Below, one piece after another: positions 1 through 64,000 of a stretch of 64,000 nucleotides of DNA; the stretch's first letter is position 1, and the number at the start of each line of letters is the position of its first letter. The notes below the pieces were generated by a model. The model was not told the origin of the DNA and ran no database searches. It saw nothing but the letters and a program-made list of their open reading frames with translations. Position numbers and translations under genes: made by a program. This DNA is from Niastella populi (GTDB taxonomy: Bacteria > Bacteroidota > Bacteroidia > Chitinophagales > Chitinophagaceae): contig NZ_LWBP01000078.1 of the NCBI RefSeq assembly GCF_002078015.1, positions 124,001-188,000 on the forward strand. The letters are read 5' to 3'.

Positions 1-2667
1 TATCAGCAATAACGCAACCGGTACAGCGATCGTCAACCGTTGTTTTGCCTCGGTCAAATTCTGGAACTGTCCGCCATAATCAACATAATAACCCGCAGGC
101 AGTTTCAGTTGCTGTTTGATCTTTTCGTTCATTTCGGCAACTATACTTTCCACATCGCGTCCCAGCGCATTGAAACCAACGACGATCCTGCGTTTCGCAT
201 CTTCACGTTGTATCTGATTGGGCCCTTCCTGAATGCTTACCGTTGCTACCTGGTTCAACGGGATCTGTGCACCGGTGGGCGTTGGGATCAACAGGTTCTG
301 TACATCGGTAACATCCTGTCGCTGGGTATTCTCGAGGCGAACCACCAGGTCGAACCGCCTTTCGCCTTCATAAACAAGACCGGCGCTTTGTCCGGCAAAC
401 GCGGTATTGAGCACGCGGTTCACATCTTCGATATTCAACCCATAATGCGCTATGGCCACCCTGTTATAACTGACCAGTATTTGTGGAATTCCCGTTACGG
501 TTTCCACATACAGATCGGTTGTACCCTCTACGCTTTTAACAATGGGTACCAGTTTACCGGCATATTGGGCAAGGGTATCGAGGTTTTCACCATAGATCTT
601 GCACACCACATCCTGCCGGGCGCCGCTGATGAGCTCATTGAAACGCATTTGCACCGGGTACATGAAACCGAAAGTAGCATCGGGTATATCCTGTAGGGCG
701 ATCCGCATTTTCTCTGCCAGTTCATCAAACGTATGAGCGCTTGTCCATTTCTTTTTGTCTTTCAGGATCACCATCAGGTCGCTGGCTTCGAGCGGCATGG
801 GATCGGTTGGTATTTCACTGCTGCCATTCTTTCCCACTACTTTTATCACTTCGGGAAAACGGCTTTTTAAGATATGCGCCGCCTGCGTTAAGGTCTTTAC
901 CGATGAATTGATATTGCTGCCGGTGAGCATCCTGGTTTCGATGGCAAAATCCCCTTCGGCCAGTTGCGGAATAAATTCTCCCCCTAACCGGGAGAAGATG
1001 AATAAGCTCAATGCAAAGACCAATACGCATGAAGCAATGATCGTTTTCGGAAAGCGCAGCATTTTTGCCAGCACGTTCTCATATCCTTTTTCGAGCCATG
1101 CCATCATACGGTCGCTGAACGTTTTCTTATGCGATATTTTTTTGCTGAGGAACAGGGCGGTCATCATGGGCACATAGGTGAACGATAACAGGAAGGCGCC
1201 AAGCAGTGCAAAGGTTACCGTTTGCGCCATGGGGCGGAACATCTTTCCTTCAATACCCTGTAAAGAATAGATAGGCAGGTAAACGACAAGGATAATGATC
1301 TGGCCGAATATGGCAGCATTCATCATTTTGGAGGCGCTATGCGTTACCTCTTCATCCATTCTGCTTTGGTTAAGCCGGTTCACGCCGGCAAAATGCTTTG
1401 AATGAGTTAACCTGTGCATTACGGCTTCTACAATGATCACCGCGCCATCCACGATCAACCCGAAGTCGATGGCGCCAAGGCTCATGAGGTTACCGCTTAC
1501 GCCAAAGACATTCATGAGTATGATAGCAAACAGCATCGACAAAGGAATAACAGATGCAACTACCAACCCGGCCCGCAGGTTCCCGAGGAACAATACCAGT
1601 ACGAATATTACGATCAATGCACCTTCTATCAAATTGGTTTCAACAGTGCCGATGGCGGCGTTCACCATTTTCGTTCTGTCGAGAAATGGTTCTATCACCA
1701 CGCCCTCCGGTAAGGTTTGCTGTATCTTTTTCACTCTTTCTTTCACACGTTTGATAACGGCCGACGAGTTCTCTCCTTTCAGCATCATTACTACCGCGCC
1801 TGATACTTCACCCTGATCGTTATACGTCATGGCCCCATACCGGGTAGCGCTGCCTAAACGCATGGTGGCCACATCGCGCATCAGCACAGGAATGCCTGTT
1901 TCGGTCATTCTTACAACTATATTGCCTATATCCTGCTCATTGGTGATCAGCCCTTCACTTCTTATGAACAATACGGCCGGGCCTTTTTCAATATAAGCGC
2001 CACCCGTGTTCTGGTTGTTCTTTTCCAGCGCATTGAACACATCGTTCATCGTAAGGTTATACGATTTCAGGCGTGACGTGTTTACCGCTATTTCATATTG
2101 CTTCAGCAATCCGCCAAAGCTCGAAACGTCGGCTACACCCGGCGTGCCCAGCAGTTGCCGCCTGATGATCCAGTCCTGGATCGTGCGCAACTGCATGGCA
2201 TCGTACTTATGCTCATAGCCTTTTTTCGGTCGTACAACATATTGATATATCTCCCCGAGGCCTGTAGTAACCGGCCCCAGTTCGGGTTTGCCCAATTGAG
2301 CGGGGATCTGGTTCTGCACCTGTTGCAACCGTTCTGCGATCTGCTGCCGGGCCCAGTAAATATCGACGTTATCTTCAAATACAATGGTGACCACCGATAA
2401 GCCAAAACGGGAAAAGCTCCTGATCTTTTTAAGACCGGGTATTGTACTGTTAACCTGCTCAATAGGGAAAGTGATCAGCCGTTCCACATCGGGAGCGCCC
2501 AATGCCGGCGAAGAAGTGATCACCTGAACCTGGTTATCGGTTATATCGGGCACTGCATCGATGGGCAAACGGGTAACAGCATAACCGCCCCAGATGATAA
2601 GCCCCAGCACAAATAAACCGATCACCAGTTTGTTCTTTATAGAAAAACGAATGATGGATTGGATCAT
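1..2667 (-). CDS. CzcA/CusA-family heavy-metal efflux RND pump (3' part beyond window)
   Basis: Inner-membrane pump subunit of a tripartite RND exporter for heavy-metal cations, driven by proton influx. The reading frame is open from the ATG at 2665-2667 to base 1, giving 889 codons without a stop; the C-terminus lies outside. The N-terminus has the family signature: a first membrane helix (about residues 10-30) followed by RLPIDAVPDITDNQVQV, typical of CzcA/CusA. The last codons seen (QRLTIAVPVALLLI) match a late membrane helix. In Bacteroidota such pumps are often about 1040 or 1440 residues, the longer form with a fused TolC-like part; which applies cannot be seen. It lies downstream of a small periplasmic protein common in these loci. 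Family assignment is firm; the metal is unknown. Confidence 0.93.
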   Translation of the reverse strand, partial: MIQSIIRFSIKNKLVIGLFVLGLIIWGGYAVTRLPIDAVPDITDNQVQVITSSPALGAPDVERLITFPIEQVNSTIPGLKKIRSFSRFGLSVVTIVFEDNVDIYWARQQIAERLQQVQNQIPAQLGKPELGPVTTGLGEIYQYVVRPKKGYEHKYDAMQLRTIQDWIIRRQLLGTPGVADVSSFGGLLKQYEIAVNTSRLKSYNLTMNDVFNALEKNNQNTGGAYIEKGPAVLFIRSEGLITNEQDIGNIVVRMTETGIPVLMRDVATMRLGSATRYGAMTYNDQGEVSGAVVMMLKGENSSAVIKRVKERVKKIQQTLPEGVVIEPFLDRTKMVNAAIGTVETNLIEGALIVIFVLVLFLGNLRAGLVVASVIPLSMLFAIILMNVFGVSGNLMSLGAIDFGLIVDGAVIIVEAVMHRLTHSKHFAGVNRLNQSRMDEEVTHSASKMMNAAIFGQIIILVVYLPIYSLQGIEGKMFRPMAQTVTFALLGAFLLSFTYVPMMTALFLSKKISHKKTFSDRMMAWLEKGYENVLAKMLRFPKTIIASCVLVFALSLFIFSRLGGEFIPQLAEGDFAIETRMLTGSNINSSVKTLTQAAHILKSRFPEVIKVVGKNGSSEIPTDPMPLEASDLMVILKDKKKWTSAHTFDELAEKMRIALQDIPDATFGFMYPVQMRFNELISGARQDVVCKIYGENLDTLAQYAGKLVPIVKSVEGTTDLYVETVTGIPQILVSYNRVAIAHYGLNIEDVNRVLNTAFAGQSAGLVYEGERRFDLVVRLENTQRQDVTDVQNLLIPTPTGAQIPLNQVATVSIQEGPNQIQREDAKRRIVVGFNALGRDVESIVAEMNEKIKQQLKLPAGYYVDYGGQFQNLTEAKQRLTIAVPVALLLI

Positions 2668-2736
2668 GAAATACTTTTTTGCAGGTACATGCACACTGCC
2701 AGCTACTCCTACGAAGTAAGAGGTATGAAGTAAGTA

Positions 2737-2752
2737 CCTTACATCTGTAAGG
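2737..2752. promoter_or_regulatory. 16-bp perfect inverted repeat upstream of the efflux pump (possible operator)
   Basis: CCTTACA-TC-TGTAAGG is a perfect 7+7 palindrome with a 2-nt spacer, 70 bp upstream of the pump start codon, in the 284-bp gap between the small companion gene and the pump. ACCTT...AAGG half-sites recall MerR-type metal-regulator operators, but the spacer is much shorter than theirs, so the resemblance may be chance. The rest of the gap shows no gene. Confidence 0.35.
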
Positions 2753-2951
2753 ACAGTATGAACGTTACCTGACCGAATAAACGATCGCGCATGCAAATGA
2801 AGACCTGCATGCCGTTTCAATAAATAATAACTGCTTTGTTGTTAAGCGCAACGGGGAGGTTGAAAAATATCTGCTACTGCGAGCAGGGAGTGATTATCTT
2901 CATTGTGGAGAATAAACTCGTTCTTTGTTTCGGTTGTACGGGGCGGCAATT

Positions 2952-3230
2952 CTATAATAGTATTGCCAGTGTTTCACAACAAACGGTGGTATAGGTTACA
3001 CAGCAATCGGAATGACGGAAAGGCAATTGCTGATCCTGCTGGTAATCCTCATCATGTATATACTGGTGTATATAATGCAGGTTCAAAAAACCCAATAAAG
3101 AAAGGGAAGGGTCCTGTTGCCGATGCTCAATAAAATGTTGTATCAATACCGGCATCCGCAGGAACTGGTGCAGTTCCGAGAACGACAGCATGTAAATGCT
3201 AACAAAGAATATGGCAATTGCCTTTTTCAC
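2952..3230 (-). CDS. Small secreted protein of Bacteroidota heavy-metal efflux loci
   Basis: 92 residues. An N-terminal hydrophobic stretch (MKKAIAIFFVSIYMLSF) looks like a signal peptide. It is followed by a conserved-looking ELHQFLRMPVLIQHFIEHR segment with several His, then LHYIHQYIHDEDYQQDQQLPFR and a C-terminal part with two CC pairs. I recognise this pattern from small uncharacterised proteins that precede CzcA-type pumps in Bacteroidota; its function is unknown. The His and Cys content would suit metal binding in the periplasm (inference). It is first in the minus-strand unit, 284 bp ahead of the pump gene, and diverges from the LytTR regulator. Confidence 0.72.
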   Translation of the reverse strand: MKKAIAIFFVSIYMLSFSELHQFLRMPVLIQHFIEHRQQDPSLSLLGFLNLHYIHQYIHDEDYQQDQQLPFRHSDCCVTYTTVCCETLAILL

Positions 3231-3429
3231 TGCTCAAATGTACAAAACTGCCGGGCAACAAACCAGTTAATCAAAATATTTTAACCGCTGGCAACAACAA
3301 GGGGTATACGGAAAATAGCGCTGATGAACCGGACATCAGCACATTATCACAACTTGTTCCAACTTCAGCCGGGATTAACAAATTATCACATTAGCTTGAG
3401 TATCTTTACGATCTCTATCAAGCACATGT

Positions 3430-4311
3430 ATGGTAATAAACCGTCCGTTTCCTTTAGATACGCCCTCGGTTAAATCGTTCCGGTATACTTTTTATGCCGC
3501 ACTGTGTGTATTTATGATCCTGGTACTGCTTCAACCTTTTGGCATCAATGAGGCCAGAGGTTCGTCTCTGGTGCTGAACGCCGCTTTATACGCCCTGGTA
3601 ACATTCGTATCCACCTCAATTAATGCATTTTTGCTGCCCTGGCTTTTTCCCATGTTTTACCGGGAAGAAAAATGGACGGTGGGCAAAGAATTCCTGCATA
3701 TGTGCTGGCACCTGGTGCCCATTACTTTTGGCAACTGGCTGTTAACGCATTGGTTGTATGGCGCTCCATTAAACCGGCACACCCTGTTCAGTTTTATGTG
3801 GATCACTTTTGTGGTAGGCATTTTCCCGTTATGGCTGAATGTATTATTGAAACAACAACGCTTATTAAAGAAATACCAGGCCGGCGCCTCCCGGCTCGAT
3901 GAACAGTTGAACCAGCCCGAACCTGTTAGCCCAACACCGTTGAATTTGCCGGCAGCTATTGTTTTTACCAGCGAAAATGGAAAAGAACAGCTCGCCGTCG
4001 CCACTGAAAATATCAGATATGTTACTTCGGCCGACAATTATGTGCGTATTTTATATATTAAAGACAATCAACCGGTATCTCACCTGATACGCAACACCCT
4101 GCGAAAGGCTGAAGAGGCCCTCGCCGGCAACCCGCAGTTTTTCCGGTGCCACCGGACCTATATCGTCAACCTGAAGGCCATTGAACATGTAAGCGGCAAT
4201 GCCCAGGGGTATAAACTGCAGTTGAAAGATGTGGCGGAATTGATACCCGTTTCGCGTAGTTTAAATGCCCGGTTATCTGAAGTGTTAACCCAACCGCAAA
4301 TTGTAATATAA
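3430..4311 (+). CDS. Membrane-anchored LytTR-domain DNA-binding regulator
   Basis: 293 residues. The N-terminal half (about residues 17-145) has four hydrophobic helices; the C-terminal 110 residues form a LytTR DNA-binding domain (AIVFTSENGKEQLAVATENIRYV, YVRILY, IRNTLRKAEEAL, FFRCHRTYIVNL, LIPVSRSLNARLSEVL). There is no receiver or kinase domain, so it is a one-component membrane regulator of a type common in Bacteroidota. A TAtcTTTa sequence about 40 bp before the ATG resembles the Bacteroidota -7 box. It diverges from the metal-efflux locus with 199 bp between start codons; it might control that locus, but this is only positional. Confidence 0.88.
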   Translation: MVINRPFPLDTPSVKSFRYTFYAALCVFMILVLLQPFGINEARGSSLVLNAALYALVTFVSTSINAFLLPWLFPMFYREEKWTVGKEFLHMCWHLVPITFGNWLLTHWLYGAPLNRHTLFSFMWITFVVGIFPLWLNVLLKQQRLLKKYQAGASRLDEQLNQPEPVSPTPLNLPAAIVFTSENGKEQLAVATENIRYVTSADNYVRILYIKDNQPVSHLIRNTLRKAEEALAGNPQFFRCHRTYIVNLKAIEHVSGNAQGYKLQLKDVAELIPVSRSLNARLSEVLTQPQIVI

Positions 4312-4580
4312 ATCCGCTACGGAATACAGATTACAGGCGCTTAATTTCACACCTCTTTGCCTTAACGGCATCATACTAATGGCGCCCCTGAACCTTAACT
4401 TAAACCAGTTTTCCCTGAAACCGGCAACCCACAACCTGCAATTCACCCCTTATTCCGGCGCACCCTGTCAATTCGCCCCAAACCCCTGCATTTCGTCCCC
4501 TCCATTTGGAAAACGCGCTGATATACAGGCATTTTTGCAACAGGCAATTCGCTTTGCCGGTAATCAAAAAATGCAACATC

Positions 4581-5267
4581 ATGAACAGCCTGTTAAAAAT
4601 TATGCTCGTTTTACACATCGTCAGCGGTTTTCTTTCACTGGCCTGCGGACTATTTTCCATGCTCAACAGAAAAGGGGCGCGGCAGCACCGGCTTACCGGC
4701 CAGCTCTTTTTTTACGGGATGACCGGCGTGTTCATTACGGCCACTTTTATTTCCGTTGTAAAGAATATTCCGTTCCTTTTCATGGTAGGTTTTTTCAGTT
4801 ATTACCTCGCCTGCTCAGGTTACCGGGCTTTATACCTTAAAAAACTGCACCTGCAACAACAACCCGCCCTGCTCGACTGGATCATCAGCCTTACCGGAAT
4901 TATAGCCGGTATTGGCCTTATCGCATTCAGTTATGTATGGTTCACCCAGCGGGGTATGTGGGGAATGGTACCGCTTACTTTCGGGGTATTCTGTTTTCTC
5001 AGCGGCTGGAAGGACCTTCGCCATTTCTTCAGGCGCCCGGCCGATAAACAACACTGGTTCTTTACTCATGGCAGCCGCATGGGGGGCGCTTTTGCCGCAA
5101 CGGTAACCGCATTTATTGTCGTGAATTTGCAAATAGGAGCACTTACGTGGATGCTTTGGATAGTACCCGGCACGTTGATCGGCACCTGGACGGGCATTAT
5201 ACTTGGCCGTTACCGTAAAAAATTTCAGGGAAAGAAAACAGCCGAAGCTGTACCTGCCAGGTCTTAA
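4581..5267 (+). CDS. DUF2306-like integral membrane protein
   Basis: 228 residues from the ATG at 4581 (MNSLLKIMLVLHIVSGF). An in-frame ATG at 4506 is rejected because it would add 25 polar residues ahead of the first membrane helix. The protein has about seven hydrophobic segments, a His in the first helix (LHIVSG) and the GARQHRLTGQLFFYGM loop typical of DUF2306-like predicted membrane proteins. Function is unknown; conserved His residues have led to suggestions of haem or metal binding in this group (inference). It converges with the porin gene, the two stop codons overlapping at 5264-5267. Confidence 0.72.
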   Translation: MNSLLKIMLVLHIVSGFLSLACGLFSMLNRKGARQHRLTGQLFFYGMTGVFITATFISVVKNIPFLFMVGFFSYYLACSGYRALYLKKLHLQQQPALLDWIISLTGIIAGIGLIAFSYVWFTQRGMWGMVPLTFGVFCFLSGWKDLRHFFRRPADKQHWFFTHGSRMGGAFAATVTAFIVVNLQIGALTWMLWIVPGTLIGTWTGIILGRYRKKFQGKKTAEAVPARS

Positions 5268-7342
5268 TTTACAAAACTCCAGAAAACGCCTACCCGTATC
5301 TGTAATCCCGGATATGGGTAGTTGAAATTGGGAATATTATTCTTGGTAAACCCGCCGGTTGCAGGGTCGAGCGTATTCAGGTTTTCGGCACGCACATAGG
5401 CGCTAAAACTTTTAATGCGAAAATGCAGGTAACCGCTTATATCGGGCCGGCGTAATTCTATATTTTCATTGTCCTGGTAAACGAACTGCCCTATCAACGG
5501 AGAATATACCGGTGCCTTATAAGCTGTAAAATAACGCATTTCGGCGCCGAAACTGATCCGCAGGTTCTTAAAGCCAAGTGTTCCATCGTAACCAACCTGG
5601 TTGCGGGTTGAAAGCAGGGGCACATTGACCGGACCATCACCTACCCGTTGCTGTAATATCACCCAGGTTTTCCAGTTCCAGTTACCCCCGATCTTAAAGA
5701 TCTTTTCTGCCGATACCTGTAACAGATTGAACAATGATGAAGCCTGATCAACCTCGAACAGGCTTTTATAATAAGCATAATTGGTTACCAGGAAATACTT
5801 TCCCGATAATTTCAGCTTCAGTTTGGGTTGAATAAAAGAAGCGAATAATGTGGTGATGTTCTCCTTTTTAAAATCGATGGGGCTTGCTGCCGTATCGATG
5901 TAAAAACTGCTGTTGGTGTTGAACACATAAGAAGGCGTACGGTTGGTATTCTGAAAGCCCAGCTCAAGGTAACCTATTTGTTTGCTGATAAGCCGTTGCA
6001 GGCTGATGTATGCATTGTAATCACCCGCATTGAAACCAGTAACATAAAAATTACCCAGCGCCTCTATATCCCATTTCTGATTGCGGGTACGGTTACGGTA
6101 CTCACCGTGCGCAAAAAAATTATAGTAATCCTTTGCGTTGGAAACGACATTTATATAACCCGAATCGAACGTTCCCTGCAAACTTTGAAATGATGCACCC
6201 AACTTAAGAAACTGCTGGGGGTTCTTCGCATCGGGGAACGTATAGATCGAAAAATCGTTTGTCAGTTCCCGCCATTTATCCCGCAGAAAAAATGTGTCTC
6301 TGTTACCCGGCAGGGTAATGCCATACATCTCCTTGTAATAAGCGCTGTCGCCAAATGTATCGCGGAAACGATAGTGATACGTGTTCAGTGCAATGGTATG
6401 TTCTAACCGCAGGCGGGGATAGAATAATGGGATCACCGTGGTGTCGTTTACCACTATGGAATCTTTTTGCCCGATATCGTATTGCTGGCGCATCATGTAC
6501 GATGCGTTGGTATAAAACGAACCGGTTGCAATACTGGTGCTGAAGAAATTCCGGTTGCCCACCTGATCGGGCCCTAACCTGGTTGGAATGTTCGAGCGTT
6601 CGTCGTACCCGGCTTCAACACTGTCCCTGCTCAAATAAGAGTCGTCCTGTATACCGCCGTTTTCGCCCGACTGCAGTTTGTTACCAACAACCACTATGAA
6701 GTTCTGGTACCGCAGGTTCTTCGATTTGTACCACGATGTAAACCGGTAATTGTTATGATTGGTATTCTGGTTCTGAAAGAAACCGGGCGAATTGATCAAC
6801 CGGTATTCAAACGCCATATTCCAGTTTGGCCTCAGGTTTTGCGTATGCATCAGGCGGATCATTTGCTCAGACCGCGAACCCAGCAGGTAATTCAATTCGG
6901 AATATGGCCTTGTAGTATTGTAAAAGCGGGCATCGTTTGCCGTTAAATTATAAATATCGAAAGCATGAAAGCCATGGTCCCACCCGGCTTTTGTTTCAGG
7001 AGAGAACAGTATGCTGTGCGACGCGTTACCGAAGTTCCCGAGGGTGAAATGATGCCAGGGAATGGGTATTTTTTGTGTGAAATCGTATAATACGGAATCA
7101 AACTCACGTAAACGGCTTGTGTCGAGAAAACGGAACCGGATAGTGATCGAATCTTCCAGACCGGTACGGTGGCCTATGGTATCACTGCCGCCCTGCCCAA
7201 CACCCATTCCGCTAAAACGCCCCTGCGCTTTGCGGAAAAGATCATCCTGCGCGTTTGTGGTGTTTACAAAACCGGCCAGTAAAAACAAAGTGACAATAAA
7301 TATGTACCGGATCCTTAACAAGTATGAACGATTATTAAACAA
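5264..7342 (-). CDS. Putative porin (Porin_10-like outer-membrane barrel)
   Basis: 692 residues. A signal peptide (hydrophobic stretch ending VNTTNAQ near residue 32) is followed by an aromatic-rich beta-strand protein. Landmarks of the Bacteroidota putative-porin family include the segment with HHFTLGNFGNASHSILFSP, the GWDHGFHAFDIY stretch, and YSELNYLLGSRSEQMIRLMHTQNLRPNWN. The C-terminus ends in an aromatic strand (LQIRVGVFWSFVN), usual for outer-membrane barrels. The natural substrate is unknown. It is monocistronic by spacing and convergent with the DUF2306-like gene. Confidence 0.85.
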   Translation of the reverse strand: MFNNRSYLLRIRYIFIVTLFLLAGFVNTTNAQDDLFRKAQGRFSGMGVGQGGSDTIGHRTGLEDSITIRFRFLDTSRLREFDSVLYDFTQKIPIPWHHFTLGNFGNASHSILFSPETKAGWDHGFHAFDIYNLTANDARFYNTTRPYSELNYLLGSRSEQMIRLMHTQNLRPNWNMAFEYRLINSPGFFQNQNTNHNNYRFTSWYKSKNLRYQNFIVVVGNKLQSGENGGIQDDSYLSRDSVEAGYDERSNIPTRLGPDQVGNRNFFSTSIATGSFYTNASYMMRQQYDIGQKDSIVVNDTTVIPLFYPRLRLEHTIALNTYHYRFRDTFGDSAYYKEMYGITLPGNRDTFFLRDKWRELTNDFSIYTFPDAKNPQQFLKLGASFQSLQGTFDSGYINVVSNAKDYYNFFAHGEYRNRTRNQKWDIEALGNFYVTGFNAGDYNAYISLQRLISKQIGYLELGFQNTNRTPSYVFNTNSSFYIDTAASPIDFKKENITTLFASFIQPKLKLKLSGKYFLVTNYAYYKSLFEVDQASSLFNLLQVSAEKIFKIGGNWNWKTWVILQQRVGDGPVNVPLLSTRNQVGYDGTLGFKNLRISFGAEMRYFTAYKAPVYSPLIGQFVYQDNENIELRRPDISGYLHFRIKSFSAYVRAENLNTLDPATGGFTKNNIPNFNYPYPGLQIRVGVFWSFVN

Positions 7343-7401
7343 GGCAACAAATTAATAATTATTAAACCGTTAGCGGTTATAAGAAAAGTTAATTGTACTA
7401 T

Positions 7402-8223
7402 TTACAGTTCAGCTACCAGGTGTTTGAAGATAGCCGTCAGCTTGGGTTCAGCTTCTTTAGCTGCCTGTAATACCTCTTCGTGGGTAATGATATTATCATC
7501 TTCCCTAATGCCAATATCGGTGATAACGCTAACGGCAAATACAGGCAGGTCCATATGCACGGCGATGATCACTTCCTGCACGGTGCTCATACCTACTGCA
7601 TCGCCCCCCAGTTTATGGATCAGTTTATATTCAGCCCTTGTTTCAAAAGTTGGGCCGGTTACGGCAAAATAAACGCCCTCCTGTACTTTTATGTCAAGCG
7701 ATGATGCGATCTTTTTGGCTTTTTTGATAATGGCTTTGGGATACGGTTCGCTCATGTCGGGAAAACGTGGTCCCAGTTCCGAATGATTCTTACCCAGCAA
7801 CGGGTTTACAATACTGAAACTGATGTGATCGGTTATGATCATAAGATCGCCAACCTTAAAGGCGGGATTTACCCCGCCAGCGGCATTAGATAAAAGTAAA
7901 TTCGAGACGCCCAGTTTTTTCATCACCCTTACAGGATAAGCCACCTGCTCAGGCGTATATCCTTCATAAAAATGGAAACGGCCGGCCATTACCACCACTT
8001 TTTTGCCGCTGAGTTCTCCAAAGATCAGTTTGCCATGATGGCCTTCAACAGTTGAAACCGGGAAATGCGGAATCAGATCGTAAGAGATCTCGTGCTCAAC
8101 GTTGATTTCCTGCGCAAAATTTCCCAGTCCGCTTCCCAGCACAATGCCAACTTCGGGGGTATGGGCATACCTGCTTTTTATAAAGGAAGTGGTTTCGTGC
8201 AATTGCTGAAGTAGATCGGGCAT
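7402..8223 (-). CDS. Purine-nucleoside phosphorylase
   Basis: 273 residues from the ATG at 8221-8223 (MPDLLQQLHETTSFIK). A longer frame to 8271 adds 16 residues unlike the family and is not preferred. The enzyme cleaves purine (deoxy)nucleosides with phosphate to free base and (deoxy)ribose-1-phosphate in purine salvage. Visible motifs: VGIVLGSGLGNFAQ (phosphate loop), VEGHHGKL, VMAGRFHFYEGYTPEQVAYPVRV, LLLSNAAGGVNPAF (base-binding region), VTGPTFETRAEYKL and GGDAVGMSTVQEVIIA. Length matches trimeric family-1 PNPs. It is divergent from sucC. Confidence 0.95.
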   Translation of the reverse strand: MPDLLQQLHETTSFIKSRYAHTPEVGIVLGSGLGNFAQEINVEHEISYDLIPHFPVSTVEGHHGKLIFGELSGKKVVVMAGRFHFYEGYTPEQVAYPVRVMKKLGVSNLLLSNAAGGVNPAFKVGDLMIITDHISFSIVNPLLGKNHSELGPRFPDMSEPYPKAIIKKAKKIASSLDIKVQEGVYFAVTGPTFETRAEYKLIHKLGGDAVGMSTVQEVIIAVHMDLPVFAVSVITDIGIREDDNIITHEEVLQAAKEAEPKLTAIFKHLVAEL

Positions 8224-8454
8224 AACTGAATAATAATTAATGGCGAAATTGCTGGTTGAAAATGCGTGCAAATATACAGGTTTCCGGTTACCGGTTGCCA
8301 GTTACCAGGGCATTCCCCCGCGACCGGGAAACCGGTAACCGGCACCTATTGCCTTAGAAAGCGCAATCGTTCCCGGAAATAGGGAACCTGTAACTGACAG
8401 CAAAGGCATCACTTAACAGCTTTTTTGCTTATTTTCGCCAAAATTTTTTACGGC
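8224..8454. repeat. Intergenic gap with 'ccggttgccagttacc' phrase repeats
   Basis: The 231-bp gap between the divergent PNP and sucC genes carries degenerate repeats around 8278-8312 and 8325-8345, built from variants of ggttaccggttgccagttacc. The same wording recurs near 20935, 27945 and 41430 and inside trpG at 33640. A TAttTTcG sequence at 8430-8437, close to the sucC start, resembles the -7 box of a Bacteroidota promoter. Confidence 0.6.
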
Positions 8455-9666
8455 ATGAATCTTCACGAATACCAGGCAAAGGAATTACTGAAAAAATACA
8501 ATGTACCGGTGCAGGAAGGAATACCGGTCGACAGAGCCGACGCGGCCGAAGAAGCATATAAGAATTTAAAAGTTCAGTTTGGCAACAACTTCGCGGTTGT
8601 AAAAGCTCAAATACATGCAGGTGGTCGCGGTAAGGGCAAGATCCAGGGCACCGAACAACGCGGTGTGGCGGTAGGTAAAAGTGCCGAAGAAATTAAAAAT
8701 ATCGCTTCCAATTTACTGGGTGGCACCCTGGTTACCATTCAAACCGGTGCTGCAGGTAAAGTGGTAAACAAAGTACTGGTAGCCCAGGACGTTTATTATC
8801 CTGGTCCCAACCCGGTAAAAGAATTCTACTTATCAATTCTGCTCGATCGTTCAAAAGGACAGAATGTGATCATGTACAGCACCGAAGGCGGTATGGACAT
8901 TGAAGAAGTAGCTCACAACACCCCCGACAAGATCTTCAAAGAGTGGGTTCACCCCGGCGGCGGTTTACAGGGCTTCCAGGCTCGTAAAATTGCTTTCAAC
9001 CTCGGTTTGAAAGGCGAAGCATTCAAAAACTGCGTAAAATTCGTTACCAATTTATATAATGCATATGTTGGGTTGGATTGCGCTATGCTCGAGATCAACC
9101 CGCTTTTCAAAACAGCCGACGAAAAGATCATTGCCGTTGACTGTAAAATGGGCCTCGACGATAACGCACTGATGCGTCATCCTGAACTGGAAGCATTGCG
9201 CGATATCAGCGAAGAAGATCCTACAGAAGTTGAGGCTGGTAAATACAACCTGAACTTTGTAAAACTCGATGGTAACGTAGGTTGTATGGTAAACGGCGCC
9301 GGTTTGGCCATGGCTACCATGGATATGATCAAACTGAGCGGTGGTGAGCCTGCCAACTTCCTCGATGTAGGGGGTACAGCCAACGCTACTACAGTAGAAG
9401 CCGGCTTCCGCATCATTTTAAAAGACCCTAAAGTAAAAGCGATCCTCATCAATATCTTTGGTGGTATCGTACGCTGCGACCGGGTTGCACAGGGTGTTAT
9501 CGATGCTTACAAATCTATCGGCAACATTACTGTTCCCATCATCGTGCGTTTACAGGGTACTAATGCCGAAGAAGCTAAAAAGCTGATCGAAGAAAGCGGA
9601 CTGAAAGTACAATCAGCGATCCTGTTAAGTGAAGCTGCTGCACTGGTTGGTAAAGCCGTTGCTTAA
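8455..9666 (+). CDS. sucC: Succinate--CoA ligase [ADP-forming] subunit beta
   Basis: 403 residues from the ATG at 8455 (MNLHEYQAKELLKKYNVPVQEG), the canonical family N-terminus; the frame extends 10 codons further but without family-like sequence. It forms succinyl-CoA synthetase with SucD, making ATP from succinyl-CoA in the TCA cycle. ATP-grasp features: VVKAQIHAGGRGKGKIQGTEQRGVAVG near residues 50-80, MLEINPLF, and the C-terminal flavodoxin-like ligase domain with GLAMATMDMIKLSGG, NFLDVGGTA, INIFGGIVRCDRVAQG. sucD is not adjacent. A factor-independent terminator follows 30 bp after the stop. Confidence 0.97.
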   Translation: MNLHEYQAKELLKKYNVPVQEGIPVDRADAAEEAYKNLKVQFGNNFAVVKAQIHAGGRGKGKIQGTEQRGVAVGKSAEEIKNIASNLLGGTLVTIQTGAAGKVVNKVLVAQDVYYPGPNPVKEFYLSILLDRSKGQNVIMYSTEGGMDIEEVAHNTPDKIFKEWVHPGGGLQGFQARKIAFNLGLKGEAFKNCVKFVTNLYNAYVGLDCAMLEINPLFKTADEKIIAVDCKMGLDDNALMRHPELEALRDISEEDPTEVEAGKYNLNFVKLDGNVGCMVNGAGLAMATMDMIKLSGGEPANFLDVGGTANATTVEAGFRIILKDPKVKAILINIFGGIVRCDRVAQGVIDAYKSIGNITVPIIVRLQGTNAEEAKKLIEESGLKVQSAILLSEAAALVGKAVA

Positions 9667-9695
9667 GACAGAAATTTTGACATCGTTATATAAGG

Positions 9696-9724
9696 TCCCA
9701 CTTCGAAAGAGGTGGGATTTTTAT
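9696..9724 (+). terminator. Terminator after sucC
   Basis: TCCCAC-10 nt-GTGGGA followed by TTTTTATTT, 30 bp after the sucC stop. Confidence 0.8.
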
Positions 9725-10027
9725 TTGGGGGAAATAAGAAATGAGAAATGAAGAAGGAATACAGAATATCGAATGTTGAATAATGAATGTCGAATGTAAA
9801 AGTTGAAAGGCAAATACAGCGTGGCACCGGGCGCCTTGAAAACTGCGACCGAAACGCTGTAACCAATCATTGCGAGGCCAAACAGGAGCCGTATTTAATT
9901 AGCACAACCTGTCCCGGCTTTGGTCGGGATCAGCAAATAATCCCAACAGCTAATCTGTATTTGTATTCCATTATCCCATTAGCACATTAGCGAATTGGTA
10001 TTTGTATTCCATTATCCAATTATCACA
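9725..10027. repeat. Gap with two phrase-repeat families (cgaatgttgaat; cattatcacattagc)
   Basis: No gene is supported here. About 9762-9800 holds variants of tcgaatgttgaataatgaatg, also found at 59703-59790. About 9966-10031 holds variants of ccattatcacattagcacattag, recurring at 13925, 22227, 32264, 33321, 46058, 51289 and 54979. A cctgtcccggctttggtcgggat inverted repeat lies near 9908-9930. Confidence 0.6.
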
Positions 10028-10528
10028 TTATTCTTCCTTCATATACCGCTTTAGCCAGGCAATTACAAAACTGACGCGTTTGTGGGTGTTTTGAAGCAAT
10101 TGATCGTATGCAAACAGCTTTACTTTTTGGGGCTTCTCTTCCAGCGCATACTGCACTTTGCCCTCTTTATCCAGTACTTCAAAATGGTTGATGGAATAAC
10201 GATACCGGCCGTTCACAATTTCAATGCTCATGTGCAACGCTACCGGTATTATAGATGGAGTTGAAATGCCGTGTTGTTTGGCTTTTACATTGATATACCC
10301 TTTGCCCGATACCAGCAGGTTGGCAGGATTTTCCCGCCGGGCTACCGTATCCCAATGTACCAGGAACGGCTGGTTAAAGAACGATTTAGCCCTTTCCATG
10401 CAGTGGGTGGTATTATCGGCCACTACTTCCCCATAATACTGGAACTGTCCTGATGTGGTGCGGGGTATCTGCCCTATCGCATTAGATACCAATACCATGA
10501 AAAACCATATAAACAATACAGACCGCAT
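10028..10528 (-). CDS. DUF4468-like secreted protein
   Basis: 166 residues from the ATG at 10526-10528 (MRSVLFIWFFMVLVSNAIGQ), which supplies a clean signal peptide; the longer frame to 10573 would bury it. The mature part contains QFQYYGEVVADNTTHCMERAKSFFN, LLVSGKGYINVKAK, ALHMSIEIVNGRYRYSINHFEVLD, the pattern of the DUF4468 domain with a TATA-box-binding-protein-like fold, common in Bacteroidota secreted proteins of unknown role. A strong hairpin lies 110 bp upstream of its start, in its probable 5' leader. Confidence 0.7.
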   Translation of the reverse strand: MRSVLFIWFFMVLVSNAIGQIPRTTSGQFQYYGEVVADNTTHCMERAKSFFNQPFLVHWDTVARRENPANLLVSGKGYINVKAKQHGISTPSIIPVALHMSIEIVNGRYRYSINHFEVLDKEGKVQYALEEKPQKVKLFAYDQLLQNTHKRVSFVIAWLKRYMKEE

Positions 10529-10637
10529 AATTGAACTACAAGATAATATATTGTACGCACTCATTATAACCACTCAACATAATTACGGCATCCTTCGTAA
10601 ATAGTTGCTTCCGGTCATACCTTCCATAAAAACAAAT

Positions 10638-10670
10638 GCCCCCGCAACGGAAAGCGGGGGCAACTTTTTT
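10638..10670 (+). terminator. Strong hairpin with T-run, no obvious plus-strand gene upstream
   Basis: GCCCCCGC-AACGGAAA-GCGGGGGC followed by AACTTTTTT on the plus strand. The nearest plus-strand gene, sucC, has its own terminator 900 bp earlier. On the minus strand the same hairpin is followed by ATTTGTTTTTAT and lies 110 bp before the DUF4468-like gene, so it could act as an attenuator or terminate an unseen transcript. Confidence 0.6.
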
Positions 10671-10754
10671 GAGAGACGGTTTCTGTGTTTTCACAAGGAT
10701 AGCTGGATTAGCTTTCAATCGGATAACTGGACTTTACTTTTAGTTTTTCAAAGG

Positions 10755-10926
10755 GACGTGGACCTGGTTTTTCGGACTTTGGACATTTTGGATTGGTTTT
10801 ACACGGATACGGATACAGTTCGGATTTTCGGATTTTGGACTTTTTGCATTGGTTTTACACGGATACGGATACGGTTTGGTTTTTCGGACATTTGGACGTT
10901 TTGGACTGGTTTTTCTATTGGACCTT
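10755..10926. repeat. Three degenerate tandem repeats, period 56-57 bp
   Basis: Three copies share a block around TTTTCGGA, TTTGGACATTTTGGA and a ggTTTTACACGGATACGGATAC tail (tail kept in copies 1 and 2, lost in copy 3). The aligned 'a' of attgg/actgg lies at 10792, 10848 and 10905, giving periods of 56 and 57. Internally the repeat consists of shorter ggat/gga variants. Not coding in a convincing frame on either strand. Confidence 0.8.
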
Positions 10927-11084
10927 GGATTAAGTTATATTTCTTTTGTTTGACATCATAAAGATCGAAATATTCTATGCTTTTCCTTCATTTCTTCTCT
11001 TCTTATTCGCTCCTCTCCTTGGTTAACTTATTTGTATCTAGGAATATACCCTTATATCTAACCGCACTTCTCAATCCTGATTCA

Positions 11085-11222
11085 CTAACGGGTATGGGCA
11101 ATAAAAAACCCGCCCTTACCAGACGGGATATATTGTAGTATGGTTGCACCACAACAGATCTCAGTTATGCTGGCTTTCACAGATATGGAACAGTTATGAA
11201 TATTTCTTTTTTCGGTTTTCAT
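11085..11222 (-). other. Possible short transcript with a 45-codon ORF running through its terminator
   Basis: On the minus strand an ATG at 11220-11222 opens a 45-codon frame (MKTEKRNIHNCSISVKAS...) that ends at 11085. A TATTTTTG sequence, a full match to the Bacteroidota -7 box TAnnTTTG, lies about 20 nt before the ATG, though no -33 TTTG is seen. The frame reads into the hairpin CCCGTC-TGGTAAG-GGCGGG and its T6 tail (11101-11122). It could be a small protein, a leader peptide with attenuator, or a short non-coding RNA. No gene follows on that strand until 10528. Confidence 0.35.
11101..11122 (-). terminator. Minus-strand terminator in the gene-poor zone
   Basis: Read on the minus strand: CCCGTC-7 nt-GGCGGG (one G-U pair) then TTTTTTATT. 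It lacks an assigned upstream gene apart from the 45-codon frame. Confidence 0.7.
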
Positions 11223-11764
11223 TTGACGTTGGAAGCACAAAAATAAAATAAAGTTCTATAGTTGCATCCCGGGTATAAATATGTAACTATTTGTTCAAAT
11301 TAGAAAGCGCCGGAAGCGATAACTTGCTCTGCATCTGCGTTTATTTTAGAAAGTAATACGATGAAACCTTTATGCATCGTATATTCACAACAATAGCATT
11401 TCGTACATTTACTAATTGCGTAAAACATTCATTTACTACCCGCAATACATTACATCGTGGATATCTAATTATACAAAAACACTCCACTACTTATTCATCA
11501 ACCAATATCTTTGTATCCGTTGCCGATCACAATAGAAAACACAGTGCTGCCGTTATATGATCGCTACCTGTTAATGATATGTGTTTTCAAAGAACTACCC
11601 CCTATCAGGCCTCTATTCAGTACTAGTGTTGTTACGAAAAGCGCACCGTATTTTCTGTAATTGTAAAATTTAGTAGTTACCTCTTGTGGATAAACAGGCT
11701 TTTGGCATAGTATTTTGTCAATTATAAAAAGTAACCAAATCTTTAACCTGATTAATCTGTAGCA
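11223..11764. other. Gene-poor stretch, nothing recognised
   Basis: About 540 bp, A+T-rich, without a convincing frame. One perfect DnaA-box match (TTGTGGATAA) lies at 11684-11693 but stands alone. No RNA family was recognised by eye. Confidence 0.5.
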
Positions 11765-11848
11765 ATGAAAAATCCCGTACGTCTTTTCTTCGGCTTCATC
11801 TTTGTAACCTATGTGATCATTTATAGTTTGATGGCCCTGCTTGCGTAG
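11765..11848 (+). CDS. 27-residue single-helix membrane microprotein (candidate)
   Basis: ATG at 11765 to TAG at 11846-11848. The product starts MKNPVR, followed by an uninterrupted hydrophobic stretch (LFFGFIFVTYVIIYSLMALLA), which is a typical one-helix inner-membrane peptide with a positive-inside start. Such composition is unlikely in random intergenic DNA, and it sits in a 1.5-kb gap with no other gene. No family is recognised; it could also be coincidence. Confidence 0.45.
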   Translation: MKNPVRLFFGFIFVTYVIIYSLMALLA

Positions 11849-11971
11849 TTTTCACTTCTCACTTTACCGTTACAAAGACCACTTACCCGCCCCATACGAT
11901 TATACTCCCGGCTTACCGTATAACCGAAATACTGTAGATGCTTCAGGCTGCACGCTTAAAGGGTAACGCTG

Positions 11972-12021
11972 CTTGCGCGTTCCGCATTCCGCGTATTGCA
12001 TTTTGCGTTTCGCGTTCAGCG
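11972..12021. repeat. Phrase repeat 'gcgttccgcattccgcgt'
   Basis: Variants of gcgttccgcattccgcgtattgcattttgcgtttcgcgtt immediately upstream of the GNAT start at 12041, so the 5' UTR of that gene probably contains or borders it. Confidence 0.6.
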
Positions 12022-12040
12022 TTTTTATTATCTTCGTTAC

Positions 12041-12526
12041 ATGTCAACAATTGCCATCAGAACCATTCAACCTGCCGATAACCAGGCGCTTGCCGTTATT
12101 ATCAGAAACGCACTCGCAGAATTCGGCGCCAATAAACCCGGCACCGTTTACTACGATGCCACAACCGATGCCTTGTACGAACTCTTCAGGAAGGCAGGAA
12201 GCATTTATTATGTGGCTGAAGAAAATGGCGTGCTCCTCGGCGGCGCCGGCATTTATCCTTCGCCCGGTTTACCGGCCGATACCTGTGAGCTGGTTAAAAT
12301 GTACCTGTCGCCCAACGCGCGGGGAAAAGGCATTGGCAAATTGCTGATAGAAAAAGCGCTTGAATTTGCAACCGCAACCGGTTACCGGAATGTTTATATT
12401 GAAACCATGCCCGAATTAAGAAAAGCGATGTCGGTATACGAGAAGTTTGGTTTCAAATACCTCGACGGCCCCATGGGCAATACCGGGCACTTTGGCTGTG
12501 GAATATGGATGATAAAAAGTTTATAG
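12041..12526 (+). CDS. GNAT-family N-acetyltransferase
   Basis: 161 residues from the ATG at 12041 (MSTIAIRTIQPADNQALAVIIRNALAEFG). Acetyl-CoA-dependent N-acetyltransferase of unknown substrate. Motif A is clear: CELVKMYLSPNARGKGIGKLLIEKALEFA (pyrophosphate-binding R-x-x-G-x-G/A), preceded by a beta-strand GVLLGGAGIY and followed by YRNVYIETMPELRKAMSVYEKFGFKYL. A longer frame from 11996 reads through the upstream phrase repeat and is not preferred. Confidence 0.9.
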   Translation: MSTIAIRTIQPADNQALAVIIRNALAEFGANKPGTVYYDATTDALYELFRKAGSIYYVAEENGVLLGGAGIYPSPGLPADTCELVKMYLSPNARGKGIGKLLIEKALEFATATGYRNVYIETMPELRKAMSVYEKFGFKYLDGPMGNTGHFGCGIWMIKSL

Positions 12527-12637
12527 TTTATTGTTTATAGTTTCTGGTTCTTTAATTTCAGATTACCGCACTCGTTTTAAACTGCATTATTTTCGAATTT
12601 AATTAGCGTACCCGCGGTGAGGATGAACCATAAACAG

Positions 12638-13252
12638 CTAACATGCTTTCACTTCATAGATGGGACTAAAGAGATACAATTTCCCCGTTTCCACCTCAAC
12701 ACATTGAAAGCGCTTACGCAGTTTTTTTCCTTTCCTGAAAATGCGGCCTTCACCAATGTCGAACAACTGCCCTTCGGGCAACTGCTCAACCATTACCAGG
12801 CCGTTATCGCGGTCGAACTTTTTCAGCACCCGCATCAGTCCTTCATCGGCGCAACTGCTGGCTGGCAGGTCGTGCATCGATTGTTTGAGGGCCTGTTCTA
12901 CCACTGGCGGGAAGATCTCTTTGCCTAAAAAATCTTTCAGTAAAGTGGCGTACAGGTCTTTCCACTCGCGGCCATGCGGCGAAACCCGGTGACCATAGCG
13001 GGTAAACGTTACCAGGTGCGCCAGCTCGTGTATCAGTGTAATGAGAAAGGCATAGGGATTCAGATTCCCGTTTACGCTGATGCGATGGTTTTTATCGGTT
13101 GTAGCATGGCGGTAATCGCCGAGGATCGATTTTCGTTCGCGGGTAATGGTTAAATGTACTTTATACTGGTGCAGGAACTCCAGCACACGGGGAACGGCCG
13201 TGGCCGGAATGAACTTACTGAGGTATTCTAAAGGCGCCTGCTGCTTAGACAT
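12638..13252 (-). CDS. SprT-like zinc metallopeptidase-fold protein
   Basis: 204 residues. Contains HELAH (His75-Glu76-His79), the zinc-binding HExxH motif of the SprT/Spartan family, in the context NPYAFLITLIHELAHLVTFTRYGHRVSPHGREWKDLYATLL; the later SPHGREWK with its His fits the usual third-ligand region. The C-terminal part (GEGRIFRKGKKLRKRFQCVEVETGKLYLFSP) replaces the zinc-ribbon seen in some relatives; no CxxC pairs are visible. Function is presumably proteolysis or a DNA/RNA-associated role. Its start overlaps the end of the upstream membrane gene by 8 bp, indicating translational coupling. Confidence 0.85.
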   Translation of the reverse strand: MSKQQAPLEYLSKFIPATAVPRVLEFLHQYKVHLTITRERKSILGDYRHATTDKNHRISVNGNLNPYAFLITLIHELAHLVTFTRYGHRVSPHGREWKDLYATLLKDFLGKEIFPPVVEQALKQSMHDLPASSCADEGLMRVLKKFDRDNGLVMVEQLPEGQLFDIGEGRIFRKGKKLRKRFQCVEVETGKLYLFSPIYEVKAC

Positions 13253-13649
13253 TCTTTTTTTGCTTGCTCAATTTCATCAGGATGATCACTTCGATGGTCG
13301 TATATACCAGGTACAGGAACATACATCCGAGGATCCCTCCTTTATTTACATCCTTTTGTACTATGCTAATATAAATAAACACGGTCACCAGGCAAATCAT
13401 CATTTTTGAAAATACCCCGCCATATACCGTGCGCACAATGGCCGCCGGGTTGCTTGAACCCATCGACCGCGAGAACAGGTAGAACGAAACCGCAGTTGCG
13501 GCAAACAATACCAAATTACCAACCATCAGCACATCCACATCAAAGTTCCACTGGCCGAGCTTTGCCCGGCTGGTAAGGAATAATGTTGTTGTAATAATAA
13601 AGAGCAGTATGAGCGGACGGAAAGCTTTTAAAACCGGATTTTTAGTCAT
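13245..13649 (-). CDS. Small four-helix membrane protein, function unknown
   Basis: 134 residues from the ATG at 13647-13649 (MTKNPVLKAFRPLILLFIITTTLFL); a longer frame to 13751 adds polar sequence from a phrase repeat and is rejected. Four hydrophobic segments, ending in a basic tail (LMKLSKQKKNV). The pattern resembles small membrane proteins that accompany ATP-synthase genes in Bacteroidota, but no atp gene is seen here, so the resemblance is not used as a name. Overlaps sprT-like by 8 bp. Confidence 0.65.
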   Translation of the reverse strand: MTKNPVLKAFRPLILLFIITTTLFLTSRAKLGQWNFDVDVLMVGNLVLFAATAVSFYLFSRSMGSSNPAAIVRTVYGGVFSKMMICLVTVFIYISIVQKDVNKGGILGCMFLYLVYTTIEVIILMKLSKQKKNV

Positions 13650-13683
13650 GTTGAAAAAATGGAGTGCAAAGATAGGTATGGGA

Positions 13684-13717
13684 GTTGAAAAGTTGGCTTG
13701 TTGACGAGTTGACAAGG
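13684..13717. repeat. Phrase repeat 'gttgacgagttgac'
   Basis: gttgaaaagttggcttgttgacgag and variants just upstream of the small membrane gene. Same family as 24301-24357, 25297-25376, 36448-36503, 53372-53411 and 57475-57507. Confidence 0.65.
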
Positions 13718-13830
13718 GATCGCCTCCCCGCGGCAGGTCTTGCATAGGCATAGCTCGCGTTCAGGCAGCCGTTAATTTACAGGTTTCGCCGCCCGGCAGC
13801 ATGCCATGTTTATGTATAACCTCAGGCATA

Positions 13831-13860
13831 AAATAAAAAGTCCCGCCGATTAGCGAGACT
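13831..13860 (-). terminator. Terminator of the bactofilin operon
   Basis: On the minus strand AGTCTCGC-TAATCG-GCGGGACT (one G-U pair) then TTTTATTT, about 170 bp after the bactofilin stop. Between them, at 13925-13950, lies a cattagcatattagcacattag phrase repeat. Confidence 0.75.
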
Positions 13861-14028
13861 AAAATAAGTTTGAGGTTATGATTTTCAGGCAATTATATAC
13901 CAACTACTAAGCCGGTTTTCCTTAGCCATTAGCATATTAGCACATTAGCAATACATACCTTTTCCGGTAACAACTGGGTTATCGAATAGGTGCGTTCAAC
14001 AAGTACATAGGGGCGTAACCAGATCGAA

Positions 14029-14466
14029 CTAGGAGGCTTTCTGAAGCTCTTTTGCCTTTTTCTCGGCAACTACTTCATTCACCTGTCCATTGGTAGCTGT
14101 AGTCATATGACACTGGCCATTGAAATTGGCGCTGGGCTCTATCTGCAGTTTTCCTGCATATAAATTCCCGTTCACATGGCTGCCACCTTTTAACTGCAGC
14201 AACTCTTTTACTTTAATGGTGCCGGATACTTTCCCCATGATATCGGCCTGCTGACCTGAAATATCGCCTTCAACAGAGCCATTGGAGCCAATAACTACTT
14301 TCGCCTGGCATTGGATATTGCCCTGCAGGTGGCCATCGATACGGATATCGCCATTGCTGGAAATATCGCCTTTCAATGTTGTGCCTGCAGCAATAATGGT
14401 TGCAGCCCCTGTTCCGGGTGCTGATACATCGCCAGTTGTTTCGGATTTGGATTTTTGATTGAACAT
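14029..14466 (-). CDS. Bactofilin (polymer-forming cytoskeletal protein)
   Basis: 145 residues. A short disordered N-terminus (to about residue 22) is followed by a right-handed beta-helix domain with the repetitive pattern IIAAGTTLKGDISSNGDIRIDGHLQGNIQ, KVVIGSNGSVEGDISGQ, ADIMGKVSGTIKVKELLQLKGGSHVNGNLYAGKLQIEPSANFNGQC, typical of the bactofilin core. Bactofilins polymerise without nucleotide and scaffold cell-wall enzymes. It is cotranscribed with the upstream anchor gene (15-bp gap), a pairing that usually includes an M23 peptidase. The conserved bactofilin partner role is therefore expected but the catalytic part is absent here. Confidence 0.93.
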   Translation of the reverse strand: MFNQKSKSETTGDVSAPGTGAATIIAAGTTLKGDISSNGDIRIDGHLQGNIQCQAKVVIGSNGSVEGDISGQQADIMGKVSGTIKVKELLQLKGGSHVNGNLYAGKLQIEPSANFNGQCHMTTATNGQVNEVVAEKKAKELQKAS

Positions 14467-14481
14467 ACGGAAATGGTTGGT

Positions 14482-14877
14482 TTATTCTTCAATATTCTCG
14501 GTTTGGGGAATGGAAAGCGTGGTCGTGTCTAACTTAACGCTGATATTCCCCTGCAAAACACTTTTTACGTTATCAAGATACCTGTCTTTATAATGCATCG
14601 CCTGCTCCAGCGAATCGGTACGCACCTTCAGCTCACGCAACTCACGCATGGTGTTCACATCGCCATATCCTGGTATGTACATACGCAACGGGGTAAACAC
14701 AATCAGTGCTACCGTTAACCCGGTGAGCAAAACAAAAATGGTGCTAAGCGTAATGTAAACACTCAGTCTGGATAATTTAAACGTCACAACCTCTTCGTAA
14801 GTATCATCGTTCATCACTACCAGTCGGTACCGGTTCTGCAAGCGCTTCAGGGTAGATTGGGCATCGAATTTAGCCAT
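14482..14877 (-). CDS. M23-peptidase-like membrane anchor lacking the catalytic domain
   Basis: 131 residues: a cytoplasmic N-terminus with LQNRYRLVVMNDDTYEEVVTFKLSR, one membrane helix at about residues 37-62, then FTPLRMYIPGYGDVNTMRELRELKVRTDSLEQAMHYKDRYLDNVKSVLQG. This sequence matches what I know of the N-terminal, membrane-proximal part of Bacteroidota M23 peptidases, including the TPLR.YIPGY motif. The protein stops where the peptidase domain would begin (IPQTENIEE); no HxxxD or HxH motif follows before the bactofilin gene. It forms an operon with the bactofilin. It may be a true short form or an ancient truncation. Confidence 0.7.
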   Translation of the reverse strand: MAKFDAQSTLKRLQNRYRLVVMNDDTYEEVVTFKLSRLSVYITLSTIFVLLTGLTVALIVFTPLRMYIPGYGDVNTMRELRELKVRTDSLEQAMHYKDRYLDNVKSVLQGNISVKLDTTTLSIPQTENIEE

Positions 14878-15014
14878 AGAGAGAGTTTCAAAACGCTAAA
14901 GGTAATAAGTTATTTTAATGAATTGTCACGGGGATAAAAATTAACGTTCTGACAAAATATTTTTCTTGAAAATCAGTTAATAAGATTTTAGTTTGTGGTT
15001 GAAATTAAAAGGAT

Positions 15015-18000
15015 TTGACGAGGACAATTGCATTAATCATAATCTTAATAATATCGCTGCCGAAAGTATACGCGCAGCCAACGCTTTCTTTTGACCTGAA
15101 GAAGCCTCAAAAGTTCGAAAACCGCAAACTGGCCTCCGAAAAAACAGAAGACCGTAAATTCCACGCCGTACGGCGTTTTACCCAGAACGGTACCACCAAA
15201 TTCAACTTTCATTTTAACGCATATAAGAAACTGGCTGAAGTAATTGCACGCGGCAAGGCAATGCATAAAGACGATTACTCGCGCCTGCTTTCTTTCTACA
15301 ATTACAGCCTCGAACAAACCGCAAAGGACAAAATAGAGCTCGATTCAGTTATTTACAAAGCCAATGCAGGCATCCTGCTGCACGACCTGCGCAACAGCTG
15401 GGTCGATAACCTGTATATGCTCATGGGCCAGGCTTATTATTATAAAAACCTGCCCGACTCGGCCTATTTCAGTTTTCAGTACATCAACTATGCCTTCTCG
15501 CCCAAAGAGAAAGACGGATACGATAAACCGATAGGTTCCAATGCCAATAAAGATGAGGGCGGCAGTGTATTTTCGATCTCAACCAGGGAAAGCAGCAACC
15601 TGCTGAAAAAAGCATGGTCACGCCCACCCAGCCGCAATGAATCATTTATCTGGCAAATAAAGACCTACCTGGCAAAAGATGAATTGCCCGAAGCGGCCGG
15701 TTTAATAGAAACACTGAAACACGATCCCCTGTTTCCGGATCGCCTGCAAACAGACCTGCACGAAATGCAGGCCCTGTGGTTCTATAAACAACAGATATAC
15801 GACAGCGCTGCCATCTATCTTGAGCAGGCTTTACCCAACGCAGAAAGCCGTGAGGAAACCGCCCGCTGGCAATACCTCATCGCACAATTATACGAGCAGG
15901 CCGGTAAATCGGCCGATGCCGCCAAATGGTTCGAAAAAGCAGTGGGCCATACGCTAAACCCGGTGCTTGAAGTATATGCGCGGTTAAATGCCATTCGCCA
16001 GCAAAAAGGCGACGACAAAATTATTCAGGAGAATATCAAAGAACTGGTACGCATGGCCCGCAAAGACCGCTATGCAGCTTACCGCGATATTATCTACTAT
16101 GCTGCCGCCGAAATGGAACTGGAGCGCAATAACGTTCCCGGCGCAAAAGACCTGCTACTAAGAGCAACTGCCGCACAGGGTGAAGACCCGTCGGTTCGCT
16201 CAAAAGCGTTTTTACTGCTGGGCGATCTGTGCTTCAAGGAAAAGAATTACTCCGACGCCAAACGGTTTTACGATAGCATCACTACCATAAAACCCGATCT
16301 CGTTGACCTTACATCGTTCAATAAACTGAAAGCAGCGCTGGCCAGGATCGTTGCATACCAAACCACCATCAACCGGGAAGATAGCCTGCAACGCATTGCC
16401 GCCATGCCCGAAGAAGAACGCGAAGCCTATATAAAAAAACTGGTTAAACAGTTACGTAAGAAACAGGGCCTGAAAGATGAAGACGCCACCGATCCATCGG
16501 GCGGACCACTATCGTTCAATGATAACAGTGGACCATCCGATATGTTTGGCAGCAATACCAAAGGCGACTGGTATTTTTATAATCCATCCTTAAAAGGAAA
16601 GGGGTATACTGAATTCAAAGGACAATGGGGCAACCGCCCGAATGTAGATAACTGGCAACGGCTGGCAGCCATCAGGCAATCGCCCGCCGCCATGGCAGGT
16701 GCGCTCGATGAAGTTGAAGGCGGCAAAACAGCCGCCGCCGGTCCAATGACGTATGAGGAACTGCTGAAACCCGTTCCGCTTACGCCGGCGCAAATGGCTA
16801 CCTCCAACGATTCTATTGAGGTAGCGCAGTTCAACCTCGGTAAAGCATACCTCGAAGGACTGGAAGACTATACTTCTACCATCAATACGCTGGAAGCATT
16901 TCTGACCCGTTTCCCCGAAAGCAAACACAGGCCTGAAGCCCTTTTCCTGCTGGCTTACTGTTATACCAAAACAGGTGATGCGGGCAAAGCGGCGGCGGTG
17001 CAGAGTGAGCTGAAACAAAAGTATCACGGAACCAGCTTTGAAAAGATCGTGTCGAATCCCAATGGCCTTTCGCCCGACAGCACGGCCAAACTGGATATGA
17101 CCCGCCGGTACGACAACATCTATAATTTATACATAGAAGGCAATTTCGACGAGGCACAGGCGCAAAAGAAAATTGCCGATAGCATGTACAACAAAAATTA
17201 CTGGACACCCCAGTTGCTGTACATTCAATCTGTTTACTACATCAAACAGCGGCAGGATGATGCTGCAACGAAATCACTGCAGGATATCACCCGCCTGTTC
17301 CCCAACTCGCCCATGGCCGCCAAAGCGCGTGCACTGATCGACGTGTTAAGCCGTCGCAAACAAATTGAAGAGTACCTTACGAACTTACAAATAGAACGTC
17401 CGGCTGAGGACAGTACGGCAGAACCCGTTGCTATCGTAACACCGCCGCCGGTATCGCAACAACCACCGGTAGTGGTACAACCTGAGCAACAGCAGCCGGC
17501 TCGGCAACAGCCAGCCGTAGCGGTTAAACCCGATCCGCAACCTGCTACCAACCTGCCTAAAACACAACAGCAGCCAACTACTGCGCCTAAAATAGATCAA
17601 CCGAAGGCAGAAGTTACCAAAACGGTTATTCCCCCGGCAAAACAGCCTGCAGTCCAATTGCCGCCGCCACCGGTGAAAAAAGATTCGGTGAAGGCAAATG
17701 TGGAAGCGCCTAAACCGCTGGTGCTTGCCAATAATGCAGAACAACCGCATTATGTGGCTATTGTGCTCGATAAGGTAGATCCCGTATATGTGAACGAAGC
17801 CCGCAACGCCTTCACACGTTACAACCGCGAACAATATTCAGCCAAAGGTTATACGGTTAACAACCAGAATATAAGCGATGCTTACAAACTGGTGCTCATT
17901 GGCACCTTCCCCAATGCCGGTGAAGCCATTACCTACATCGATAAAACCAAAAAGCTTGCTGCCAGTGAAATAGTGCCCTGGTTGCCTGCGGCCAAGTACT

Positions 18001-18104
18001 CATTCGTTATCATCAACGATAACAACCTGCAGGTTTTGATGAACACCAAAGACGTAAACGCATTTAAACAATGGCTTAACCAGCATTACCCCGGTAAATT
18101 CTAA
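15015..18104 (+). CDS. porW: PorW/SprE-type TPR protein of the type IX secretion/gliding system
   Basis: 1029 residues. The start is TTG at 15015: an in-frame TAA lies at 15006-15008 and no ATG fits. A signal peptide (IALIIILIISLPKVYAQ) precedes a long TPR-rich region; members often start as lipoproteins but no lipobox Cys is seen. Family landmarks include FHFNAYKKLAEVIARGKAMHKDDYSRLLSFYNY, DNLYMLMGQAYYYKN, SFIWQIKTYLAKD, WYFYNPSLKGKGYTEFKGQWGNRPNVDNWQR and the later FNLGKAYLEGLEDYTSTINTLEAFLTRFP. A Pro/Gln/Val-rich linker (about 800-890) leads to a C-terminal SPOR-like domain region. It is required in relatives for T9SS export of sorting-domain proteins. Confidence 0.85.
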   Translation: MTRTIALIIILIISLPKVYAQPTLSFDLKKPQKFENRKLASEKTEDRKFHAVRRFTQNGTTKFNFHFNAYKKLAEVIARGKAMHKDDYSRLLSFYNYSLEQTAKDKIELDSVIYKANAGILLHDLRNSWVDNLYMLMGQAYYYKNLPDSAYFSFQYINYAFSPKEKDGYDKPIGSNANKDEGGSVFSISTRESSNLLKKAWSRPPSRNESFIWQIKTYLAKDELPEAAGLIETLKHDPLFPDRLQTDLHEMQALWFYKQQIYDSAAIYLEQALPNAESREETARWQYLIAQLYEQAGKSADAAKWFEKAVGHTLNPVLEVYARLNAIRQQKGDDKIIQENIKELVRMARKDRYAAYRDIIYYAAAEMELERNNVPGAKDLLLRATAAQGEDPSVRSKAFLLLGDLCFKEKNYSDAKRFYDSITTIKPDLVDLTSFNKLKAALARIVAYQTTINREDSLQRIAAMPEEEREAYIKKLVKQLRKKQGLKDEDATDPSGGPLSFNDNSGPSDMFGSNTKGDWYFYNPSLKGKGYTEFKGQWGNRPNVDNWQRLAAIRQSPAAMAGALDEVEGGKTAAAGPMTYEELLKPVPLTPAQMATSNDSIEVAQFNLGKAYLEGLEDYTSTINTLEAFLTRFPESKHRPEALFLLAYCYTKTGDAGKAAAVQSELKQKYHGTSFEKIVSNPNGLSPDSTAKLDMTRRYDNIYNLYIEGNFDEAQAQKKIADSMYNKNYWTPQLLYIQSVYYIKQRQDDAATKSLQDITRLFPNSPMAAKARALIDVLSRRKQIEEYLTNLQIERPAEDSTAEPVAIVTPPPVSQQPPVVVQPEQQQPARQQPAVAVKPDPQPATNLPKTQQQPTTAPKIDQPKAEVTKTVIPPAKQPAVQLPPPPVKKDSVKANVEAPKPLVLANNAEQPHYVAIVLDKVDPVYVNEARNAFTRYNREQYSAKGYTVNNQNISDAYKLVLIGTFPNAGEAITYIDKTKKLAASEIVPWLPAAKYSFVIINDNNLQVLMNTKDVNAFKQWLNQHYPGKF

Positions 18105-18359
18105 TGCGCTTCTAACCGGGTTTTAATTCCTATATTCTTTTTTTTCATTTTCAACGCGTTAACTTTTCCTGCCCTCCCGGGGAAAATCTGTTAAAATAAT
18201 TAACTAGACCAGCAAACCCGGCCGGTGGCCTAAAAAACTGGCCTGAAAAAATTATTAAGAATACTTTCGTAATGGTCCCTGGTTTTATTTGGTATAAAGC
18301 ATGATTTTTGCAATTCGTAAAATCCCGGGTACAATTCCCGGTTTACAAAATTCCCAACT

Positions 18360-20753
18360 ATGACGCGCTCAGTTAAAATATTCTGGAAAGTATTTCTCAT
18401 TGGATTCCTTGCGGTTGTGCTGCTGCTTACCCTTATAAGCGCAGGCCTGTTCGGTAAAATGCCTTCGCTGGCCCAACTGGAAAATCCTTCCATCACCCTG
18501 GCCAGCGAGGTGCTTGGCGACGATGGAACCATGTTGGGTAAATATTATAAAGAAAAGGGAAACCGCAGCTTTGTTCAATACAAGGATATTTCAAAACATG
18601 TGGTCGACGCGCTGGTAGCAACGGAAGACGAACGCTTTTACCATCACTCCGGCATCGATGGCAAATCGCTGGCCCGGGCTATCTTCTATATGGGTAAAGA
18701 AGGCGGCGGCAGTACCATTACCCAACAGCTGGCGCTGAATATGTTCGATGAACGGGCCGAGAACAAGCTCACCCGCCTGATCCAGAAATTAAAGGAGAAT
18801 ATCATTGCCGTAAAACTCGAAAGGAATTTCACCAAACAGGAGATCCTGGCCCTCTATCTCAATACCGTTTCCTTCAGCGATAACGTATATGGCATTCGCA
18901 ACGCATCACGCACCTTCTTTTCAAAGGAGCCCGATCGCCTGAATGTGGAAGAGGCCGCAGTGCTTATAGGCATGCTGAAAGCAACCGGAACCTATAACCC
19001 GCGAACCAACTACAAAGCCTCATTTGAACGCCGGAACACCGTGCTCGATCAAATGACGCGCAACAATTATCTCTCCGAAGGCGATGGAGCCAATCTGAAG
19101 AAACAGCCTATTCGCCTCAACTATAAAAAGCTTAACGAGAACAATGGTATTGCGCCTTACTTCCTCGATGTGATCCGCGATGACCTGAAGAAATGGTGCA
19201 GCGAGAATAAAAAACAGGATGGCGACAATTACGACATCTACGAAGATGGCCTGCATGTATACACCACTATCAATCCCCGTATGCAGTTGTATGCGGAAGA
19301 AGCGGTTGCCAAACACCTGCCTGTGTTACAACGTGCGCTGGCCAGCCAGAAAAGCCTGCGAAACGACATGGTTTGGAAGGGACATGAAAATGTACTGGAA
19401 AGCAATATGCGTAACAGTGACCGCTGGCGCAGCCTGAAAGCCGAAGGTTTAAGCGATGCGGATATCAAAAAAACGTTCAAACAGAAAGTGCGCATGAAAG
19501 TGTTTGCCTGGAACAGCAAACGTGAGAAAGATACCATCATGTCGCCGCTCGATTCAATCAAATACCACCGCGAAATGCTGCAAACCGCCTTTATGGTCAC
19601 CGATCCTTTGAGCGGACAGGTAAAGGCCTGGGTAGGCGGTATCGATTTCAAGAACTATAAATACGACCACGTTAACCTGAAAACGAAACGGCAGGTAGGT
19701 TCGTCAATAAAACCATTCCTGTATTCACTGGCTATAGAAGAATATGGCATGACGCCTGAAACCCAGTGCGAGGCCGTGCAGCAATACTTTCCCAAATACA
19801 AAGGATATGTGCCCGCAAAGCCTAACCCTAAAGTAAGCGGTACGCGCAGTATGGCTACCGGACTGGCATACTCTATAAATGAAGTGGCTGCCTATATTAT
19901 CAAGCAAACCACGCCCGAGCGGTTTGCAGAATTTCTGCACCAGATCAATATCCCAACCAAGGTGCCGTCTTATCCTTCCATCGCCTTAGGTTCGTGCGAA
20001 CTGTCGCTATATGAAATGATGTGGGGGTACAGCATGTTCCCAACAGGCGGCTTTAGCATAAAACCGGTTTATATAACCCGCATTGAAGATAAGAACGGTA
20101 ATGTGCTTGCCCGTTTCGATACCGAACGTAAAGAAGTGATCAGTCAGGCTACTGCTTATACCATGGCCCGCATGATGCAGGGCGCTGTTGATTATGGAAC
20201 GGCAGCCGGCTTACGGGGCCGCCTCGGTATTGCTGAAATGGGTGGAAAAACAGGTACCACCAACGATAACTCCGATGCATGGTTCTTTGGTTTTACGCCC
20301 CAGCTGATGGCCGGTGTGTGGATAGGTTGCGACGACCGGTTTATTCGCCTCGAAGGCGGTCTCGGTTATGGTGGCGCTGCCGCCCGGCCCATTTGGGAAG
20401 CCTTCTTTGCCAAAGCCTTTGCCGATAAAACGCTGGGGCTCGACAAACAGGCTAAATTCGTAGCCCCTGAAAGTATGCGTAACCAGTACTTCGATTATTA
20501 TCCATCGGAAAATACGCCGCCACCCGGCGCCGAAGGAGAAGATATGGGCAACGGCGGTGTTGACGCATACCTTGGTAAACCCGATACGCAAAACATTCCA
20601 ACCGAATCGAAACAGGCAATGGAAGAACAAAAGGTACTGCAGGAAGCAACCAGTACCAAAAACCAGATCCCCAAAGATTCAACACTGCCTGCAGACGAAA
20701 AGAAGAAGAAAGGCTTCTTCAGAAGGCTCTTCGGCAGAAAAGATCAAGATTAA
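18360..20753 (+). CDS. Class A penicillin-binding protein (PBP1A-like, bifunctional)
   Basis: 797 residues. Builds peptidoglycan in the periplasm, polymerising glycan strands and cross-linking them. One N-terminal membrane helix (about 10-30). Glycosyltransferase-51 domain: ALVATEDERFYHHSGIDGKS (catalytic Glu89) and GGGSTITQQLALNMF. Transpeptidase domain: SSIK (nucleophile Ser448, Lys451), SINE, and KTGTT (Lys630). The C-terminal tail is Lys-rich and disordered (KDSTLPADEKKKKGFFRRLFGRK). Monocistronic, with a terminator 20 bp after the stop. Confidence 0.95.
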   Translation: MTRSVKIFWKVFLIGFLAVVLLLTLISAGLFGKMPSLAQLENPSITLASEVLGDDGTMLGKYYKEKGNRSFVQYKDISKHVVDALVATEDERFYHHSGIDGKSLARAIFYMGKEGGGSTITQQLALNMFDERAENKLTRLIQKLKENIIAVKLERNFTKQEILALYLNTVSFSDNVYGIRNASRTFFSKEPDRLNVEEAAVLIGMLKATGTYNPRTNYKASFERRNTVLDQMTRNNYLSEGDGANLKKQPIRLNYKKLNENNGIAPYFLDVIRDDLKKWCSENKKQDGDNYDIYEDGLHVYTTINPRMQLYAEEAVAKHLPVLQRALASQKSLRNDMVWKGHENVLESNMRNSDRWRSLKAEGLSDADIKKTFKQKVRMKVFAWNSKREKDTIMSPLDSIKYHREMLQTAFMVTDPLSGQVKAWVGGIDFKNYKYDHVNLKTKRQVGSSIKPFLYSLAIEEYGMTPETQCEAVQQYFPKYKGYVPAKPNPKVSGTRSMATGLAYSINEVAAYIIKQTTPERFAEFLHQINIPTKVPSYPSIALGSCELSLYEMMWGYSMFPTGGFSIKPVYITRIEDKNGNVLARFDTERKEVISQATAYTMARMMQGAVDYGTAAGLRGRLGIAEMGGKTGTTNDNSDAWFFGFTPQLMAGVWIGCDDRFIRLEGGLGYGGAAARPIWEAFFAKAFADKTLGLDKQAKFVAPESMRNQYFDYYPSENTPPPGAEGEDMGNGGVDAYLGKPDTQNIPTESKQAMEEQKVLQEATSTKNQIPKDSTLPADEKKKKGFFRRLFGRKDQD

Positions 20754-20773
20754 CCAGATAGCTTTTATAAGTT

Positions 20774-20817
20774 ACCCGTTGCCAGTAATTCCGCTACAGG
20801 CAACGGGTTTGCTTTTA
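20774..20817 (+). terminator. Terminator after the PBP gene
   Basis: ACCCGTTGCC-15 nt-GGCAACGGGT then TTGCTTTT. The remaining gap to 21115 holds ccggttaccggtaacc phrase repeats (20930-20965) and no gene. Confidence 0.85.
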
Positions 20818-21115
20818 TAAGGAGCCCAATTTGCAGCAACCCGCGCCCGGAAGCCAGTCTCCGGTTGCAAGGCCTGTAAAGCGTAACGCCTGCCTTTACT
20901 CAGGCTGCCATAAATCTGAGTCCGGCAACTGGCATCCGGTAACCGGTAACCTTCTCCTGTAACCACCTAACCAGCCTTTACGCAGCAGGTGTAATATTCA
21001 TGCAGCTGCTTTGAAATACTACGTAGATTATATTTCAAAACTATAACTGACATGAAATGTCCATGGCCTTCCGGTCCAGGCGGGCTGCTGGCCAAAACAC
21101 ATTAAATATTTACAG

Positions 21116-22225
21116 ATGAAAAAGATACTGATTGCCTGTTTTGCAATGGCATGTTACATCGTTTCTTACTCACAGTTAACCACACCTCCTATTGGCGGTA
21201 ATAAAAAAGCCGTTGTTGGCGAACGCATCGGCATCACCGATGTTACCATTCATTACGACCGGCCAGCCGTAAAAGGCCGTGAAGGAAAGATCTGGGGCGA
21301 CCTGGTACAAAAAGGTTTTACCGACCCGGGGTTTGGTACCAGCAAGGCCGCACCCTGGCGCGCCGGCGCCAATGAAAACACCGTGATTGAATTCTCAACC
21401 CCGGTTAACATTGAAGGACAGGAACTGCCTGCCGGTAAATATGGTTTCTTTATTGCTTACGATCCCGAAGAATGCACGGTCATCTTTTCAAAGAACTCCA
21501 CTTCATGGGGCAGTTTCTACTACGATGCCAAAGAAGATGCATTGCGGGTTAAAGTAAAACCCAAACCGCTCGATAAAAGCGTTGAATGGTTAACGTATGC
21601 ATTTACCGATGAAACCGGTAACGGCGCAACCATTGCCCTGTCATGGGAAAAACTCATGATCCCCTTTAAGGTAGAAACCGATTACAACAACCTGCAACTG
21701 GAATCGTTCCGGCGCGAGTTGCGTAGTGAAAAAGCTTTCAATCCCGGCTGGCAAAGCTTCAACCAGGCCGCACAGTTCTGTTTACAGAACAATGTAAATC
21801 TTGAAGAAGGCATGAAGTGGGCCGACGATGCCATGAACTCCCCCTTCATTGGACAAAAGAATTTTATCACACTTTCTACCAGGGCCAGTTATTTAAGAAA
21901 GTTCAACAAGGAAGCAGAAGCAGATGCCCTGATGAAGGAGGCGCTGCCATTGGGATCGGTGCCCGAAATTCACGCGTATGCGCGGCAGTTACTGCAGCAA
22001 AAGAAACAAAAAGAAGCATTCGACGTATTTAAAATAAACTACGATAAGCACCCGAACGAGTTCACCACACAGGTGGGTATGGCGCGCGGTTATTCAGCCA
22101 TTGGCGACTATAAAAAAGCATTGGGTTTTGCCCAAAAGGCCCTGCCCAAAGCGCCGGATAACGGCAATAAGTTGAACCTTGAAAGAATGATAAAGAGTTT
22201 ACAGGAGGGAAAAGACATAAACTAA
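21116..22225 (+). CDS. DUF2911-domain secreted protein with TPR tail
   Basis: 369 residues. Signal peptide MKKILIACFAMACYIVSYSQ. Residues about 25-190 form a DUF2911 domain (VTIHYDRPAVKGREGKIWGDLVQKG, PWRAGANENTVIEFSTPVNIEGQELPAGKYGFF, WGSFYYDAKEDALRVKVKP). The C-terminal half is helical with TPR character (WADDAMNSP, ASYLRKFNKEAEADALMKEALPLGS, HAYARQLLQQKKQKEAFDVFKIN, YKKALGFAQKALPKAPDN). Function unknown; the family is abundant in Bacteroidota periplasms. Confidence 0.9.
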   Translation: MKKILIACFAMACYIVSYSQLTTPPIGGNKKAVVGERIGITDVTIHYDRPAVKGREGKIWGDLVQKGFTDPGFGTSKAAPWRAGANENTVIEFSTPVNIEGQELPAGKYGFFIAYDPEECTVIFSKNSTSWGSFYYDAKEDALRVKVKPKPLDKSVEWLTYAFTDETGNGATIALSWEKLMIPFKVETDYNNLQLESFRRELRSEKAFNPGWQSFNQAAQFCLQNNVNLEEGMKWADDAMNSPFIGQKNFITLSTRASYLRKFNKEAEADALMKEALPLGSVPEIHAYARQLLQQKKQKEAFDVFKINYDKHPNEFTTQVGMARGYSAIGDYKKALGFAQKALPKAPDNGNKLNLERMIKSLQEGKDIN

Positions 22226-22226
22226 T

Positions 22227-22260
22227 GTGATAATTTGATAATGTGATAATGTGATAATGA
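22227..22260. repeat. Phrase repeat 'gtgataatttgataat'
   Basis: Four tandem units of gtgataatgtgataatttgataat directly after the DUF2911 stop; this is the reverse complement of the attatcacattatc family. Confidence 0.7.
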
Positions 22261-22409
22261 AATACAGTTCAGGTTATTAAGGGCTTGGGTGGCTGCAAAG
22301 CAAGTACCGATTGCCGATTTAAGTAGATTGCCGGTTTGTGCGCATGCCGAAAAATAATTATGAAGCCTGAGCAACGAGCATTTCACATTTCACAGCCCGT
22401 TTCACGATA

Positions 22410-22440
22410 AAGGCCACCTGGTATCCAGATGGCCTTCTTT
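22410..22440 (-). terminator. Hairpin ending the trp-his-tlpA unit
   Basis: AAGGCCA...CTGG-TAT-CCAG...TGGCCTT, a long interrupted stem 30 bp past the tlpA-like stop, followed on the minus strand by TTTATCG and on the plus strand by CTTTAT. Probably bidirectional. Confidence 0.65.
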
Positions 22441-22470
22441 ATAATCTTTTTATTCCTTTTAGCTGGTAAC

Positions 22471-23565
22471 TTAATTACAACCCAGCAACTCGCACAATTT
22501 CGCTTCGAGGTCCTGGCCGCGGAGGTTCTTGCCTACTATCTTTCCATCGGGATCGATGAGGAAGTTCTGCGGAATGCTTTCTATCTTGTATTTGCGGGCC
22601 ACGGCATTGTTCCAGTGTTGCAGATCGCTCACCTGCGTCCACGCGAGATTATCGTCTTTTATAGCCTGGATCCAGTTCTCGCGAACCTTATCAAGCGAAA
22701 CGCCCAGAACGGTGAAATTTTTGCTTTTAAACTTGTTGAACGCGGTAACCACGTTGGGGTTCTCCATACGGCAGGGTTTGCACCAGCTTGCCCAGAAATC
22801 GATGAGCACATATTTGCCCCTGAACGAGGTGAGCGATACCGGTTTACCGGTGGTATCGTTCTGTGAGAATTCAATGGCCTCGCTGCCAATGGCGCCTACT
22901 TTACTGTCGGCGATGCCCTGTTGTAAGATCTGGCCATAAAATCCCTTTTGACTGGCAGGGGTTAACTGGTTGAACCTGCTCTCCAGCTTAACGGGGTCCT
23001 GCTCCAGTTCGCGGGTAACCACCAGCATAAATGGAGTAACCGGCGAATTCTTTTTATCGGTCACGAATTTTTCAATCGCATTTACGGTAGCGTCATATGC
23101 CTGTTTATAAACAGCCATCATTGAATCGCTGGGCTGCCTGTTCGGCTGTGAATACATTTTCTGGTTCAGCGAAGTAAGGGTTTGAAACAGGGGATTGAAG
23201 ATCCGCTGAAAATCGCTGAAGTCGTTGTTCACTGCAGAACCCTTTATCTCAAACTGCTGCACGTTGTCGATATTGCCCTTTATGGTTATGTTTTCATTGC
23301 CCATGAACAATACCGATTTCTTACTGGCAACATCAAAGTTCACCTGGTGAAGATTGGGTTCGGCCACCACTCCCTTTAATACAAAGGTTCCTTTTGTCAC
23401 AACGGCCCGCGCCAGGGTATCGGTAGGTTTGTTCAGGTCAACCAGTGTTACCCGGCTGTTTTCGGCCAGTCCGGTTACGTTGCCCGTAATAACAAATCCC
23501 GTTTGCTTTTGCTGCGCCATCACCGCAACAGGTAATAAAAAAAGTCCCGCTATCAGCTTCTTCAT
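22471..23565 (-). CDS. TlpA-family thioredoxin-like protein with DUF4369 domain
   Basis: 364 residues. Signal peptide MKKLIAGLFLLPVAVMAQ. An N-terminal DUF4369-like beta domain (FVITGNVTGLAENSRVTLVDLNKPTDT, to about residue 115) precedes a helical segment and a C-terminal thioredoxin fold with the WASWCKPCRMENP active site (Cys262, Cys265) and a cis-Pro region IESIPQNFLIDPDGKIV. Such proteins reduce or shuffle disulfides in the periplasm. It starts 1 bp after the hisIE stop, so it is the last gene of the superoperon, although a role in amino-acid synthesis is not evident. Confidence 0.92.
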   Translation of the reverse strand: MKKLIAGLFLLPVAVMAQQKQTGFVITGNVTGLAENSRVTLVDLNKPTDTLARAVVTKGTFVLKGVVAEPNLHQVNFDVASKKSVLFMGNENITIKGNIDNVQQFEIKGSAVNNDFSDFQRIFNPLFQTLTSLNQKMYSQPNRQPSDSMMAVYKQAYDATVNAIEKFVTDKKNSPVTPFMLVVTRELEQDPVKLESRFNQLTPASQKGFYGQILQQGIADSKVGAIGSEAIEFSQNDTTGKPVSLTSFRGKYVLIDFWASWCKPCRMENPNVVTAFNKFKSKNFTVLGVSLDKVRENWIQAIKDDNLAWTQVSDLQHWNNAVARKYKIESIPQNFLIDPDGKIVGKNLRGQDLEAKLCELLGCN

Positions 23566-23566
23566 G

Positions 23567-24169
23567 TTACTTTTTATTGGAATGTCGGTTTTGTAAAATA
23601 CTTACCACCTGTTGCAAATTATAACCTTTTACGTTAAGTAATACCAAATAATGGAAAAGCAGGTCGGCCGCCTCATTCAGGAACAGTTCTTCATTGTTGT
23701 CCTTGGCCTCGATTACCAGTTCTACTGCCTCTTCGCCTACTTTTTGGGCAATTTTATTGAGGCCTTTGTTAAAAAGCTGGCGCACATATGACTTCTCATC
23801 TTCGCTCTTTTTACGTAACTCAATGATATCCTGCAAGTAATACAAAAAGTCGTCGCTATGGTTGCGTTCGCTCCAGCAGGTATCGGCCCCGGTATGGCAG
23901 GTGGGCCCCAGGGGCTGGGCTTTTACCAGCAGGGTGTCATTGTCGCAGTCAGATAAAATTTCCTTTACCAGCAGGTGGTTGCCGCTTTCCTCCCCTTTTG
24001 TCCACAGCCTTTGTTTACTGCGGCTGAAAAAGGTAACCCTGCCTTCCGACATGGTTTTATGCAGGGCCTCTTCGTTCATAAAACCCATCATCAGTACTTT
24101 ATGGGTGTTGAAGTCCTGAATAATGGCCGGCACCAGGCCGTCGGCGTATTTTTTGAAATCAACTTTCAT
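23567..24169 (-). CDS. hisIE: Bifunctional phosphoribosyl-AMP cyclohydrolase / phosphoribosyl-ATP pyrophosphatase
   Basis: 200 residues. The HisI domain (about 1-105) contains GLVPAIIQDFNTHKVLMMGFMNEEAL, GRVTFFSRSKQRLWTKGEESGNHL, the metal-binding DCDND and CHTGADTC. The HisE domain follows with LYYLQDIIELRK, NKIAQKVGEEAVELVIEAK and LNEAADLLFHYLVLL. It catalyses steps 2 and 3 of histidine synthesis. It follows hisF after a 181-bp gap filled partly by gtcaatggtcaatg and tcaacttttcaac phrase repeats, and abuts the tlpA-like gene. Confidence 0.96.
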   Translation of the reverse strand: MKVDFKKYADGLVPAIIQDFNTHKVLMMGFMNEEALHKTMSEGRVTFFSRSKQRLWTKGEESGNHLLVKEILSDCDNDTLLVKAQPLGPTCHTGADTCWSERNHSDDFLYYLQDIIELRKKSEDEKSYVRQLFNKGLNKIAQKVGEEAVELVIEAKDNNEELFLNEAADLLFHYLVLLNVKGYNLQQVVSILQNRHSNKK

Positions 24170-24357
24170 GGTGAATGGTCAATGGTCAATGCTTGTCCGT
24201 CCGAAGCCTAAGCGAAGGAGGAGTGAATTGACCTCATTATTAAATATTTTTTTGCTGGCGTTATTATTTGTCGTTTGTTCTGCCTGCCTTTATCAACTTT
24301 ATTAACACTATCAACTTTTCAACTTCTTGTCAAACCGGTTAACCTGTCAACTAAACC
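24170..24357. repeat. Phrase repeats between hisF and hisIE
   Basis: 24170-24200 holds ggtgaatggtcaatggtcaatg, recurring at 32183-32212. 24301-24357 holds variants of tcaacttttcaacttcttgtcaaaccggttaacctgtcaac, the gttgac/gttaac family; its end overlaps the hisF stop region. Confidence 0.6.
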
Positions 24358-25112
24358 GGCCTTATTTCAATATTTTTTCCCTGCAAATATCCCTTTAATT
24401 CCGGAATAGCTATTTCTTTAAAGTGAAATATACTGGCAGCCAGGGCCGCATCGGCCTGCGCCTGTTCAAATACATCAACAAAATGCTCCATAGCGCCGCC
24501 GCCGCCGGAGGCAATTACCGGTACAGGCAACTGGGTGGCCAGCTTTCGTGTTATATCTAACGCAAACCCCGCCTTGGTGCCATCGTGGTTCATGGAGGTA
24601 AGCAAGATCTCACCGGCGCCCAGCTCAACTGCCTGTTTTGCCCAATCGAAACACCGGGCATCGGTCTTAGTACGGCCGCCGTTCAGGTACACATACCATT
24701 CGCCATCTTCTTCCTGCCGTGTATCGATGGCCAGTACCACACACTGACTGCCGAACTCCCTGGCCAGGTCATGGATCAGTTGCGGATCTTTAAAGGCCGC
24801 GGTATTGACCGATATTTTATCGGCCCCGTTCTGCAACAGCGCACTTACATCGTCAACACTGCTGATGCCGCCACCAACGGTGAACGGAATATTGATGTGG
24901 TGCGCAATCCGGTTCACCAGTTCGCGCAGGGTCTTTCGTTTTTCAACGGTGGCGGTAATGTCTAAAAACACCAGCTCATCGGCGCCCTGTTGTGCATACA
25001 ATGCACCCAACTCTACCGGATCGCCGGCATCGCGAAGATTTACAAAATTGGTCCCCTTCACCGTACGGCCGTCTTTTATATCTAAACAGGGAATGATTCG
25101 TTTACACAACAT
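24351..25112 (-). CDS. hisF: Imidazole glycerol phosphate synthase subunit HisF (cyclase)
   Basis: 253 residues, the usual length. Forms IGP and AICAR from PRFAR using ammonia from HisH. The (beta/alpha)8 barrel shows [23 protein letters not shown] with catalytic Asp11, [34 protein letters not shown] with the second catalytic Asp near 130, [17 protein letters not shown], and [14 protein letters not shown]. Separated from the hisA fusion by 252 bp that contain only phrase repeats, an unusually large gap within an operon. Confidence 0.97.
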
Positions 25113-25364
25113 TACTTTACTATTTTACTGAAACCTCAGTGGTTATTTTATATTATCGAATTCAAAATACAGCTCAAAGCCGAAGGCCTAAAGCTGAAAG
25201 CGAAAGGCAAAACAGCAACAAGCAAATACAGCTTCGCACGCGGCAACCCGAAACAAAAAACCAAGAACTTAAAACTGAGAACTATTTTCTCTTTGTCAAC
25301 TTTATCACCTCTATAAACTATATCAACTTTTCAACTCCTGTCAACTCGTCAACCCGTTAACTTG
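25113..25364. repeat. 252-bp gap between hisA and hisF, phrase repeats only
   Basis: Contains variants of aaccaagaacttaaaactgagaac near 25255-25290 (compare ttctaagttcttagttttttgttc at 37238-37270) and a long tcaacttttcaactcctgtcaactcgtcaacccgttaacttg run at 25297-25376 that extends over the 3' end of hisA. No gene. Confidence 0.6.
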
Positions 25365-26504
25365 TCAACTTTTTCCAACTCCCTTCAGATCCTCCAGCGT
25401 GATCCGGTTCTCATAAATAGCTTTCCCAACTATCGCACCGGCGCAACCGATCTCTGCTAGGGTCTCCAGGTCGGCCATAGCACTTACGCCGCCACTGGCA
25501 ATGAAATGTAAGGAAGGAAAACGCTCGATGATCTTTTTATACAGCTCAACCGACGGACCGGCCAGCAAACCATCTTTACTTACATCGGTACAAAATACCT
25601 GTTGCACACCATGATCAACATATTTTTGCAGGAAGTCATAGATCGAAATATCGGTGGTTTCGAGCCAGCCGCCTACCGTTATCTTTTCATCTTTTACATC
25701 GGCCCCCAGCAGGAATTTTTCAGCGCCGTATTGCAGTAACCATTTCACAAACTCAAATTCATTCTTTACCGCCAGGCTTCCAATGGTAGCCAACGCTGCT
25801 CCCGATTCAAATACGATGTTTACATCCTTCTCCGTTTTTATGCCACCGCCAAAATCAATAACCAGCGCGGTTTTACCGGCAATGGCCTCCAGCACTTTCC
25901 AGTTCTTTACCGCACCTGCTTTGGCGCCATCGAGGTCAACCAGGTGCAGGCGTTGCAGACCGGCGTCTTCAAACTGTTTGGCCACTTCAAGCGGGTGTTC
26001 GTTGTAAACCTTCTTTTGTTCATAATCACCCTGCGTTAACCGAACGCATTTTCCATCAATAATATCAATAGCCGGAATGATCTGCATATGCTTTTGCTGT
26101 AATAATTGCTTTTCCATTTTTATAAAATCGAGGCCGTATTTCTGCCAGGGCATTCCCACGGCCTGCATACCAAATTTTTTATAGATGGCCGTTGCGGTAA
26201 ACCGGGCATTGCACCAGATGCTTTTCTTACCATTGCGCCGCGCCCAGTTCATTACATACTGCAACAGGGTAGTTCCATATCCCCTGCCCTGCCAGTTTGT
26301 TCTGGTGGCAAATTTCCTGAACTGTACAGCGCCATCTTTTTCAAAAACGGAGATAACCGAAACCAGTTCTCCCAAATCGTACAATCCCAAATGCATTCCG
26401 GTTTCATCATCTTCCAGCTTAACAAACTCAATGGTTTCATGCGGGTACATTACCTCCCGGCGCATGGCCCATACTTCGTTTAAAGGAACAGGTTGTATCG
26501 ACAT
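25365..26504 (-). CDS. hisA: GNAT acetyltransferase fused to HisA (ProFAR isomerase)
   Basis: 379 residues in one uninterrupted frame. Residues 1-133 are a GNAT domain (LNEVWAMRREVMYPHETIEF; FRKFATRTNWQGRGYGTTLLQYV, the acetyl-CoA loop; IWCNARFTATAIYKKFGMQAVG). Residues 140-379 are a complete HisA barrel starting MQIIPAIDIIDGKCVRL (catalytic Asp147), VIDFGGGIKTEKD, ATIGSLAV, FCTDVSKDG with the second catalytic Asp307, IASGGV and AIVGKAIYE. HisA isomerises ProFAR to PRFAR. An internal ATG at 26085-26087 could start HisA alone (240 residues, the normal length). No stop separates the two parts. It starts 1 bp after the hisH stop. Confidence 0.93.
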   Translation of the reverse strand: MSIQPVPLNEVWAMRREVMYPHETIEFVKLEDDETGMHLGLYDLGELVSVISVFEKDGAVQFRKFATRTNWQGRGYGTTLLQYVMNWARRNGKKSIWCNARFTATAIYKKFGMQAVGMPWQKYGLDFIKMEKQLLQQKHMQIIPAIDIIDGKCVRLTQGDYEQKKVYNEHPLEVAKQFEDAGLQRLHLVDLDGAKAGAVKNWKVLEAIAGKTALVIDFGGGIKTEKDVNIVFESGAALATIGSLAVKNEFEFVKWLLQYGAEKFLLGADVKDEKITVGGWLETTDISIYDFLQKYVDHGVQQVFCTDVSKDGLLAGPSVELYKKIIERFPSLHFIASGGVSAMADLETLAEIGCAGAIVGKAIYENRITLEDLKGVGKS

Positions 26505-26505
26505 G

Positions 26506-27153
26506 TTACAGGTTCAAAAAGTTTTTCAGGATCTGTTCTCCCGCTTTGGCGCTTTTCTCGGGGTGAAACTGTACGCCATAGAAATTACCCTTGTGCAGGG
26601 CAGCGCTATATGGTTGTATATAATCTGCCGTGGCAATTGTATGTTCGCCCAGGGCAGCATAATAGCCATGCACAAAATAACAATAGCTGTTCACCGGCAG
26701 TTCTTTGAACAGGTCAGTTTTCAGGTTGAAGATATTGTTCCAGCCAATCTGCGGCACTTTTAGCCGTTCTACAGCATCTTCGCCTGCGTGGGAATGGCCT
26801 CCCACCGCCCCCCCCTGCTCACCCCCGGTGGGGGGGATAAATTTCCTAACGTGCTCATCAAATATATTGAGGCACGTAGTATCATTCTCTTCACTGTAAG
26901 CGCACATCAGCTGCATACCGAGGCAAATGCCCAGTACCGGCTGCTGCAGGTCTTTTATCAGCGTATCGAGTTTGTGCTCCTTCAGGTACCGCATGGCGCT
27001 GCTGGCCTCGCCCACACCCGGGAAGATCACCTTTCCCGCACTTTTAATTTTTTCGTAATCATCAGTAACCAATGCATTCACCCCGATACGTTCCAGCGCA
27101 TACAGTACCGACTGAATATTTCCTGCATTGTATTTTATTATTACCAGGTCCAT
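26506..27153 (-). CDS. hisH: Imidazole glycerol phosphate synthase subunit HisH (glutaminase), with insertion
   Basis: 215 residues; the family is usually about 195-205. Class I glutamine amidotransferase feeding ammonia to HisF. Catalytic Cys77 (GICLGMQ), His197 and Glu199 (VQFHPEKS) are present, with KYNAGNIQSV and FPGVGEASSAM. Between HVRKF and LKVPQIGWNN (about residues 106-130) there is a Gly/Pro-rich segment (IPPTGGEQGGAVGGHSHAG) that the family lacks; the DNA there is dominated by C- and G-runs forming inverted repeats. Starts 12 bp after trpA, so it is the junction of the trp and his halves. Confidence 0.95.
   Translation of the reverse strand: MDLVIIKYNAGNIQSVLYALERIGVNALVTDDYEKIKSAGKVIFPGVGEASSAMRYLKEHKLDTLIKDLQQPVLGICLGMQLMCAYSEENDTTCLNIFDEHVRKFIPPTGGEQGGAVGGHSHAGEDAVERLKVPQIGWNNIFNLKTDLFKELPVNSYCYFVHGYYAALGEHTIATADYIQPYSAALHKGNFYGVQFHPEKSAKAGEQILKNFLNL
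26764..26838. repeat. In-frame GC-run insertion within hisH
   Basis: Plus-strand C8 run and G7 run with CCACC/GGTGG arms (cccaccgcccccccctg... cccccggtggggggg) and a second inverted repeat GTGGGA-ATGGCC-TCCCAC. Composition differs sharply from the flanking hisH sequence. Confidence 0.6.
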
Positions 27154-27165
27154 TTGTTATTTATC

Positions 27166-27936
27166 TCAGCTTTTAATATCAGTTATAAACTTTTTGATTG
27201 TGCCCTCCACATCGGGAGTATTCTCCAGCGCTTTAATGAACGCCGTTCCGATAATTGCCCCGTTGGCATGGCTACAGGCCTGCTGAAAAGTTGGTTTGTC
27301 TTTTATACCAAAACCCACCAGCACGGGATTCTTCAACTGCATCTTTTGCAGGCGCTGTAAATAATTATCAACCGCATTCATATCCTTGTCTTTCCCCGTG
27401 GTTGAAGATGACGATACCGCATACAGGAAACCCGTGCTCAGGCTATCGAGCCTGCGAATACGTTCTTCCGACGTTTCGGGCGTTACTAGGAAAATGAAAT
27501 CCAACCCATAACGCTGCATAATGGGACCGTACTCCGTTTCAAATTCATATTCGGGCAGATCGGGAAGGATCAGTCCGTCAACCGGGGCATCAGCCGCATG
27601 CTGGCAAAACTTTTCAAACCCGTATTGTAAAACAGGGTTCATGTAGCCCATTAAAATAACAGGTACATATACCTGCTTGCGGAAATCTCTCAGCTGTTCA
27701 AATAACCTGGCAATGGTCATTCCGTTGGCCAGCGCTTTAGAGCTGCTTGCCTGTATCACAGGGCCATCGGCCAGCGGATCGCTATACGGCATTCCCAGTT
27801 CGATCATATCAACACCGCTCTCCTGCAATGCTTCCATTACCGGTACCGTGCTGTTCAGCTGCGGATAGCCGGCGGTGCAATACACATTGAGGATACCATT
27901 TTGTTTACGCTTAAAAAGTTCATTTATCCGATTCAT
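27166..27936 (-). CDS. trpA: Tryptophan synthase alpha chain
   Basis: 256 residues. Cleaves indole-3-glycerol phosphate to indole and glyceraldehyde-3-phosphate, passing indole to TrpB. Visible: VYCTAGYPQLNSTVPVMEAL, MIELGMPYSDPLADGPVIQ (catalytic Glu47 and Asp57), ILMGYMNPVLQYGFEKFC, GLILPDLP, DFIFLVTPETSEERI, GFLYAVSSSSTTG, VLVGFGIKDKPTF and GAIIGTAFIKAL. Lies 95 bp after trpB; that gap contains a ttgccagtttcgggttaccag phrase repeat. Confidence 0.97.
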   Translation of the reverse strand: MNRINELFKRKQNGILNVYCTAGYPQLNSTVPVMEALQESGVDMIELGMPYSDPLADGPVIQASSSKALANGMTIARLFEQLRDFRKQVYVPVILMGYMNPVLQYGFEKFCQHAADAPVDGLILPDLPEYEFETEYGPIMQRYGLDFIFLVTPETSEERIRRLDSLSTGFLYAVSSSSTTGKDKDMNAVDNYLQRLQKMQLKNPVLVGFGIKDKPTFQQACSHANGAIIGTAFIKALENTPDVEGTIKKFITDIKS

Positions 27937-28031
27937 ATTAATTGCCAGTTTCGGGTTACCAGTTACCAGGGACTCAAATTATTACAGATCAAACATTGGC
28001 GGGCGTTCCGCATTAAAGCCCGGTAACAGTT

Positions 28032-29279
28032 TTATTGTATGTTCATCGCTTTCATGTACGTGGCCATATCCTTATCGCCTCTTCCGCTCAGGCAAACCAC
28101 CACTGTTGAATCTTTGGTGAATTTTGCATTTGCCGGTACAGGCGCTTCCGATGGCTTGGGCGATTCCGGTTGAAGGAATTCAAGGCTCGCCAATGCGTGT
28201 GAGCTTTCCAGTGCCGGAATAATTCCTTCCTTTTTGGCCAGGTTAAAGGCGGCTTCCAGCGCCTGTTCATCTGTAGCGCTCAGGAAGGCGCCGCGCCGGC
28301 TATCGAACAAATGCGCATGCAGGGGACCGATGCCGGGGTAATCGAGACCGGCAGAGATACTATGCGGTTCTACTACCTGGCCGTCTTCCGTTTGCATTAC
28401 CAGGCTTTTGCTGCCGTGTAATACACCGGGTTTGCCCAATTGGGTGGTGGCTGCACTGAGACCGCTATGCACGCCATTGCCGGCCGCTTCTATGGCTACC
28501 AGTTGAACCGTTGGTTCTTCGAGGAAATGATAGAAAGCGCCGGCTGCATTACTGCCGCCGCCCACACAGGCCAGTACATGCGTAGGTAATTCGCTGCCTG
28601 TTTTTTCTTTTAACTGCCACCTGATCTCTTCGCTGATCACGCTTTGAAAACGCGCTACCATGTCGGGATACGGGTGCGGCCCTACCACACTGCCGATGAT
28701 ATAATGCGTATCTACGGGGTTATTGATCCAGTCGCGAATAGCTTCGTTGGTAGCGTCTTTCAGCGTTTTGCTGCCGCTGGTAGCGGGGATCACCGTAGCG
28801 CCCAGCATTTTCATGCGGGCTACGTTCGGCGCCTGGCGCTCTATGTCTTTTTCGCCCATATACACAATACACTCCACGCCTTTCAGCGCACATACGGTAG
28901 CGGTAGCCACGCCATGTTGCCCGGCCCCGGTTTCGGCAATGATCCGTTTTTTGCCCAACCGTTCAGCCAGCAATATCTGCCCGATGGTGTTGTTCACTTT
29001 ATGTGCGCCGGTATGGCAAAGGTCTTCCCGCTTCAGGTAAATATTGGTGCCATATTGTTTGCTCAACCGCTGTGCGAAATACAGGGGCGTAGGCCGGCCT
29101 GCATAATCGTGCAGCAGCGATCTGAATTCTTTCTGAAAGGCAGCATCGTAAATGATGTCGAGGTATTTCGATCTCAGTTCTTCCACATTGCGGTGCAGCA
29201 TTTCGGGAATGAATGCACCACCGAACTTTCCATAATACCCCTGTGCATTGGGTTGCTGATATGTTGTTGTCGTCGTCAT
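28032..29279 (-). CDS. trpB: Tryptophan synthase beta chain
   Basis: 415 residues, about 15-20 longer than usual. Condenses indole and serine to tryptophan with PLP bound to Lys94 (REDLCHTGAHKVNNTIGQ). Other motifs: YYGKFGGAFIPEML, ETGAGQHGVATAT, CVGGGSNAAGAFYHFL (phosphate-binding GGGSNA), SAGLDYPGIGP, and VVVCLSGRGDKDM near the C-terminus. A Pro-rich stretch (QPESPKPSEAPVPANAKF, about residues 370-388) sits where most relatives have a short loop, a third low-complexity insertion in this operon. Starts 11 bp after the CTP-synthase-like gene. Confidence 0.97.
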   Translation of the reverse strand: MTTTTTYQQPNAQGYYGKFGGAFIPEMLHRNVEELRSKYLDIIYDAAFQKEFRSLLHDYAGRPTPLYFAQRLSKQYGTNIYLKREDLCHTGAHKVNNTIGQILLAERLGKKRIIAETGAGQHGVATATVCALKGVECIVYMGEKDIERQAPNVARMKMLGATVIPATSGSKTLKDATNEAIRDWINNPVDTHYIIGSVVGPHPYPDMVARFQSVISEEIRWQLKEKTGSELPTHVLACVGGGSNAAGAFYHFLEEPTVQLVAIEAAGNGVHSGLSAATTQLGKPGVLHGSKSLVMQTEDGQVVEPHSISAGLDYPGIGPLHAHLFDSRRGAFLSATDEQALEAAFNLAKKEGIIPALESSHALASLEFLQPESPKPSEAPVPANAKFTKDSTVVVCLSGRGDKDMATYMKAMNIQ

Positions 29280-29290
29280 TTTTAAAACTT

Positions 29291-30019
29291 TTAATTGCTT
29301 ACGCCCTGTGCAACCTTTTTGTTGCTGTGGTGTTCCATGGCGTCAAGTAAGGCCAGTAATATAGGATGCGGTTTTTCATAACCTGAATTCACCTGCGGAA
29401 CAAAAAGCGTGGCAAGGTAGAACTGTTCGTTCAACTCAAGTACTCTTACCTCACCATTCAAATCGCTCCCTGTTATCAAAAAACCTGCTTCATGTATCTG
29501 CCGCTGATATTCAGGGTTAAGACCGAAATTGCAATAATAATTTTCGGTCATGACATGGGTCTTCATAATAGTATAGATCATCGAATCCCTGTCTGTTATT
29601 CTTATCTGTAGCCGCTGCCCTTTCAATGAACAGCTTAACGGATTTATAATCAGCTTCGATGCGTAAGGATTTGTTTCCGCATGCTCCGCATCTGTAATGC
29701 CGAGTACATTCCGTGCAAATTCGATGATCATGTGCTGAAACCCACCGCAAGTACCCAACGTAGGTATTTTATGAGTACGTGCGTATTCTATTATCTTCAG
29801 CACACCCGACATGCTTTTGTACGGACTGCCCGGCGCTATCAGCAATCCGTGGTACGAACGAATGATGGTCTCAAATTCAGGTTCTATCCTGTCAGTATCT
29901 ACCCATTCGTACTGAAATGGTTTACCAAACTTTCCGGCAGCGTGATCAAATGCTTCGTTGGTAGCAATATGCGTATCATTCGAAGCAACAAAATCACCCA
30001 TGATGCCCAATTTTATCAT
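29291..30019 (-). CDS. CTP synthase C-terminal region-related (seleno)protein family, Cys form
   Basis: 242 residues resembling the glutaminase domain of CTP synthase: IKLGIMGDFVASNDTH, HGLLIAPGSPYKSMSGVLKIIEYAR, and GTCGGFQHMIIEFARNVLG. The nucleophile-elbow Cys is present, where some relatives in this family carry selenocysteine. The usual HPE catalytic pair appears replaced: the aligned C-terminal segment reads YLATLFVPQVNSG. An amidotransferase reaction is therefore doubtful and a redox role possible (inference). It is embedded between the Pat-like GNAT and trpB, 11 bp before trpB. Confidence 0.8.
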   Translation of the reverse strand: MIKLGIMGDFVASNDTHIATNEAFDHAAGKFGKPFQYEWVDTDRIEPEFETIIRSYHGLLIAPGSPYKSMSGVLKIIEYARTHKIPTLGTCGGFQHMIIEFARNVLGITDAEHAETNPYASKLIINPLSCSLKGQRLQIRITDRDSMIYTIMKTHVMTENYYCNFGLNPEYQRQIHEAGFLITGSDLNGEVRVLELNEQFYLATLFVPQVNSGYEKPHPILLALLDAMEHHSNKKVAQGVSN

Positions 30020-30076
30020 AGTATGAGGTTTAATTGCCTTCTTAGGCGTGCCACAGTTCGAAAGTGCACACCTTTG

Positions 30077-30595
30077 TTATCCGTCAACCGGTTGTTCCGG
30101 CGTCTTTAGCAATAACTGCATAAACGTAAGATCGAGCCAGCGGCCAAATTTGTAACCTACCTGTTTAAACTGTCCGGCTTCGGTAAAACCAAAACTACGG
30201 TGCAGGTTAATGCTTACTTCATTGGTAGCATCTATGCCGGCGATAATGGCATGCAGTTCCAGCTGTTCAGCGGCTTCTATTAACGGTTCAAGTAATTTCT
30301 TACCAATGCCTTTTCCGCGTTGATCAGCCGCCACATAGATCGAGTTCTCCACGGAATATTTATACGCTGCCCAGGCACGCCACGGACCAATGGAGCTAAA
30401 GCCCACCACCCTGCCATTTTCTTCAGCCACAAACACCGGGTAGCCCTGCGCTTCTTTTATCCGGAACCATTGTTTACGCATTTCAAGGGTATGCGGTTCG
30501 TAATCGTACACCGCCGTAGTGTTGATGATTGCGTCGTTATAAATTTCCAGTATGGCCGGAAGGTCTGTTTCAAGAGCGGCCCGTATCTGTATCAT
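30077..30595 (-). CDS. Phosphinothricin/methionine-sulfone-type GNAT acetyltransferase
   Basis: 172 residues. Pattern of the Pat/MddA-like group: MIQIRAALETDLPAILEIYNDAIINTTAVYDYEP, FVAEENGRVVGFSSIGPWRAWAAYKYSVENSIYVAADQRGKGIGKKLLEPLIEAAE (acetyl-CoA loop RGKGIG), INLHRSFGFTEAGQFKQVGYKFGRWLDLTFMQ. These enzymes acetylate glutamate/methionine analogues such as phosphinothricin. It sits inside the trp operon between trpF and the CTP-synthase-like gene; no link to tryptophan synthesis is known. Confidence 0.92.
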   Translation of the reverse strand: MIQIRAALETDLPAILEIYNDAIINTTAVYDYEPHTLEMRKQWFRIKEAQGYPVFVAEENGRVVGFSSIGPWRAWAAYKYSVENSIYVAADQRGKGIGKKLLEPLIEAAEQLELHAIIAGIDATNEVSINLHRSFGFTEAGQFKQVGYKFGRWLDLTFMQLLLKTPEQPVDG

Positions 30596-30598
30596 AGT

Positions 30599-30700
30599 AT
30601 AAGATTTAGATTTTGAGACTTAGCGATTTTGAGATTTAGCAAATTGTCAGACTTCCCGGCTGTATTGAAATCACAAAATCTATAAATCTTAAAATCAGAA
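30599..30700. repeat. Phrase repeat 'gattttgagatttag'
   Basis: 112-bp trpF-GNAT gap filled with aagatttagattttgagacttagcg and, after a spacer, the complementary sense aaatcacaaaatctataaatcttaaaatc. Recurs at 36058-36144 and 44528-44666 with the same two-arm layout. Confidence 0.7.
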
Positions 30701-30707
30701 ACTGTAT

Positions 30708-31346
30708 TTAATACCGGCTGTTCAATTGCGTTACAAACTCTTTTATTTTGGCCATATCCTTTATACCCGGACTAACCTCGAACTTACTATTGATGTCTAC
30801 CGAGAATAGCGCTTTACCTATGGGCAATTTGGCAAATTCGTTCAGTTCATCCTCATCACCCGGCTCTATGCCGCCGCTCAGGAAAAAGGGTTTGCCAATG
30901 GCTGCGTCTTTCAGCATGTTCCAGTTGAACTTTTTCCCGGTTCCGCCATACCCCGCGCCCATGGTATCGAACATGAACATATCGCACATATCCATATAAG
31001 GCTTTACCATCCATTCAATATTATCGTTTTCACTAATGCGGAAGGCCTTTACCACCGAAACATAATCAGCGATCTTCTCACAATACTTAGGCGTTTCATC
31101 CCCATGTAACTGAACCATATGCAAGCGGCATTCATCAACCATATGCAACACTTCCTCAATAGAGGCATTTACAAAAACGCCCACCTTGTTGATACTGTTC
31201 TCTTTCCTGATCTGACTGGTGGTGAGGCCCTTGAAAACGTAGCGCGGACTTTTAGGATAAAAAATAAATCCCGCAAAGGTAACGCCCATTGGGCCCAGTT
31301 GCTCCACCTGTTCAGGAAGTGTCATACCGCAAACTTTTACTCGCAT
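30708..31346 (-). CDS. trpF: Phosphoribosylanthranilate isomerase
   Basis: 212 residues. Third step of tryptophan synthesis, an Amadori rearrangement on a TIM barrel. Motifs: MRVKVCGMTLPEQV with catalytic Cys6, GFIFYPKSPRYV, KVGVFVNASIEEV, MVQLHGDETPKYC, MFDTMGAGYGGTGKKFNW with the general-acid Asp, FLSGGIEPGD and SVDINSKFEVSPGIKD. Since a separate HisA is present, no PriA-type dual function is needed. Confidence 0.97.
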   Translation of the reverse strand: MRVKVCGMTLPEQVEQLGPMGVTFAGFIFYPKSPRYVFKGLTTSQIRKENSINKVGVFVNASIEEVLHMVDECRLHMVQLHGDETPKYCEKIADYVSVVKAFRISENDNIEWMVKPYMDMCDMFMFDTMGAGYGGTGKKFNWNMLKDAAIGKPFFLSGGIEPGDEDELNEFAKLPIGKALFSVDINSKFEVSPGIKDMAKIKEFVTQLNSRY

Positions 31347-31395
31347 AGCGTTGTCAGATTTTAAGTGTTAGGGTTATGGCCATGCAATCGCTATT

Positions 31396-32181
31396 TTACT
31401 TCGATTCCAGTTGCGCTATGAATTTATGAAATGCCTCGCCTGGATGAGCTTCTTTCATAAAATTTTCTCCAATTAAGAACCCACGAAAGTCATGTTCCTT
31501 AAAAAGCCTGATATTGGCAACGGAGCTGATGCCGCTTTCCGCTATTTTTATTTTATCAGCAGGGATCCGTTCCGCCATCCGCAGGCTGCGGTCAATATCT
31601 ACTTCAAATGTTTTGAGGTTCCGGTTGTTGATGCCTACCAGTTTCGTTTCGTCGCAAATATGTTCCAGCTCGTCTTCGGCATGCAGTTCGAGCAACACTT
31701 CCAGTTGTAAAGAGGCGGCAAAGGTCGCCAGCCGTTTTACTTCGGCCGGGGTTAAACAGGCCGCGATAAGCAATATCACATCGGCGCCCATAGCCCGGGC
31801 CTCGGCGATCTGGTATTCATCTATCATAAAATCCTTACGCAGAACAGGCACCTGGTTCACCCTGGCCCTGATGAGATCGGCTGTGCTTCCGCCAAAGAAC
31901 AGTTCATCGGTGAGCACCGATAAACCCGAAGCCCCAAAGCGGGCATAGGCTGAAGTTACCTCTACTACATCGGCCGCACCATTGATGATGCCTTTGCTGG
32001 GCGATTTACGTTTGAACTCGGCTATTATCCCCGTTTTTGCATCATCGAGCAGGAACTGCGCAAGTGACAATACCGGCCGGTTGAAAAAAGCCTGTTGCTC
32101 CAATTCGCTTACCGGAGTTTGTTTTTTGCGTTCGGCTACTTCGGTTCTTTTGTGTTCTATTATTTTATCGAGAATGTTCAT
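31396..32181 (-). CDS. trpC: Indole-3-glycerol-phosphate synthase
   Basis: 261 residues. Closes the indole ring from CdRP. Motifs: MNILDKIIEHKRTEVAERK, GIIAEFKRKSPSKGII (phosphate/substrate Lys), LSVLTDELFFGGS, VPVLRKDFMIDEYQIAEARAMGADVILLIAA, LELHAEDELEH, LVGINNRNLKTFEVDI, IAESGISSV and FLIGENFM. Monofunctional; trpF is separate downstream (49-bp gap). Confidence 0.97.
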   Translation of the reverse strand: MNILDKIIEHKRTEVAERKKQTPVSELEQQAFFNRPVLSLAQFLLDDAKTGIIAEFKRKSPSKGIINGAADVVEVTSAYARFGASGLSVLTDELFFGGSTADLIRARVNQVPVLRKDFMIDEYQIAEARAMGADVILLIAACLTPAEVKRLATFAASLQLEVLLELHAEDELEHICDETKLVGINNRNLKTFEVDIDRSLRMAERIPADKIKIAESGISSVANIRLFKEHDFRGFLIGENFMKEAHPGEAFHKFIAQLESK

Positions 32182-32182
32182 C

Positions 32183-32294
32183 GTGCATGGTCAATGGTGA
32201 ATGGTGAATGCTTCAACATCAGCTTCCCTCTCCCATTTAAATTTTAATATTCGGTTTCTGTATTCCATTAGCTAATTAGCACATCGGCTAATTA
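32183..32294. repeat. Phrase repeats between trpD and trpC
   Basis: The 110-bp gap has gtgcatggtcaatggtgaatggtgaatg (32183-32212) and ccattagctaattagcacatcggctaatta (32264-32294), two families found elsewhere in the window. Confidence 0.6.
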
Positions 32295-33284
32295 CTGCAA
32301 TGCAACCAACTTCTTCAATGCCTCATTCGCCCTGCCACTCTCCAGACTCTCTACTGCTTTCGCATAGGCATCGTCATAGGTTTTGTAATTTCCGGTGCAA
32401 TGCAGGGCCATGGCCGCGTTGGCCAGTACAACCGCATTCTGCGCCCAGGTGCCTTCACCCTTTAATATTCTGGTGAAGATCTTAGCAGCTTCTTCCACCG
32501 TGTTGCCGCCATAGATATCAGTGGGGTTCACCATTCGTTTTCCGAGTTGCTCGGGCGTCATTATTTTTTCGCCGTTATTGGTGATCACCTTGGTATCGTT
32601 GGTAAGCGATATTTCATCGTACCCGTCGAGGCTATGAATAATGGTGAATGCTTTATCTGATAATTGTAACAGGTAATTGTAAATACGCGCCATCTCCAGG
32701 TTATATACCCCTATCAGTTGAAACGGCGGGAAGGCCGGGTTCACCATGGGGCCGAGCATGTTGAAGAACGTGCGCATGCCGAGGTTCTTCCTGATAGGCC
32801 CAACAGTTTTTAATGCGGGGTGAAACAGGGGCGCATGTAAGAAACAGATATTGGCTTCATCCACTTCTTTCTTCAGCCGGCCTGGGTCATTCTTGAATTT
32901 GTATCCCAACTGCTCCATTACGTTTGAAGCGCCACTGATCGACGAGGCTCCGTAGTTTCCATGCTTGGCCACTTTTTGACCGGTACCGGCCACTATAAAG
33001 CAACTGAGGGTAGAAATATTGAAGGTATTTTTTCCATCACCACCGGTACCCACGATATCGATAACGGGGAAACCGTTCAGGTCGACCTTTACGCACAACT
33101 CCAGCAGGGCTTCCTGAAATCCCTGCAGTTCTTCAATGGTTACACTGCGCATGAGGTAAACAGTCATAAAGGCCGTTACTTCATGTTCGTTATATACACC
33201 TTTGCCAATATTCATTAAAACTTCCTTTGCCTGTTCGCGGCTCAGGGTTTTATGTTCGAAAAGGTATTGTAATATCTTTTTCAT
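32292..33284 (-). CDS. trpD: Anthranilate phosphoribosyltransferase
   Basis: 330 residues. Transfers phosphoribose from PRPP to anthranilate. Motifs: DIVGTGGDGKNTFNIST (PRPP-binding GTGGD), KVAKHGNYGASSISGASNVMEQLGYKF, FLHAPLFHPALKTVGPIRKNLGMRTFFNMLGPMVNPA and YNLEMARIYNYLLQ. Monofunctional; the glutaminase is encoded by trpG just upstream. Starts 82 bp after trpG; the gap holds tattccattatcacattatcgaatta phrases (33321-33367). Confidence 0.97.
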   Translation of the reverse strand: MKKILQYLFEHKTLSREQAKEVLMNIGKGVYNEHEVTAFMTVYLMRSVTIEELQGFQEALLELCVKVDLNGFPVIDIVGTGGDGKNTFNISTLSCFIVAGTGQKVAKHGNYGASSISGASNVMEQLGYKFKNDPGRLKKEVDEANICFLHAPLFHPALKTVGPIRKNLGMRTFFNMLGPMVNPAFPPFQLIGVYNLEMARIYNYLLQLSDKAFTIIHSLDGYDEISLTNDTKVITNNGEKIMTPEQLGKRMVNPTDIYGGNTVEEAAKIFTRILKGEGTWAQNAVVLANAAMALHCTGNYKTYDDAYAKAVESLESGRANEALKKLVALQ

Positions 33285-33320
33285 ATTGCTTATGAATGAT
33301 GAACCATTTTTTATATTCTG

Positions 33321-33367
33321 TATTCCATTATCACATTATCGAATTATCACATTATCACATTAGCTAT
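33321..33367. repeat. Phrase repeat 'cattatcacattatcgaattatcac'
   Basis: Five units of attatcac variants abutting the trpG stop codon. Confidence 0.7.
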
Positions 33368-34044
33368 TATGCCTTCAGCCAGTTGCGTAAAATATCTTCC
33401 CCCTTTGGCGTCAACACACTTTCGGGGTGAAACTGCACGCCCTGTACATCATACTGCCTATGCTGCAATGCCATGATGAAATTATTTGCATCGCGGGCGG
33501 TGATCTCCAGTTCTTCAGGAAATCCTTCTTCACTTACCACCCAGCTATGATACCGGCCTACTTCGAATTCGTTGGGTAAACCTTCAAACAATGAATTTTT
33601 GATGGCGGTTGGCACCTGCTCTATTTCAGTGGCTGTTGCCGGTTGCCGGTTAGCAGTTGCCGGTTTCCTTTTTACGTTTGCCGATTCACCTTTCCCATTT
33701 TCCGGTTTACGGCCGGTCAACTGTATTGGCGTAGCCACGCCATGATACACCGTACTGAGGTTAACCAGCTTTCCGCCAAATGCCTGCCCAATGGCCTGGT
33801 GGCCCAAACAAACACCAAGTATTGATTTGCTGGCCGCATATTCTTTTATCAGCGGCAGCAACAGTCCGGCTTCTTCAGGAATACCGGGCCCTGGCGACAA
33901 AATGATCTTATCGTAATCCTTTACTTTTTCCAGCGGCAGCTGGTCGTTGCGGTGAACTTCTACTTTTTGATGCAATATCTTTTCAACCAGGTGTACCAGG
34001 TTGTAGGTAAAAGAGTCGTAGTTATCAAAAACAAGGATCTTCAT
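33367..34044 (-). CDS. trpG: Anthranilate synthase component II (glutaminase), with a repeat-derived insertion
   Basis: 225 residues from the ATG at 34042-34044 (MKILVFDNYDSFTYNLVHLVE); relatives are about 190. Supplies ammonia to TrpE. Motifs: LSPGPGIPEEAG, LGVCLGHQAIGQAFGG (nucleophile Cys79), YHSWVV, and GVQFHPESVLTPKG (His206, Glu208). Residues about 112-146 (RKPENGKGESANVKRKPATANRQPATATE) form a polar, low-complexity insertion between the HGVATPIQ and AIKNSLFEGLP segments; its DNA matches the ccggttgccggtt phrase family of intergenic gaps. The insertion is in frame and avoids all catalytic motifs. Confidence 0.95.
   Translation of the reverse strand: MKILVFDNYDSFTYNLVHLVEKILHQKVEVHRNDQLPLEKVKDYDKIILSPGPGIPEEAGLLLPLIKEYAASKSILGVCLGHQAIGQAFGGKLVNLSTVYHGVATPIQLTGRKPENGKGESANVKRKPATANRQPATATEIEQVPTAIKNSLFEGLPNEFEVGRYHSWVVSEEGFPEELEITARDANNFIMALQHRQYDVQGVQFHPESVLTPKGEDILRNWLKA
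33607..33711. repeat. Phrase-repeat insertion inside trpG
   Basis: Plus strand reads gctgttgccggttgccgg, then ttagcagttgccggtttcc and further ttgccgattc/ttttccggttta variants, the same vocabulary as intergenic 8278-8345, 20930-20965, 27944-27970 and 41425-41455. Its 105 bp correspond to the extra residues of TrpG. Confidence 0.65.
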
Positions 34045-34106
34045 GTTCAAGTATGTTATGGTGCTGAACGGAGAACGATGCTAGCTGTACTTCAGCCGGG
34101 TACCGT

Positions 34107-35531
34107 TTAAAATATTTCCTGGGCAAACACGATGGCTTTTTTCAACGCGCCCAGTTTGTTGTTTACTTCCTGTAATTCGCTTTCGGGTTTGCTGGCGGCC
34201 ACCACACCGGCACCGGCCTGGTATATGAGTTTGTTATGGCGGCTCATAAACGTGCGGATCATGATGGCATGATTGCACTGGCCGTCGAAACCCATAAACC
34301 CGATGGCGCCACCATAGTAACTTCTGGCGGTTGGCTCAAAAGCATCGATGAGCTCCATGGCCTTGAACTTGGGTGCGCCGCTCAACGTACCGGCGGGAAA
34401 GGTTTTCGCCAGTAATGCAAACGGGTTGCTGCCCGTGCGCACTTTGCCGCTTACCTCACTTACCAGGTGTATTACGTGCGAATAATATTGTACTTCGCGA
34501 TAGTGCTCTACTTTTACTTCATCGCACAGGCGGCTGAGGTCGTTTCGCGCCAGATCTACCAGCATTACATGCTCGGCATTTTCCTTGGCATCGTGTAACA
34601 GGCGTTCCGCTTCACGCTGGTCGGTTTCATCATCACCGGTGCGTTTGAAGGTGCCCGCTATAGGGTGAACCACCGCTTTGCCGTTCTGCATAATAAGCTG
34701 GGCTTCGGGCGAAGAACCCATCAGTTTATAATCGCCATAATCAAAGAAGAACAGGTATGGTGATGGGTTGATGCTGCGTAACGCGCGATATACCGCAAAT
34801 TCATCACCGGTAAAACCCTGTTCAAAACACCGGCTCAGCACTATCTGGAACACATCGCCCCGCATACAGCTCTGAATGCCTTTCTTCACCATATCGGTAT
34901 AATCGGTATCGGTCATGTTCGATGCCTCAGGCCCCTTTGTTTTGAAAGGATACACAGGCACATCTTTACTGCGGATGAGCGATTCCACCACGGCCAGCTC
35001 GCTTTCGACACCCGGCATGGTATTTTCGCAAATGAACAGTTCGTCTTTATGATGATTGATCGCAATTACATACTGGTACAGGCGATACCGCATAAGGGGA
35101 ATTACCGGTTGCCCGTTGGGCGATTTGCGTTCAACGCCCAGTTGAATGGTGTCGAAGAACTGAACGGCGTCGTACGTAGTGTAACCGTACAGCCCCTGGG
35201 CAAATTTTGTTTCTTTTCCACCGGGAGCAGCCTCGAAGCGCTGCATAAATTCCCACAGTTTTTCAGGTACTTCGGCGCTGTTTGAGATGGCGGCTTTTTC
35301 GGGAGGGAGGCCGGGTAATTTGAATTCGATGCTTTTGGCGGAAGTGATCTCTATGCCGGCGATGGCATTGATGCAGATGAAGGAGTAGCTGTTGTCGGCG
35401 GCATGGTGGTCGGTACTTTCGAGGAGCACCGTATCGCGAAAACGATCGCGCACCCGGAGGTAAATGCCCACCGGCGTGAATACATCAGCCAGCAGCTTTT
35501 TACAATTTGTAGTAATATTTATCTTTTTCAT
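34107..35531 (-). CDS. trpE: Anthranilate synthase component I
   Basis: 474 residues. Makes anthranilate from chorismate with ammonia from TrpG. Motifs of the chorismate-binding domain: FQIVLSRCFEQGF, YLFFFDYGDYKLMGSSPEAQL, HPIAGTFKRTGDDETDQREAERLL, EHVMLVDLARNDLSRLC, YSHVIHLVSEVSGKV, FPAGTLSGAPKFKAMELIDAFEPTARSYYGGAIGF and YQAGAGVVAASKPESE. The N-terminal region contains LLESTDHHAADNSYSFICI, close to the LLES feedback-inhibition motif, so tryptophan inhibition is likely. First structural gene of the operon, 22 bp downstream of the attenuator terminator's T-run. Confidence 0.97.
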   Translation of the reverse strand: MKKINITTNCKKLLADVFTPVGIYLRVRDRFRDTVLLESTDHHAADNSYSFICINAIAGIEITSAKSIEFKLPGLPPEKAAISNSAEVPEKLWEFMQRFEAAPGGKETKFAQGLYGYTTYDAVQFFDTIQLGVERKSPNGQPVIPLMRYRLYQYVIAINHHKDELFICENTMPGVESELAVVESLIRSKDVPVYPFKTKGPEASNMTDTDYTDMVKKGIQSCMRGDVFQIVLSRCFEQGFTGDEFAVYRALRSINPSPYLFFFDYGDYKLMGSSPEAQLIMQNGKAVVHPIAGTFKRTGDDETDQREAERLLHDAKENAEHVMLVDLARNDLSRLCDEVKVEHYREVQYYSHVIHLVSEVSGKVRTGSNPFALLAKTFPAGTLSGAPKFKAMELIDAFEPTARSYYGGAIGFMGFDGQCNHAIMIRTFMSRHNKLIYQAGAGVVAASKPESELQEVNNKLGALKKAIVFAQEIF

Positions 35532-35552
35532 TGAGCATAGCCCTTAAAAAAT

Positions 35553-35631
35553 TCAAAAAAAAACCCCGACGGTAACGTCGGGGCCTGAATATTATGTTTT
35601 AATAAAACATCAATAGCAGCTTACAAGCCCC
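35553..35631 (-). promoter_or_regulatory. trp operon transcription attenuator (terminator and antiterminator)
   Basis: On the minus strand the terminator is CCCCGACG-TTAC-CGTCGGGG (35564-35583), 8 perfect pairs, followed by nine T (35555-35563). The antiterminator pairs GGGGCTTG (35631-35624, overlapping the last sense codons of the leader peptide) with CAGGCCCC (35587-35580), which overlaps the terminator's first arm: 8 pairs with one G-U. A third hairpin (ATGTTTT-ATT-AAAACAT, 35594-35610) lies between the arms. A ribosome finishing the leader covers the GGGGCTTG arm and favours termination; a ribosome stalled at the Trp codons leaves it free to pair. This is the logic of classical trp attenuation. 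Confidence 0.88.
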
Positions 35632-35683
35632 TTTTAGAGTTTGTATGCCACCACCAATGATTATTTTGTAATTGCTTTTTCAT
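35621..35683 (-). CDS. trpL: trp leader peptide with three consecutive Trp codons
   Basis: ATG at 35681-35683 to TAA at 35621-35623, 20 codons. After MKKQLQNNH come three successive TGG codons (35648-35656), then HTNSKRGL and stop. Three adjacent Trp codons are very unlikely by chance and sit 35 nt ahead of the terminator arm. Distance to the trpE start is about 90 nt. Too short to be found by gene callers. Confidence 0.9.
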   Translation of the reverse strand: MKKQLQNNHWWWHTNSKRGL

Positions 35684-35719
35684 TACGTTTACAAAAGTGC
35701 TTTGCAAAAATGAATTGAC

Positions 35720-35727
35720 CAAATTTA
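35720..35727 (-). promoter_or_regulatory. Probable trp promoter -7 box
   Basis: Minus strand TAAATTTG matches the Bacteroidota TAnnTTTG element, about 37 nt before the leader ATG, giving a 5' UTR near 30 nt. No clear -33 TTTG is seen, so confidence is moderate. Confidence 0.45.
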
Positions 35728-36167
35728 TTTTGTTGTAACTGAAGGTATTTTTATCAGGATGCAGCCGGGTGTCGAAAATATTTACAATTCAAAGCCAATC
35801 TTTAGAAATCCTATAATAAAACCGGTTATGTTTGGTAATTGATATACTTCTTACATACGGATCGGTTAAGGAAGGTAACCCTGTATATGGATGTTTCTTT
35901 TCTTTCAATTTCTTCTTATCCTTAACGTACTATTTAAATAAAAATGCGAATTTTAGCCGTCAATTGCCGTTGGCCTGGAAGAACCTGATGGTAAACAATA
36001 TACAGCCACGCAACAACCCAAAATACCTCTAAACCGCTTGCCGGCATGAAGTAATTTCGAGATCTCGGGATTTGGAGATTTTTAGATTTGTCGGAAGGCT
36101 AAATCATAAGAAATCGCAAAATCACTACATCTCACAATCAGAAATTGATTTATTATTCCTATTCATT
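35728..36167. repeat. Gap upstream of the trp operon, with 'gagatttttagatttg' repeats
   Basis: No gene is supported between the trp promoter region and the small GNAT. Positions 36058-36144 hold the agatttttagattt...aaatcgcaaaatcac two-arm phrase repeat. Confidence 0.55.
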
Positions 36168-36446
36168 ATGGTAATACAACACAAACAGTTAAATGGGAAA
36201 GGTATGTTCTATGTAGGGCAGGATGGCGCCATCCTTGCCGAAATGGTGTATACTATGGCCCCTAACAAAATGATCATCGAGCATACTGAAGTAGATGATT
36301 CCCTCAGCGGAAAAGGCGTTGGCAAACAAATGGTACAAACCGCTGTTGAATATGCCCGCACCCATAACATCAAGATCGTTCCGCTCTGCCCTTTTGCGAA
36401 ATCGGTATTGGATAAAATGCCTGAGTGGCAGGATGTGCTGGTGTAA
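36168..36446 (+). CDS. Small GNAT-family acetyltransferase (YjdJ/NATD1-like)
   Basis: 92 residues from the ATG at 36168 (MVIQHKQLNGKGMFYVGQDG); an in-frame ATG at 36072 lies in repeat DNA and is rejected. Minimal single-domain GNAT with AEMVYTMAPNKMIIEHTEVDDSLSGKGVGKQMVQTAVEYARTHNIKIVPLCPFAKSVLDKMPEWQDVL, the pattern of the short YjdJ/NATD1 group. Substrate unknown. Not part of the trp operon (opposite strand). Confidence 0.9.
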   Translation: MVIQHKQLNGKGMFYVGQDGAILAEMVYTMAPNKMIIEHTEVDDSLSGKGVGKQMVQTAVEYARTHNIKIVPLCPFAKSVLDKMPEWQDVLV

Positions 36447-36447
36447 C

Positions 36448-36503
36448 AGGTTAACAAGTTGACGAGTTAACTTGTTAACCTGTTAACCCGTCAACATTTT
36501 CAA
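36448..36503. repeat. Palindromic phrase repeat 'gttaacaagttgacgagttaac'
   Basis: Fills the whole 58-bp space between the convergent GNAT and pdxJ stops with caggttaacaagttgacgag, ttaacttgttaacctgttaacccgtcaac. The two halves are complementary, so a long hairpin is possible. Confidence 0.7.
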
Positions 36504-36504
36504 C

Positions 36505-37221
36505 TTATTTCAACTGTCTTTTATACAACTGAATGGTATTTTCATACCCGAGGTACAAGGCGTCGCTTATCAACGCATGCCCTATAGATACCTCCAGCAA
36601 ACCCGGAATATTTTGTGAGAAATAAGCCAGGTTGTTCAGGTCGAGGTCGTGACCGGCATTGATGCCCAGCTTTAGTTCATTGGCTCTTTTGGCAGCCGCT
36701 ACATAACCGGCAATGGCCTTTTCTTTACCATTCGCATATTCGCGGGCGTAGCCTTCGGTATACAATTCTATACGGTCGGTTCCGGTTTCGGCAGCGCCAT
36801 TCACCATTTCCACAACCGGGTCAACAAAGATCGATACGCGAATACCGGCCTTTTGAAATACCTGAATCATTTCCCGCAGGTAATCGCGGTGTTTAATGGT
36901 ATCCCAGCCATGGTCGCTTGTCAACTGTCCTTCTGCATCGGGTACCAGCGTTACCTGGTGGGGTTGCGTTTGCAGCACCAGGTCAACAAACTTCTGCTCA
37001 CTGCAATTTCCTTCTATATTGAACTCGGTAGTGATGATCTTTTTTATCTCACGCACATCGGCATAACGGATATGCCGCTCATCGGGCCGGGGATGCACGG
37101 TTACGCCATCGGCGCCGAACCGCTGCGCATCGATGGCCGCTTTTACTACATCGGGATTATTACCACCGCGGCTATTGCGCAACGTGGCAAATTTGTTGAT
37201 GTTTACACTCAGCTTTGTCAT
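36505..37221 (-). CDS. pdxJ: Pyridoxine 5'-phosphate synthase
   Basis: 238 residues from the ATG at 37219-37221 (MTKLSVNINKFATLRNSRGG). Condenses 1-deoxyxylulose-5-phosphate with 3-amino-2-oxopropyl phosphate in de novo vitamin B6 synthesis. Motifs: NINKFATLRNSRGGNNPDVVKAA, GADGVTVHPRPDERHI, FNIEGNCSEQKFVDLVLQTQPHQVTLVPDAEGQLTSDHGW, RVSIFVDP, GTDRIELYTEGYAREY and GINAGHDLDLNNLAYF. Convergent with the small GNAT. Confidence 0.97.
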   Translation of the reverse strand: MTKLSVNINKFATLRNSRGGNNPDVVKAAIDAQRFGADGVTVHPRPDERHIRYADVREIKKIITTEFNIEGNCSEQKFVDLVLQTQPHQVTLVPDAEGQLTSDHGWDTIKHRDYLREMIQVFQKAGIRVSIFVDPVVEMVNGAAETGTDRIELYTEGYAREYANGKEKAIAGYVAAAKRANELKLGINAGHDLDLNNLAYFSQNIPGLLEVSIGHALISDALYLGYENTIQLYKRQLK

Positions 37222-37365
37222 GCCCAAAATTAGTTATAAGTTCTTAGTTTTTTGTTCTAAGTTCTTTTAATTGGCACTCGCTATTAATAGCTGTCGGGTT
37301 CCGCGGCGGCGTGTATTCGCATTCGCTTTCGGCTTTCGGCTTTCGGCTGTATTCCGCGTTAAGCA

Positions 37366-37393
37366 TAAAAAAAGAGCTGTTTTGCAACAGCTC
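37366..37393 (-). terminator. Terminator of the first CTD-like mini-protein gene
   Basis: Minus strand GAGCTGTT-GCAA-AACAGCTC then TTTTTTT, 30 bp after the stop at 37424. Upstream of it, 37238-37352 carries ttctaagttcttag and ttcggctttcggctttcgg phrases. Confidence 0.85.
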
Positions 37394-37423
37394 CTCGTTG
37401 GGGTTAGGGGTTCTCTATATTTT

Positions 37424-37840
37424 CTAGCCTTTTGAAATATTTGTACTGTATAAAATGTCTCCTTCCAGGTCTACGATGTCGAGCGAATAAACACCAGTTG
37501 GTAAAAATTCAACTTCACTTATGTTGGTTATGTTAATTCCTTTTACCAGAAACCAACTGAACATTTTTACGATCTTATCGTCCTCATCGAACATCCGCAC
37601 TATAACATGTTTGCCCTGCACACAGGTTACGTCGAGCGTTATGGAGGTGAAGAAAGGGTTGGGGCGGACAACAACTTTAGGGATCATAATTTCTGAATTT
37701 GGGGCTTCTGAAGAACCACGAGCTTCATTTTGTGAAGTCTGGTCAATCTGCAATATCCTGTTCAGCTTTTGCCTCATTGATACAGCGTTTTTCTCCGCCT
37801 TGTGCTCTTCTGTGTTATGACTATGGCTTAATGGTATCAC
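37424..37840 (-). CDS. Stand-alone T9SS type A sorting-domain-like protein (copy A)
   Basis: 138 residues. The C-terminal 85 residues (VVVRPNPFFTSITLDVTC, HVIVRMFDEDDKIVKMFSWFLVKGINITNISEVEFLPTGVYSLDIVDLEGDILYSTNISKG) follow the layout of the T9SS C-terminal sorting domain: PNP start, central D..GK-like turn, LPTGVY, and a terminal Lys. But there is no signal peptide and no cargo domain; the N-terminal 50 residues are polar (MRQKLNRILQIDQTSQNEARGSS). Clearly paralogous to the next gene. As made, it could not enter the periplasm by the Sec route. Role unknown. Confidence 0.6.
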   Translation of the reverse strand: MIPLSHSHNTEEHKAEKNAVSMRQKLNRILQIDQTSQNEARGSSEAPNSEIMIPKVVVRPNPFFTSITLDVTCVQGKHVIVRMFDEDDKIVKMFSWFLVKGINITNISEVEFLPTGVYSLDIVDLEGDILYSTNISKG

Positions 37841-38057
37841 TAATAATGGTTTGATAAAAGGTTACTAATGCGATGCCATATTTTAAACCACTCATAATCA
37901 ATCTCATGTCCGGCCATCTTGTTTGCTCCTGTCTCTTTTTGGGATAAAACTTTATTAATTTGGGAAAGCTGGGCGCGGTTTTCGGTCTTGCATACATGTT
38001 TCCATTTTTAATACTTAGGAAAACCTGTATGTGCTTCCCTGCGCCATGGGAAACCGG

Positions 38058-38330
38058 TTACTTTACTACCTTCGTGCTGCATAAGATAACACCATCTTCA
38101 TCCATCAAATCGAGCATGTACATACCGGTACCAAGCTTGTTGAGGTTATTGATATTGCTGATGTTGATGCCCTTTTTCAGCTTCCATAAAAAAAGACTGA
38201 TGATCTTTCCGGTAGTATCGGCCATACGTACTACGCCGGGTTGATCTTCCGATGCAGTTATCTCAAGGGTAAGAGATGAAATAAAGGGGTTGGGCCGGGT
38301 TGTTATCACATTTACAGCCATCATACTCAT
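38058..38330 (-). CDS. Stand-alone T9SS type A sorting-domain-like protein (copy B)
   Basis: 90 residues, almost entirely the CTD-like domain: MSMMAVNVITTRPNPFISSLTLEIT, VVRMADTTGKIISLFLWKLKKGINISNI, NKLGTGMYMLDLMDEDGVILCSTKVVK. It shares RPNPF, S.TL, VRM.D, KI, F.W.L.KGINI.NI, TG.Y.LD and G.IL.ST with copy A, 217 bp downstream. No signal peptide. It could be secreted as an accessory only if another route exists, or act in the cytoplasm. Confidence 0.6.
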   Translation of the reverse strand: MSMMAVNVITTRPNPFISSLTLEITASEDQPGVVRMADTTGKIISLFLWKLKKGINISNINNLNKLGTGMYMLDLMDEDGVILCSTKVVK

Positions 38331-38859
38331 ACAATTAAGGGTTTTGGGTTTTCAAGCAATTAGTTCGTTAGGGTTCGTGAATAGTTATTCGATAAAAATG
38401 CCAAAAGTTAAGTACATGATAAGCAATCATTTATGAAATCATGTTTAAACGCTTCATTCTCATTTTTGGAAAAGAGGTTGGAAAACGGGAAGTCGATTGG
38501 CAAAGGCAACGGCAGCAGTAGCAATTTGCAACATCCGGTAAGCAATAACAATACGCACTAACACCTGGCTAAAGTGAGCCTGGCGCGGATTACAGGTAAC
38601 CCCCTCTCATTTTCATAGGAGAATTATAGATATCCCGGAGATATTCCCGATATATTCCGGAGATGTTCCCGAGATATTCTGGCTGTAAATAGAGCGGGAA
38701 GATCCCGGGAATAAGGCGGGATAACGACTAACTCAACCCCCGGAAACCCCTGGATAGTACCTGATAATAATGCCCCAAAAAAGCCGGATCACCATAATGG
38801 TAACCCGGCTTCTTATACTATATAGGTTGTCTTCTATTTTCCTTCAGGGACCGTTTGTA
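38331..38859. repeat. Gap with 12-nt 'gatattcccgga' repeats
   Basis: No gene. Positions 38629-38682 contain about five degenerate units: tatcccggag atattcccga tatattccgg agatgttccc gagatattc. The unit is itself partly self-complementary. Confidence 0.7.
38776..38811 (-). terminator. Terminator of the TonB-dependent receptor gene
   Basis: Minus strand AAGCCGG-17 nt-CCGGCTT then TTTT, about 50 bp after the receptor stop; the loop contains a further TTACCAT/ATGGTGA pairing. Confidence 0.8.
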
Positions 38860-41346
38860 TCAAAACCTCGCCACCAGCTTCACGTTCAGCAAACGGGGCG
38901 TAAGCCGGTTCGGCATGGCAAATACGGTGTTCGAAAAATCCTTGATGAGCAGGTATGAAATGGTATTGTCGCGGTCGATGAGGTTGAACACCTCCAGCGT
39001 AGCCCAGATGTTCTCAAAATTGCGGAACGGGCTATGGCTGCGGCGATTGCTTTTCTCGCTATCGAGCAGCAACGCGCTAAAGCCCAGATCGATCCTTATA
39101 TAAGGATCGATGATCATCGCATTGCGGTACTTTACACTGTTGGGAATATTATAGGGCAGGTTGCTGCCGTACAGGAAATTGAGGTATACTTTAAAGTTCT
39201 TGTTGGTGCTCAGGTAATCCTGCAGGAACATCCCGAAGGTGAACAACCTGTCTGACGGACGGCGTAACCAGCCCGCTTCTTTCAGGGTGCTGTCGGTTAC
39301 CGTACCGGCATCGTCGACCTTGTAATCGTAATACGTATCGCCTTTCAGGTTTTCGCGGGTACGCATAAAGCCGAGGCTTATCCAGCTTTCCGCATCTTTT
39401 ATCAGCTCGCCAAACAGGCGGGCCTCAAAACCGGCAGCGTAGGCCTTTGCCTGGTTCTCGCCAAAATAACGCAACCTTACATTATCGATATCATAGGGCA
39501 CTACATCCCACATGCTTTTATAATATGCTTCGGTGGCCAACCTGAACGGCCGGCTGCCCGAGCGGAAATTGTAATCGAACCCGGCAGATACCTGCCAGCT
39601 TTTTTGCGCTTTCAGATCCTTGTTCACCGTTCCATCGTACCGGCGTAATTCGCGGTAAAACGGCGGTTGATTATAAATACCGGCCGCGCCGCGGAAGATA
39701 ACATCGCGTTTCCAGTGCGCAGGCTTCCAGGAGAAGCCAACACGGGGCGAGATCAGCAACTCATTATTCAGATCATTTACATTGTAACGCGCACCGGCCT
39801 GTAACACTACCCCACTTGAATCGCCGCCAACTATTATATTATCCTGAATATAACCGGTAAGCCGGGTTATGGTAAGGTCGGCCTTTGAGTTCAATACTTT
39901 ATTTAAAATAAAATTACCGCGATCATAAGGGAGGCTGTAACCTGCCGAATCCTGGTACTCCCATTCATGCAGTTTATCGCTTATCGTTTGCCGTTCTACG
40001 CTTTGCCCCCACTGCAGGTAATGTTTTCCCATATCGAGAAAGCCCTTATGCGAGGCATTCCAAACCTGGATATTGAGTTTGTTACGGGCATAGTTCTGAT
40101 ACAATCCGGCCCCAAGCGGGTTGTTGATCAATCCAAAATCTGCTTTGGTTTTATCGAATTCGCGTTCGCCAAAAATATATGCACCGGTAATATCGATGCC
40201 TTCGCGTTCGTCGTTTTCGAATCGGCTAAGCATCCATTTCAGCCGCAGGTTTTTTTTAGGGTTCTGGGTCAACGATAAACCCACCATGTTGGTGCGGTAC
40301 CTGTCTTCTTCCCGGCCCTGGAAATAAATATCCAGTCCAAGATTGGCGCTGAAATAGGGCGAGAATACCGATGAGGTGAGCTGGCTGTATTCAGGTACCA
40401 GCGTGAATTTGGTTTGGGAAATGTTTCCCATCAGTTCAATGCTGTTCTTTGCATTCAACTGCCAGGTAAGCAGGGCCTGCAGGTCGGAAGAAGAGGGCAC
40501 ATAATTACCCTGGGTTTCCTGGCTTTTAAGCAGGTTGCGGTTGCTGCGGTTACGAACGCCTATGAGGTAACTGAACCTGTTGTTCTTTGTAATGCCTTCG
40601 AGATGGAGGCCCTGTTCAAGCAGGCCAGCATATACCGAACCGCCGAAATTGCGCGGCTTTTTATATTGAATATCGAGAACCGACGACATTTTATCGCCAT
40701 ACTTTGCCTGGAAGCCGCCATTATAAAAGCTCACATTGCGCGCCAGTTCGGGATTAATAAAACTGAGCCCCTCCTGCTGGCCGCTACGCACCAGGTATGG
40801 ACGGAAAACTTCAAAATCGTTCACATAGATCAGGTTCTCGTCGTAGTTACCGCCACGTACCGAATACTGCGAGGTAAGCTCATTGTTGGAACCGACGAAT
40901 ACTTTTATGAGGCTTTCGATACCACCGGTGGGCGAAGGAATATTGATGGCGTTTTTTGGATTGATGACCACCAGGCCGGCCTCGCGCCGTTGCCGCTGGT
41001 CGGTAATTACCACAGGTTCCAGCTCGCGGGCGCCGCGCTCGAGGCGCACCACCAGGTGTTCTTCCTCATTTTCGTTGAGCAGGAAATTGCGTTGTTCGGT
41101 TTTATACCCGGTATAGCTGAAAACGATGGCAAATGCTTTATCGGCCGGAACGCGCAGGCGAAAGGTACCGGAATCGGAAGTTGTGATGCCCTTTAGGCGT
41201 CCCAGTATCACTACTGAAACATTTCCGAGAGGTTGTTCATTTTCACCCACAACCCGGCCAGTAACCCAGGCCGTTTTCTTTTGCGCAACCACCTCAGTGG
41301 AAAAACCAACTGCGAAGAATAACAGTAAAAAAGGGACAAATTTCAC
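38860..41346 (-). CDS. TonB-dependent outer-membrane receptor with carboxypeptidase-regulatory N-domain
   Basis: 828 residues. Signal peptide MKFVPFLLLFFAVGFSTEVVAQ. A CarboxypepD_reg-like domain (WVTGRVVGENEQPLGNVSVVILGRLKGITTSDSGTFRLRVPAD, to about 105), then a plug domain (GGIESLIKVFVGSNNELTSQYSVRGGNYDENLIYVNDFEVFRPYLVRSGQQEGLSFINPELARNVSFYNGGFQAKYGDKMSSVLDIQYKKP) and a beta-barrel ending LNVKLVARF. No SusD partner is adjacent, so it is not a standard Sus pair; substrate unknown. Relatives with the VRGGNYDENLIYVND plug are widespread in Bacteroidota. Confidence 0.93.
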   Translation of the reverse strand: MKFVPFLLLFFAVGFSTEVVAQKKTAWVTGRVVGENEQPLGNVSVVILGRLKGITTSDSGTFRLRVPADKAFAIVFSYTGYKTEQRNFLLNENEEEHLVVRLERGARELEPVVITDQRQRREAGLVVINPKNAINIPSPTGGIESLIKVFVGSNNELTSQYSVRGGNYDENLIYVNDFEVFRPYLVRSGQQEGLSFINPELARNVSFYNGGFQAKYGDKMSSVLDIQYKKPRNFGGSVYAGLLEQGLHLEGITKNNRFSYLIGVRNRSNRNLLKSQETQGNYVPSSSDLQALLTWQLNAKNSIELMGNISQTKFTLVPEYSQLTSSVFSPYFSANLGLDIYFQGREEDRYRTNMVGLSLTQNPKKNLRLKWMLSRFENDEREGIDITGAYIFGEREFDKTKADFGLINNPLGAGLYQNYARNKLNIQVWNASHKGFLDMGKHYLQWGQSVERQTISDKLHEWEYQDSAGYSLPYDRGNFILNKVLNSKADLTITRLTGYIQDNIIVGGDSSGVVLQAGARYNVNDLNNELLISPRVGFSWKPAHWKRDVIFRGAAGIYNQPPFYRELRRYDGTVNKDLKAQKSWQVSAGFDYNFRSGSRPFRLATEAYYKSMWDVVPYDIDNVRLRYFGENQAKAYAAGFEARLFGELIKDAESWISLGFMRTRENLKGDTYYDYKVDDAGTVTDSTLKEAGWLRRPSDRLFTFGMFLQDYLSTNKNFKVYLNFLYGSNLPYNIPNSVKYRNAMIIDPYIRIDLGFSALLLDSEKSNRRSHSPFRNFENIWATLEVFNLIDRDNTISYLLIKDFSNTVFAMPNRLTPRLLNVKLVARF

Positions 41347-42148
41347 CCGGGTATGTTTTAGTGCCGTCGAAATTAGTTGAAATTGACGTCATTAGAAACT
41401 GAAAATGGGCAATTTTATTGTTACCGGGTGCCGGTTACCGGGCGCCGGTTCAGGCCGCACTATATTTAGTTGCAGGTTATAAGATCCAGGTTACAGGGAA
41501 ATTTTATCGAAAAGCGACTTGTTGATTATTATTGACAACTTTGGTTGTACAGAACACAAATACAAGTTCTCATTAGCAAATTAGCACATCAACATTTGCG
41601 TCTAACGCACACAAACACTTGCAAACGATCACTACGTATGTACACATTATATTAATCTTATAAGTGCTTCTTTGTAGCAATGCCAATACCGTTGCCAAAT
41701 TCTGGAATACTGTTCCCTGCGGTGGACAACGGCATTTTTCGGCATGCATATAAACGACTGATTATAAGCATGTTAATATTTGGCATTAGGTTGGGAAATA
41801 CGATTACAACAACGCGATCAGCGCACAGATGCAGAAAGAAAAGGAAAGTGATCAAAAATGAGTGATGCCGGAGAAAGATGCTGATTGCAGGTTCCCGCTG
41901 AAAGCGGGACAGGCTGTGGGGGATTTCTACTTTGAACAAACTTACTTAATAATATTTTCCTGGAAGGCGTGTTTTGTACAGGGGCTGATATTCTTATCGG
42001 CCCATTTTTTTTATGTTCAACTGTATTGGCCTATTTTCAAACCCCGTTTAAATATTATATTCGCTATATATAACCGCTACCCTGCCACCCCATTCCCGTA
42101 AGTAAGTTTTTTCTATTCCTATACCATTTACTAAAACAAAAATTAACC
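41347..42148. other. 800-bp intergenic region with phrase repeats, no gene
   Basis: Holds ttaccgggtgccggttaccgggcgccggttc at 41425-41455 and attagcaaattagcacatc at 41573-41592. A cccgctgaaagcgggacagg inverted repeat lies at 41896-41915. No convincing frame or RNA was recognised. Confidence 0.5.
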
Positions 42149-42505
42149 ATGAGCAATTCAGCTTTTCAATTTGCTTCGCCCGAAACTTTAACGAAGCTGG
42201 CCAGTATTAAACCTTACGTGCTTGTTGTTTTAACCAAGGGGGAAAATTATGGGTTAAGCGATACGCCACGGATCATTCAAAGCGAACACCTGCCTTATAT
42301 CTTTGAACAGCGGCGCGACAATCAAATGGTGTTAACCATGCCCGTTATGGACAACAGCACGAACCTGGCAGCCGTTGCTATTTACAATACCACCGATAAA
42401 GATGAAGTAAAACATTTGATGGATAAAGACCCCGCTATCATGGCCGGCGTGTTCAACTATGAAATTGTGACCGGCATGGGTTTACCGGGCGATAAACTGC
42501 CTTAA
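42149..42505 (+). CDS. YCII-related domain protein
   Basis: 118 residues. Single alpha/beta domain of the YciI-like/dimeric ferredoxin-like group: YVLVVLTKGENYG, HLPYIFEQRRDNQMVLTMPVMDNSTNLAAVAIYNTTDKDEVKHLMDKDPAIMAGVFNYEIVTGMGLPGD. The conserved His (HLPYIF) and Asp (KDPAIMAG) of YCII proteins are present. Role unknown; relatives have been linked to small-molecule or muconolactone-type chemistry. Terminator 20 bp after the stop. Confidence 0.82.
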   Translation: MSNSAFQFASPETLTKLASIKPYVLVVLTKGENYGLSDTPRIIQSEHLPYIFEQRRDNQMVLTMPVMDNSTNLAAVAIYNTTDKDEVKHLMDKDPAIMAGVFNYEIVTGMGLPGDKLP

Positions 42506-42525
42506 ATTTATTATGACCTAAAAGC

Positions 42526-42565
42526 AAGATCCCGTTCCATTTAACCGGAACGGGATCTTTTGCCT
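42526..42565 (+). terminator. Terminator after the YCII gene
   Basis: AAGATCCCGTTCC-8 nt-GGAACGGGATCTT followed by TTGCC; a 13-bp perfect stem. Confidence 0.9.
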
Positions 42566-42598
42566 TGTTGCTTATATCCTGATTTTCCTATATGACAT

Positions 42599-42660
42599 AA
42601 AAAAAACCGGAGGATATTGCGGTACGAGTAAAACTCGGTTACAATAATCCACCGGTTAAA
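42599..42660 (-). terminator. Long terminator hairpin of the 119-residue membrane protein gene
   Basis: Minus strand ACCGG.TGGAT.TATTG...CGAGT-TTT-ACTCG...CAATA.TCC.CCGGT then TTTTTTT. A stem of about 20 paired bases with bulges, 22 bp after the stop. Confidence 0.8.
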
Positions 42661-42681
42661 CGAAAACGGAACGAACTTCTA

Positions 42682-43041
42682 TCACAAATTCAGTGCAAAG
42701 GTTCTTTGGATCCAGCCAGTGGTTAAGCCCACCACAACCAGTAAAACAACTATAAGTAAAAAGATGGCCCAAACGGGCATACCCCGTCGATGCACAGCCG
42801 TACGTCTTGTACCATCAACAGTTCTGGTACCATCGACAGTTCTTGTACCGTTGCCATATTCCGGAGCCATTTCATTTTCTTTTACCACTCTTGCTTTTAT
42901 AACATATCCGGCGTACCGGCTACTGAATGCATCAACTTCTACCTGATTCCTTACCATTTGTTCTGCCACAAACAATTCTCCGTTGGCTGAAGGTTGATAA
43001 GCCTGTATCACCACCGGAAATTCTTTATCGTTTATTACCAT
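42682..43041 (-). CDS. Small tail-anchored-like membrane protein with GTRTVD repeats
   Basis: 119 residues. The N-terminal 55 residues form a folded-looking domain (VVIQAYQPSANGELFVAEQMVRNQVEVDAFSSRYAGYVIKARVVKE), followed by a linker with the tandem GTRTVDGTRTVDGTRR and one membrane helix near the C-terminus (MPVWAIFLLIVVLLVVVGLTTGW). The two GTRTVD units come from a perfect 18-bp tandem DNA repeat, a likely site of copy-number change. No family recognised. Confidence 0.6.
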   Translation of the reverse strand: MVINDKEFPVVIQAYQPSANGELFVAEQMVRNQVEVDAFSSRYAGYVIKARVVKENEMAPEYGNGTRTVDGTRTVDGTRRTAVHRRGMPVWAIFLLIVVLLVVVGLTTGWIQRTFALNL

Positions 43042-43401
43042 AACAAACTATTTTGTTTACATACGTATTATTGCAAAACCGTTGCCATGGACGCCTCGCA
43101 GGTTATTGATTGAATATTAAGCAAATCAACCGGTGAGGAATAATTTACTCATCGCACTGGTTTGCTTTATGCAGTTGCGGGCTTTTTTTCCGGCGTTCCT
43201 GGTTATACGTTTCTGAGGTCTTTATCGGCTTCCTTCTGTATCCGCTTCTTCGATTTTCCGTTTGATGTTGCCATACAAAACTGTTTCCATTATGTATGCA
43301 AAAAATGCCACGGGTAATCGCTTCTATAAACAGGTTTTTTCTGTAGATATTTTTTCGCAGCAGTTATAACTACTGCTCATTCATTTCGGGCTTAACGGGC
43401 T
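43042..43401. other. 360-bp gap, nothing recognised
   Basis: Mixed A+T-rich sequence without convincing frame, repeat phrase or terminator. Confidence 0.45.
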
Positions 43402-44484
43402 TTACAGCGGCCAGCGAACGGGTTGGCGCTCTTTCATAGAGCGATACAGCGCTGTGAACAGTTCAACCGTTTTTCTGCCTTCCTTTGCCGTTACCAGCGG
43501 TTCGCGGTTTTCGGCTACGGCCAATATAAAGTCGCGGTTCTGCCGGCGCACATAATGTTCAACAGCATCTGTTGCATTGAACTCGGCGGTATCGGCGGCA
43601 CGCCATGCTTCCAGGTGTTGTTCATCGCCGGGCACCGTCCAGATGTCGTTTGTAGGTGCTTCGAGAATAGCCGATTGTCCCGGCAGGAACATGGAGCCGC
43701 CATCGGTTTGTACCCCGGCCGATGCGCCATTGGAACCATGGATATGCACTTTGCCATAGATCCCCGGCTTTTGAGCATTGCTTACAACTATATTCGCCAC
43801 CGCCCCATTCTTGAAACGAATGATAGCAGTTGCCGTATCTTCTACTTCTATATACGGGTGATTGATGTTTTGCCAAACGCCATACAGTTCTTCCATTTCA
43901 CTGCCCATATACCATTGCAGCAGATCGAGCTGATGCGGCGCCTGGTTCACCAATACACCTCCCCCCTCTTTATCCCAGCTACCGCGCCAGGGATCGCTTT
44001 TATAATACTTTTCATCGCGCCAGCCATACATAACTACCGTTCCCAACATGGGGGTTCCCAGTTTGCCGGCATCGATGGCCTGCTTTATGCGCCGGCATGC
44101 GGGGTAGAACCGGCGCTGGCTGATCATGCCCAATTGTTTATTGTACTGCGCAGCCGTTTCTATCATGGCATCACAATCTTCCAATGAAACGGCCAGGGGC
44201 TTTTCGGTTAACACATGCGCCCCGTTTTGCAGGGCAATAACGGCGGCCGCGCGGTGGGCCGGGTGCGGGGTACATATAACCACAACCTGTACCTGCTCTT
44301 TTTGTATCATTTCAGCAATATCACTATAGGCCTTAACGCCAAAGCGGGCTGCAGTAGCGGCCGCTTTTTCTGCATTGCGGCTCTGCACCGCTACCAGTTC
44401 CGTTTCTTCAATATTCTTTAATGCCTGCGCATGTACCTGCGCCATTTTACCACACCCTATGATAGCTGATTTTAGCCTGGTCAT
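43402..44484 (-). CDS. Gfo/Idh/MocA-family NAD(P)-dependent oxidoreductase
   Basis: 360 residues. N-terminal Rossmann domain: MTRLKSAIIGCGKMAQVHAQALKN, QVVVICTPHPAHRAAAVIALQNGAHVLTEKPLAV (EKP catalytic Lys), ISQRRFYPACRRIKQAIDAGKLG, GSWDKEGGGVLVNQAPHQLDLLQWYMG (the H-x-x-D motif near the active site). Acts on a sugar or sugar-like compound, identity unknown. Nearest neighbours are unrelated. Confidence 0.94.
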   Translation of the reverse strand: MTRLKSAIIGCGKMAQVHAQALKNIEETELVAVQSRNAEKAAATAARFGVKAYSDIAEMIQKEQVQVVVICTPHPAHRAAAVIALQNGAHVLTEKPLAVSLEDCDAMIETAAQYNKQLGMISQRRFYPACRRIKQAIDAGKLGTPMLGTVVMYGWRDEKYYKSDPWRGSWDKEGGGVLVNQAPHQLDLLQWYMGSEMEELYGVWQNINHPYIEVEDTATAIIRFKNGAVANIVVSNAQKPGIYGKVHIHGSNGASAGVQTDGGSMFLPGQSAILEAPTNDIWTVPGDEQHLEAWRAADTAEFNATDAVEHYVRRQNRDFILAVAENREPLVTAKEGRKTVELFTALYRSMKERQPVRWPL

Positions 44485-44527
44485 ATATTGAATTCTCTTT
44501 TATAACGTGAGATTATTACCCAATTAA

Positions 44528-44666
44528 TGATTTATGATTTTGAGATTTTAAGATTTTGAGATTTTGAGATTTCGAGCCACGGCATAAATCCCGGGATCAG
44601 AAAATTCTAAATCCTAAATCATACAACTTCAAATCATACATTTTCAAATCCTACATCTCTAAATCT
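44528..44666. repeat. Phrase repeat 'gattttgagatttt' with complementary arm
   Basis: Left arm tgattttgagattttaagattttgagattttgag; right arm aaattctaaatcctaaatcatacaacttcaaatcatac. Fills the gap before the methyltransferase stop codon and extends over it. Third copy of the family (30599, 36058). Confidence 0.7.
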
Positions 44667-45399
44667 TACCCAGCTTCAGAAACAATGGAAAATAAAAGCC
44701 TTTTTCGGTATCATCCCGCCACACCTTTTCAATTTCAACTTCCAGCTCATTTACGGGATTGTATCCATTCGCTTTTATAAAATGCTGTACGCCCGACCAG
44801 GTATTGAAATAACCAGCCAGGTGCTGCCTGTTCCACTGAACGCTTATGCGGAACTCTTTTTCCGGTAATGGTTCATAAGGGAACGGAACGGTCGTGTAAT
44901 GCTCGTCGATATACCGGCGTTCTTTATCCCAATATGCGCCAACTGTTTCGCGGTAAAACGTATTGATGAGGGCGTTGACCGCTTCATCTTCACATACTAC
45001 CAGACCGTACCCCCAAACAGCTATGATGGCGCCGGGTTTAGCCACGCGCTTCACTTCTTTACCAAAGTCATCAAATTTGAACCAGTGGTAAGCCTGGGCT
45101 ACTGTTATGCAATCAAAGCTGTTATCGGCAAAGGGAGTTTGTTCTGCGGTTGTTACTGAGTAGGTGACCTTTTCATGCGGTTGCGCCTGCTGCAACTGTT
45201 TTTCGCTGAGATCGGTAGCAAACACCTTTTCAAAGTATTGCGCCAGATCAACGGCTGCCTGTCCGTTCCCCGTGGCGCAATCCCAGGCCTGCTGCCTGTT
45301 TGTTACCTGCTGCAAAATATACTCATATAACCCGCGCGGATAACCCGGGCGGTATTGAGCATAGAGTGAGGCCTGATCACTGAAAAGATCTTTTGCCAT
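44659..45399 (-). CDS. Class I SAM-dependent methyltransferase
   Basis: 246 residues. Methyltransferase-11-type fold: YAQYRPGYPRGLYEYILQQV, AWDCATGNGQAAVDLAQYFEKVFATDLSEKQLQQA (SAM loop is WDCATGNG, with Ala replacing the first Gly of E/DxGxGxG), VTYSVTTAEQTPFADNSFDCITVAQAYHWFKFDDFGKEVKRVAKPGAIIAVWGYG. Resembles a broad trans-aconitate methyltransferase-like group; substrate unknown. Starts 4 bp after the rpe stop, same transcription unit. Confidence 0.9.
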   Translation of the reverse strand: MAKDLFSDQASLYAQYRPGYPRGLYEYILQQVTNRQQAWDCATGNGQAAVDLAQYFEKVFATDLSEKQLQQAQPHEKVTYSVTTAEQTPFADNSFDCITVAQAYHWFKFDDFGKEVKRVAKPGAIIAVWGYGLVVCEDEAVNALINTFYRETVGAYWDKERRYIDEHYTTVPFPYEPLPEKEFRISVQWNRQHLAGYFNTWSGVQHFIKANGYNPVNELEVEIEKVWRDDTEKGFYFPLFLKLGKI

Positions 45400-45403
45400 A
45401 GCA

Positions 45404-46054
45404 TTATACTATTTTTTTCAACTGTGCAATGGTGTCTTTGGGATCTTTTGATTTGAATACGGTATTACCGGCCACCAGCACATGCGCTCCTGCTTTAATG
45501 ATATCGGGTGCGTTTTGCAGGGTTACGCCGCCATCGATCTCTATTTTGGCAGCAAGCCCTTTTTCATCGATCATGCGGCGCAGGGTGGCAATCTTATTTA
45601 GCGTATTGGGAATGAATTTTTGTCCGCCAAAACCCGGGTTAACGCTCATGATCAACACTACATCTATATCGTGCAATACTTCTTTCAATGCTTCCACCGG
45701 CGTATGGGGGTTCAATGCCACACCGGCCTGCATGCCCAGCGATTTTATCTGCTCAATATTCCTGTGTAAATGGGTACAGGCTTCGAGGTGAACGGTTAAA
45801 ATATCCGCGCCGGCTTTTTTAAAGTCTTCCACATATTTTTCCGGTTCAACGATCATCAGGTGCACGTCACATATTTTGGGCGTTGCTTTTCGTATGAAGT
45901 CGATGATCATTGGGCCAAACGTAATGTTGGGCACAAAGCGGCCGTCCATTACATCGAGGTGAACCCAGTCGGCCTGGCTTTCATTGACCATTTTACAATC
46001 CGTTTCCAGGGAAAGAAAGTTAGCCGATAAAAATGAGGGTGCTACTATTGCCAT
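45404..46054 (-). CDS. rpe: Ribulose-phosphate 3-epimerase
   Basis: 216 residues. Interconverts ribulose-5-phosphate and xylulose-5-phosphate in the pentose phosphate pathway. Motifs: PSFLSANFLSLETDCK, WVHLDVMDGRFVPNITFGP (metal-binding Asp), CDVHLMIVEPEKY, VHLEACTHLHRNIEQIKSLG, LIMSVNPGFGGQKFI and IEIDGGVTLQNAPDIIKAGAHVLVAGNTVF. Upstream partner of the methyltransferase gene. Confidence 0.97.
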   Translation of the reverse strand: MAIVAPSFLSANFLSLETDCKMVNESQADWVHLDVMDGRFVPNITFGPMIIDFIRKATPKICDVHLMIVEPEKYVEDFKKAGADILTVHLEACTHLHRNIEQIKSLGMQAGVALNPHTPVEALKEVLHDIDVVLIMSVNPGFGGQKFIPNTLNKIATLRRMIDEKGLAAKIEIDGGVTLQNAPDIIKAGAHVLVAGNTVFKSKDPKDTIAQLKKIV

Positions 46055-46057
46055 GAT

Positions 46058-46282
46058 ATGTTAATGTGATAATTTGATAATGCGATAATGCGATAATGAA
46101 ATTACAGGCGAAAGCAGAAAACCGCTAAGCGCTGCAGGCCAACCCGGAATCCTGCAAATACTTTTGAATTACGAATAAAGAACTGCGAACAGTGAACAGT
46201 GAACAGTGAACAGTGAACTGTGAACTGTGAACTATGAACTGTGAACTGTGAACTGTGAACTATGAACTGTGAACTATGAACC
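46058..46282. repeat. Two phrase repeats: 'gtgataatttgataatgcgataatg' and 'gtgaacagtgaactgtgaac'
   Basis: 46058-46099 is the gtgataat family. 46181-46282 holds about 14 tandem 7-nt units (gtgaaca/gtgaact/atgaact), the most regular tandem array in the window. The whole rpe-TPR lipoprotein gap is otherwise empty. Confidence 0.8.
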
Positions 46283-46287
46283 GTCAC

Positions 46288-47298
46288 CTATTTCTCCACC
46301 CTCCTGATCCCTTCCCGCGCTTCGTCAAATCGCTTATCGATGGCCAGCGCCCGTTTATAATTTACAAGGGCCAGGTCTTTTTTCCCCTGCTCTTCATAAC
46401 AACGCGCCATCCAGTACCATGCATCGGGATTGGTGTTTGCAACCGTAGCGGCCATAGTGAACACTTTCAATGCACTATCGATCTTCTTCAGGTCGTGAAA
46501 TATGATACCTTTTTCAATATAGGCGTCGGCAAATTTCCAGTCGCGGCTGATGCATTCATTGAACAACTGCATGGCCTTGTCGTATTGTTTCGTATCGGAG
46601 TAGTAGCTGCCTTTCAGGTACAGCACATCATTTAAAATACCGGAAGTGTCTTTGCGAATAAGTTCGTCGCAGATGGTAATTACTTTGGGATTTAAGGTAG
46701 CGGCATATAAACTGGCCAGTGCAAGGCCGTTGTAGTTGAGGGGTTGTACCTGGTAGCTTTTTTCCATTGCCTGAATAGCAGCCGGGGTATCGTTCAATTG
46801 CGCCAGCAACACCCCTTTTTCATACCACACTTCAAAGTTCATAGAGTCCTGCTGCGCCCACTCATCATATTGGGCCATGGCTTTATTGTTTTCGCCTGTT
46901 TGTGTATAGATCTCGCCGAGGCGGCGGTGCAGATCGGGATTGGCAGGCCATTTGGCCAGACTTTCTTTCAATAGCCTGATCGCCTCTTCGGGTTTGTTCA
47001 CCAGCATCAGGTTAGAGACGTATTTCAGGGCAACAAATTCATCAGGTTTTATTTCCCATGCTTTTTTGTAATCGGCCATGGCCAGCTCATGCAGATTGTT
47101 CTGCGAAAGCAGCACAGCCCGCTGCATATACAGCTCCTGGTTTTTAGGAAATTGTTGTATACTGTCAGTGAGGCCGGCATAAGGCGGTGTGTTCAGGATC
47201 TTTTCGGCCGAAACCCTGTCATTGTTCCCCGAAGTACAACTGCATAACCAACATAACCAACCAACCAGTAAAACCGGTATAGAGACGCATTTTTTCAT
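46288..47298 (-). CDS. TPR-repeat lipoprotein
   Basis: 336 residues from the ATG at 47296-47298 (MKKCVSIPVLLVGWLCWLCSC), which places a lipobox (WLCS-C) at residue 20; a longer frame to 47388 would hide it. The mature protein is a chain of TPR units (LAMADYKKAWEIKPDEFVAL, AIRLLKESLAKWPANPDLHRRLGEIYTQTG, AAIQAMEKSYQVQPLNYNGLALASLY, KAMQLFNECISRDWKFADAYIEKGIIF, LALVNYKRALAIDKRFDEAREG). Likely a scaffolding lipoprotein of the envelope. Confidence 0.88.
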   Translation of the reverse strand: MKKCVSIPVLLVGWLCWLCSCTSGNNDRVSAEKILNTPPYAGLTDSIQQFPKNQELYMQRAVLLSQNNLHELAMADYKKAWEIKPDEFVALKYVSNLMLVNKPEEAIRLLKESLAKWPANPDLHRRLGEIYTQTGENNKAMAQYDEWAQQDSMNFEVWYEKGVLLAQLNDTPAAIQAMEKSYQVQPLNYNGLALASLYAATLNPKVITICDELIRKDTSGILNDVLYLKGSYYSDTKQYDKAMQLFNECISRDWKFADAYIEKGIIFHDLKKIDSALKVFTMAATVANTNPDAWYWMARCYEEQGKKDLALVNYKRALAIDKRFDEAREGIRRVEK

Positions 47299-47536
47299 CA
47301 GTATAATAAGTTTTTTCAAAGGCGCGGCACCGCACACGGTATACCATTGCATCGGCATATGATGAATATTACAAATACCAGCATCCATGCACGATCCTGG
47401 GCAAAACTAACCGATTTTTATAAAGTACTTATGACAATATTCTGACATGCAAACTATTTAACAAAATTATCTTCATTTTATCAAGCGCGCATTACCAGTT
47501 ATACAACACATTGCGCGCTTGTAAAACCTGTTGTAT

Positions 47537-48646
47537 ATGAAGAAATGGCTATTAATTCCGTTGCTGGCCGGTATAACCGGCATCGCCCTTATGGCGTTTG
47601 ATCCTATGCCCTTGCCGCCTGCAGTTGCACCGCAGGCAGCCGATACCATCCTGTACCCTGAAGAAAAACATTTTAAGAACGTTCGGCAACTGACGTTTGG
47701 CGGCGATAATGCCGAGGCTTACTTCAGTTATGATGGAAAATGGCTCGTATTTCAACGCACCAGCGTAAAAGACGGCATTCCCTGCGACCAGATCTTTGCA
47801 GGAAAGATCCCTGCACCCGGCGCTCCTTTTGAATATAAAATGATAAGCACCGGTAAAGGAAGAACTACCTGCGGTTTCTTTACCAAAGATGGTAAACATA
47901 TCATTTACGCATCAACTCATCTGGGCGGCGATAGTTGTCCGCCACCGCCCGACCGCTCCAAATACGGTAATAAGTACATATGGCCTTTGTACAGCAGTTA
48001 CGATATTTTTATGGCCGACCTCGATGGAAAGATCGTTAAACAACTTACCGGCAGCAAAGGATACGATGCCGAAGCAACGCTGTCGCCCGATGGTAAAAAG
48101 ATGATCTATACAAGTGTAAAAGACGGCGACATTGAACTTTACATAATGGACCTGCAAACCGGTAAGGAAAAAAGGATCACACATACGCCGGGTTATGATG
48201 GCGGCGCATGGTTCAGTGCGGATGGTAAAAAGATCATCTGGCGCGCTTCGCGCCCGCAAACACCTGAAGCATTACGATCGTACAAAGAACTACTGGCCGA
48301 AAACCTGGTAGCGCCTACACAAATGGAAGTGTTCATTGCCGATGCCGATGGCAGCAATGCCCAACAGATCACCCGGCTGGGACAAGCCAACTGGGCGCCG
48401 GCTTTTATGCCCGATAGCAAACACATCATCTTTGCTTCGAACCATGAATACAAAAGAGGTTTTCCGTTCAACCTGTATACCATGAATGGTGATGGCAGCA
48501 ACCTGCAAAAGGTAAGCCGTGATAAAGGTTTTGATGCATTCCCTATGTTCAGCCCTAACGGTAAAAAGATCGTTTTCTGCAGCAACCGCAACAATGGCGG
48601 AACACGCGACACCAATATTTTCCTTGCAGACTGGGTAGAAGAATGA
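47537..48646 (+). CDS. TolB-like PD40 beta-propeller exported protein
   Basis: 369 residues from the ATG at 47537 (MKKWLLIPLLAGITGIALMAFD). N-terminal hydrophobic export signal, then repeated PD40/WD40-like blades: EAYFSYDGKWLVFQRT, CGFFTKDGKHIIYASTHLGG, DAEATLSPDGKKMIYTSVKDGDIELYIMDLQTGKEKRITHTPGYDGGAWFSADGKKIIWRA, WAPAFMPDSKHIIFASNHEY and DAFPMFSPNGKKIVFCSNRN. TolB-type propellers without the TolB N-domain are usual periplasmic proteins in Bacteroidota; ligand unknown. Confidence 0.9.
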   Translation: MKKWLLIPLLAGITGIALMAFDPMPLPPAVAPQAADTILYPEEKHFKNVRQLTFGGDNAEAYFSYDGKWLVFQRTSVKDGIPCDQIFAGKIPAPGAPFEYKMISTGKGRTTCGFFTKDGKHIIYASTHLGGDSCPPPPDRSKYGNKYIWPLYSSYDIFMADLDGKIVKQLTGSKGYDAEATLSPDGKKMIYTSVKDGDIELYIMDLQTGKEKRITHTPGYDGGAWFSADGKKIIWRASRPQTPEALRSYKELLAENLVAPTQMEVFIADADGSNAQQITRLGQANWAPAFMPDSKHIIFASNHEYKRGFPFNLYTMNGDGSNLQKVSRDKGFDAFPMFSPNGKKIVFCSNRNNGGTRDTNIFLADWVEE

Positions 48647-48774
48647 CGCAGAACGCATGCTACACTTCATTTTCTTAGTAATGTGTAGGTGTGGCACACC
48701 CCACCTCCAGCTATCAGGAATCAAATTTGATGTTTCCGGTTGCCAACATTAGCTTTGCGCCAAATCTCCGCATT

Positions 48775-49233
48775 ATGAATTTTTTAGTTTTACTACATAG
48801 CTATTTAAGGTGGATACTGTTGATATTGTTACTGGCTTCGATCTTCAAAGCCCTTTCGGGTATGAATGGTAAAAAGGCATTGACAGCTGGCGACAAAAAA
48901 ATATGGTTGTTCACCATGATCACTGCCCACACTACCTTGCTGATCGGTTTGATACTTTTGTTTGTTGGCAGAATTGGTTTTACCAATATACCTGAAGGTG
49001 TAAGCGTAATGAAAGATGCCACTTACCGCTTCTACCTGGTAGAACATCCGCTGATGATGCTCATAGCCATTGTATTCATCACTATTGGCAGAGGACAGGC
49101 AAAAAAAGCGATCCCCGATGCAGTCAAGTACAAAAAAGCGTTCTGGTTCTTCGTACTTGCCCTGATACTTATTCTGGCAGCTATTCCCTGGCCTGCACGC
49201 GAGATCGGCCGCCCGCTATTCCCCAGCCTGTAA
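48775..49233 (+). CDS. Small four-helix membrane protein
   Basis: 152 residues from the ATG at 48775 (MNFLVLLHSYLRWILLILLLASIF); a longer frame from 48691 adds non-membrane sequence. Four hydrophobic segments with His in the first and in helix 2 (MITAHTTLLIGLILLF) and helix 3 (VEHPLMMLIAIVFITIG), a His layout reminiscent of haem- or cytochrome-b-like bundles (inference only). Ends with PAREIGRPLFPSL. Terminator 30 bp after the stop. Confidence 0.75.
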   Translation: MNFLVLLHSYLRWILLILLLASIFKALSGMNGKKALTAGDKKIWLFTMITAHTTLLIGLILLFVGRIGFTNIPEGVSVMKDATYRFYLVEHPLMMLIAIVFITIGRGQAKKAIPDAVKYKKAFWFFVLALILILAAIPWPAREIGRPLFPSL

Positions 49234-49264
49234 TGTAGAATATACAATTCTTATAATATAACTG

Positions 49265-49296
49265 AATGCCATTCGCCGTTGCGGATGGCATTTTTT
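49265..49296 (+). terminator. Terminator after the four-helix protein gene
   Basis: AATGCCAT-12 nt-ATGGCATT followed by TTTTACTT. Confidence 0.85.
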
Positions 49297-49786
49297 ACTT
49301 CAATAACGGGCTTGCTAACGCGGTTTTAGCTACGTATTCAATGAAAAATAACCGGTTCTAAACCAACCGGTTCTAATTCATTTCTAATGAGAAACCCTTC
49401 TATCTGCCTCATTTCAATTCAATTACACCGCCCTCATGGATATGTAACAAAATGAATTACAACACAATAATAGAATTGTGCGGGCGTTTTTGGATGCGGT
49501 GAAAATGACCTTCGGGAGGCCGGAGCAGGACACTACAGGACATACGTTTGACTTAAACACGATACGTTTGTGCGCCCGGAACTAAACTGTTAAAAACCAG
49601 CAGCCACTAAACATCATTTTTACTTACCATGTTGAAAAGTGGCATTGTGCGGGTCTATCGTATATAGAAAAACGATATGCTTATCTTGCTTGCTCCTGTT
49701 GAATAAATTCATAAAACTTATTGGAACTGAAATTATAAGAATAAATATTTCGGCAGACTTTTTGAAATTTATACATAAACGTTATC
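49297..49786. other. 490-bp gap with two TAcgTTTG promoter-like boxes
   Basis: No gene is supported. TACGTTTG occurs at 49543-49550 and again at 49563-49570, both full matches to the Bacteroidota -7 element, 220-240 bp before the next start codon. Confidence 0.4.
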
Positions 49787-51130
49787 ATGACACTTAACAC
49801 CTTGGCGAGAATCCGTACCAGCGTTTTATTTTTATGCTTACTATTCTCCTGTTCTACCCTTTTTGCACAAAACCAGACCGTCAATGCTGTATACGCAGGC
49901 ACGGCATATGAGTATGACCAAAGCTCTGATGCCGGCGAAATGGTAAGAACTGATTACGTATTCTATTTCAGGCCAAATTTTTCTTTTTGTAGCGGACTTG
50001 ATAAACCTGACTGGCAGAAGCGTGTAGATGGCACTTACGCCATCACCGGCAATCAGCTGAAGATGAAATTCCTGAACGATGGTTCTGAAAAAATAATCCT
50101 GTTAAGCGTTACCGGCGAAACCGGCCAGTCTGGTGCAGCAACATTTATCAGACTGAACCCCTCCAATGTTGTTCCCACCGGCTTTTATAAATATGTAAGA
50201 TCTTCTGGTAAAGCAGATGGTTTTTATTTCACTGATGGTAAATTCAAACGTACTGCAAGCCTTACCACACTATCTGGCGGCAGCACCAGCAGCGCCGATG
50301 ATGGTTCCTATACCATTACCCAGGGACAGCTGGCACTTAAATACAACACCGGTAAAACAACCAACTTAAGTTTCTTCAGCAGTCCTGAAAAGAAATCGAT
50401 CGTTGTTATCAACGGCGATATCTATTACCTCGATGAAGAAGAAATGGCCAAACACGGCGATATAAAACAACCAACAACCACTAATGCTGCACCGGTAGTA
50501 ACGAAAACGAACGATGTACTGGATGCTGGTATGAACCTGTTGAAAGAGGCCAATCTGTCGCATGGCGGTAAGAGCCTCGATGGCCTCAATACCATGAAGG
50601 CAGTAATGAACACCAATAACCTTACGCTTACCATGCAGGCAGATTTTACCCGCCAGATCGTACGCCTTGAGTCGGCCTTACAGGGTAACGTGATCCTGCT
50701 TGAGCAAATGGAAGGCAACAGCGGCTGGAGTTTCGACGGCAATAGCTATGCACCGCTTTCTCCGCAACGTGTAACAGAACTGAAACGTTACCTGTTCTGC
50801 GGTTTACCGGGTTTGAAATCAGACCTGCTGACCAAATCAACCGCTACCCTGCAAACACAACAATATGGTTTGTCGTCGGTAATGGTAATGGTGAACAGCA
50901 TGCGCGCAGGTTATATCATCAATAACAATAACCGCCTCGAGGCGCTGATCGTCGTTGATCCGCTGAGCGGCACCACTACCTTTACCTATTCAGATTTCAA
51001 GAAAACAGGCAACATTTTGTTACCATATACCGAGATCATGCAGGCCGGCAAACACGCCCAAACCATTACGTATGAAAGTTATGATATCAACCCAACGTTT
51101 GGTAAAGACACGTTTTCAAAACCAAAATAG
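49787..51130 (+). CDS. Secreted protein of unknown function
   Basis: 447 residues. Signal peptide ends near CSTLFAQ. The mature part is beta-rich with no known catalytic motif: VDGTYAITGNQLKMKF, TGFYKYVRSSGKADGFYFTDGKFKRT, SADDGSYTITQGQLALKY (two related lipocalin-like DGxYxITxxQLxxK units), then from about residue 240 a second domain (LDAGMNLLKEANLSHGGKSLDGLNTMKAVMNTNNLTLTMQADFTRQIVRLESAL, ..., VDPLSGTTTFTYSDFKKTGNILLPYTEIM) that resembles LolA-like or outer-membrane lipoprotein-sorting folds. No name can be given. Confidence 0.7.
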   Translation: MTLNTLARIRTSVLFLCLLFSCSTLFAQNQTVNAVYAGTAYEYDQSSDAGEMVRTDYVFYFRPNFSFCSGLDKPDWQKRVDGTYAITGNQLKMKFLNDGSEKIILLSVTGETGQSGAATFIRLNPSNVVPTGFYKYVRSSGKADGFYFTDGKFKRTASLTTLSGGSTSSADDGSYTITQGQLALKYNTGKTTNLSFFSSPEKKSIVVINGDIYYLDEEEMAKHGDIKQPTTTNAAPVVTKTNDVLDAGMNLLKEANLSHGGKSLDGLNTMKAVMNTNNLTLTMQADFTRQIVRLESALQGNVILLEQMEGNSGWSFDGNSYAPLSPQRVTELKRYLFCGLPGLKSDLLTKSTATLQTQQYGLSSVMVMVNSMRAGYIINNNNRLEALIVVDPLSGTTTFTYSDFKKTGNILLPYTEIMQAGKHAQTITYESYDINPTFGKDTFSKPK

Positions 51131-51165
51131 GTTTGTGGTTTATGGTTTGTAGTTTGTGGTTGCGT
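51131..51165. repeat. Phrase repeat 'gtttgtggtttatggtttgtagtttg'
   Basis: Immediately after the stop codon; similar tttatagtttattgtttatagtttc follows the GNAT stop at 12524-12552. Confidence 0.6.
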
Positions 51166-51235
51166 TGAATTTTGAGCAGTCTTCACAATTGGCAACTACC
51201 CTGCTTATCAGCAGTAATTAATTACTTATAAGTTT

Positions 51236-51266
51236 AAGCCTTCCCTATACCGGGGAAGGCTTTTTC
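51236..51266 (+). terminator. Terminator of the secreted-protein gene
   Basis: AAGCCTTCCC-7 nt-GGGAAGGCTT then TTTC. It is followed at 51289-51335 by ccattatcccattatcgaattatcacattagc phrases. Confidence 0.85.
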
Positions 51267-51367
51267 ATTCCACCCGGCTTTTGGCTTTCCATTATCCCAT
51301 TATCGAATTATCACATTAGCATATTAGCACATTAGTTTTCGTATCTTGCCCTCAACCTTAACGAAAT

Positions 51368-52249
51368 ATGATCACATACAATCCTAAAGACTGGTTTACC
51401 TTTATTTTCCGGTTTCATAAGGCCGACACCCTTCGCCAACTGGCCCCGCTTATAATTGGAATAAGCGTTTACTGCTGGATCGTCGCATTTCTTGAATTGA
51501 ATGTCTTCAGGCTATCGGAAAACAGCCATGTAAAGAATATAACCGCCATGCACACGCTCCTGAGCTTTGTGATCTCGATGCTGCTGGTATTCCGTACCAA
51601 TACCGCCTATGACCGCTGGTGGGAAGGCCGTAAGCTATGGGGTTCGCTGGTGAACAACAGCCGTAACCTCGCCATTAAGCTAAACGCTATACTGGGTCAT
51701 GAAGAAGCAGCCCACCGTTCATTCTTTAAAAAGATCATTCCCATGTACGCGTCGGTGCTGTCGCACCACCTGCATGCAGAAACAACCCGCCTCGCCCTTG
51801 ACGAGCATGAACATCCAGAACTAAAAAATCTCGATACCAACCGGCATATGCCCAACCAGGTGGCCTCTATGATGTTTCAACGCGTGAACCGCCTGTACGA
51901 GGAAGGAAAGATAAAAGGCGATCAACTGATCGTGCTGAACAGCGAACTGCAGTCGTTTACCGATATCATGGGCGCCTGCGAACGCATCAAGAACACGCCG
52001 ATCCCATTTTCGTACAGCGTGTTCCTTAAAAAATTCATCTTCTTTTATGTGATGACGCTGCCCTTCAGCTTTGTGATCAGCCTCGGGTATATTGCCATAC
52101 CCGTTGTTGCATTTATCTTCTACGTACTGGCCAGCCTTGAGCTGATCGCCGAAGAAATAGAAGACCCTTTTGGCGGCGATGAGAACGACCTGCCCATGAT
52201 CAAAATGGCTTCGAATATAAAAAAGCACGTGGCTGAGATCCTGAACTAA
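51368..52249 (+). CDS. Bestrophin-family ion channel protein
   Basis: 293 residues. MITYNPKDWFTFIFRFHKADTLRQLAPLIIGISVYCWIV, LLSFVISMLLVFRTNTAYDRWWEGRKLWGSLVNNSRNLAIKLN (the RTNxAYDRWWEGR signature), FVISLGYIAIPVVAFIFYVLASLELIAEEIEDPFGGDENDLPM (the conserved EDPFG loop). Bacterial bestrophins are pentameric channels, some cation-selective. Convergent with the M48 protease gene, 8 bp between stop codons. Confidence 0.95.
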   Translation: MITYNPKDWFTFIFRFHKADTLRQLAPLIIGISVYCWIVAFLELNVFRLSENSHVKNITAMHTLLSFVISMLLVFRTNTAYDRWWEGRKLWGSLVNNSRNLAIKLNAILGHEEAAHRSFFKKIIPMYASVLSHHLHAETTRLALDEHEHPELKNLDTNRHMPNQVASMMFQRVNRLYEEGKIKGDQLIVLNSELQSFTDIMGACERIKNTPIPFSYSVFLKKFIFFYVMTLPFSFVISLGYIAIPVVAFIFYVLASLELIAEEIEDPFGGDENDLPMIKMASNIKKHVAEILN

Positions 52250-52257
52250 GCCCCGCG

Positions 52258-53343
52258 TTATTCGTAAATAGAATGAAAGATTGTTTTCAGCTTATCATTG
52301 CCGGTTGTAACAGCCGGCATTTTTTTTATCTGCTCTTCTATATTTTTTATACGGTCTTTAAATACCGGGTGCGTACTAAGGAAAGAAGCGGTTTCAGCAC
52401 CACCGCCGCTTGCTTTCTGCAGCATATTCATCAACTTAACCATACCCTGTAAATTAATGTTGTTCTTTGCCATCAGTTTAAGCCCGTTGTCATCGGCTTC
52501 CGTTTCGAGCGAGCGGGAATACTCTAAACTTTTTAACGCATTTGCATTATCAACTACCACGGCCGTAATACCTGTGTCGTTCCCGAAAAGCAGCGCGAGG
52601 AACATTTTGCGGGAAAGATCGCGGAAGATATTACGCAGGGAATGGCGCAATCCAACATGCGAAGACTCATGCCCCAGCAAAGCGGCCAGTTCTTCGGGCG
52701 TTTTCATTTCTTCAAGAATGGTGCTGTATACTACTATATGTCCGCCTGGCATGGCAAAGGCGTTCATTTCATTCGATTCAACAACGGTTATGGTAACCGG
52801 GTAACCAACATCGTACTGTAATTCTTTATAAAACTCGTTCAGGATTGCCGTTTTATTTGCATCGACCTTGTACTGGCCTATCATCGCCTGGTACATTTGT
52901 TCGCCCATACTGATCTCCGTTTCCTTTGAAAAACCGCGGGCAATGCGTTCGCCCAGCCAGGGAATGAACCACAGGTAAAGGCCAAGCAGGATGCCGAGGA
53001 TGATCAATGCAATTATCGACAGCTTGGTCCACACACTGCCCAACACCCGGCCCTGTACATTGCCAAAGGCGCGATGATGCGAGAGCGTTCTTCTAAGCGC
53101 CAGTATCAATTGTTCGTCGCGAATGCTCAGGCGTTCCGTTTCTCCCCTGTTGTTTCTATATTGTAACTCGCTTTGTATGCTTTGCTGTTGAAAACCGGTA
53201 ATATCTTTGGTTAGCCAGTTCACATCTTTTTGCTGGTTATTTTCATCGAGATACCGGATGGTGATGGTAACGGCCGATATAAAAATGGTTGCCGTGTAAA
53301 AACGGCCCGCCGCATCATGGTAAGTAGCAGAATAGGTAGTCAT
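52258..53343 (-). CDS. M48-family metallopeptidase with N-terminal membrane domain
   Basis: 361 residues. An N-terminal beta-rich domain (about 1-95; FYTATIFISAVTITIRYLDENNQQKDVNW), one membrane helix (about 107-130), then the M48 domain: VESNEMNAFAMPGGHIVVYSTILEE, ELAALLGHESSHVGLRHSL (zinc motif H225-E226-H229) and SLETEADDNGLKLMAKN with the third-ligand Glu. Oma1/BepA-like membership is likely; these proteases cut misfolded envelope proteins. The first-domain fusion is common in Bacteroidota. Confidence 0.93.
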   Translation of the reverse strand: MTTYSATYHDAAGRFYTATIFISAVTITIRYLDENNQQKDVNWLTKDITGFQQQSIQSELQYRNNRGETERLSIRDEQLILALRRTLSHHRAFGNVQGRVLGSVWTKLSIIALIILGILLGLYLWFIPWLGERIARGFSKETEISMGEQMYQAMIGQYKVDANKTAILNEFYKELQYDVGYPVTITVVESNEMNAFAMPGGHIVVYSTILEEMKTPEELAALLGHESSHVGLRHSLRNIFRDLSRKMFLALLFGNDTGITAVVVDNANALKSLEYSRSLETEADDNGLKLMAKNNINLQGMVKLMNMLQKASGGGAETASFLSTHPVFKDRIKNIEEQIKKMPAVTTGNDKLKTIFHSIYE

Positions 53344-53371
53344 ATTGGCACTAATATACGAAGTCAGAACA

Positions 53372-53411
53372 AAGTTAACGAGTTAACCGGTTGATGAGTT
53401 GACGGGTTCAC
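53372..53411. repeat. Phrase repeat 'gttaacgagttaaccggttgatgagttgac'
   Basis: In the divergent gap between the M48 and DUF4403 genes. Member of the gttgac/gttaac family. Confidence 0.65.
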
Positions 53412-53560
53412 AAGGATAAGTTCGAAGAACCAAAATTACACTCATATTGCAGGCACAGGATCAAAATAACAAAACCTGGTGTTTTTGGGGCGTTTTGGAA
53501 TTTTGAGATTTTCTTATATACTTCGGTCTTAAATTTGATTATAGAAAGTCTTTCCCGACT

Positions 53561-54979
53561 ATGAAATACATTATTCCTGTAGTAGCTATATTCTTCTGTA
53601 TCACAGCCTGTAACAGCAGCAAAAAAGTAACCATTCAACCAACGGCCGAAACGCCTTCGCGGCTTTTACCGCCATTGCCTTCATCCATTATCAACATTCC
53701 GTTCAAAATTAATATGAAGCCGTTGCTGGCAATGATGGATTCGGGCACTGCCAAAGAATTCACCAATGACAAATGGCCCAACTATACCCCATCGGGCTGC
53801 GATTTTCGTTATAAGTTCCGTTTTGTGCGGTCGCCTTTTACCTTTAGCTGTGTCAATAATAAAGTGATGATCGGTTTCAGGGGCAATTACCAGATCGCCG
53901 GCAGCAAAACGTTGTGCACGTTCGATAAACAGGTATCGCCCTGGGTTAACGGCAGTTGCGGATTTGGCAATGAACCATTGCGCCGGGTTGATCTCAATAT
54001 CAGCTCTACCCTTACCCTGCTGCCCAATCACCAGTTGCTTACCTCAACGAAGCTCGATAAACTGAACCCGCTCGACAAATGTGAGGTCACCCTTATGCAA
54101 ACCGATCTTACGGGCGAAATAATGGACAGTATTAAATCATCTATTGAAACGTACTGCGGTTCCTTCGACAAATTTGTTCAAACCCTTAACAACAACGAAC
54201 TACTGCGCCAGTGGCGTACCGGCGGCAGCCGCGTAATGCCTATCAGCACATACGGATTTTTAAATTTAAACCCATCCATGCTGCGGGTGAGTAAATTCAA
54301 CGTGTTCAGGGATACGTTGTATTTTTCCATTGGCTATACCGGCCAGCCTAAATTCTCTTCCGACAGCCAGCGGCTGGTAACACATGCCGCCCTGCCGCCC
54401 ATAAGCGAAAGTAATTACGTTACGGGCATCAATACCAGCCTCGACGCCGTGTACCAGTACAGCTTTTTCAACAAGCTGATGAACGACAGCTTACGCAACA
54501 AACCATTTGAAGTGGAAGGCCGCACCTTCGTGATAAAAGACGTGAACGTGAGCGGCACCAACGATGGCAAAATACAGGTTGATGTTTCTTTCAGCGGTAA
54601 CCGCAAAGGCGTATTGCACCTGAAAGGAACTCCCGTGCTCGATGTAGAAAAACAGGTGCTGAGTATGCCCGATGTAAGTTTTGCGGTAGATACAAAAGAT
54701 ATGATGGTGAATATAGCCAAGGCATTGTTCCGCAAAAAGATCATGAAACAACTGGCGAACCAGTCGGTACTTGATATTGCGGCACTGATAAACAAAAACA
54801 AGCCGGCTATTGAGGCCAGGTTAAATCAACCGGTAACGCCCTGGATGAGCACTGCCGGCACCTTCCAGGAATTTCGCCTGGTGGGTTTGCTACCGCAGAA
54901 AGATTACATTCAGGTACAGGCATATATTCGCGGCATGTTGATGGTAGTTGGCCAGCCGCCGGTGAGTATGCTGAAGTAA
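53561..54979 (+). CDS. DUF4403-family lipoprotein
   Basis: 472 residues. Lipoprotein signal MKYIIPVVAIFFCITAC with lipid-attachment Cys17. The rest follows the DUF4403 layout: SIINIPFKINMKPLLAMMD, DFRYKFRFVRSPFTFSCVNNKVMIGFRGNYQIAG, a cysteine-rich middle (TFDKQVSPWVNGSCGFGNEPLRRVDLNISSTLTLLPNHQL), PLDKCEVTLMQTDLTGEIMDSIKSSIE, and FVIKDVNVSGTNDGKIQVDVSFSGNRKG. The second half may form the BPI/SMP-like or tubular lipid-binding fold suspected for this family (inference). Confidence 0.9.
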   Translation: MKYIIPVVAIFFCITACNSSKKVTIQPTAETPSRLLPPLPSSIINIPFKINMKPLLAMMDSGTAKEFTNDKWPNYTPSGCDFRYKFRFVRSPFTFSCVNNKVMIGFRGNYQIAGSKTLCTFDKQVSPWVNGSCGFGNEPLRRVDLNISSTLTLLPNHQLLTSTKLDKLNPLDKCEVTLMQTDLTGEIMDSIKSSIETYCGSFDKFVQTLNNNELLRQWRTGGSRVMPISTYGFLNLNPSMLRVSKFNVFRDTLYFSIGYTGQPKFSSDSQRLVTHAALPPISESNYVTGINTSLDAVYQYSFFNKLMNDSLRNKPFEVEGRTFVIKDVNVSGTNDGKIQVDVSFSGNRKGVLHLKGTPVLDVEKQVLSMPDVSFAVDTKDMMVNIAKALFRKKIMKQLANQSVLDIAALINKNKPAIEARLNQPVTPWMSTAGTFQEFRLVGLLPQKDYIQVQAYIRGMLMVVGQPPVSMLK

Positions 54980-55329
54980 TGTGCTGATTTGCTAATGTGC
55001 TGATCTGCTAATGAAAAGCAGCGGATGATACCATTCGGGGAGTTCTTTTTTACTCAGACTACCTGAAATTTCAGGCTTCTACCAATTCCCAATCCCTAAT
55101 TCCCTTTTTGGCTTTCTACCCAATTCCTGCTTCCAAATTCCCAACCCTTTCCATGCTTTCAACCCCATTCCTTTTACCCCGCCTGAAACACCTACCTTTA
55201 CTAAAGAAACATTTTTTTAACATTTTACGCTTCCTGGGCAACCTGCGAACCCATTCCTGCGTAATGGCCATTGAGTTATGAAAAACAAATAGTTAGCAAA
55301 GAAAAATATATTCCCGCAAACCAACACCC
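54980..55329. repeat. Gap with 'gtgctgatttgctaatgtgctgat' and 'ccaattcccaatccc' phrases
   Basis: 54979-55013 holds four gtgctgat/gctaat units directly after the DUF4403 stop; 55078-55160 holds ccaattcccaatccctaattccc variants. A TAccTTTa sequence near 55193-55200 resembles a -7 box for the sigma-factor gene. Confidence 0.6.
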
Positions 55330-55920
55330 TTGCTAGATAACTCAAACATTTCCTCATTACTGAGTGGCTGTCGCAAAAATGATCGCAACAGTCAAAAGGA
55401 GCTATATTACCTGCTCCGTGGATTTGCCATGAAGATATGTTACCGGTATACCAACGCCATGGAAGAATGCGAAGAAATTGTGAATGAGGGGTTTGTAAAA
55501 CTTTTCAAAAATATTCACCAATTTGATGAAACCAGGCAGGAAGATACCTTACTGTCGCTGAAGGGGTGGTTCAAACGAATCCTGATCAATACCTGTATCG
55601 ATCATTACCGCAAAACCAACTCATCGGTAAATGGCCATGTGCTTACACATGAATCTGAAACCATTGCCGACCAGGGGGAGAACGGAATTGATATGCTATC
55701 GTACAAAGAAATTATTGAAGCGATCCGGTTACTTTCGCCGGCTTACCGGGCAGTCTTCAATCTGTTCGTGATAGAAGGGCTTAGCCACGAAGAAATATCG
55801 CAAACACTGGGCATTTCGGTTGGCGCCTCAAAATCCAATCTCTCCAAGGCCAGAGACAACCTAAGAAAACTTTTGCAGAATAAAAATATTATAAAAGCGT
55901 ATGTATCCCCTCCACGATAA
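55330..55920 (+). CDS. ECF-type RNA polymerase sigma-70 factor
   Basis: 196 residues. The start is TTG at 55330: an in-frame TAG lies upstream and the first in-frame ATG would delete region 2. Region 2: QKELYYLLRGFAMKICYRYTNAMEECEEIVNEGFVKLFKNIHQFDE, LKGWFKRILINTCIDHYRK. Region 4: LLSPAYRAVFNLFVIEGLSHEEISQTLGISVGASKSNLSKARDNLRKLLQ, with the helix-turn-helix. It overlaps the following gene by 20 bp and so is translationally coupled to it; the partner's N-terminus may be its regulator. Confidence 0.94.
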   Translation: MLDNSNISSLLSGCRKNDRNSQKELYYLLRGFAMKICYRYTNAMEECEEIVNEGFVKLFKNIHQFDETRQEDTLLSLKGWFKRILINTCIDHYRKTNSSVNGHVLTHESETIADQGENGIDMLSYKEIIEAIRLLSPAYRAVFNLFVIEGLSHEEISQTLGISVGASKSNLSKARDNLRKLLQNKNIIKAYVSPPR

Positions 55921-57475
55921 AGACCTAGACCGTTTAAGCCGCGAAGCTTCAGAGCACTTCGAGGTGGAGCCAGGCGCTTCTGGATGGGCCAGTCTGGAAA
56001 TGCGCCTGGATAGCGAATTGCCGCAAAAGAAGAAAAAGCGGCGATTCCTGTTCTGGTTGTTTTTCATTTCCGCCACAACCGGCGGCGCTTTGATCGGCAT
56101 ATTGAAATATCAACCGGCAACTCCATTAGAAAAAAATGTAACTGGTGTTGTGTCGCCAGCCGGTAAAGCCGTGCCCGCGCCACCCGATGCACCGGTTCAA
56201 AACCCAGCCCGCGCCAATATAACAGATGCCGTACCCGGCAAATCAACAACCGGTAACAATACCCCGGTGGCGCCCTCCCGGGCTGATGCCACTCCGCAAA
56301 CTGTAACCGGCGGCGCCAGGCCCGTTAACACATCACCCAACCCAACAACTGCGCCGGTAACGGTTAAAGAGATTCCTGTTCCCGCTGCGCCGGTAAACAC
56401 AACGCCCGGTAAGAACTCAACCCAAACATTTGCCAAAACCGATAAGAACAATACTTCAAAACCCGGTACAAAAAGGCAGGGTGTCATTAAAACGCCGCTT
56501 GACTTAAACTACGCTCCCATTGAGCGAGGTAACAATACCAACAGCGCGGCAACAATAACCAAAAAGTCAAAACGCAAACCGGGTAAACAACAGTCCATAA
56601 CCGCCGGTCAACATCAACAAACAATACAACCAGGGAACAACAGTACGCCCGGGCCCGATACAAAAATAACCGCCGAAGATCAACAGGTAACTGCCAGCCA
56701 GCCCGATCAAACAAACGCGTCAACGCCTCAACAGCCAGCAACGACAGCAGCTGCTGCGGAAAAGAAAGATGCAGCAACCGGGGTTGTCGCCGATTCAACT
56801 AAAAAAGAGGAAGCTCCTGTTGTAAAAAAGGAAAGCGACCGCAAGCAGGACAGGAAAGTAAAAGGGCTGGAACTGGGTGTTATGGCCGGTCCGGACCTGA
56901 CCACCGCGAACTTCGGGGGCGCTTATAAAACCGGTTATAACTTTGGCTTACAGGCAGGCTACCGGTTATCGAACCGCTGGTCGGTAAATACCGGCATCAT
57001 TTACACTAAAAAATTCTATAAGGCCGACAGCCAGGATTTCCATTACAAAATGCCCTGGAACTATAAGCTGAAGAACGTAGAAGGCAACTGCTCTATGTGG
57101 GAGATACCGGTGAACGTACGGTACGATTTCTCTTACAATGACAAACGCCGCTGGTTTGCAAGCACCGGTTTGTCGACCTACCTTATGGATAAAGAGTACT
57201 ACGATATTTACTATACCTATAATGGTAACCCTAATTATCCGCCGTACCCTTACGCGTCAGATTCCAATTCGAATTATTTCTTCTCCATCTGGAACCTGTC
57301 GGCCGGCATGGAACGCTCATTAGGAAAACATTTCAGCATACAGGCCGAACCGTATTTGAAAATACCGTTGAAGGGATTGGGCGCAGGCACCATGCGAATG
57401 ACCAGTTACGGCATTTTATTTACCCTTAAGTATAAACCAACGTTCAACTCAAAAAGATCGGGTACAGGGAAATAG
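55901..57475 (+). CDS. Envelope-spanning protein: cytoplasmic anti-sigma-like N-terminus, one helix, long linker, outer-membrane barrel
   Basis: 524 residues. Residues 1-47 are charged and cytoplasmic (DKDLDRLSREASEHFEVEPGASGWASLEMRLDSELPQKKKKRR), followed by one membrane helix (about 49-68). Residues 70-320 are a Pro/Thr/Asn/Gln-rich disordered linker. Residues about 325-524 form a PorT-like barrel (LELGVMAGPDLTTANF, YNFGLQAGYRLSNRWSVNTGIIYTKKFY, WEIPVNVRYDF, ..., MTSYGILFTLKYKP). The gene order sigma factor-this gene, with 20-bp overlap, suggests that it holds or releases the sigma factor in response to an outer-membrane state (inference). Confidence 0.78.
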   Translation: MYPLHDKDLDRLSREASEHFEVEPGASGWASLEMRLDSELPQKKKKRRFLFWLFFISATTGGALIGILKYQPATPLEKNVTGVVSPAGKAVPAPPDAPVQNPARANITDAVPGKSTTGNNTPVAPSRADATPQTVTGGARPVNTSPNPTTAPVTVKEIPVPAAPVNTTPGKNSTQTFAKTDKNNTSKPGTKRQGVIKTPLDLNYAPIERGNNTNSAATITKKSKRKPGKQQSITAGQHQQTIQPGNNSTPGPDTKITAEDQQVTASQPDQTNASTPQQPATTAAAAEKKDAATGVVADSTKKEEAPVVKKESDRKQDRKVKGLELGVMAGPDLTTANFGGAYKTGYNFGLQAGYRLSNRWSVNTGIIYTKKFYKADSQDFHYKMPWNYKLKNVEGNCSMWEIPVNVRYDFSYNDKRRWFASTGLSTYLMDKEYYDIYYTYNGNPNYPPYPYASDSNSNYFFSIWNLSAGMERSLGKHFSIQAEPYLKIPLKGLGAGTMRMTSYGILFTLKYKPTFNSKRSGTGK

Positions 57476-57507
57476 TTGACGAGTTGACGGGTTGACGGGT
57501 TGACGGC
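57475..57507. repeat. Tandem 'gttgacgggttgacgggttgacg'
   Basis: Four near-perfect 9-10-nt units beginning at the stop codon of the preceding gene. Confidence 0.75.
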
Positions 57508-57601
57508 TTAATACGGTTCCTGCGGTTTTTTCGTAGTACCAGGGCCGCATAGCATCTGCAATCATAAATATCTGCACATATCACTTTAAAAGTAGCACCA
57601 C

Positions 57602-57632
57602 GCTGCCCCGATATACTGGGGCAGCTTTTTTT
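57602..57632 (+). terminator. Terminator of the sigma-factor operon
   Basis: GCTGCCCC-8 nt-GGGGCAGC followed by TTTTTTT. Confidence 0.92.
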
Positions 57633-57692
57633 ATGATCAAAACCGCTGCAAGCTTCGGGCGGCTTTGCATAAGGAACCAGGAACATAAAAAC

Positions 57693-58076
57693 TTATACTA
57701 CTTCAAACCATAACTTCTTCTGGTCGTTCCAGTCCCCATTATAATTAATGAATAATTCTTCTCCCTTTTTGATGGCCCGCACGGTTTTTATGGAGATGAG
57801 ATCGTGCTCATAATCCATTTCATATTCGCAGTTCGATTTGTAAGAATGATTATAAATGGGAACATACCCCAGCGCCATACAGATCTGATCGTGGTTGTCG
57901 CCCCATTCAAAAATATAATCGTGTAACAAGGTTTGATCAATAAGCTGGCGGTCTTTTTTGGTCATAACGATCACCGGTGCCATTTCAATAACGGTGCCTG
58001 CCTTTAGTTTTTCTGATGTAAATACCCCCCTGCCCATTTCTTTTGTAGGGGCGATGTACAGACAAGGTAATATCAT
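57693..58076 (-). CDS. SET-domain protein
   Basis: 127 residues from the ATG at 58074-58076 (MILPCLYIAPTKEMGRGVFTSEKLKAG); a longer frame to 58112 is possible. Compact SET domain: GRGVFTSEKLKAGTVIEMAPVIVM, the NHSYKSNCEY motif (NHS...N of the SAM-binding knot) and VRAIKKGEELFINYNGDW. SET proteins methylate protein lysines; bacterial ones of this size are of unknown substrate. Probably acquired long ago; codon use looks like that of its neighbours. Confidence 0.9.
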   Translation of the reverse strand: MILPCLYIAPTKEMGRGVFTSEKLKAGTVIEMAPVIVMTKKDRQLIDQTLLHDYIFEWGDNHDQICMALGYVPIYNHSYKSNCEYEMDYEHDLISIKTVRAIKKGEELFINYNGDWNDQKKLWFEVV

Positions 58077-58123
58077 TAGTAATATTATTTGGAAACGGGT
58101 TACAATATACACGTAACCGACGA

Positions 58124-58307
58124 ATCAATTGGCAATTGGCAAGAAATTCCAATTGGCAATACGCAATTGGCAAGGGTTACCTATTTTTTAGGACCACCGG
58201 CTCTTTGCCAATTTCATATAGCTTTTCGCTTTGGGCTTTAGCACCTTGCGGTTATTGCCAATTGCCTATTGATTTTTGCCGATTGCCTGTTGTCTATTGT
58301 CAATTGA
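58124..58307. repeat. Phrase repeat 'caattggcaattggcaag'
   Basis: Tandem caattggcaattggcaagaa and, further on, ttgccaattgcctattg/ttgccgattgcctgttgtctattgtcaattg; the second arm is complementary to the first. Fills the SET-mgtE gap. Confidence 0.7.
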
Positions 58308-58320
58308 TTAAATTTGACCC

Positions 58321-59703
58321 ATGAGCACGGAAATAGAAAATGCCAGAGAACGTTTCCTGCACCTGATGCGCCAGGAAGATGTGTTACAGATGCGGGAGTT
58401 CCTGAACGACCAGAATATCAGCGAGGTGGCTGAACTGATCAACGAGTTTCCCGAATATTCGAGCCAGATCATTGGCAATATGAGTATTCACCGGGCGGCC
58501 AGCGTGTTCAAGATCCTCGATCTGCCCGCCCAGAAAGAGATCATCGGGGAATTGACGCCCTTCAAAACCGCCGAGCTGCTGAACGAACTGCCGGCCGATG
58601 ACCGTACGGCATTTCTGGAAGAGCTCCCCAGCGAGGTGGTAAAAGAGCTTATCAAACTGCTCGACCCCGATGAGCGCCGCGTAACGTTGTCGCTGCTCGG
58701 CTATCCCGAAAGCAGCGTAGGCCGGCTGATGACCCCCGATTATATCGCCGTTGGGGTTGACTGGACCCTTCAGGAAGTGCTCGAGCACATCAGGGAAGTG
58801 GGTAAAGACAGTGAAACCATCGATGTGATCTATGTAGTGAACGACCGCGGTGAATTTGTCGATGACGTGCGTATTCGCGAGATCATTCTTACCCCACCCC
58901 TGAAAAGAGTAGAAGAAATTATAGATAACCGTTATATTACCCTGAATGTAAATGACGACCAGGAAATAGCCAACCAGATCTTTAAAATGAACAACCGCAT
59001 GGCCCTGCCGGTGGTGGATGATAAAAACATCCTGCTGGGGATCGTTACCATCGATGACGTGCTGTGGGTGGCCAATGAAGAGTTCAGTGAGGACATTCAG
59101 AAGATCGGGGGTACCGAAGCCCTTGACGAACCCTACCTCGAAATGCCCATTATGAAACTCTTCAAAAAAAGGGTTGTATGGCTTATCGTGCTGTTCCTTG
59201 GCGAAATGCTAACAGCCACCGCTATGGGCTATTTTGAAGATGAGATCGCCAAAGCCGTTGTGCTGGCCCTGTTCGTTCCCCTTATTATATCAAGCGGAGG
59301 TAACAGCGGCTCACAGGCTTCTACCCTTATAATTCAGGCCATGGCCGTAGGCGAGATCCACATTTCAGACTGGTGGCGCGTAATGCGGCGGGAGATCATT
59401 TCGGGGTTGATGCTGGGCACTATACTCGGACTGATCGGCTTTATACGGGTAGCCTTATGGAACAGTATCTTTCATACCTATGGCGCCCACACCGTGCTTA
59501 TCGGCAGCACCGTAGGCTTTTCATTGATAGGTGTTGTGCTTTGGGGCACCGTATCGGGGTCTATGCTGCCTATTATATTAAAAAAACTGGGCGCCGACCC
59601 GGCCACTTCGTCGGCCCCTTTTGTTGCTACGCTTGTTGATGTAACCGGACTGGTGATCTACTTCTCGGTAGCCTACGTGTTTTTAAGCGGAATTCTATTG
59701 TAG
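58321..59703 (+). CDS. mgtE: Magnesium transporter MgtE
   Basis: 460 residues. N-terminal helical domain (LNDQNISEVAELINEFPEYSSQIIGNMSIHRAASVFKILDLPAQKEIIGEL, ..., PDERRVTLSLLGYPESSVGRLMTPDYIAVG), two CBS domains (about 140-265, including MALPVVDDKNILLGIVTIDDV), then a membrane domain of five helices (VVWLIVLFLGEMLTATAMGYFEDEIAKAVVLALFVPLIISSGGNSGSQASTLIIQAMAVGEI, with the conserved SSGGNSGSQ pore motif). Mg2+ channel, gated by cytoplasmic Mg2+. Confidence 0.97.
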   Translation: MSTEIENARERFLHLMRQEDVLQMREFLNDQNISEVAELINEFPEYSSQIIGNMSIHRAASVFKILDLPAQKEIIGELTPFKTAELLNELPADDRTAFLEELPSEVVKELIKLLDPDERRVTLSLLGYPESSVGRLMTPDYIAVGVDWTLQEVLEHIREVGKDSETIDVIYVVNDRGEFVDDVRIREIILTPPLKRVEEIIDNRYITLNVNDDQEIANQIFKMNNRMALPVVDDKNILLGIVTIDDVLWVANEEFSEDIQKIGGTEALDEPYLEMPIMKLFKKRVVWLIVLFLGEMLTATAMGYFEDEIAKAVVLALFVPLIISSGGNSGSQASTLIIQAMAVGEIHISDWWRVMRREIISGLMLGTILGLIGFIRVALWNSIFHTYGAHTVLIGSTVGFSLIGVVLWGTVSGSMLPIILKKLGADPATSSAPFVATLVDVTGLVIYFSVAYVFLSGILL

Positions 59704-59790
59704 TGTCGAATATCGAATGATCAAATTATAAATGTTGAAATAATACACTCCCACTTCGAAATTCACCATTCAACATTACATAATTCAATA
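59703..59790. repeat. Phrase repeat 'tcgaatatcgaatgatcaaatt'
   Basis: Starts at the mgtE stop: tgtcgaatatcgaatgatc, aaatgttgaaataat, and caccattcaacattacataattcaatatt; same family as 9762-9800. Confidence 0.6.
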
Positions 59791-59818
59791 TTTTCGGCCT
59801 TTACGTTAATTTGTATAC

Positions 59819-62191
59819 ATGAAAAAACTACTGCTCCTGCTGTTGATACAGCCAACCCTTATCACTTATGGCCAGCTCGGCCCGTTAACTGTAGAAAAGA
59901 TCATGCGCGAACCGAAATGGATGGGTACCTCCCCTTCCAACCTGCAATGGACAGCCGATGGAAGATCTTTGCTCTTCAACTGGAATCCTGAAAAAGCGGC
60001 AACCGATTCCGTTTATTATATTACTACAACCGCCACCACTCCGAAAAAATCAAACCGGGAGTTTAGAAAAGCTGCCATTACGGAAAACCAGATAAAGTAT
60101 AATGGGTTGCACGATCAATATGTGTATGTGCAGGATGGTGATATTTACCTGGTACAGGTAAAAACCGGTAACCGCCGCCGCATTACAGAAACAGTTGCCA
60201 CGGAATCGAACCCACAGTTCGCCTTCAGGGATCAAAAAATAGTATACACCCGCGAACAAAATGCCTGGGCCTGGGACATTCAAACCGGTGCCACCAGCCA
60301 GCTTACCAACTTTCAAACAACCACGGCGCCCGCCGGCAGCGGCGCTCCACGAAACAATCAGCAGGAAAAATGGCTGCAAATAGAAGCGCTTGAAAATTCA
60401 ATTGTACTGCAACGGCGCAAACAGAAAAAAGACCAGACCGATTCCATACTGAAGGAATTTAGAAAAGAAAGATTGCTGCGTTCCATTCCGCTCGACGGAA
60501 AAAACCTGTCGATGCTTACAGTAAGTTATGATGGCCGGTATATTTCGTATCGCCTCACCGCAACTGTTACAGGCAAATCGGCCATTGTGCCCAGTTATGT
60601 TACGGAGAGTGGTTATACAGAGGACCTTTCAACCCGCACCAAAGTGGGCGCCACTCAAAATACGCAGCAGCTCTTTGTGTTTGATACTGAAAAAGACACT
60701 GTATTCATTGTAAAAACCGATTCAATCCCCGGTATCTACGATCTGCCTGATTATGTAAAAGACTATCCCGCCCTGTATAACGAAAAAAGCAAGAACCCTC
60801 CACTTCGTGCAGTGAATTTTACCAATACCAGTTGGGCGCCTACCGGCAATTATTCCGTGGTAGAAGCGCGTGCGCAGGATAATAAAGACCGCTGGCTGTT
60901 ATTGCTCGATGGTGCAACCGGCCGTTTGTCATTGCTCAACCGGCAACGCGATGAAGCGTGGATAGGCGGACCCGGCGCAGGCGGATTTCCCGTTTTCAAT
61001 TCAGGCTGGATAAACGATGAAACGTTCTGGTACCAGTCTGAAACCAGTGGCTACTCTCATTTATATACTATTAATATAAAAACAAAAGAAAAGAAGGCGC
61101 TTACCAGCGGTAATTACGAAGTGCATCACGCGCAGCTGTCGAATAATAAAAAATTCTTTTATATCACCACCAATGAAGCGCATCCCGGCGAACAGCATTT
61201 TTACCGTTTGCCGGTTACCGGCGGCAAAGCGGAACGCATTACCACGCTTACCGGTTCAAACCAGGTAAGCCTTTCACCCGATGAAAAATGGATTGCCTTT
61301 CTGCATTCCTACAGCAATAAACCCTGGGAACTGTATCTGCAGGCGAACAGTACAACAGGCAAACCCATACAGATAACCACGCAGGCCCAAAGCGCGGAAT
61401 TCAGATCATACGCCTGGCGCGATCCGGAAGTGATCACCTTCACCGCACGCGACAGCGCCAAGGTATATGCCCGGCTGTACCGCCCCGCACAACCACATGC
61501 CAATAAACCGGCCGTAATATTTGTACACGGCGCCGGCTATTTGCAAAATGCGCATAAATGGTGGAGCTCCTACTTCAGGGAATACATGTTCAACAACATG
61601 CTGGTTGATAATGGGTATACCGTGCTCGACATCGATTACCGCGGCAGCGCCGGTTATGGCCGCGACTGGCGCACAGGCATTTACCGCTTTATGGGAGGTA
61701 AAGACCTCGACGATATTGAAGACGGCGCCCGCTTCCTGGTACAAAATTATGGCGTTAACCCACAACACATTGGACTGTACGGGGGCTCATATGGTGGATT
61801 TATAACTTTAATGGCATTATTCAAAAAACCTGCTATCTTTGAGGCCGGTGCCGCATTAAGGCCCGTTACCGACTGGGCCCATTACAATCACGGCTATACC
61901 TCCAATATTTTAAATGAACCTTTTAGTGACAGCATTGCGTATCGTCGCAGTTCACCCATAAACTTTGCAGCAGGCTTACAGAACCATTTACTGATTTGCC
62001 ATGGCATGATCGATGTAAATGTTCATTTTCAGGATGTTGTACGTCTCACGCAACGCCTGATAGAATTAGGCAAAGACAATTGGGAGCTTTCCGTTTATCC
62101 GTTGGAAGATCATGGCTTTACCGAGCCTGAAAGCTGGACAGACGAATACAAAAGGATCTTCCGGCTGTTTGAAACCGTGTTAAAAAAATAA
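59819..62191 (+). CDS. S9-family (prolyl oligopeptidase-type) serine peptidase
   Basis: 790 residues. Signal peptide MKKLLLLLLIQPTLITYGQ. An eight-bladed propeller region (LQWTADGRSLLFNWNPEKA, QYVYVQDGDIYLVQVKTGNRRRITE, VSLSPDEKWIAFLHSYSNKPWELYL) precedes an alpha/beta-hydrolase domain: PAVIFVHGAGYLQ, DIDYRGSAGYGRDWR, GLYGGSYGGFITLMAL with nucleophile Ser657, HGMIDVNVHFQD with Asp732, and EDHGF with His765. Likely a secreted dipeptidyl- or oligopeptidase for peptide feeding. The catalytic triad is complete. Confidence 0.95.
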   Translation: MKKLLLLLLIQPTLITYGQLGPLTVEKIMREPKWMGTSPSNLQWTADGRSLLFNWNPEKAATDSVYYITTTATTPKKSNREFRKAAITENQIKYNGLHDQYVYVQDGDIYLVQVKTGNRRRITETVATESNPQFAFRDQKIVYTREQNAWAWDIQTGATSQLTNFQTTTAPAGSGAPRNNQQEKWLQIEALENSIVLQRRKQKKDQTDSILKEFRKERLLRSIPLDGKNLSMLTVSYDGRYISYRLTATVTGKSAIVPSYVTESGYTEDLSTRTKVGATQNTQQLFVFDTEKDTVFIVKTDSIPGIYDLPDYVKDYPALYNEKSKNPPLRAVNFTNTSWAPTGNYSVVEARAQDNKDRWLLLLDGATGRLSLLNRQRDEAWIGGPGAGGFPVFNSGWINDETFWYQSETSGYSHLYTINIKTKEKKALTSGNYEVHHAQLSNNKKFFYITTNEAHPGEQHFYRLPVTGGKAERITTLTGSNQVSLSPDEKWIAFLHSYSNKPWELYLQANSTTGKPIQITTQAQSAEFRSYAWRDPEVITFTARDSAKVYARLYRPAQPHANKPAVIFVHGAGYLQNAHKWWSSYFREYMFNNMLVDNGYTVLDIDYRGSAGYGRDWRTGIYRFMGGKDLDDIEDGARFLVQNYGVNPQHIGLYGGSYGGFITLMALFKKPAIFEAGAALRPVTDWAHYNHGYTSNILNEPFSDSIAYRRSSPINFAAGLQNHLLICHGMIDVNVHFQDVVRLTQRLIELGKDNWELSVYPLEDHGFTEPESWTDEYKRIFRLFETVLKK

Positions 62192-62240
62192 TCCATTTTT
62201 CCATTAAAACGCAGAAACGCCTAAAGCAAAAGGCTGAACT

Positions 62241-62396
62241 CCGAATTTCGGGCTGGCTGAGTTTGTTCAATCAGCACCCGCTACGGGGAGCAGCGTTAAA
62301 GCGTTAAGCATAGAAATTCCGAATTTCGGGATGCCTGATTTTATTCGGTCAGTACCCGGCGCGGGAAGCAGCGTTAAGCGTTAAGCCTTTAGCATT
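62241..62396. repeat. 78-bp direct tandem duplication upstream of glmS
   Basis: ccgaatttcgggctggctgag begins at 62241 and ccgaatttcgggatgcctgat at 62319, period 78. Shared blocks include gaatttcggg, a tcagcaccc/tcagtaccc block, ggggagcagcgtta/gggaagcagcgtta, aagcgttaagc. The copies have diverged but keep the frame of spacing. The 363-bp gap otherwise shows no gene. Confidence 0.75.
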
Positions 62397-62554
62397 AAGC
62401 CTCAATGCATGTTTTCGCACGCTGTATGCTATTTTTTTTGATAATATTGCGCAACCGTTTGCATTTTGCGGCATAGATTTTATTATAACTCAAGACAACA
62501 GTTAAAGACTGTAAACTCAACACTTAATAATTGTAAACTTAAACCCCTGTAATT

Positions 62555-64000
62555 ATGTGCGGAATTGTAGCATATATAGGAAATAAGGAAGCTTACCCGA
62601 TCATTTTAAAAGGATTAAAACGTCTCGAATACCGTGGATATGACAGCTCCGGTGTTGCGCTTTTGAACTCCGGCCTGAACGTATATAAGAAAAAAGGAAA
62701 AGTGGCCGAACTTGAAGAAACCCTTGTTGGAAAAGACCTGCATGCCAACATTGGTATTGGCCACACCCGTTGGGCTACCCACGGCGAACCCTGCGATCGC
62801 AATGCACACCCGCACTTATCAGAGAATGGTAAACTGGCCATGATCCATAATGGAATCATTGAAAATTACAACCAGTTAAAAAGCGAATTACAGAAAAAAG
62901 GATACAATTTCATCAGCGATACCGATACGGAAGTATTGCTGAAATTCATTGAAGATATTCAACTCAACAATAAATGCGGCCTCGAAGAAGCAGTACGTAT
63001 TGCCCTGAAACGCGTAGTAGGCGCTTATGTTATTATTCTCATCGACCAGGACAATCCCGATACACTGATCGCAGCACGCAAAGGCAGCCCGCTTGTAATT
63101 GGTATTGGCAAGAACCGCGATGAGCATTTCCTTGCCTCAGACGCTTCACCCATTATCGAATACACAAAAACAGTAGTGTATGTGAACGATTATGAGCTGG
63201 CCATCATTAAACCCGATGAACTGATCTTAAAAAATCTGGGTAATGAAAAGATCACCCCGTTCGTTCAACAGCTCGACCTCGAACTGGCGGCTATTGAAAA
63301 AGGCGGTTACGATCATTTTATGCTGAAAGAGATCTTTGAACAGCCCAGCACCGTATTCGATTGTTTACGCGGCCGGGTTGATGCAGCCAATGGCACCATC
63401 ACAATGGCCGGAGTTGAAGCCAATATTGAACAATTGAAAAATGCACAGCGTATTCTCATCATTGCCTGCGGAACCAGCTGGCATGCCGGTTTGCTGGCCG
63501 AATATATTATCGAAGAATTATGCCGCACCCCGGTTGAAGTAGAATATGCATCGGAATTCCGTTACAGGAACCCGGTAATACATAAAGGCGATGTGATCAT
63601 TGCCATTTCGCAAAGTGGTGAAACTGCCGATACGCTGGTAGCCATTGAAAAAGCAAAAGAGCAGGGCGCCATTATCTTCGGTATCGTGAATGTGGTAGGT
63701 TCTTCTATTGCCCGCGCATCACATGCAGGCGCCTATACCCACGCCGGTCCTGAAATTGGCGTTGCCAGTACAAAAGCCTTCACCGCACAGCTGGCCGTAT
63801 TAGCCATCATTGCATTGAAGCTGGGTTATGAAAAAGGCACGCTCGATAATAAACGGTTCCTGCATTTACTGAACGAACTGGAAGCTATTCCTGAAAAAAT
63901 ACCGGCGGCTTTAAACCAGGCCGAAGCAATAAAACAACTGGCTTATAAATATAAAGATGCCCGCGACTTCCTGTACCTGGGCCGCGGTTACAACTTTCCC
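62555..64000 (+). CDS. glmS: Glutamine--fructose-6-phosphate aminotransferase (isomerizing), 3' end beyond window
   Basis: 482 codons are visible from the ATG at 62555; the family has about 612. Makes glucosamine-6-phosphate for cell-wall and LPS precursors. MCGIVAYIGNKEAYPIILKGLKRLEYRGYDSSGVAL is the glutaminase domain with catalytic Cys2; HTRWATHGEPCDRNAHPH and HNGIIENY follow. The first SIS domain shows IIACGTSWHAGLLAEYIIEE and AISQSGETADTL; GPEIGVASTKAFTAQLAVLAI follows. No glmS ribozyme was recognised upstream. Confidence 0.97.
   Translation, partial: MCGIVAYIGNKEAYPIILKGLKRLEYRGYDSSGVALLNSGLNVYKKKGKVAELEETLVGKDLHANIGIGHTRWATHGEPCDRNAHPHLSENGKLAMIHNGIIENYNQLKSELQKKGYNFISDTDTEVLLKFIEDIQLNNKCGLEEAVRIALKRVVGAYVIILIDQDNPDTLIAARKGSPLVIGIGKNRDEHFLASDASPIIEYTKTVVYVNDYELAIIKPDELILKNLGNEKITPFVQQLDLELAAIEKGGYDHFMLKEIFEQPSTVFDCLRGRVDAANGTITMAGVEANIEQLKNAQRILIIACGTSWHAGLLAEYIIEELCRTPVEVEYASEFRYRNPVIHKGDVIIAISQSGETADTLVAIEKAKEQGAIIFGIVNVVGSSIARASHAGAYTHAGPEIGVASTKAFTAQLAVLAIIALKLGYEKGTLDNKRFLHLLNELEAIPEKIPAALNQAEAIKQLAYKYKDARDFLYLGRGYNFP

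Follow-up and report, generated by a model that had tools for sequence, protein, structure and literature searches.

A stretch of 64,000 nucleotides from the soil bacterium Niastella populi, called the window here, contains an operon in which genes of the tryptophan pathway are followed by genes of the histidine pathway. How is such an operon controlled, and does its control region read one amino acid or both? An earlier note on this DNA had claimed a ribosome-mediated trp attenuator upstream of trpE. We consider it likely that the region is a ribosome-mediated transcription attenuator of the trp-his operon, in which three hairpins (1:2, 2:3 and 3:4) would exclude one another and a His codon is the proposed second control codon. 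The evidence comes from sequence: the open reading frame, the conserved 1:2 and 3:4 pairings, the conserved place of strand 2, the content of the operon and the link between His codon and his genes. From these we infer the start site, termination in the cell and the responses to Trp and His.

All features concerned lie on the minus strand (Table 1). A 20-codon leader with Trp-Trp-Trp, an antiterminator (GGGGCTTG with CAGGCCCC) overlapping its last sense codons and a perfect 8-bp terminator with nine T had already been described here, and these are borne out together with their coordinates. The antiterminator consists of 8 pairs, one of them G-U. Because CCCC is common to CAGGCCCC and the 5' arm of the terminator, the two structures are mutually exclusive, as had also been stated. 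What was missed is a third structure, the 1:2 hairpin, which is included in the minimum-energy fold of the window RNA and in which UUGU and GGGG of strand 2 have ACAA and CUCU as partners. The 149-nt leader RNA folds at -44.6 kcal/mol against -27.6 kcal/mol in dinucleotide shuffles (z -4.7, 0 of 200). The Trp run has a His codon on either side (HWWWH), and the distance from the leader stop to the trpE start is 89 nt only.

Table 1. Features of the leader region and of the trp-his operon, in positions of the window.
Feature	Position	Strand	Evidence or remark
Bacteroidota-type promoter: -33 TTTG (35723-35720), 20 nt, -7 CACTTTTG (35699-35692)	35692..35723	-	two-box pattern
Leader peptide ORF MKKQLQNNHWWWHTNSKRGL, 20 codons, and stop TAA	35621..35683	-	ATG at 35683; TAA 35623-35621
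Trp codons TGGTGGTGG (control codons; strand 1)	35648..35656	-	read from sequence; kept in relatives
His codon CAT directly 3' of the Trp run; proposed second control codon	35645..35647	-	his-gene association; correlated evolution
1:2 protector hairpin	35608..35659	-	Trp codons pair with nucleotides 3' of the stop codon
Strand 2 GGGGCTTG, within the last sense codons of the leader	35624..35631	-	GGGG placement fixed in relatives
Small stem ATGTTTT / AAAACAT in the antiterminator loop	35594..35610	-	
Strand 3 CAGGCCCC	35580..35587	-	antiterminator with strand 2, or CCCC pairs with strand 4
Intrinsic terminator 3:4 CCCCGACG-TTAC-CGTCGGGG and nine T	35555..35583	-	perfect 8-bp stem; arms 35583-35576 and 35571-35564; T run begins 35563
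trpE	34107..35531	-	best family TIGR00564, 390.6 bits, under the cut-off of 517.7
trpG, trpD, trpC, trpF, ArsN1-like GNAT, CTP-synthase-C-terminal-like protein, trpB, trpA	27166..34050	-	
hisH, GNAT-hisA, hisF, hisIE (histidine half of the operon)	23567..27153	-	

TrpE relatives were drawn from 10 genomes of the genus (including its own), from 244 genomes of the family (237 with a match, 30 loci used) and from named genomes (80 of 415 loci), Niastella and Longitalea being the nearest named relatives. In total 116 loci (36 + 80) were read upstream of trpE, some of them identical records (L036 = L078). A WWW leader precedes trpE in 115 of the 116, a set biased towards likeness because the closest TrpE relatives were chosen. 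The sole locus without such a leader (L057) ends 65 nt before trpE at a contig end, and in L112 the leader sits further upstream. The loci hold 88 distinct elements, of which 52 are at most 90% identical to each other (alignment A1).

In all 52 non-redundant Chitinophagaceae relatives the 1:2 pairing is supported, the fold being worse when the stretch after the stop is replaced by mononucleotide shuffles of itself (z -3.6 on average and below -1 in every case). The control-codon nucleotides UGGUGGUGGCAU pair with nucleotides after the stop at 9.4 of 12 positions, against 5.8 in controls. In the relatives UGGUGGUGGCAU pairs directly 3' of the stop (often with AUGCUAUUACUG) and the following codons pair with strand 2, so that a single long hairpin covers the GGGG. 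Taken jointly, 1:2 and 3:4 are paired in 90.9% of cells against 36-51% in slid versions, and the 3:4 terminator by itself is paired in 96.5%. Since UGG is fixed, the partner side of the Trp codons alternates between C and U or between A and G; double-sided changes in 1:2 and 3:4 are seen in 4 pairs, which is not above the shuffles (108 of 500 reach 4). In all 88 distinct relatives the GGGG of strand 2 is found 16-19 nt past the third TGG, with 7-9 nt left to the stop, and it occurs in three codon registers (for example AGG GGC, AAG GGG and TTC GGG GTG). Such a fixed place across registers points to selection on nucleotides and distance. The 2:3 antiterminator pairs in 81% of cells of the relatives, and covariation gives it no support (140 of 500 shuffles reach its score) because its columns hardly vary. 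A check of conservation in relatives, as the earlier note had proposed, thus speaks for the Trp codons, for 1:2 and for 3:4, with covariation silent on the antiterminator.

According to the proposed mechanism, RNA polymerase would start about 4 nt upstream of the leader ATG. When Trp-tRNA is short, the ribosome would stall on the Trp codons and strand 1 would be kept out of the 1:2 hairpin; the GGGG would then be free, 2:3 would form in place of the terminator, and trpEGDCFBA-hisHAFIE would be transcribed. If the leader is translated to its stop, which lies just past strand 2, the ribosome would cover strand 2 and the terminator would form. The terminator is expected to form as well when no ribosome has been loaded, with 1:2 hiding the GGGG. 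A stall at the His codon would also leave the GGGG free, and His shortage would in that case open an operon that encodes half of the His pathway. When the A site holds the His codon, the GGGG lies 13-16 nt ahead, a distance at which the usual bacterial ribosome footprint should leave it free; lack of His would thus also open the operon for HisH, HisA, HisF and HisIE. The leader is probably a Trp-plus-His sensor, in which one His codon follows three Trp codons.

The -7 promoter box that had been noted upstream of the leader is found again as part of a two-box promoter, recognized by pattern, with TTTG at -33. The pattern searched was TTTG, 19-21 nt, then xAnnTTTG or TxnnTTTG. Of 47 non-redundant relatives, 44 have such a promoter before the leader ATG; 200 mononucleotide shuffles gave 0.4 on average and 2 at most. 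The distance from box to ATG is 7 nt in 30 of these 44; in the window the -7 box ends 8 nt upstream of the ATG. Two flavobacterial studies place the -7 box at -12 to -5 (PMC6847099, PMC9723704), and on that basis we set the start 5 nt past the box (around 35687). The leader mRNA should then begin about 3-4 nt upstream of the ATG (about 4 nt in the window), and with about 7 nt between the end of the promoter and the ATG it would be almost leaderless. Leaderless mRNAs account for 5.5% in F. psychrophilum (PMC9723704), and 5' UTRs below 10 nt are put at about 3.7% for B. thetaiotaomicron (PMC7366714); of the leaders predicted in F. johnsoniae, 87% exceed 10 nt (PMC6847099). Among other Bacteroidia leaders the box-to-ATG distance is 4-20 nt where both boxes are present (20 of 37) and at most 10 nt in 13 of these 20, a spread which suggests that the short form is common, not general. 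The almost leaderless leader mRNA that the promoter implies looks new. As far as we know, Bacteroidota lack Shine-Dalgarno sites, and a near-absent 5' UTR would bear on how ribosomes can be loaded fast enough for attenuation without them.

Trp leader attenuation was described in the earlier note as best known from Proteobacteria, but in Bacteroidia it is no rarity. A Trp-rich ORF lies within 700 nt of trpE in 126 of 141 sampled Bacteroidia regions (4.0 in shuffles), and a Trp leader together with a terminator is present in 122 of the 141, against 0.0 in shuffles. An ORF with WW or WxW also stands before trpE in each of 39 additional Bacteroidia loci, among them L174 of family f1. What is a textbook device thus becomes a general rule: most sampled Bacteroidia trp operons carry leader peptides. 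Six loci were read outside the class, of which four have WWW, one has only a far-upstream WW ORF that we take as chance, and one has none. Vitreschak and others (2004) reportedly listed Bacteroidetes/Chlorobi among the groups with candidate attenuators. The leader RNA varies between families while the Trp run stays, and L174 has a different RNA behind its WWWH. Within the phylum, then, the mechanism either has a long history or has been renewed many times.

Two further gauges of spread or pairing proved less useful. A covariance model of the window's type (R1), run on 296 phylum genomes, matches 57 at E <=0.001. Above 50 bits there are just 7 matches, every one from family f1, and the 30-40 bit matches among those listed are taken as chance. 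As R1 is strong in f1 alone, the reach of the mechanism is shown by reading the regions upstream of trpE and not by R1. An ungapped antiterminator test in other families, limited to the 5' arm and loop of the terminator, failed for most (7 of 39 at p <=0.05); with the whole hairpin 22 of 40 reach 0.05. The test is weak, since no more than 19 of 52 members of the window's own family pass it at that level. Among individual loci, L312, L314, L316 and L317 (family f68) have Trp-Arg-Trp leaders before trpE, such as IWRWQVSESVWL. The trp leaders of L216 and L218, outside class Bacteroidia, show long complementarity to the terminator (for example GGACCGGTGGGCG/CGCCCACCGGTCT).

A search of Rfam with window positions 30000-40000 and E up to 1 gave 4 matches, none of them a trp leader (RF01692 or the enterobacterial Trp leader). 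RF01692, Bacteroid-trp, matches in 0 of 19 near relatives (including G000) and in 13 of 148 phylum genomes, all of family f12. Like the window it is a trp leader before trpE in Bacteroidota with a WWW ORF (15 to 18 codons in its members) and a terminator downstream. It differs in that His follows the Trp run in none of 13 members, whereas it does so in the window. The layout is different as well: in 10 of the 12 members examined, TCGTGA of the stop region can pair with the terminator's loop and 3' arm (RF01692-type leaders of this layout: L177-L180, L182, L184, L188, L190, L194 and L198), and in the window the base of the 5' arm is concerned. Bacteroid-trp is given as a probable cis-regulatory RNA of Bacteroidetes by Weinberg 2010 (PMC2864571) and is likened to the E. 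coli trp leader in a study of F. psychrophilum (PMC6414381); leader attenuation upstream of amino-acid operons is inferred for Flavobacterium psychrophilum in PMC9723704. Given RF01692 and these flavobacterial leaders, the kind is already known, and RF01692 is the one found named among the phylum's trp leader forms. The leader of the window belongs to a new sequence family of this known kind. Naville and Gautheret describe leader peptide systems as known only from Proteobacteria and Actinobacteria, with bacilli added (PMC2965389).

The design resembles that of E. coli trpL, which has a short leader, tandem Trp codons and three alternative hairpins. Strand 2 of E. coli starts about 17 nt past the last Trp codon and lies after the stop. 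In window-type leaders it starts at a similar distance (16-19 nt), but inside the last sense codons and before the stop. The window further differs in its three Trp codons with flanking His, in a predicted 5' UTR of about 4 nt and in the his genes of its operon. The ilvGMEDA and thr leaders of enterobacteria are multivalent. They have, as is proposed for the window, control codons for more than one amino acid that match the operon products, whereas the window-type leaders have only one or two His codons.

That the operon also carries his genes had been observed before, and the observation is weightier than it seemed, as the His codon tracks these genes. We scored a trpE region as his+ if at least two his genes lie downstream. 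In 116 regions a leader was read and the his status was clear. The residue after the Trp run is His in all 47 that are his+ and in 18 of the 69 that are his-. For leaders with a terminator score of at least 35 the counts are 47/47 and 16/65. The difference is seen within family f1 (41/41 against 9/17, eight of the 17 having Gln, Ser or Tyr instead) and outside it (6/6 against 9/52). Where the gap between the last trp and the first his start is at most 1.3 kb, His is present in 39 of 39. The position is specific, with no His at +2 to +7 in his+ leaders; at -1 of the Trp run His occurs in 13 of 47 his+ and 1 of 69 his- regions (raw counts, kinship ignored). His+ leaders use CAT in 40 cases and CAC in 7, so the residue, and not the RNA stem alone, seems to be kept. 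His+ families that differ in RNA and use either codon are exemplified by WWWHTEANQLAG, WWWHSNSFQTRM, WWHAGKNTFAV and WWWHGVKLKSL. Within genus g120 two his+ members have WWWH, and WWWS is found in L302, where the nearest his match is 15 kb off. In a first sample (40 trpE regions and the window, spanning up to about 15 kb downstream of trpE) the script read His in 12 of 12 his+ leaders, and a 13th, L267, has His too.

The 116 regions are what is left of 141. Eleven in which less than 9 kb follows trpE were dropped (four with His, two with Leu, one with Gln and four without a leader), as were three with a single his match: L301 and L355 have His and a his gene right after trpA, and L252 has Arg with a match 14.6 kb away. 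A further 11 his- regions were set aside because the script detected no Trp leader in them, be it absence or a miss (L299, L303, L304, L310, L315, L318, L321, L324, L325, L326 and L329). L357 was scored his+ with his genes from 7.8 kb past the trpA start, and L302 his- with its his match at 15.2 kb. G092 (L266, WWWQ) and G443 (L302, WWWS) were chosen for their known leader, all other regions by spread. Leaders were known beforehand for 29 regions outside f1 and at least 22 of 61 in f1; 9 of 38 Bacteroidia loci outside f1 were left out of the region sample, and G443 was added later.

A TrpE tree of the 116 regions requires no fewer than 15 changes of the his genes and 16 of the His codon. In a test of correlated evolution the dependent model beats the independent one (LR 37.6, p 1.3e-7), with the caveat that some of its rates lie at bounds and that the TrpE tree was quickly built. 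When his was simulated on this tree (35-60 his+ tips), no run lacked his+ tips without His (0 of 845; mean 11, lowest 1). A test of independent pairs on well-supported branches gave 6 pairs, of which about 3.2 agree and 0 are opposed (median p 0.25, not significant).

On balance we favour a two-input attenuator that reads Trp and His in keeping with the genes present in the operon and sits on an almost leaderless mRNA, a minority form in the phylum. Its second codon would be retained as long as the operon has his genes and would drift to Gln, Ser, Tyr and others once they leave. Judged from these genomes, the control codons match the encoded pathways, which is the mark of a multivalent attenuator. 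No report of a joint Trp and His leader was found in the open-licence papers searched, and the link of the Trp-His leader to operon content looks new. Should the His codon prove to be a second input, one could read from a leader peptide what its operon makes, and single codons should be won or lost when operons fuse or split. Nature would also have provided an experiment on the number of codons a sensor needs, in the form of a control codon that tracks operon content. Phe, Leu and Gln after the Trp run were followed as pathway hints: five ORFs of the own genome that lie near pheA, hisG and a homoserine dehydrogenase gene were used as tblastn queries, and they gave one match in one region and no systematic pattern.

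The main competitor is an attenuator that senses Trp only. Here the His codon would be a passenger that the 1:2 stem and common descent have preserved, and it would carry no histidine signal. In the 88 close relatives the residue after WWW is His in 85, Gln in 2 and Pro in 1, and all 85 use CAT, which lies in the 1:2 stem, so part of the conservation can indeed be structural. That 18 of 69 his- regions retain His and that the independent-pairs test is not significant fit a passenger as well. However, a passenger codon sits poorly with its presence in every his+ region, seven times as CAC, with an association that holds both within f1 and outside it, where the RNA differs, and with the strong preference for the correlated-evolution model; nor does it fit the f1 regions without his genes, close to half of which carry Gln, Ser or Tyr. 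We therefore regard Trp-only sensing as unlikely, though worth keeping in mind.

Two other accounts were weighed. Control might follow another attenuation route, through a regulatory protein or through translation of trpE, with the leader ORF secondary; the leader stop so close to the trpE start would suit this, but the Trp codons, their spacing to strand 2 and the 1:2 and 3:4 pairings are all conserved and a nine-T terminator stands between leader and trpE, which renders this route very improbable. A plain terminator preceded by a chance Trp-rich ORF could serve any upstream transcript, and pdxJ lies upstream on the same strand (36505-37227). Its probability is negligible in view of the WWW leader before trpE in nearly every close-relative locus, the joint occurrence of Trp leader and terminator across the sampled regions and the fold energy of the leader RNA. 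The claim of ribosome-mediated trp attenuation is well supported by the conserved Trp codons and stems.

The gene order of the operon is trpE, G, D, C, F, B, A, followed by hisH, hisA, hisF and hisIE. In the same genome hisG lies apart (L219, C227) and has its own His-rich leader, MTIFTHTHHHHTYLSR, with a terminator; it could perhaps be a His attenuator of the same design as the trp leader, and both halves of the His pathway might then respond. The leader MTIFTHTHHHHTYLSR is followed by AAGGGCTTACC-GCT-GGTAAGCCCTT and a T run, and by eye GGTAGGC over its last codon and stop could pair with GCTTACC. Upstream of the Thr, Phe and branched-chain genes located in the own genome, a simple scan for leaders gave one candidate only. 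In L228 a GTG-start ORF with VVVVI and a terminator lies about 1.4 kb before an ilvD-like gene.

The trp part of the operon includes an ArsN1-like GNAT (window 30077-30595, minus strand) and a CTP-synthase-C-terminal-like protein (29291-30019, minus strand), the latter not found downstream of trpE in the 40 other regions examined. HisA (residues 140-372) shares one frame with a GNAT-like N-terminal part of about 138 residues (25365-26504, minus strand), and a match to this GNAT-like part is also found upstream of hisA in L259, L260, L261 and L263.
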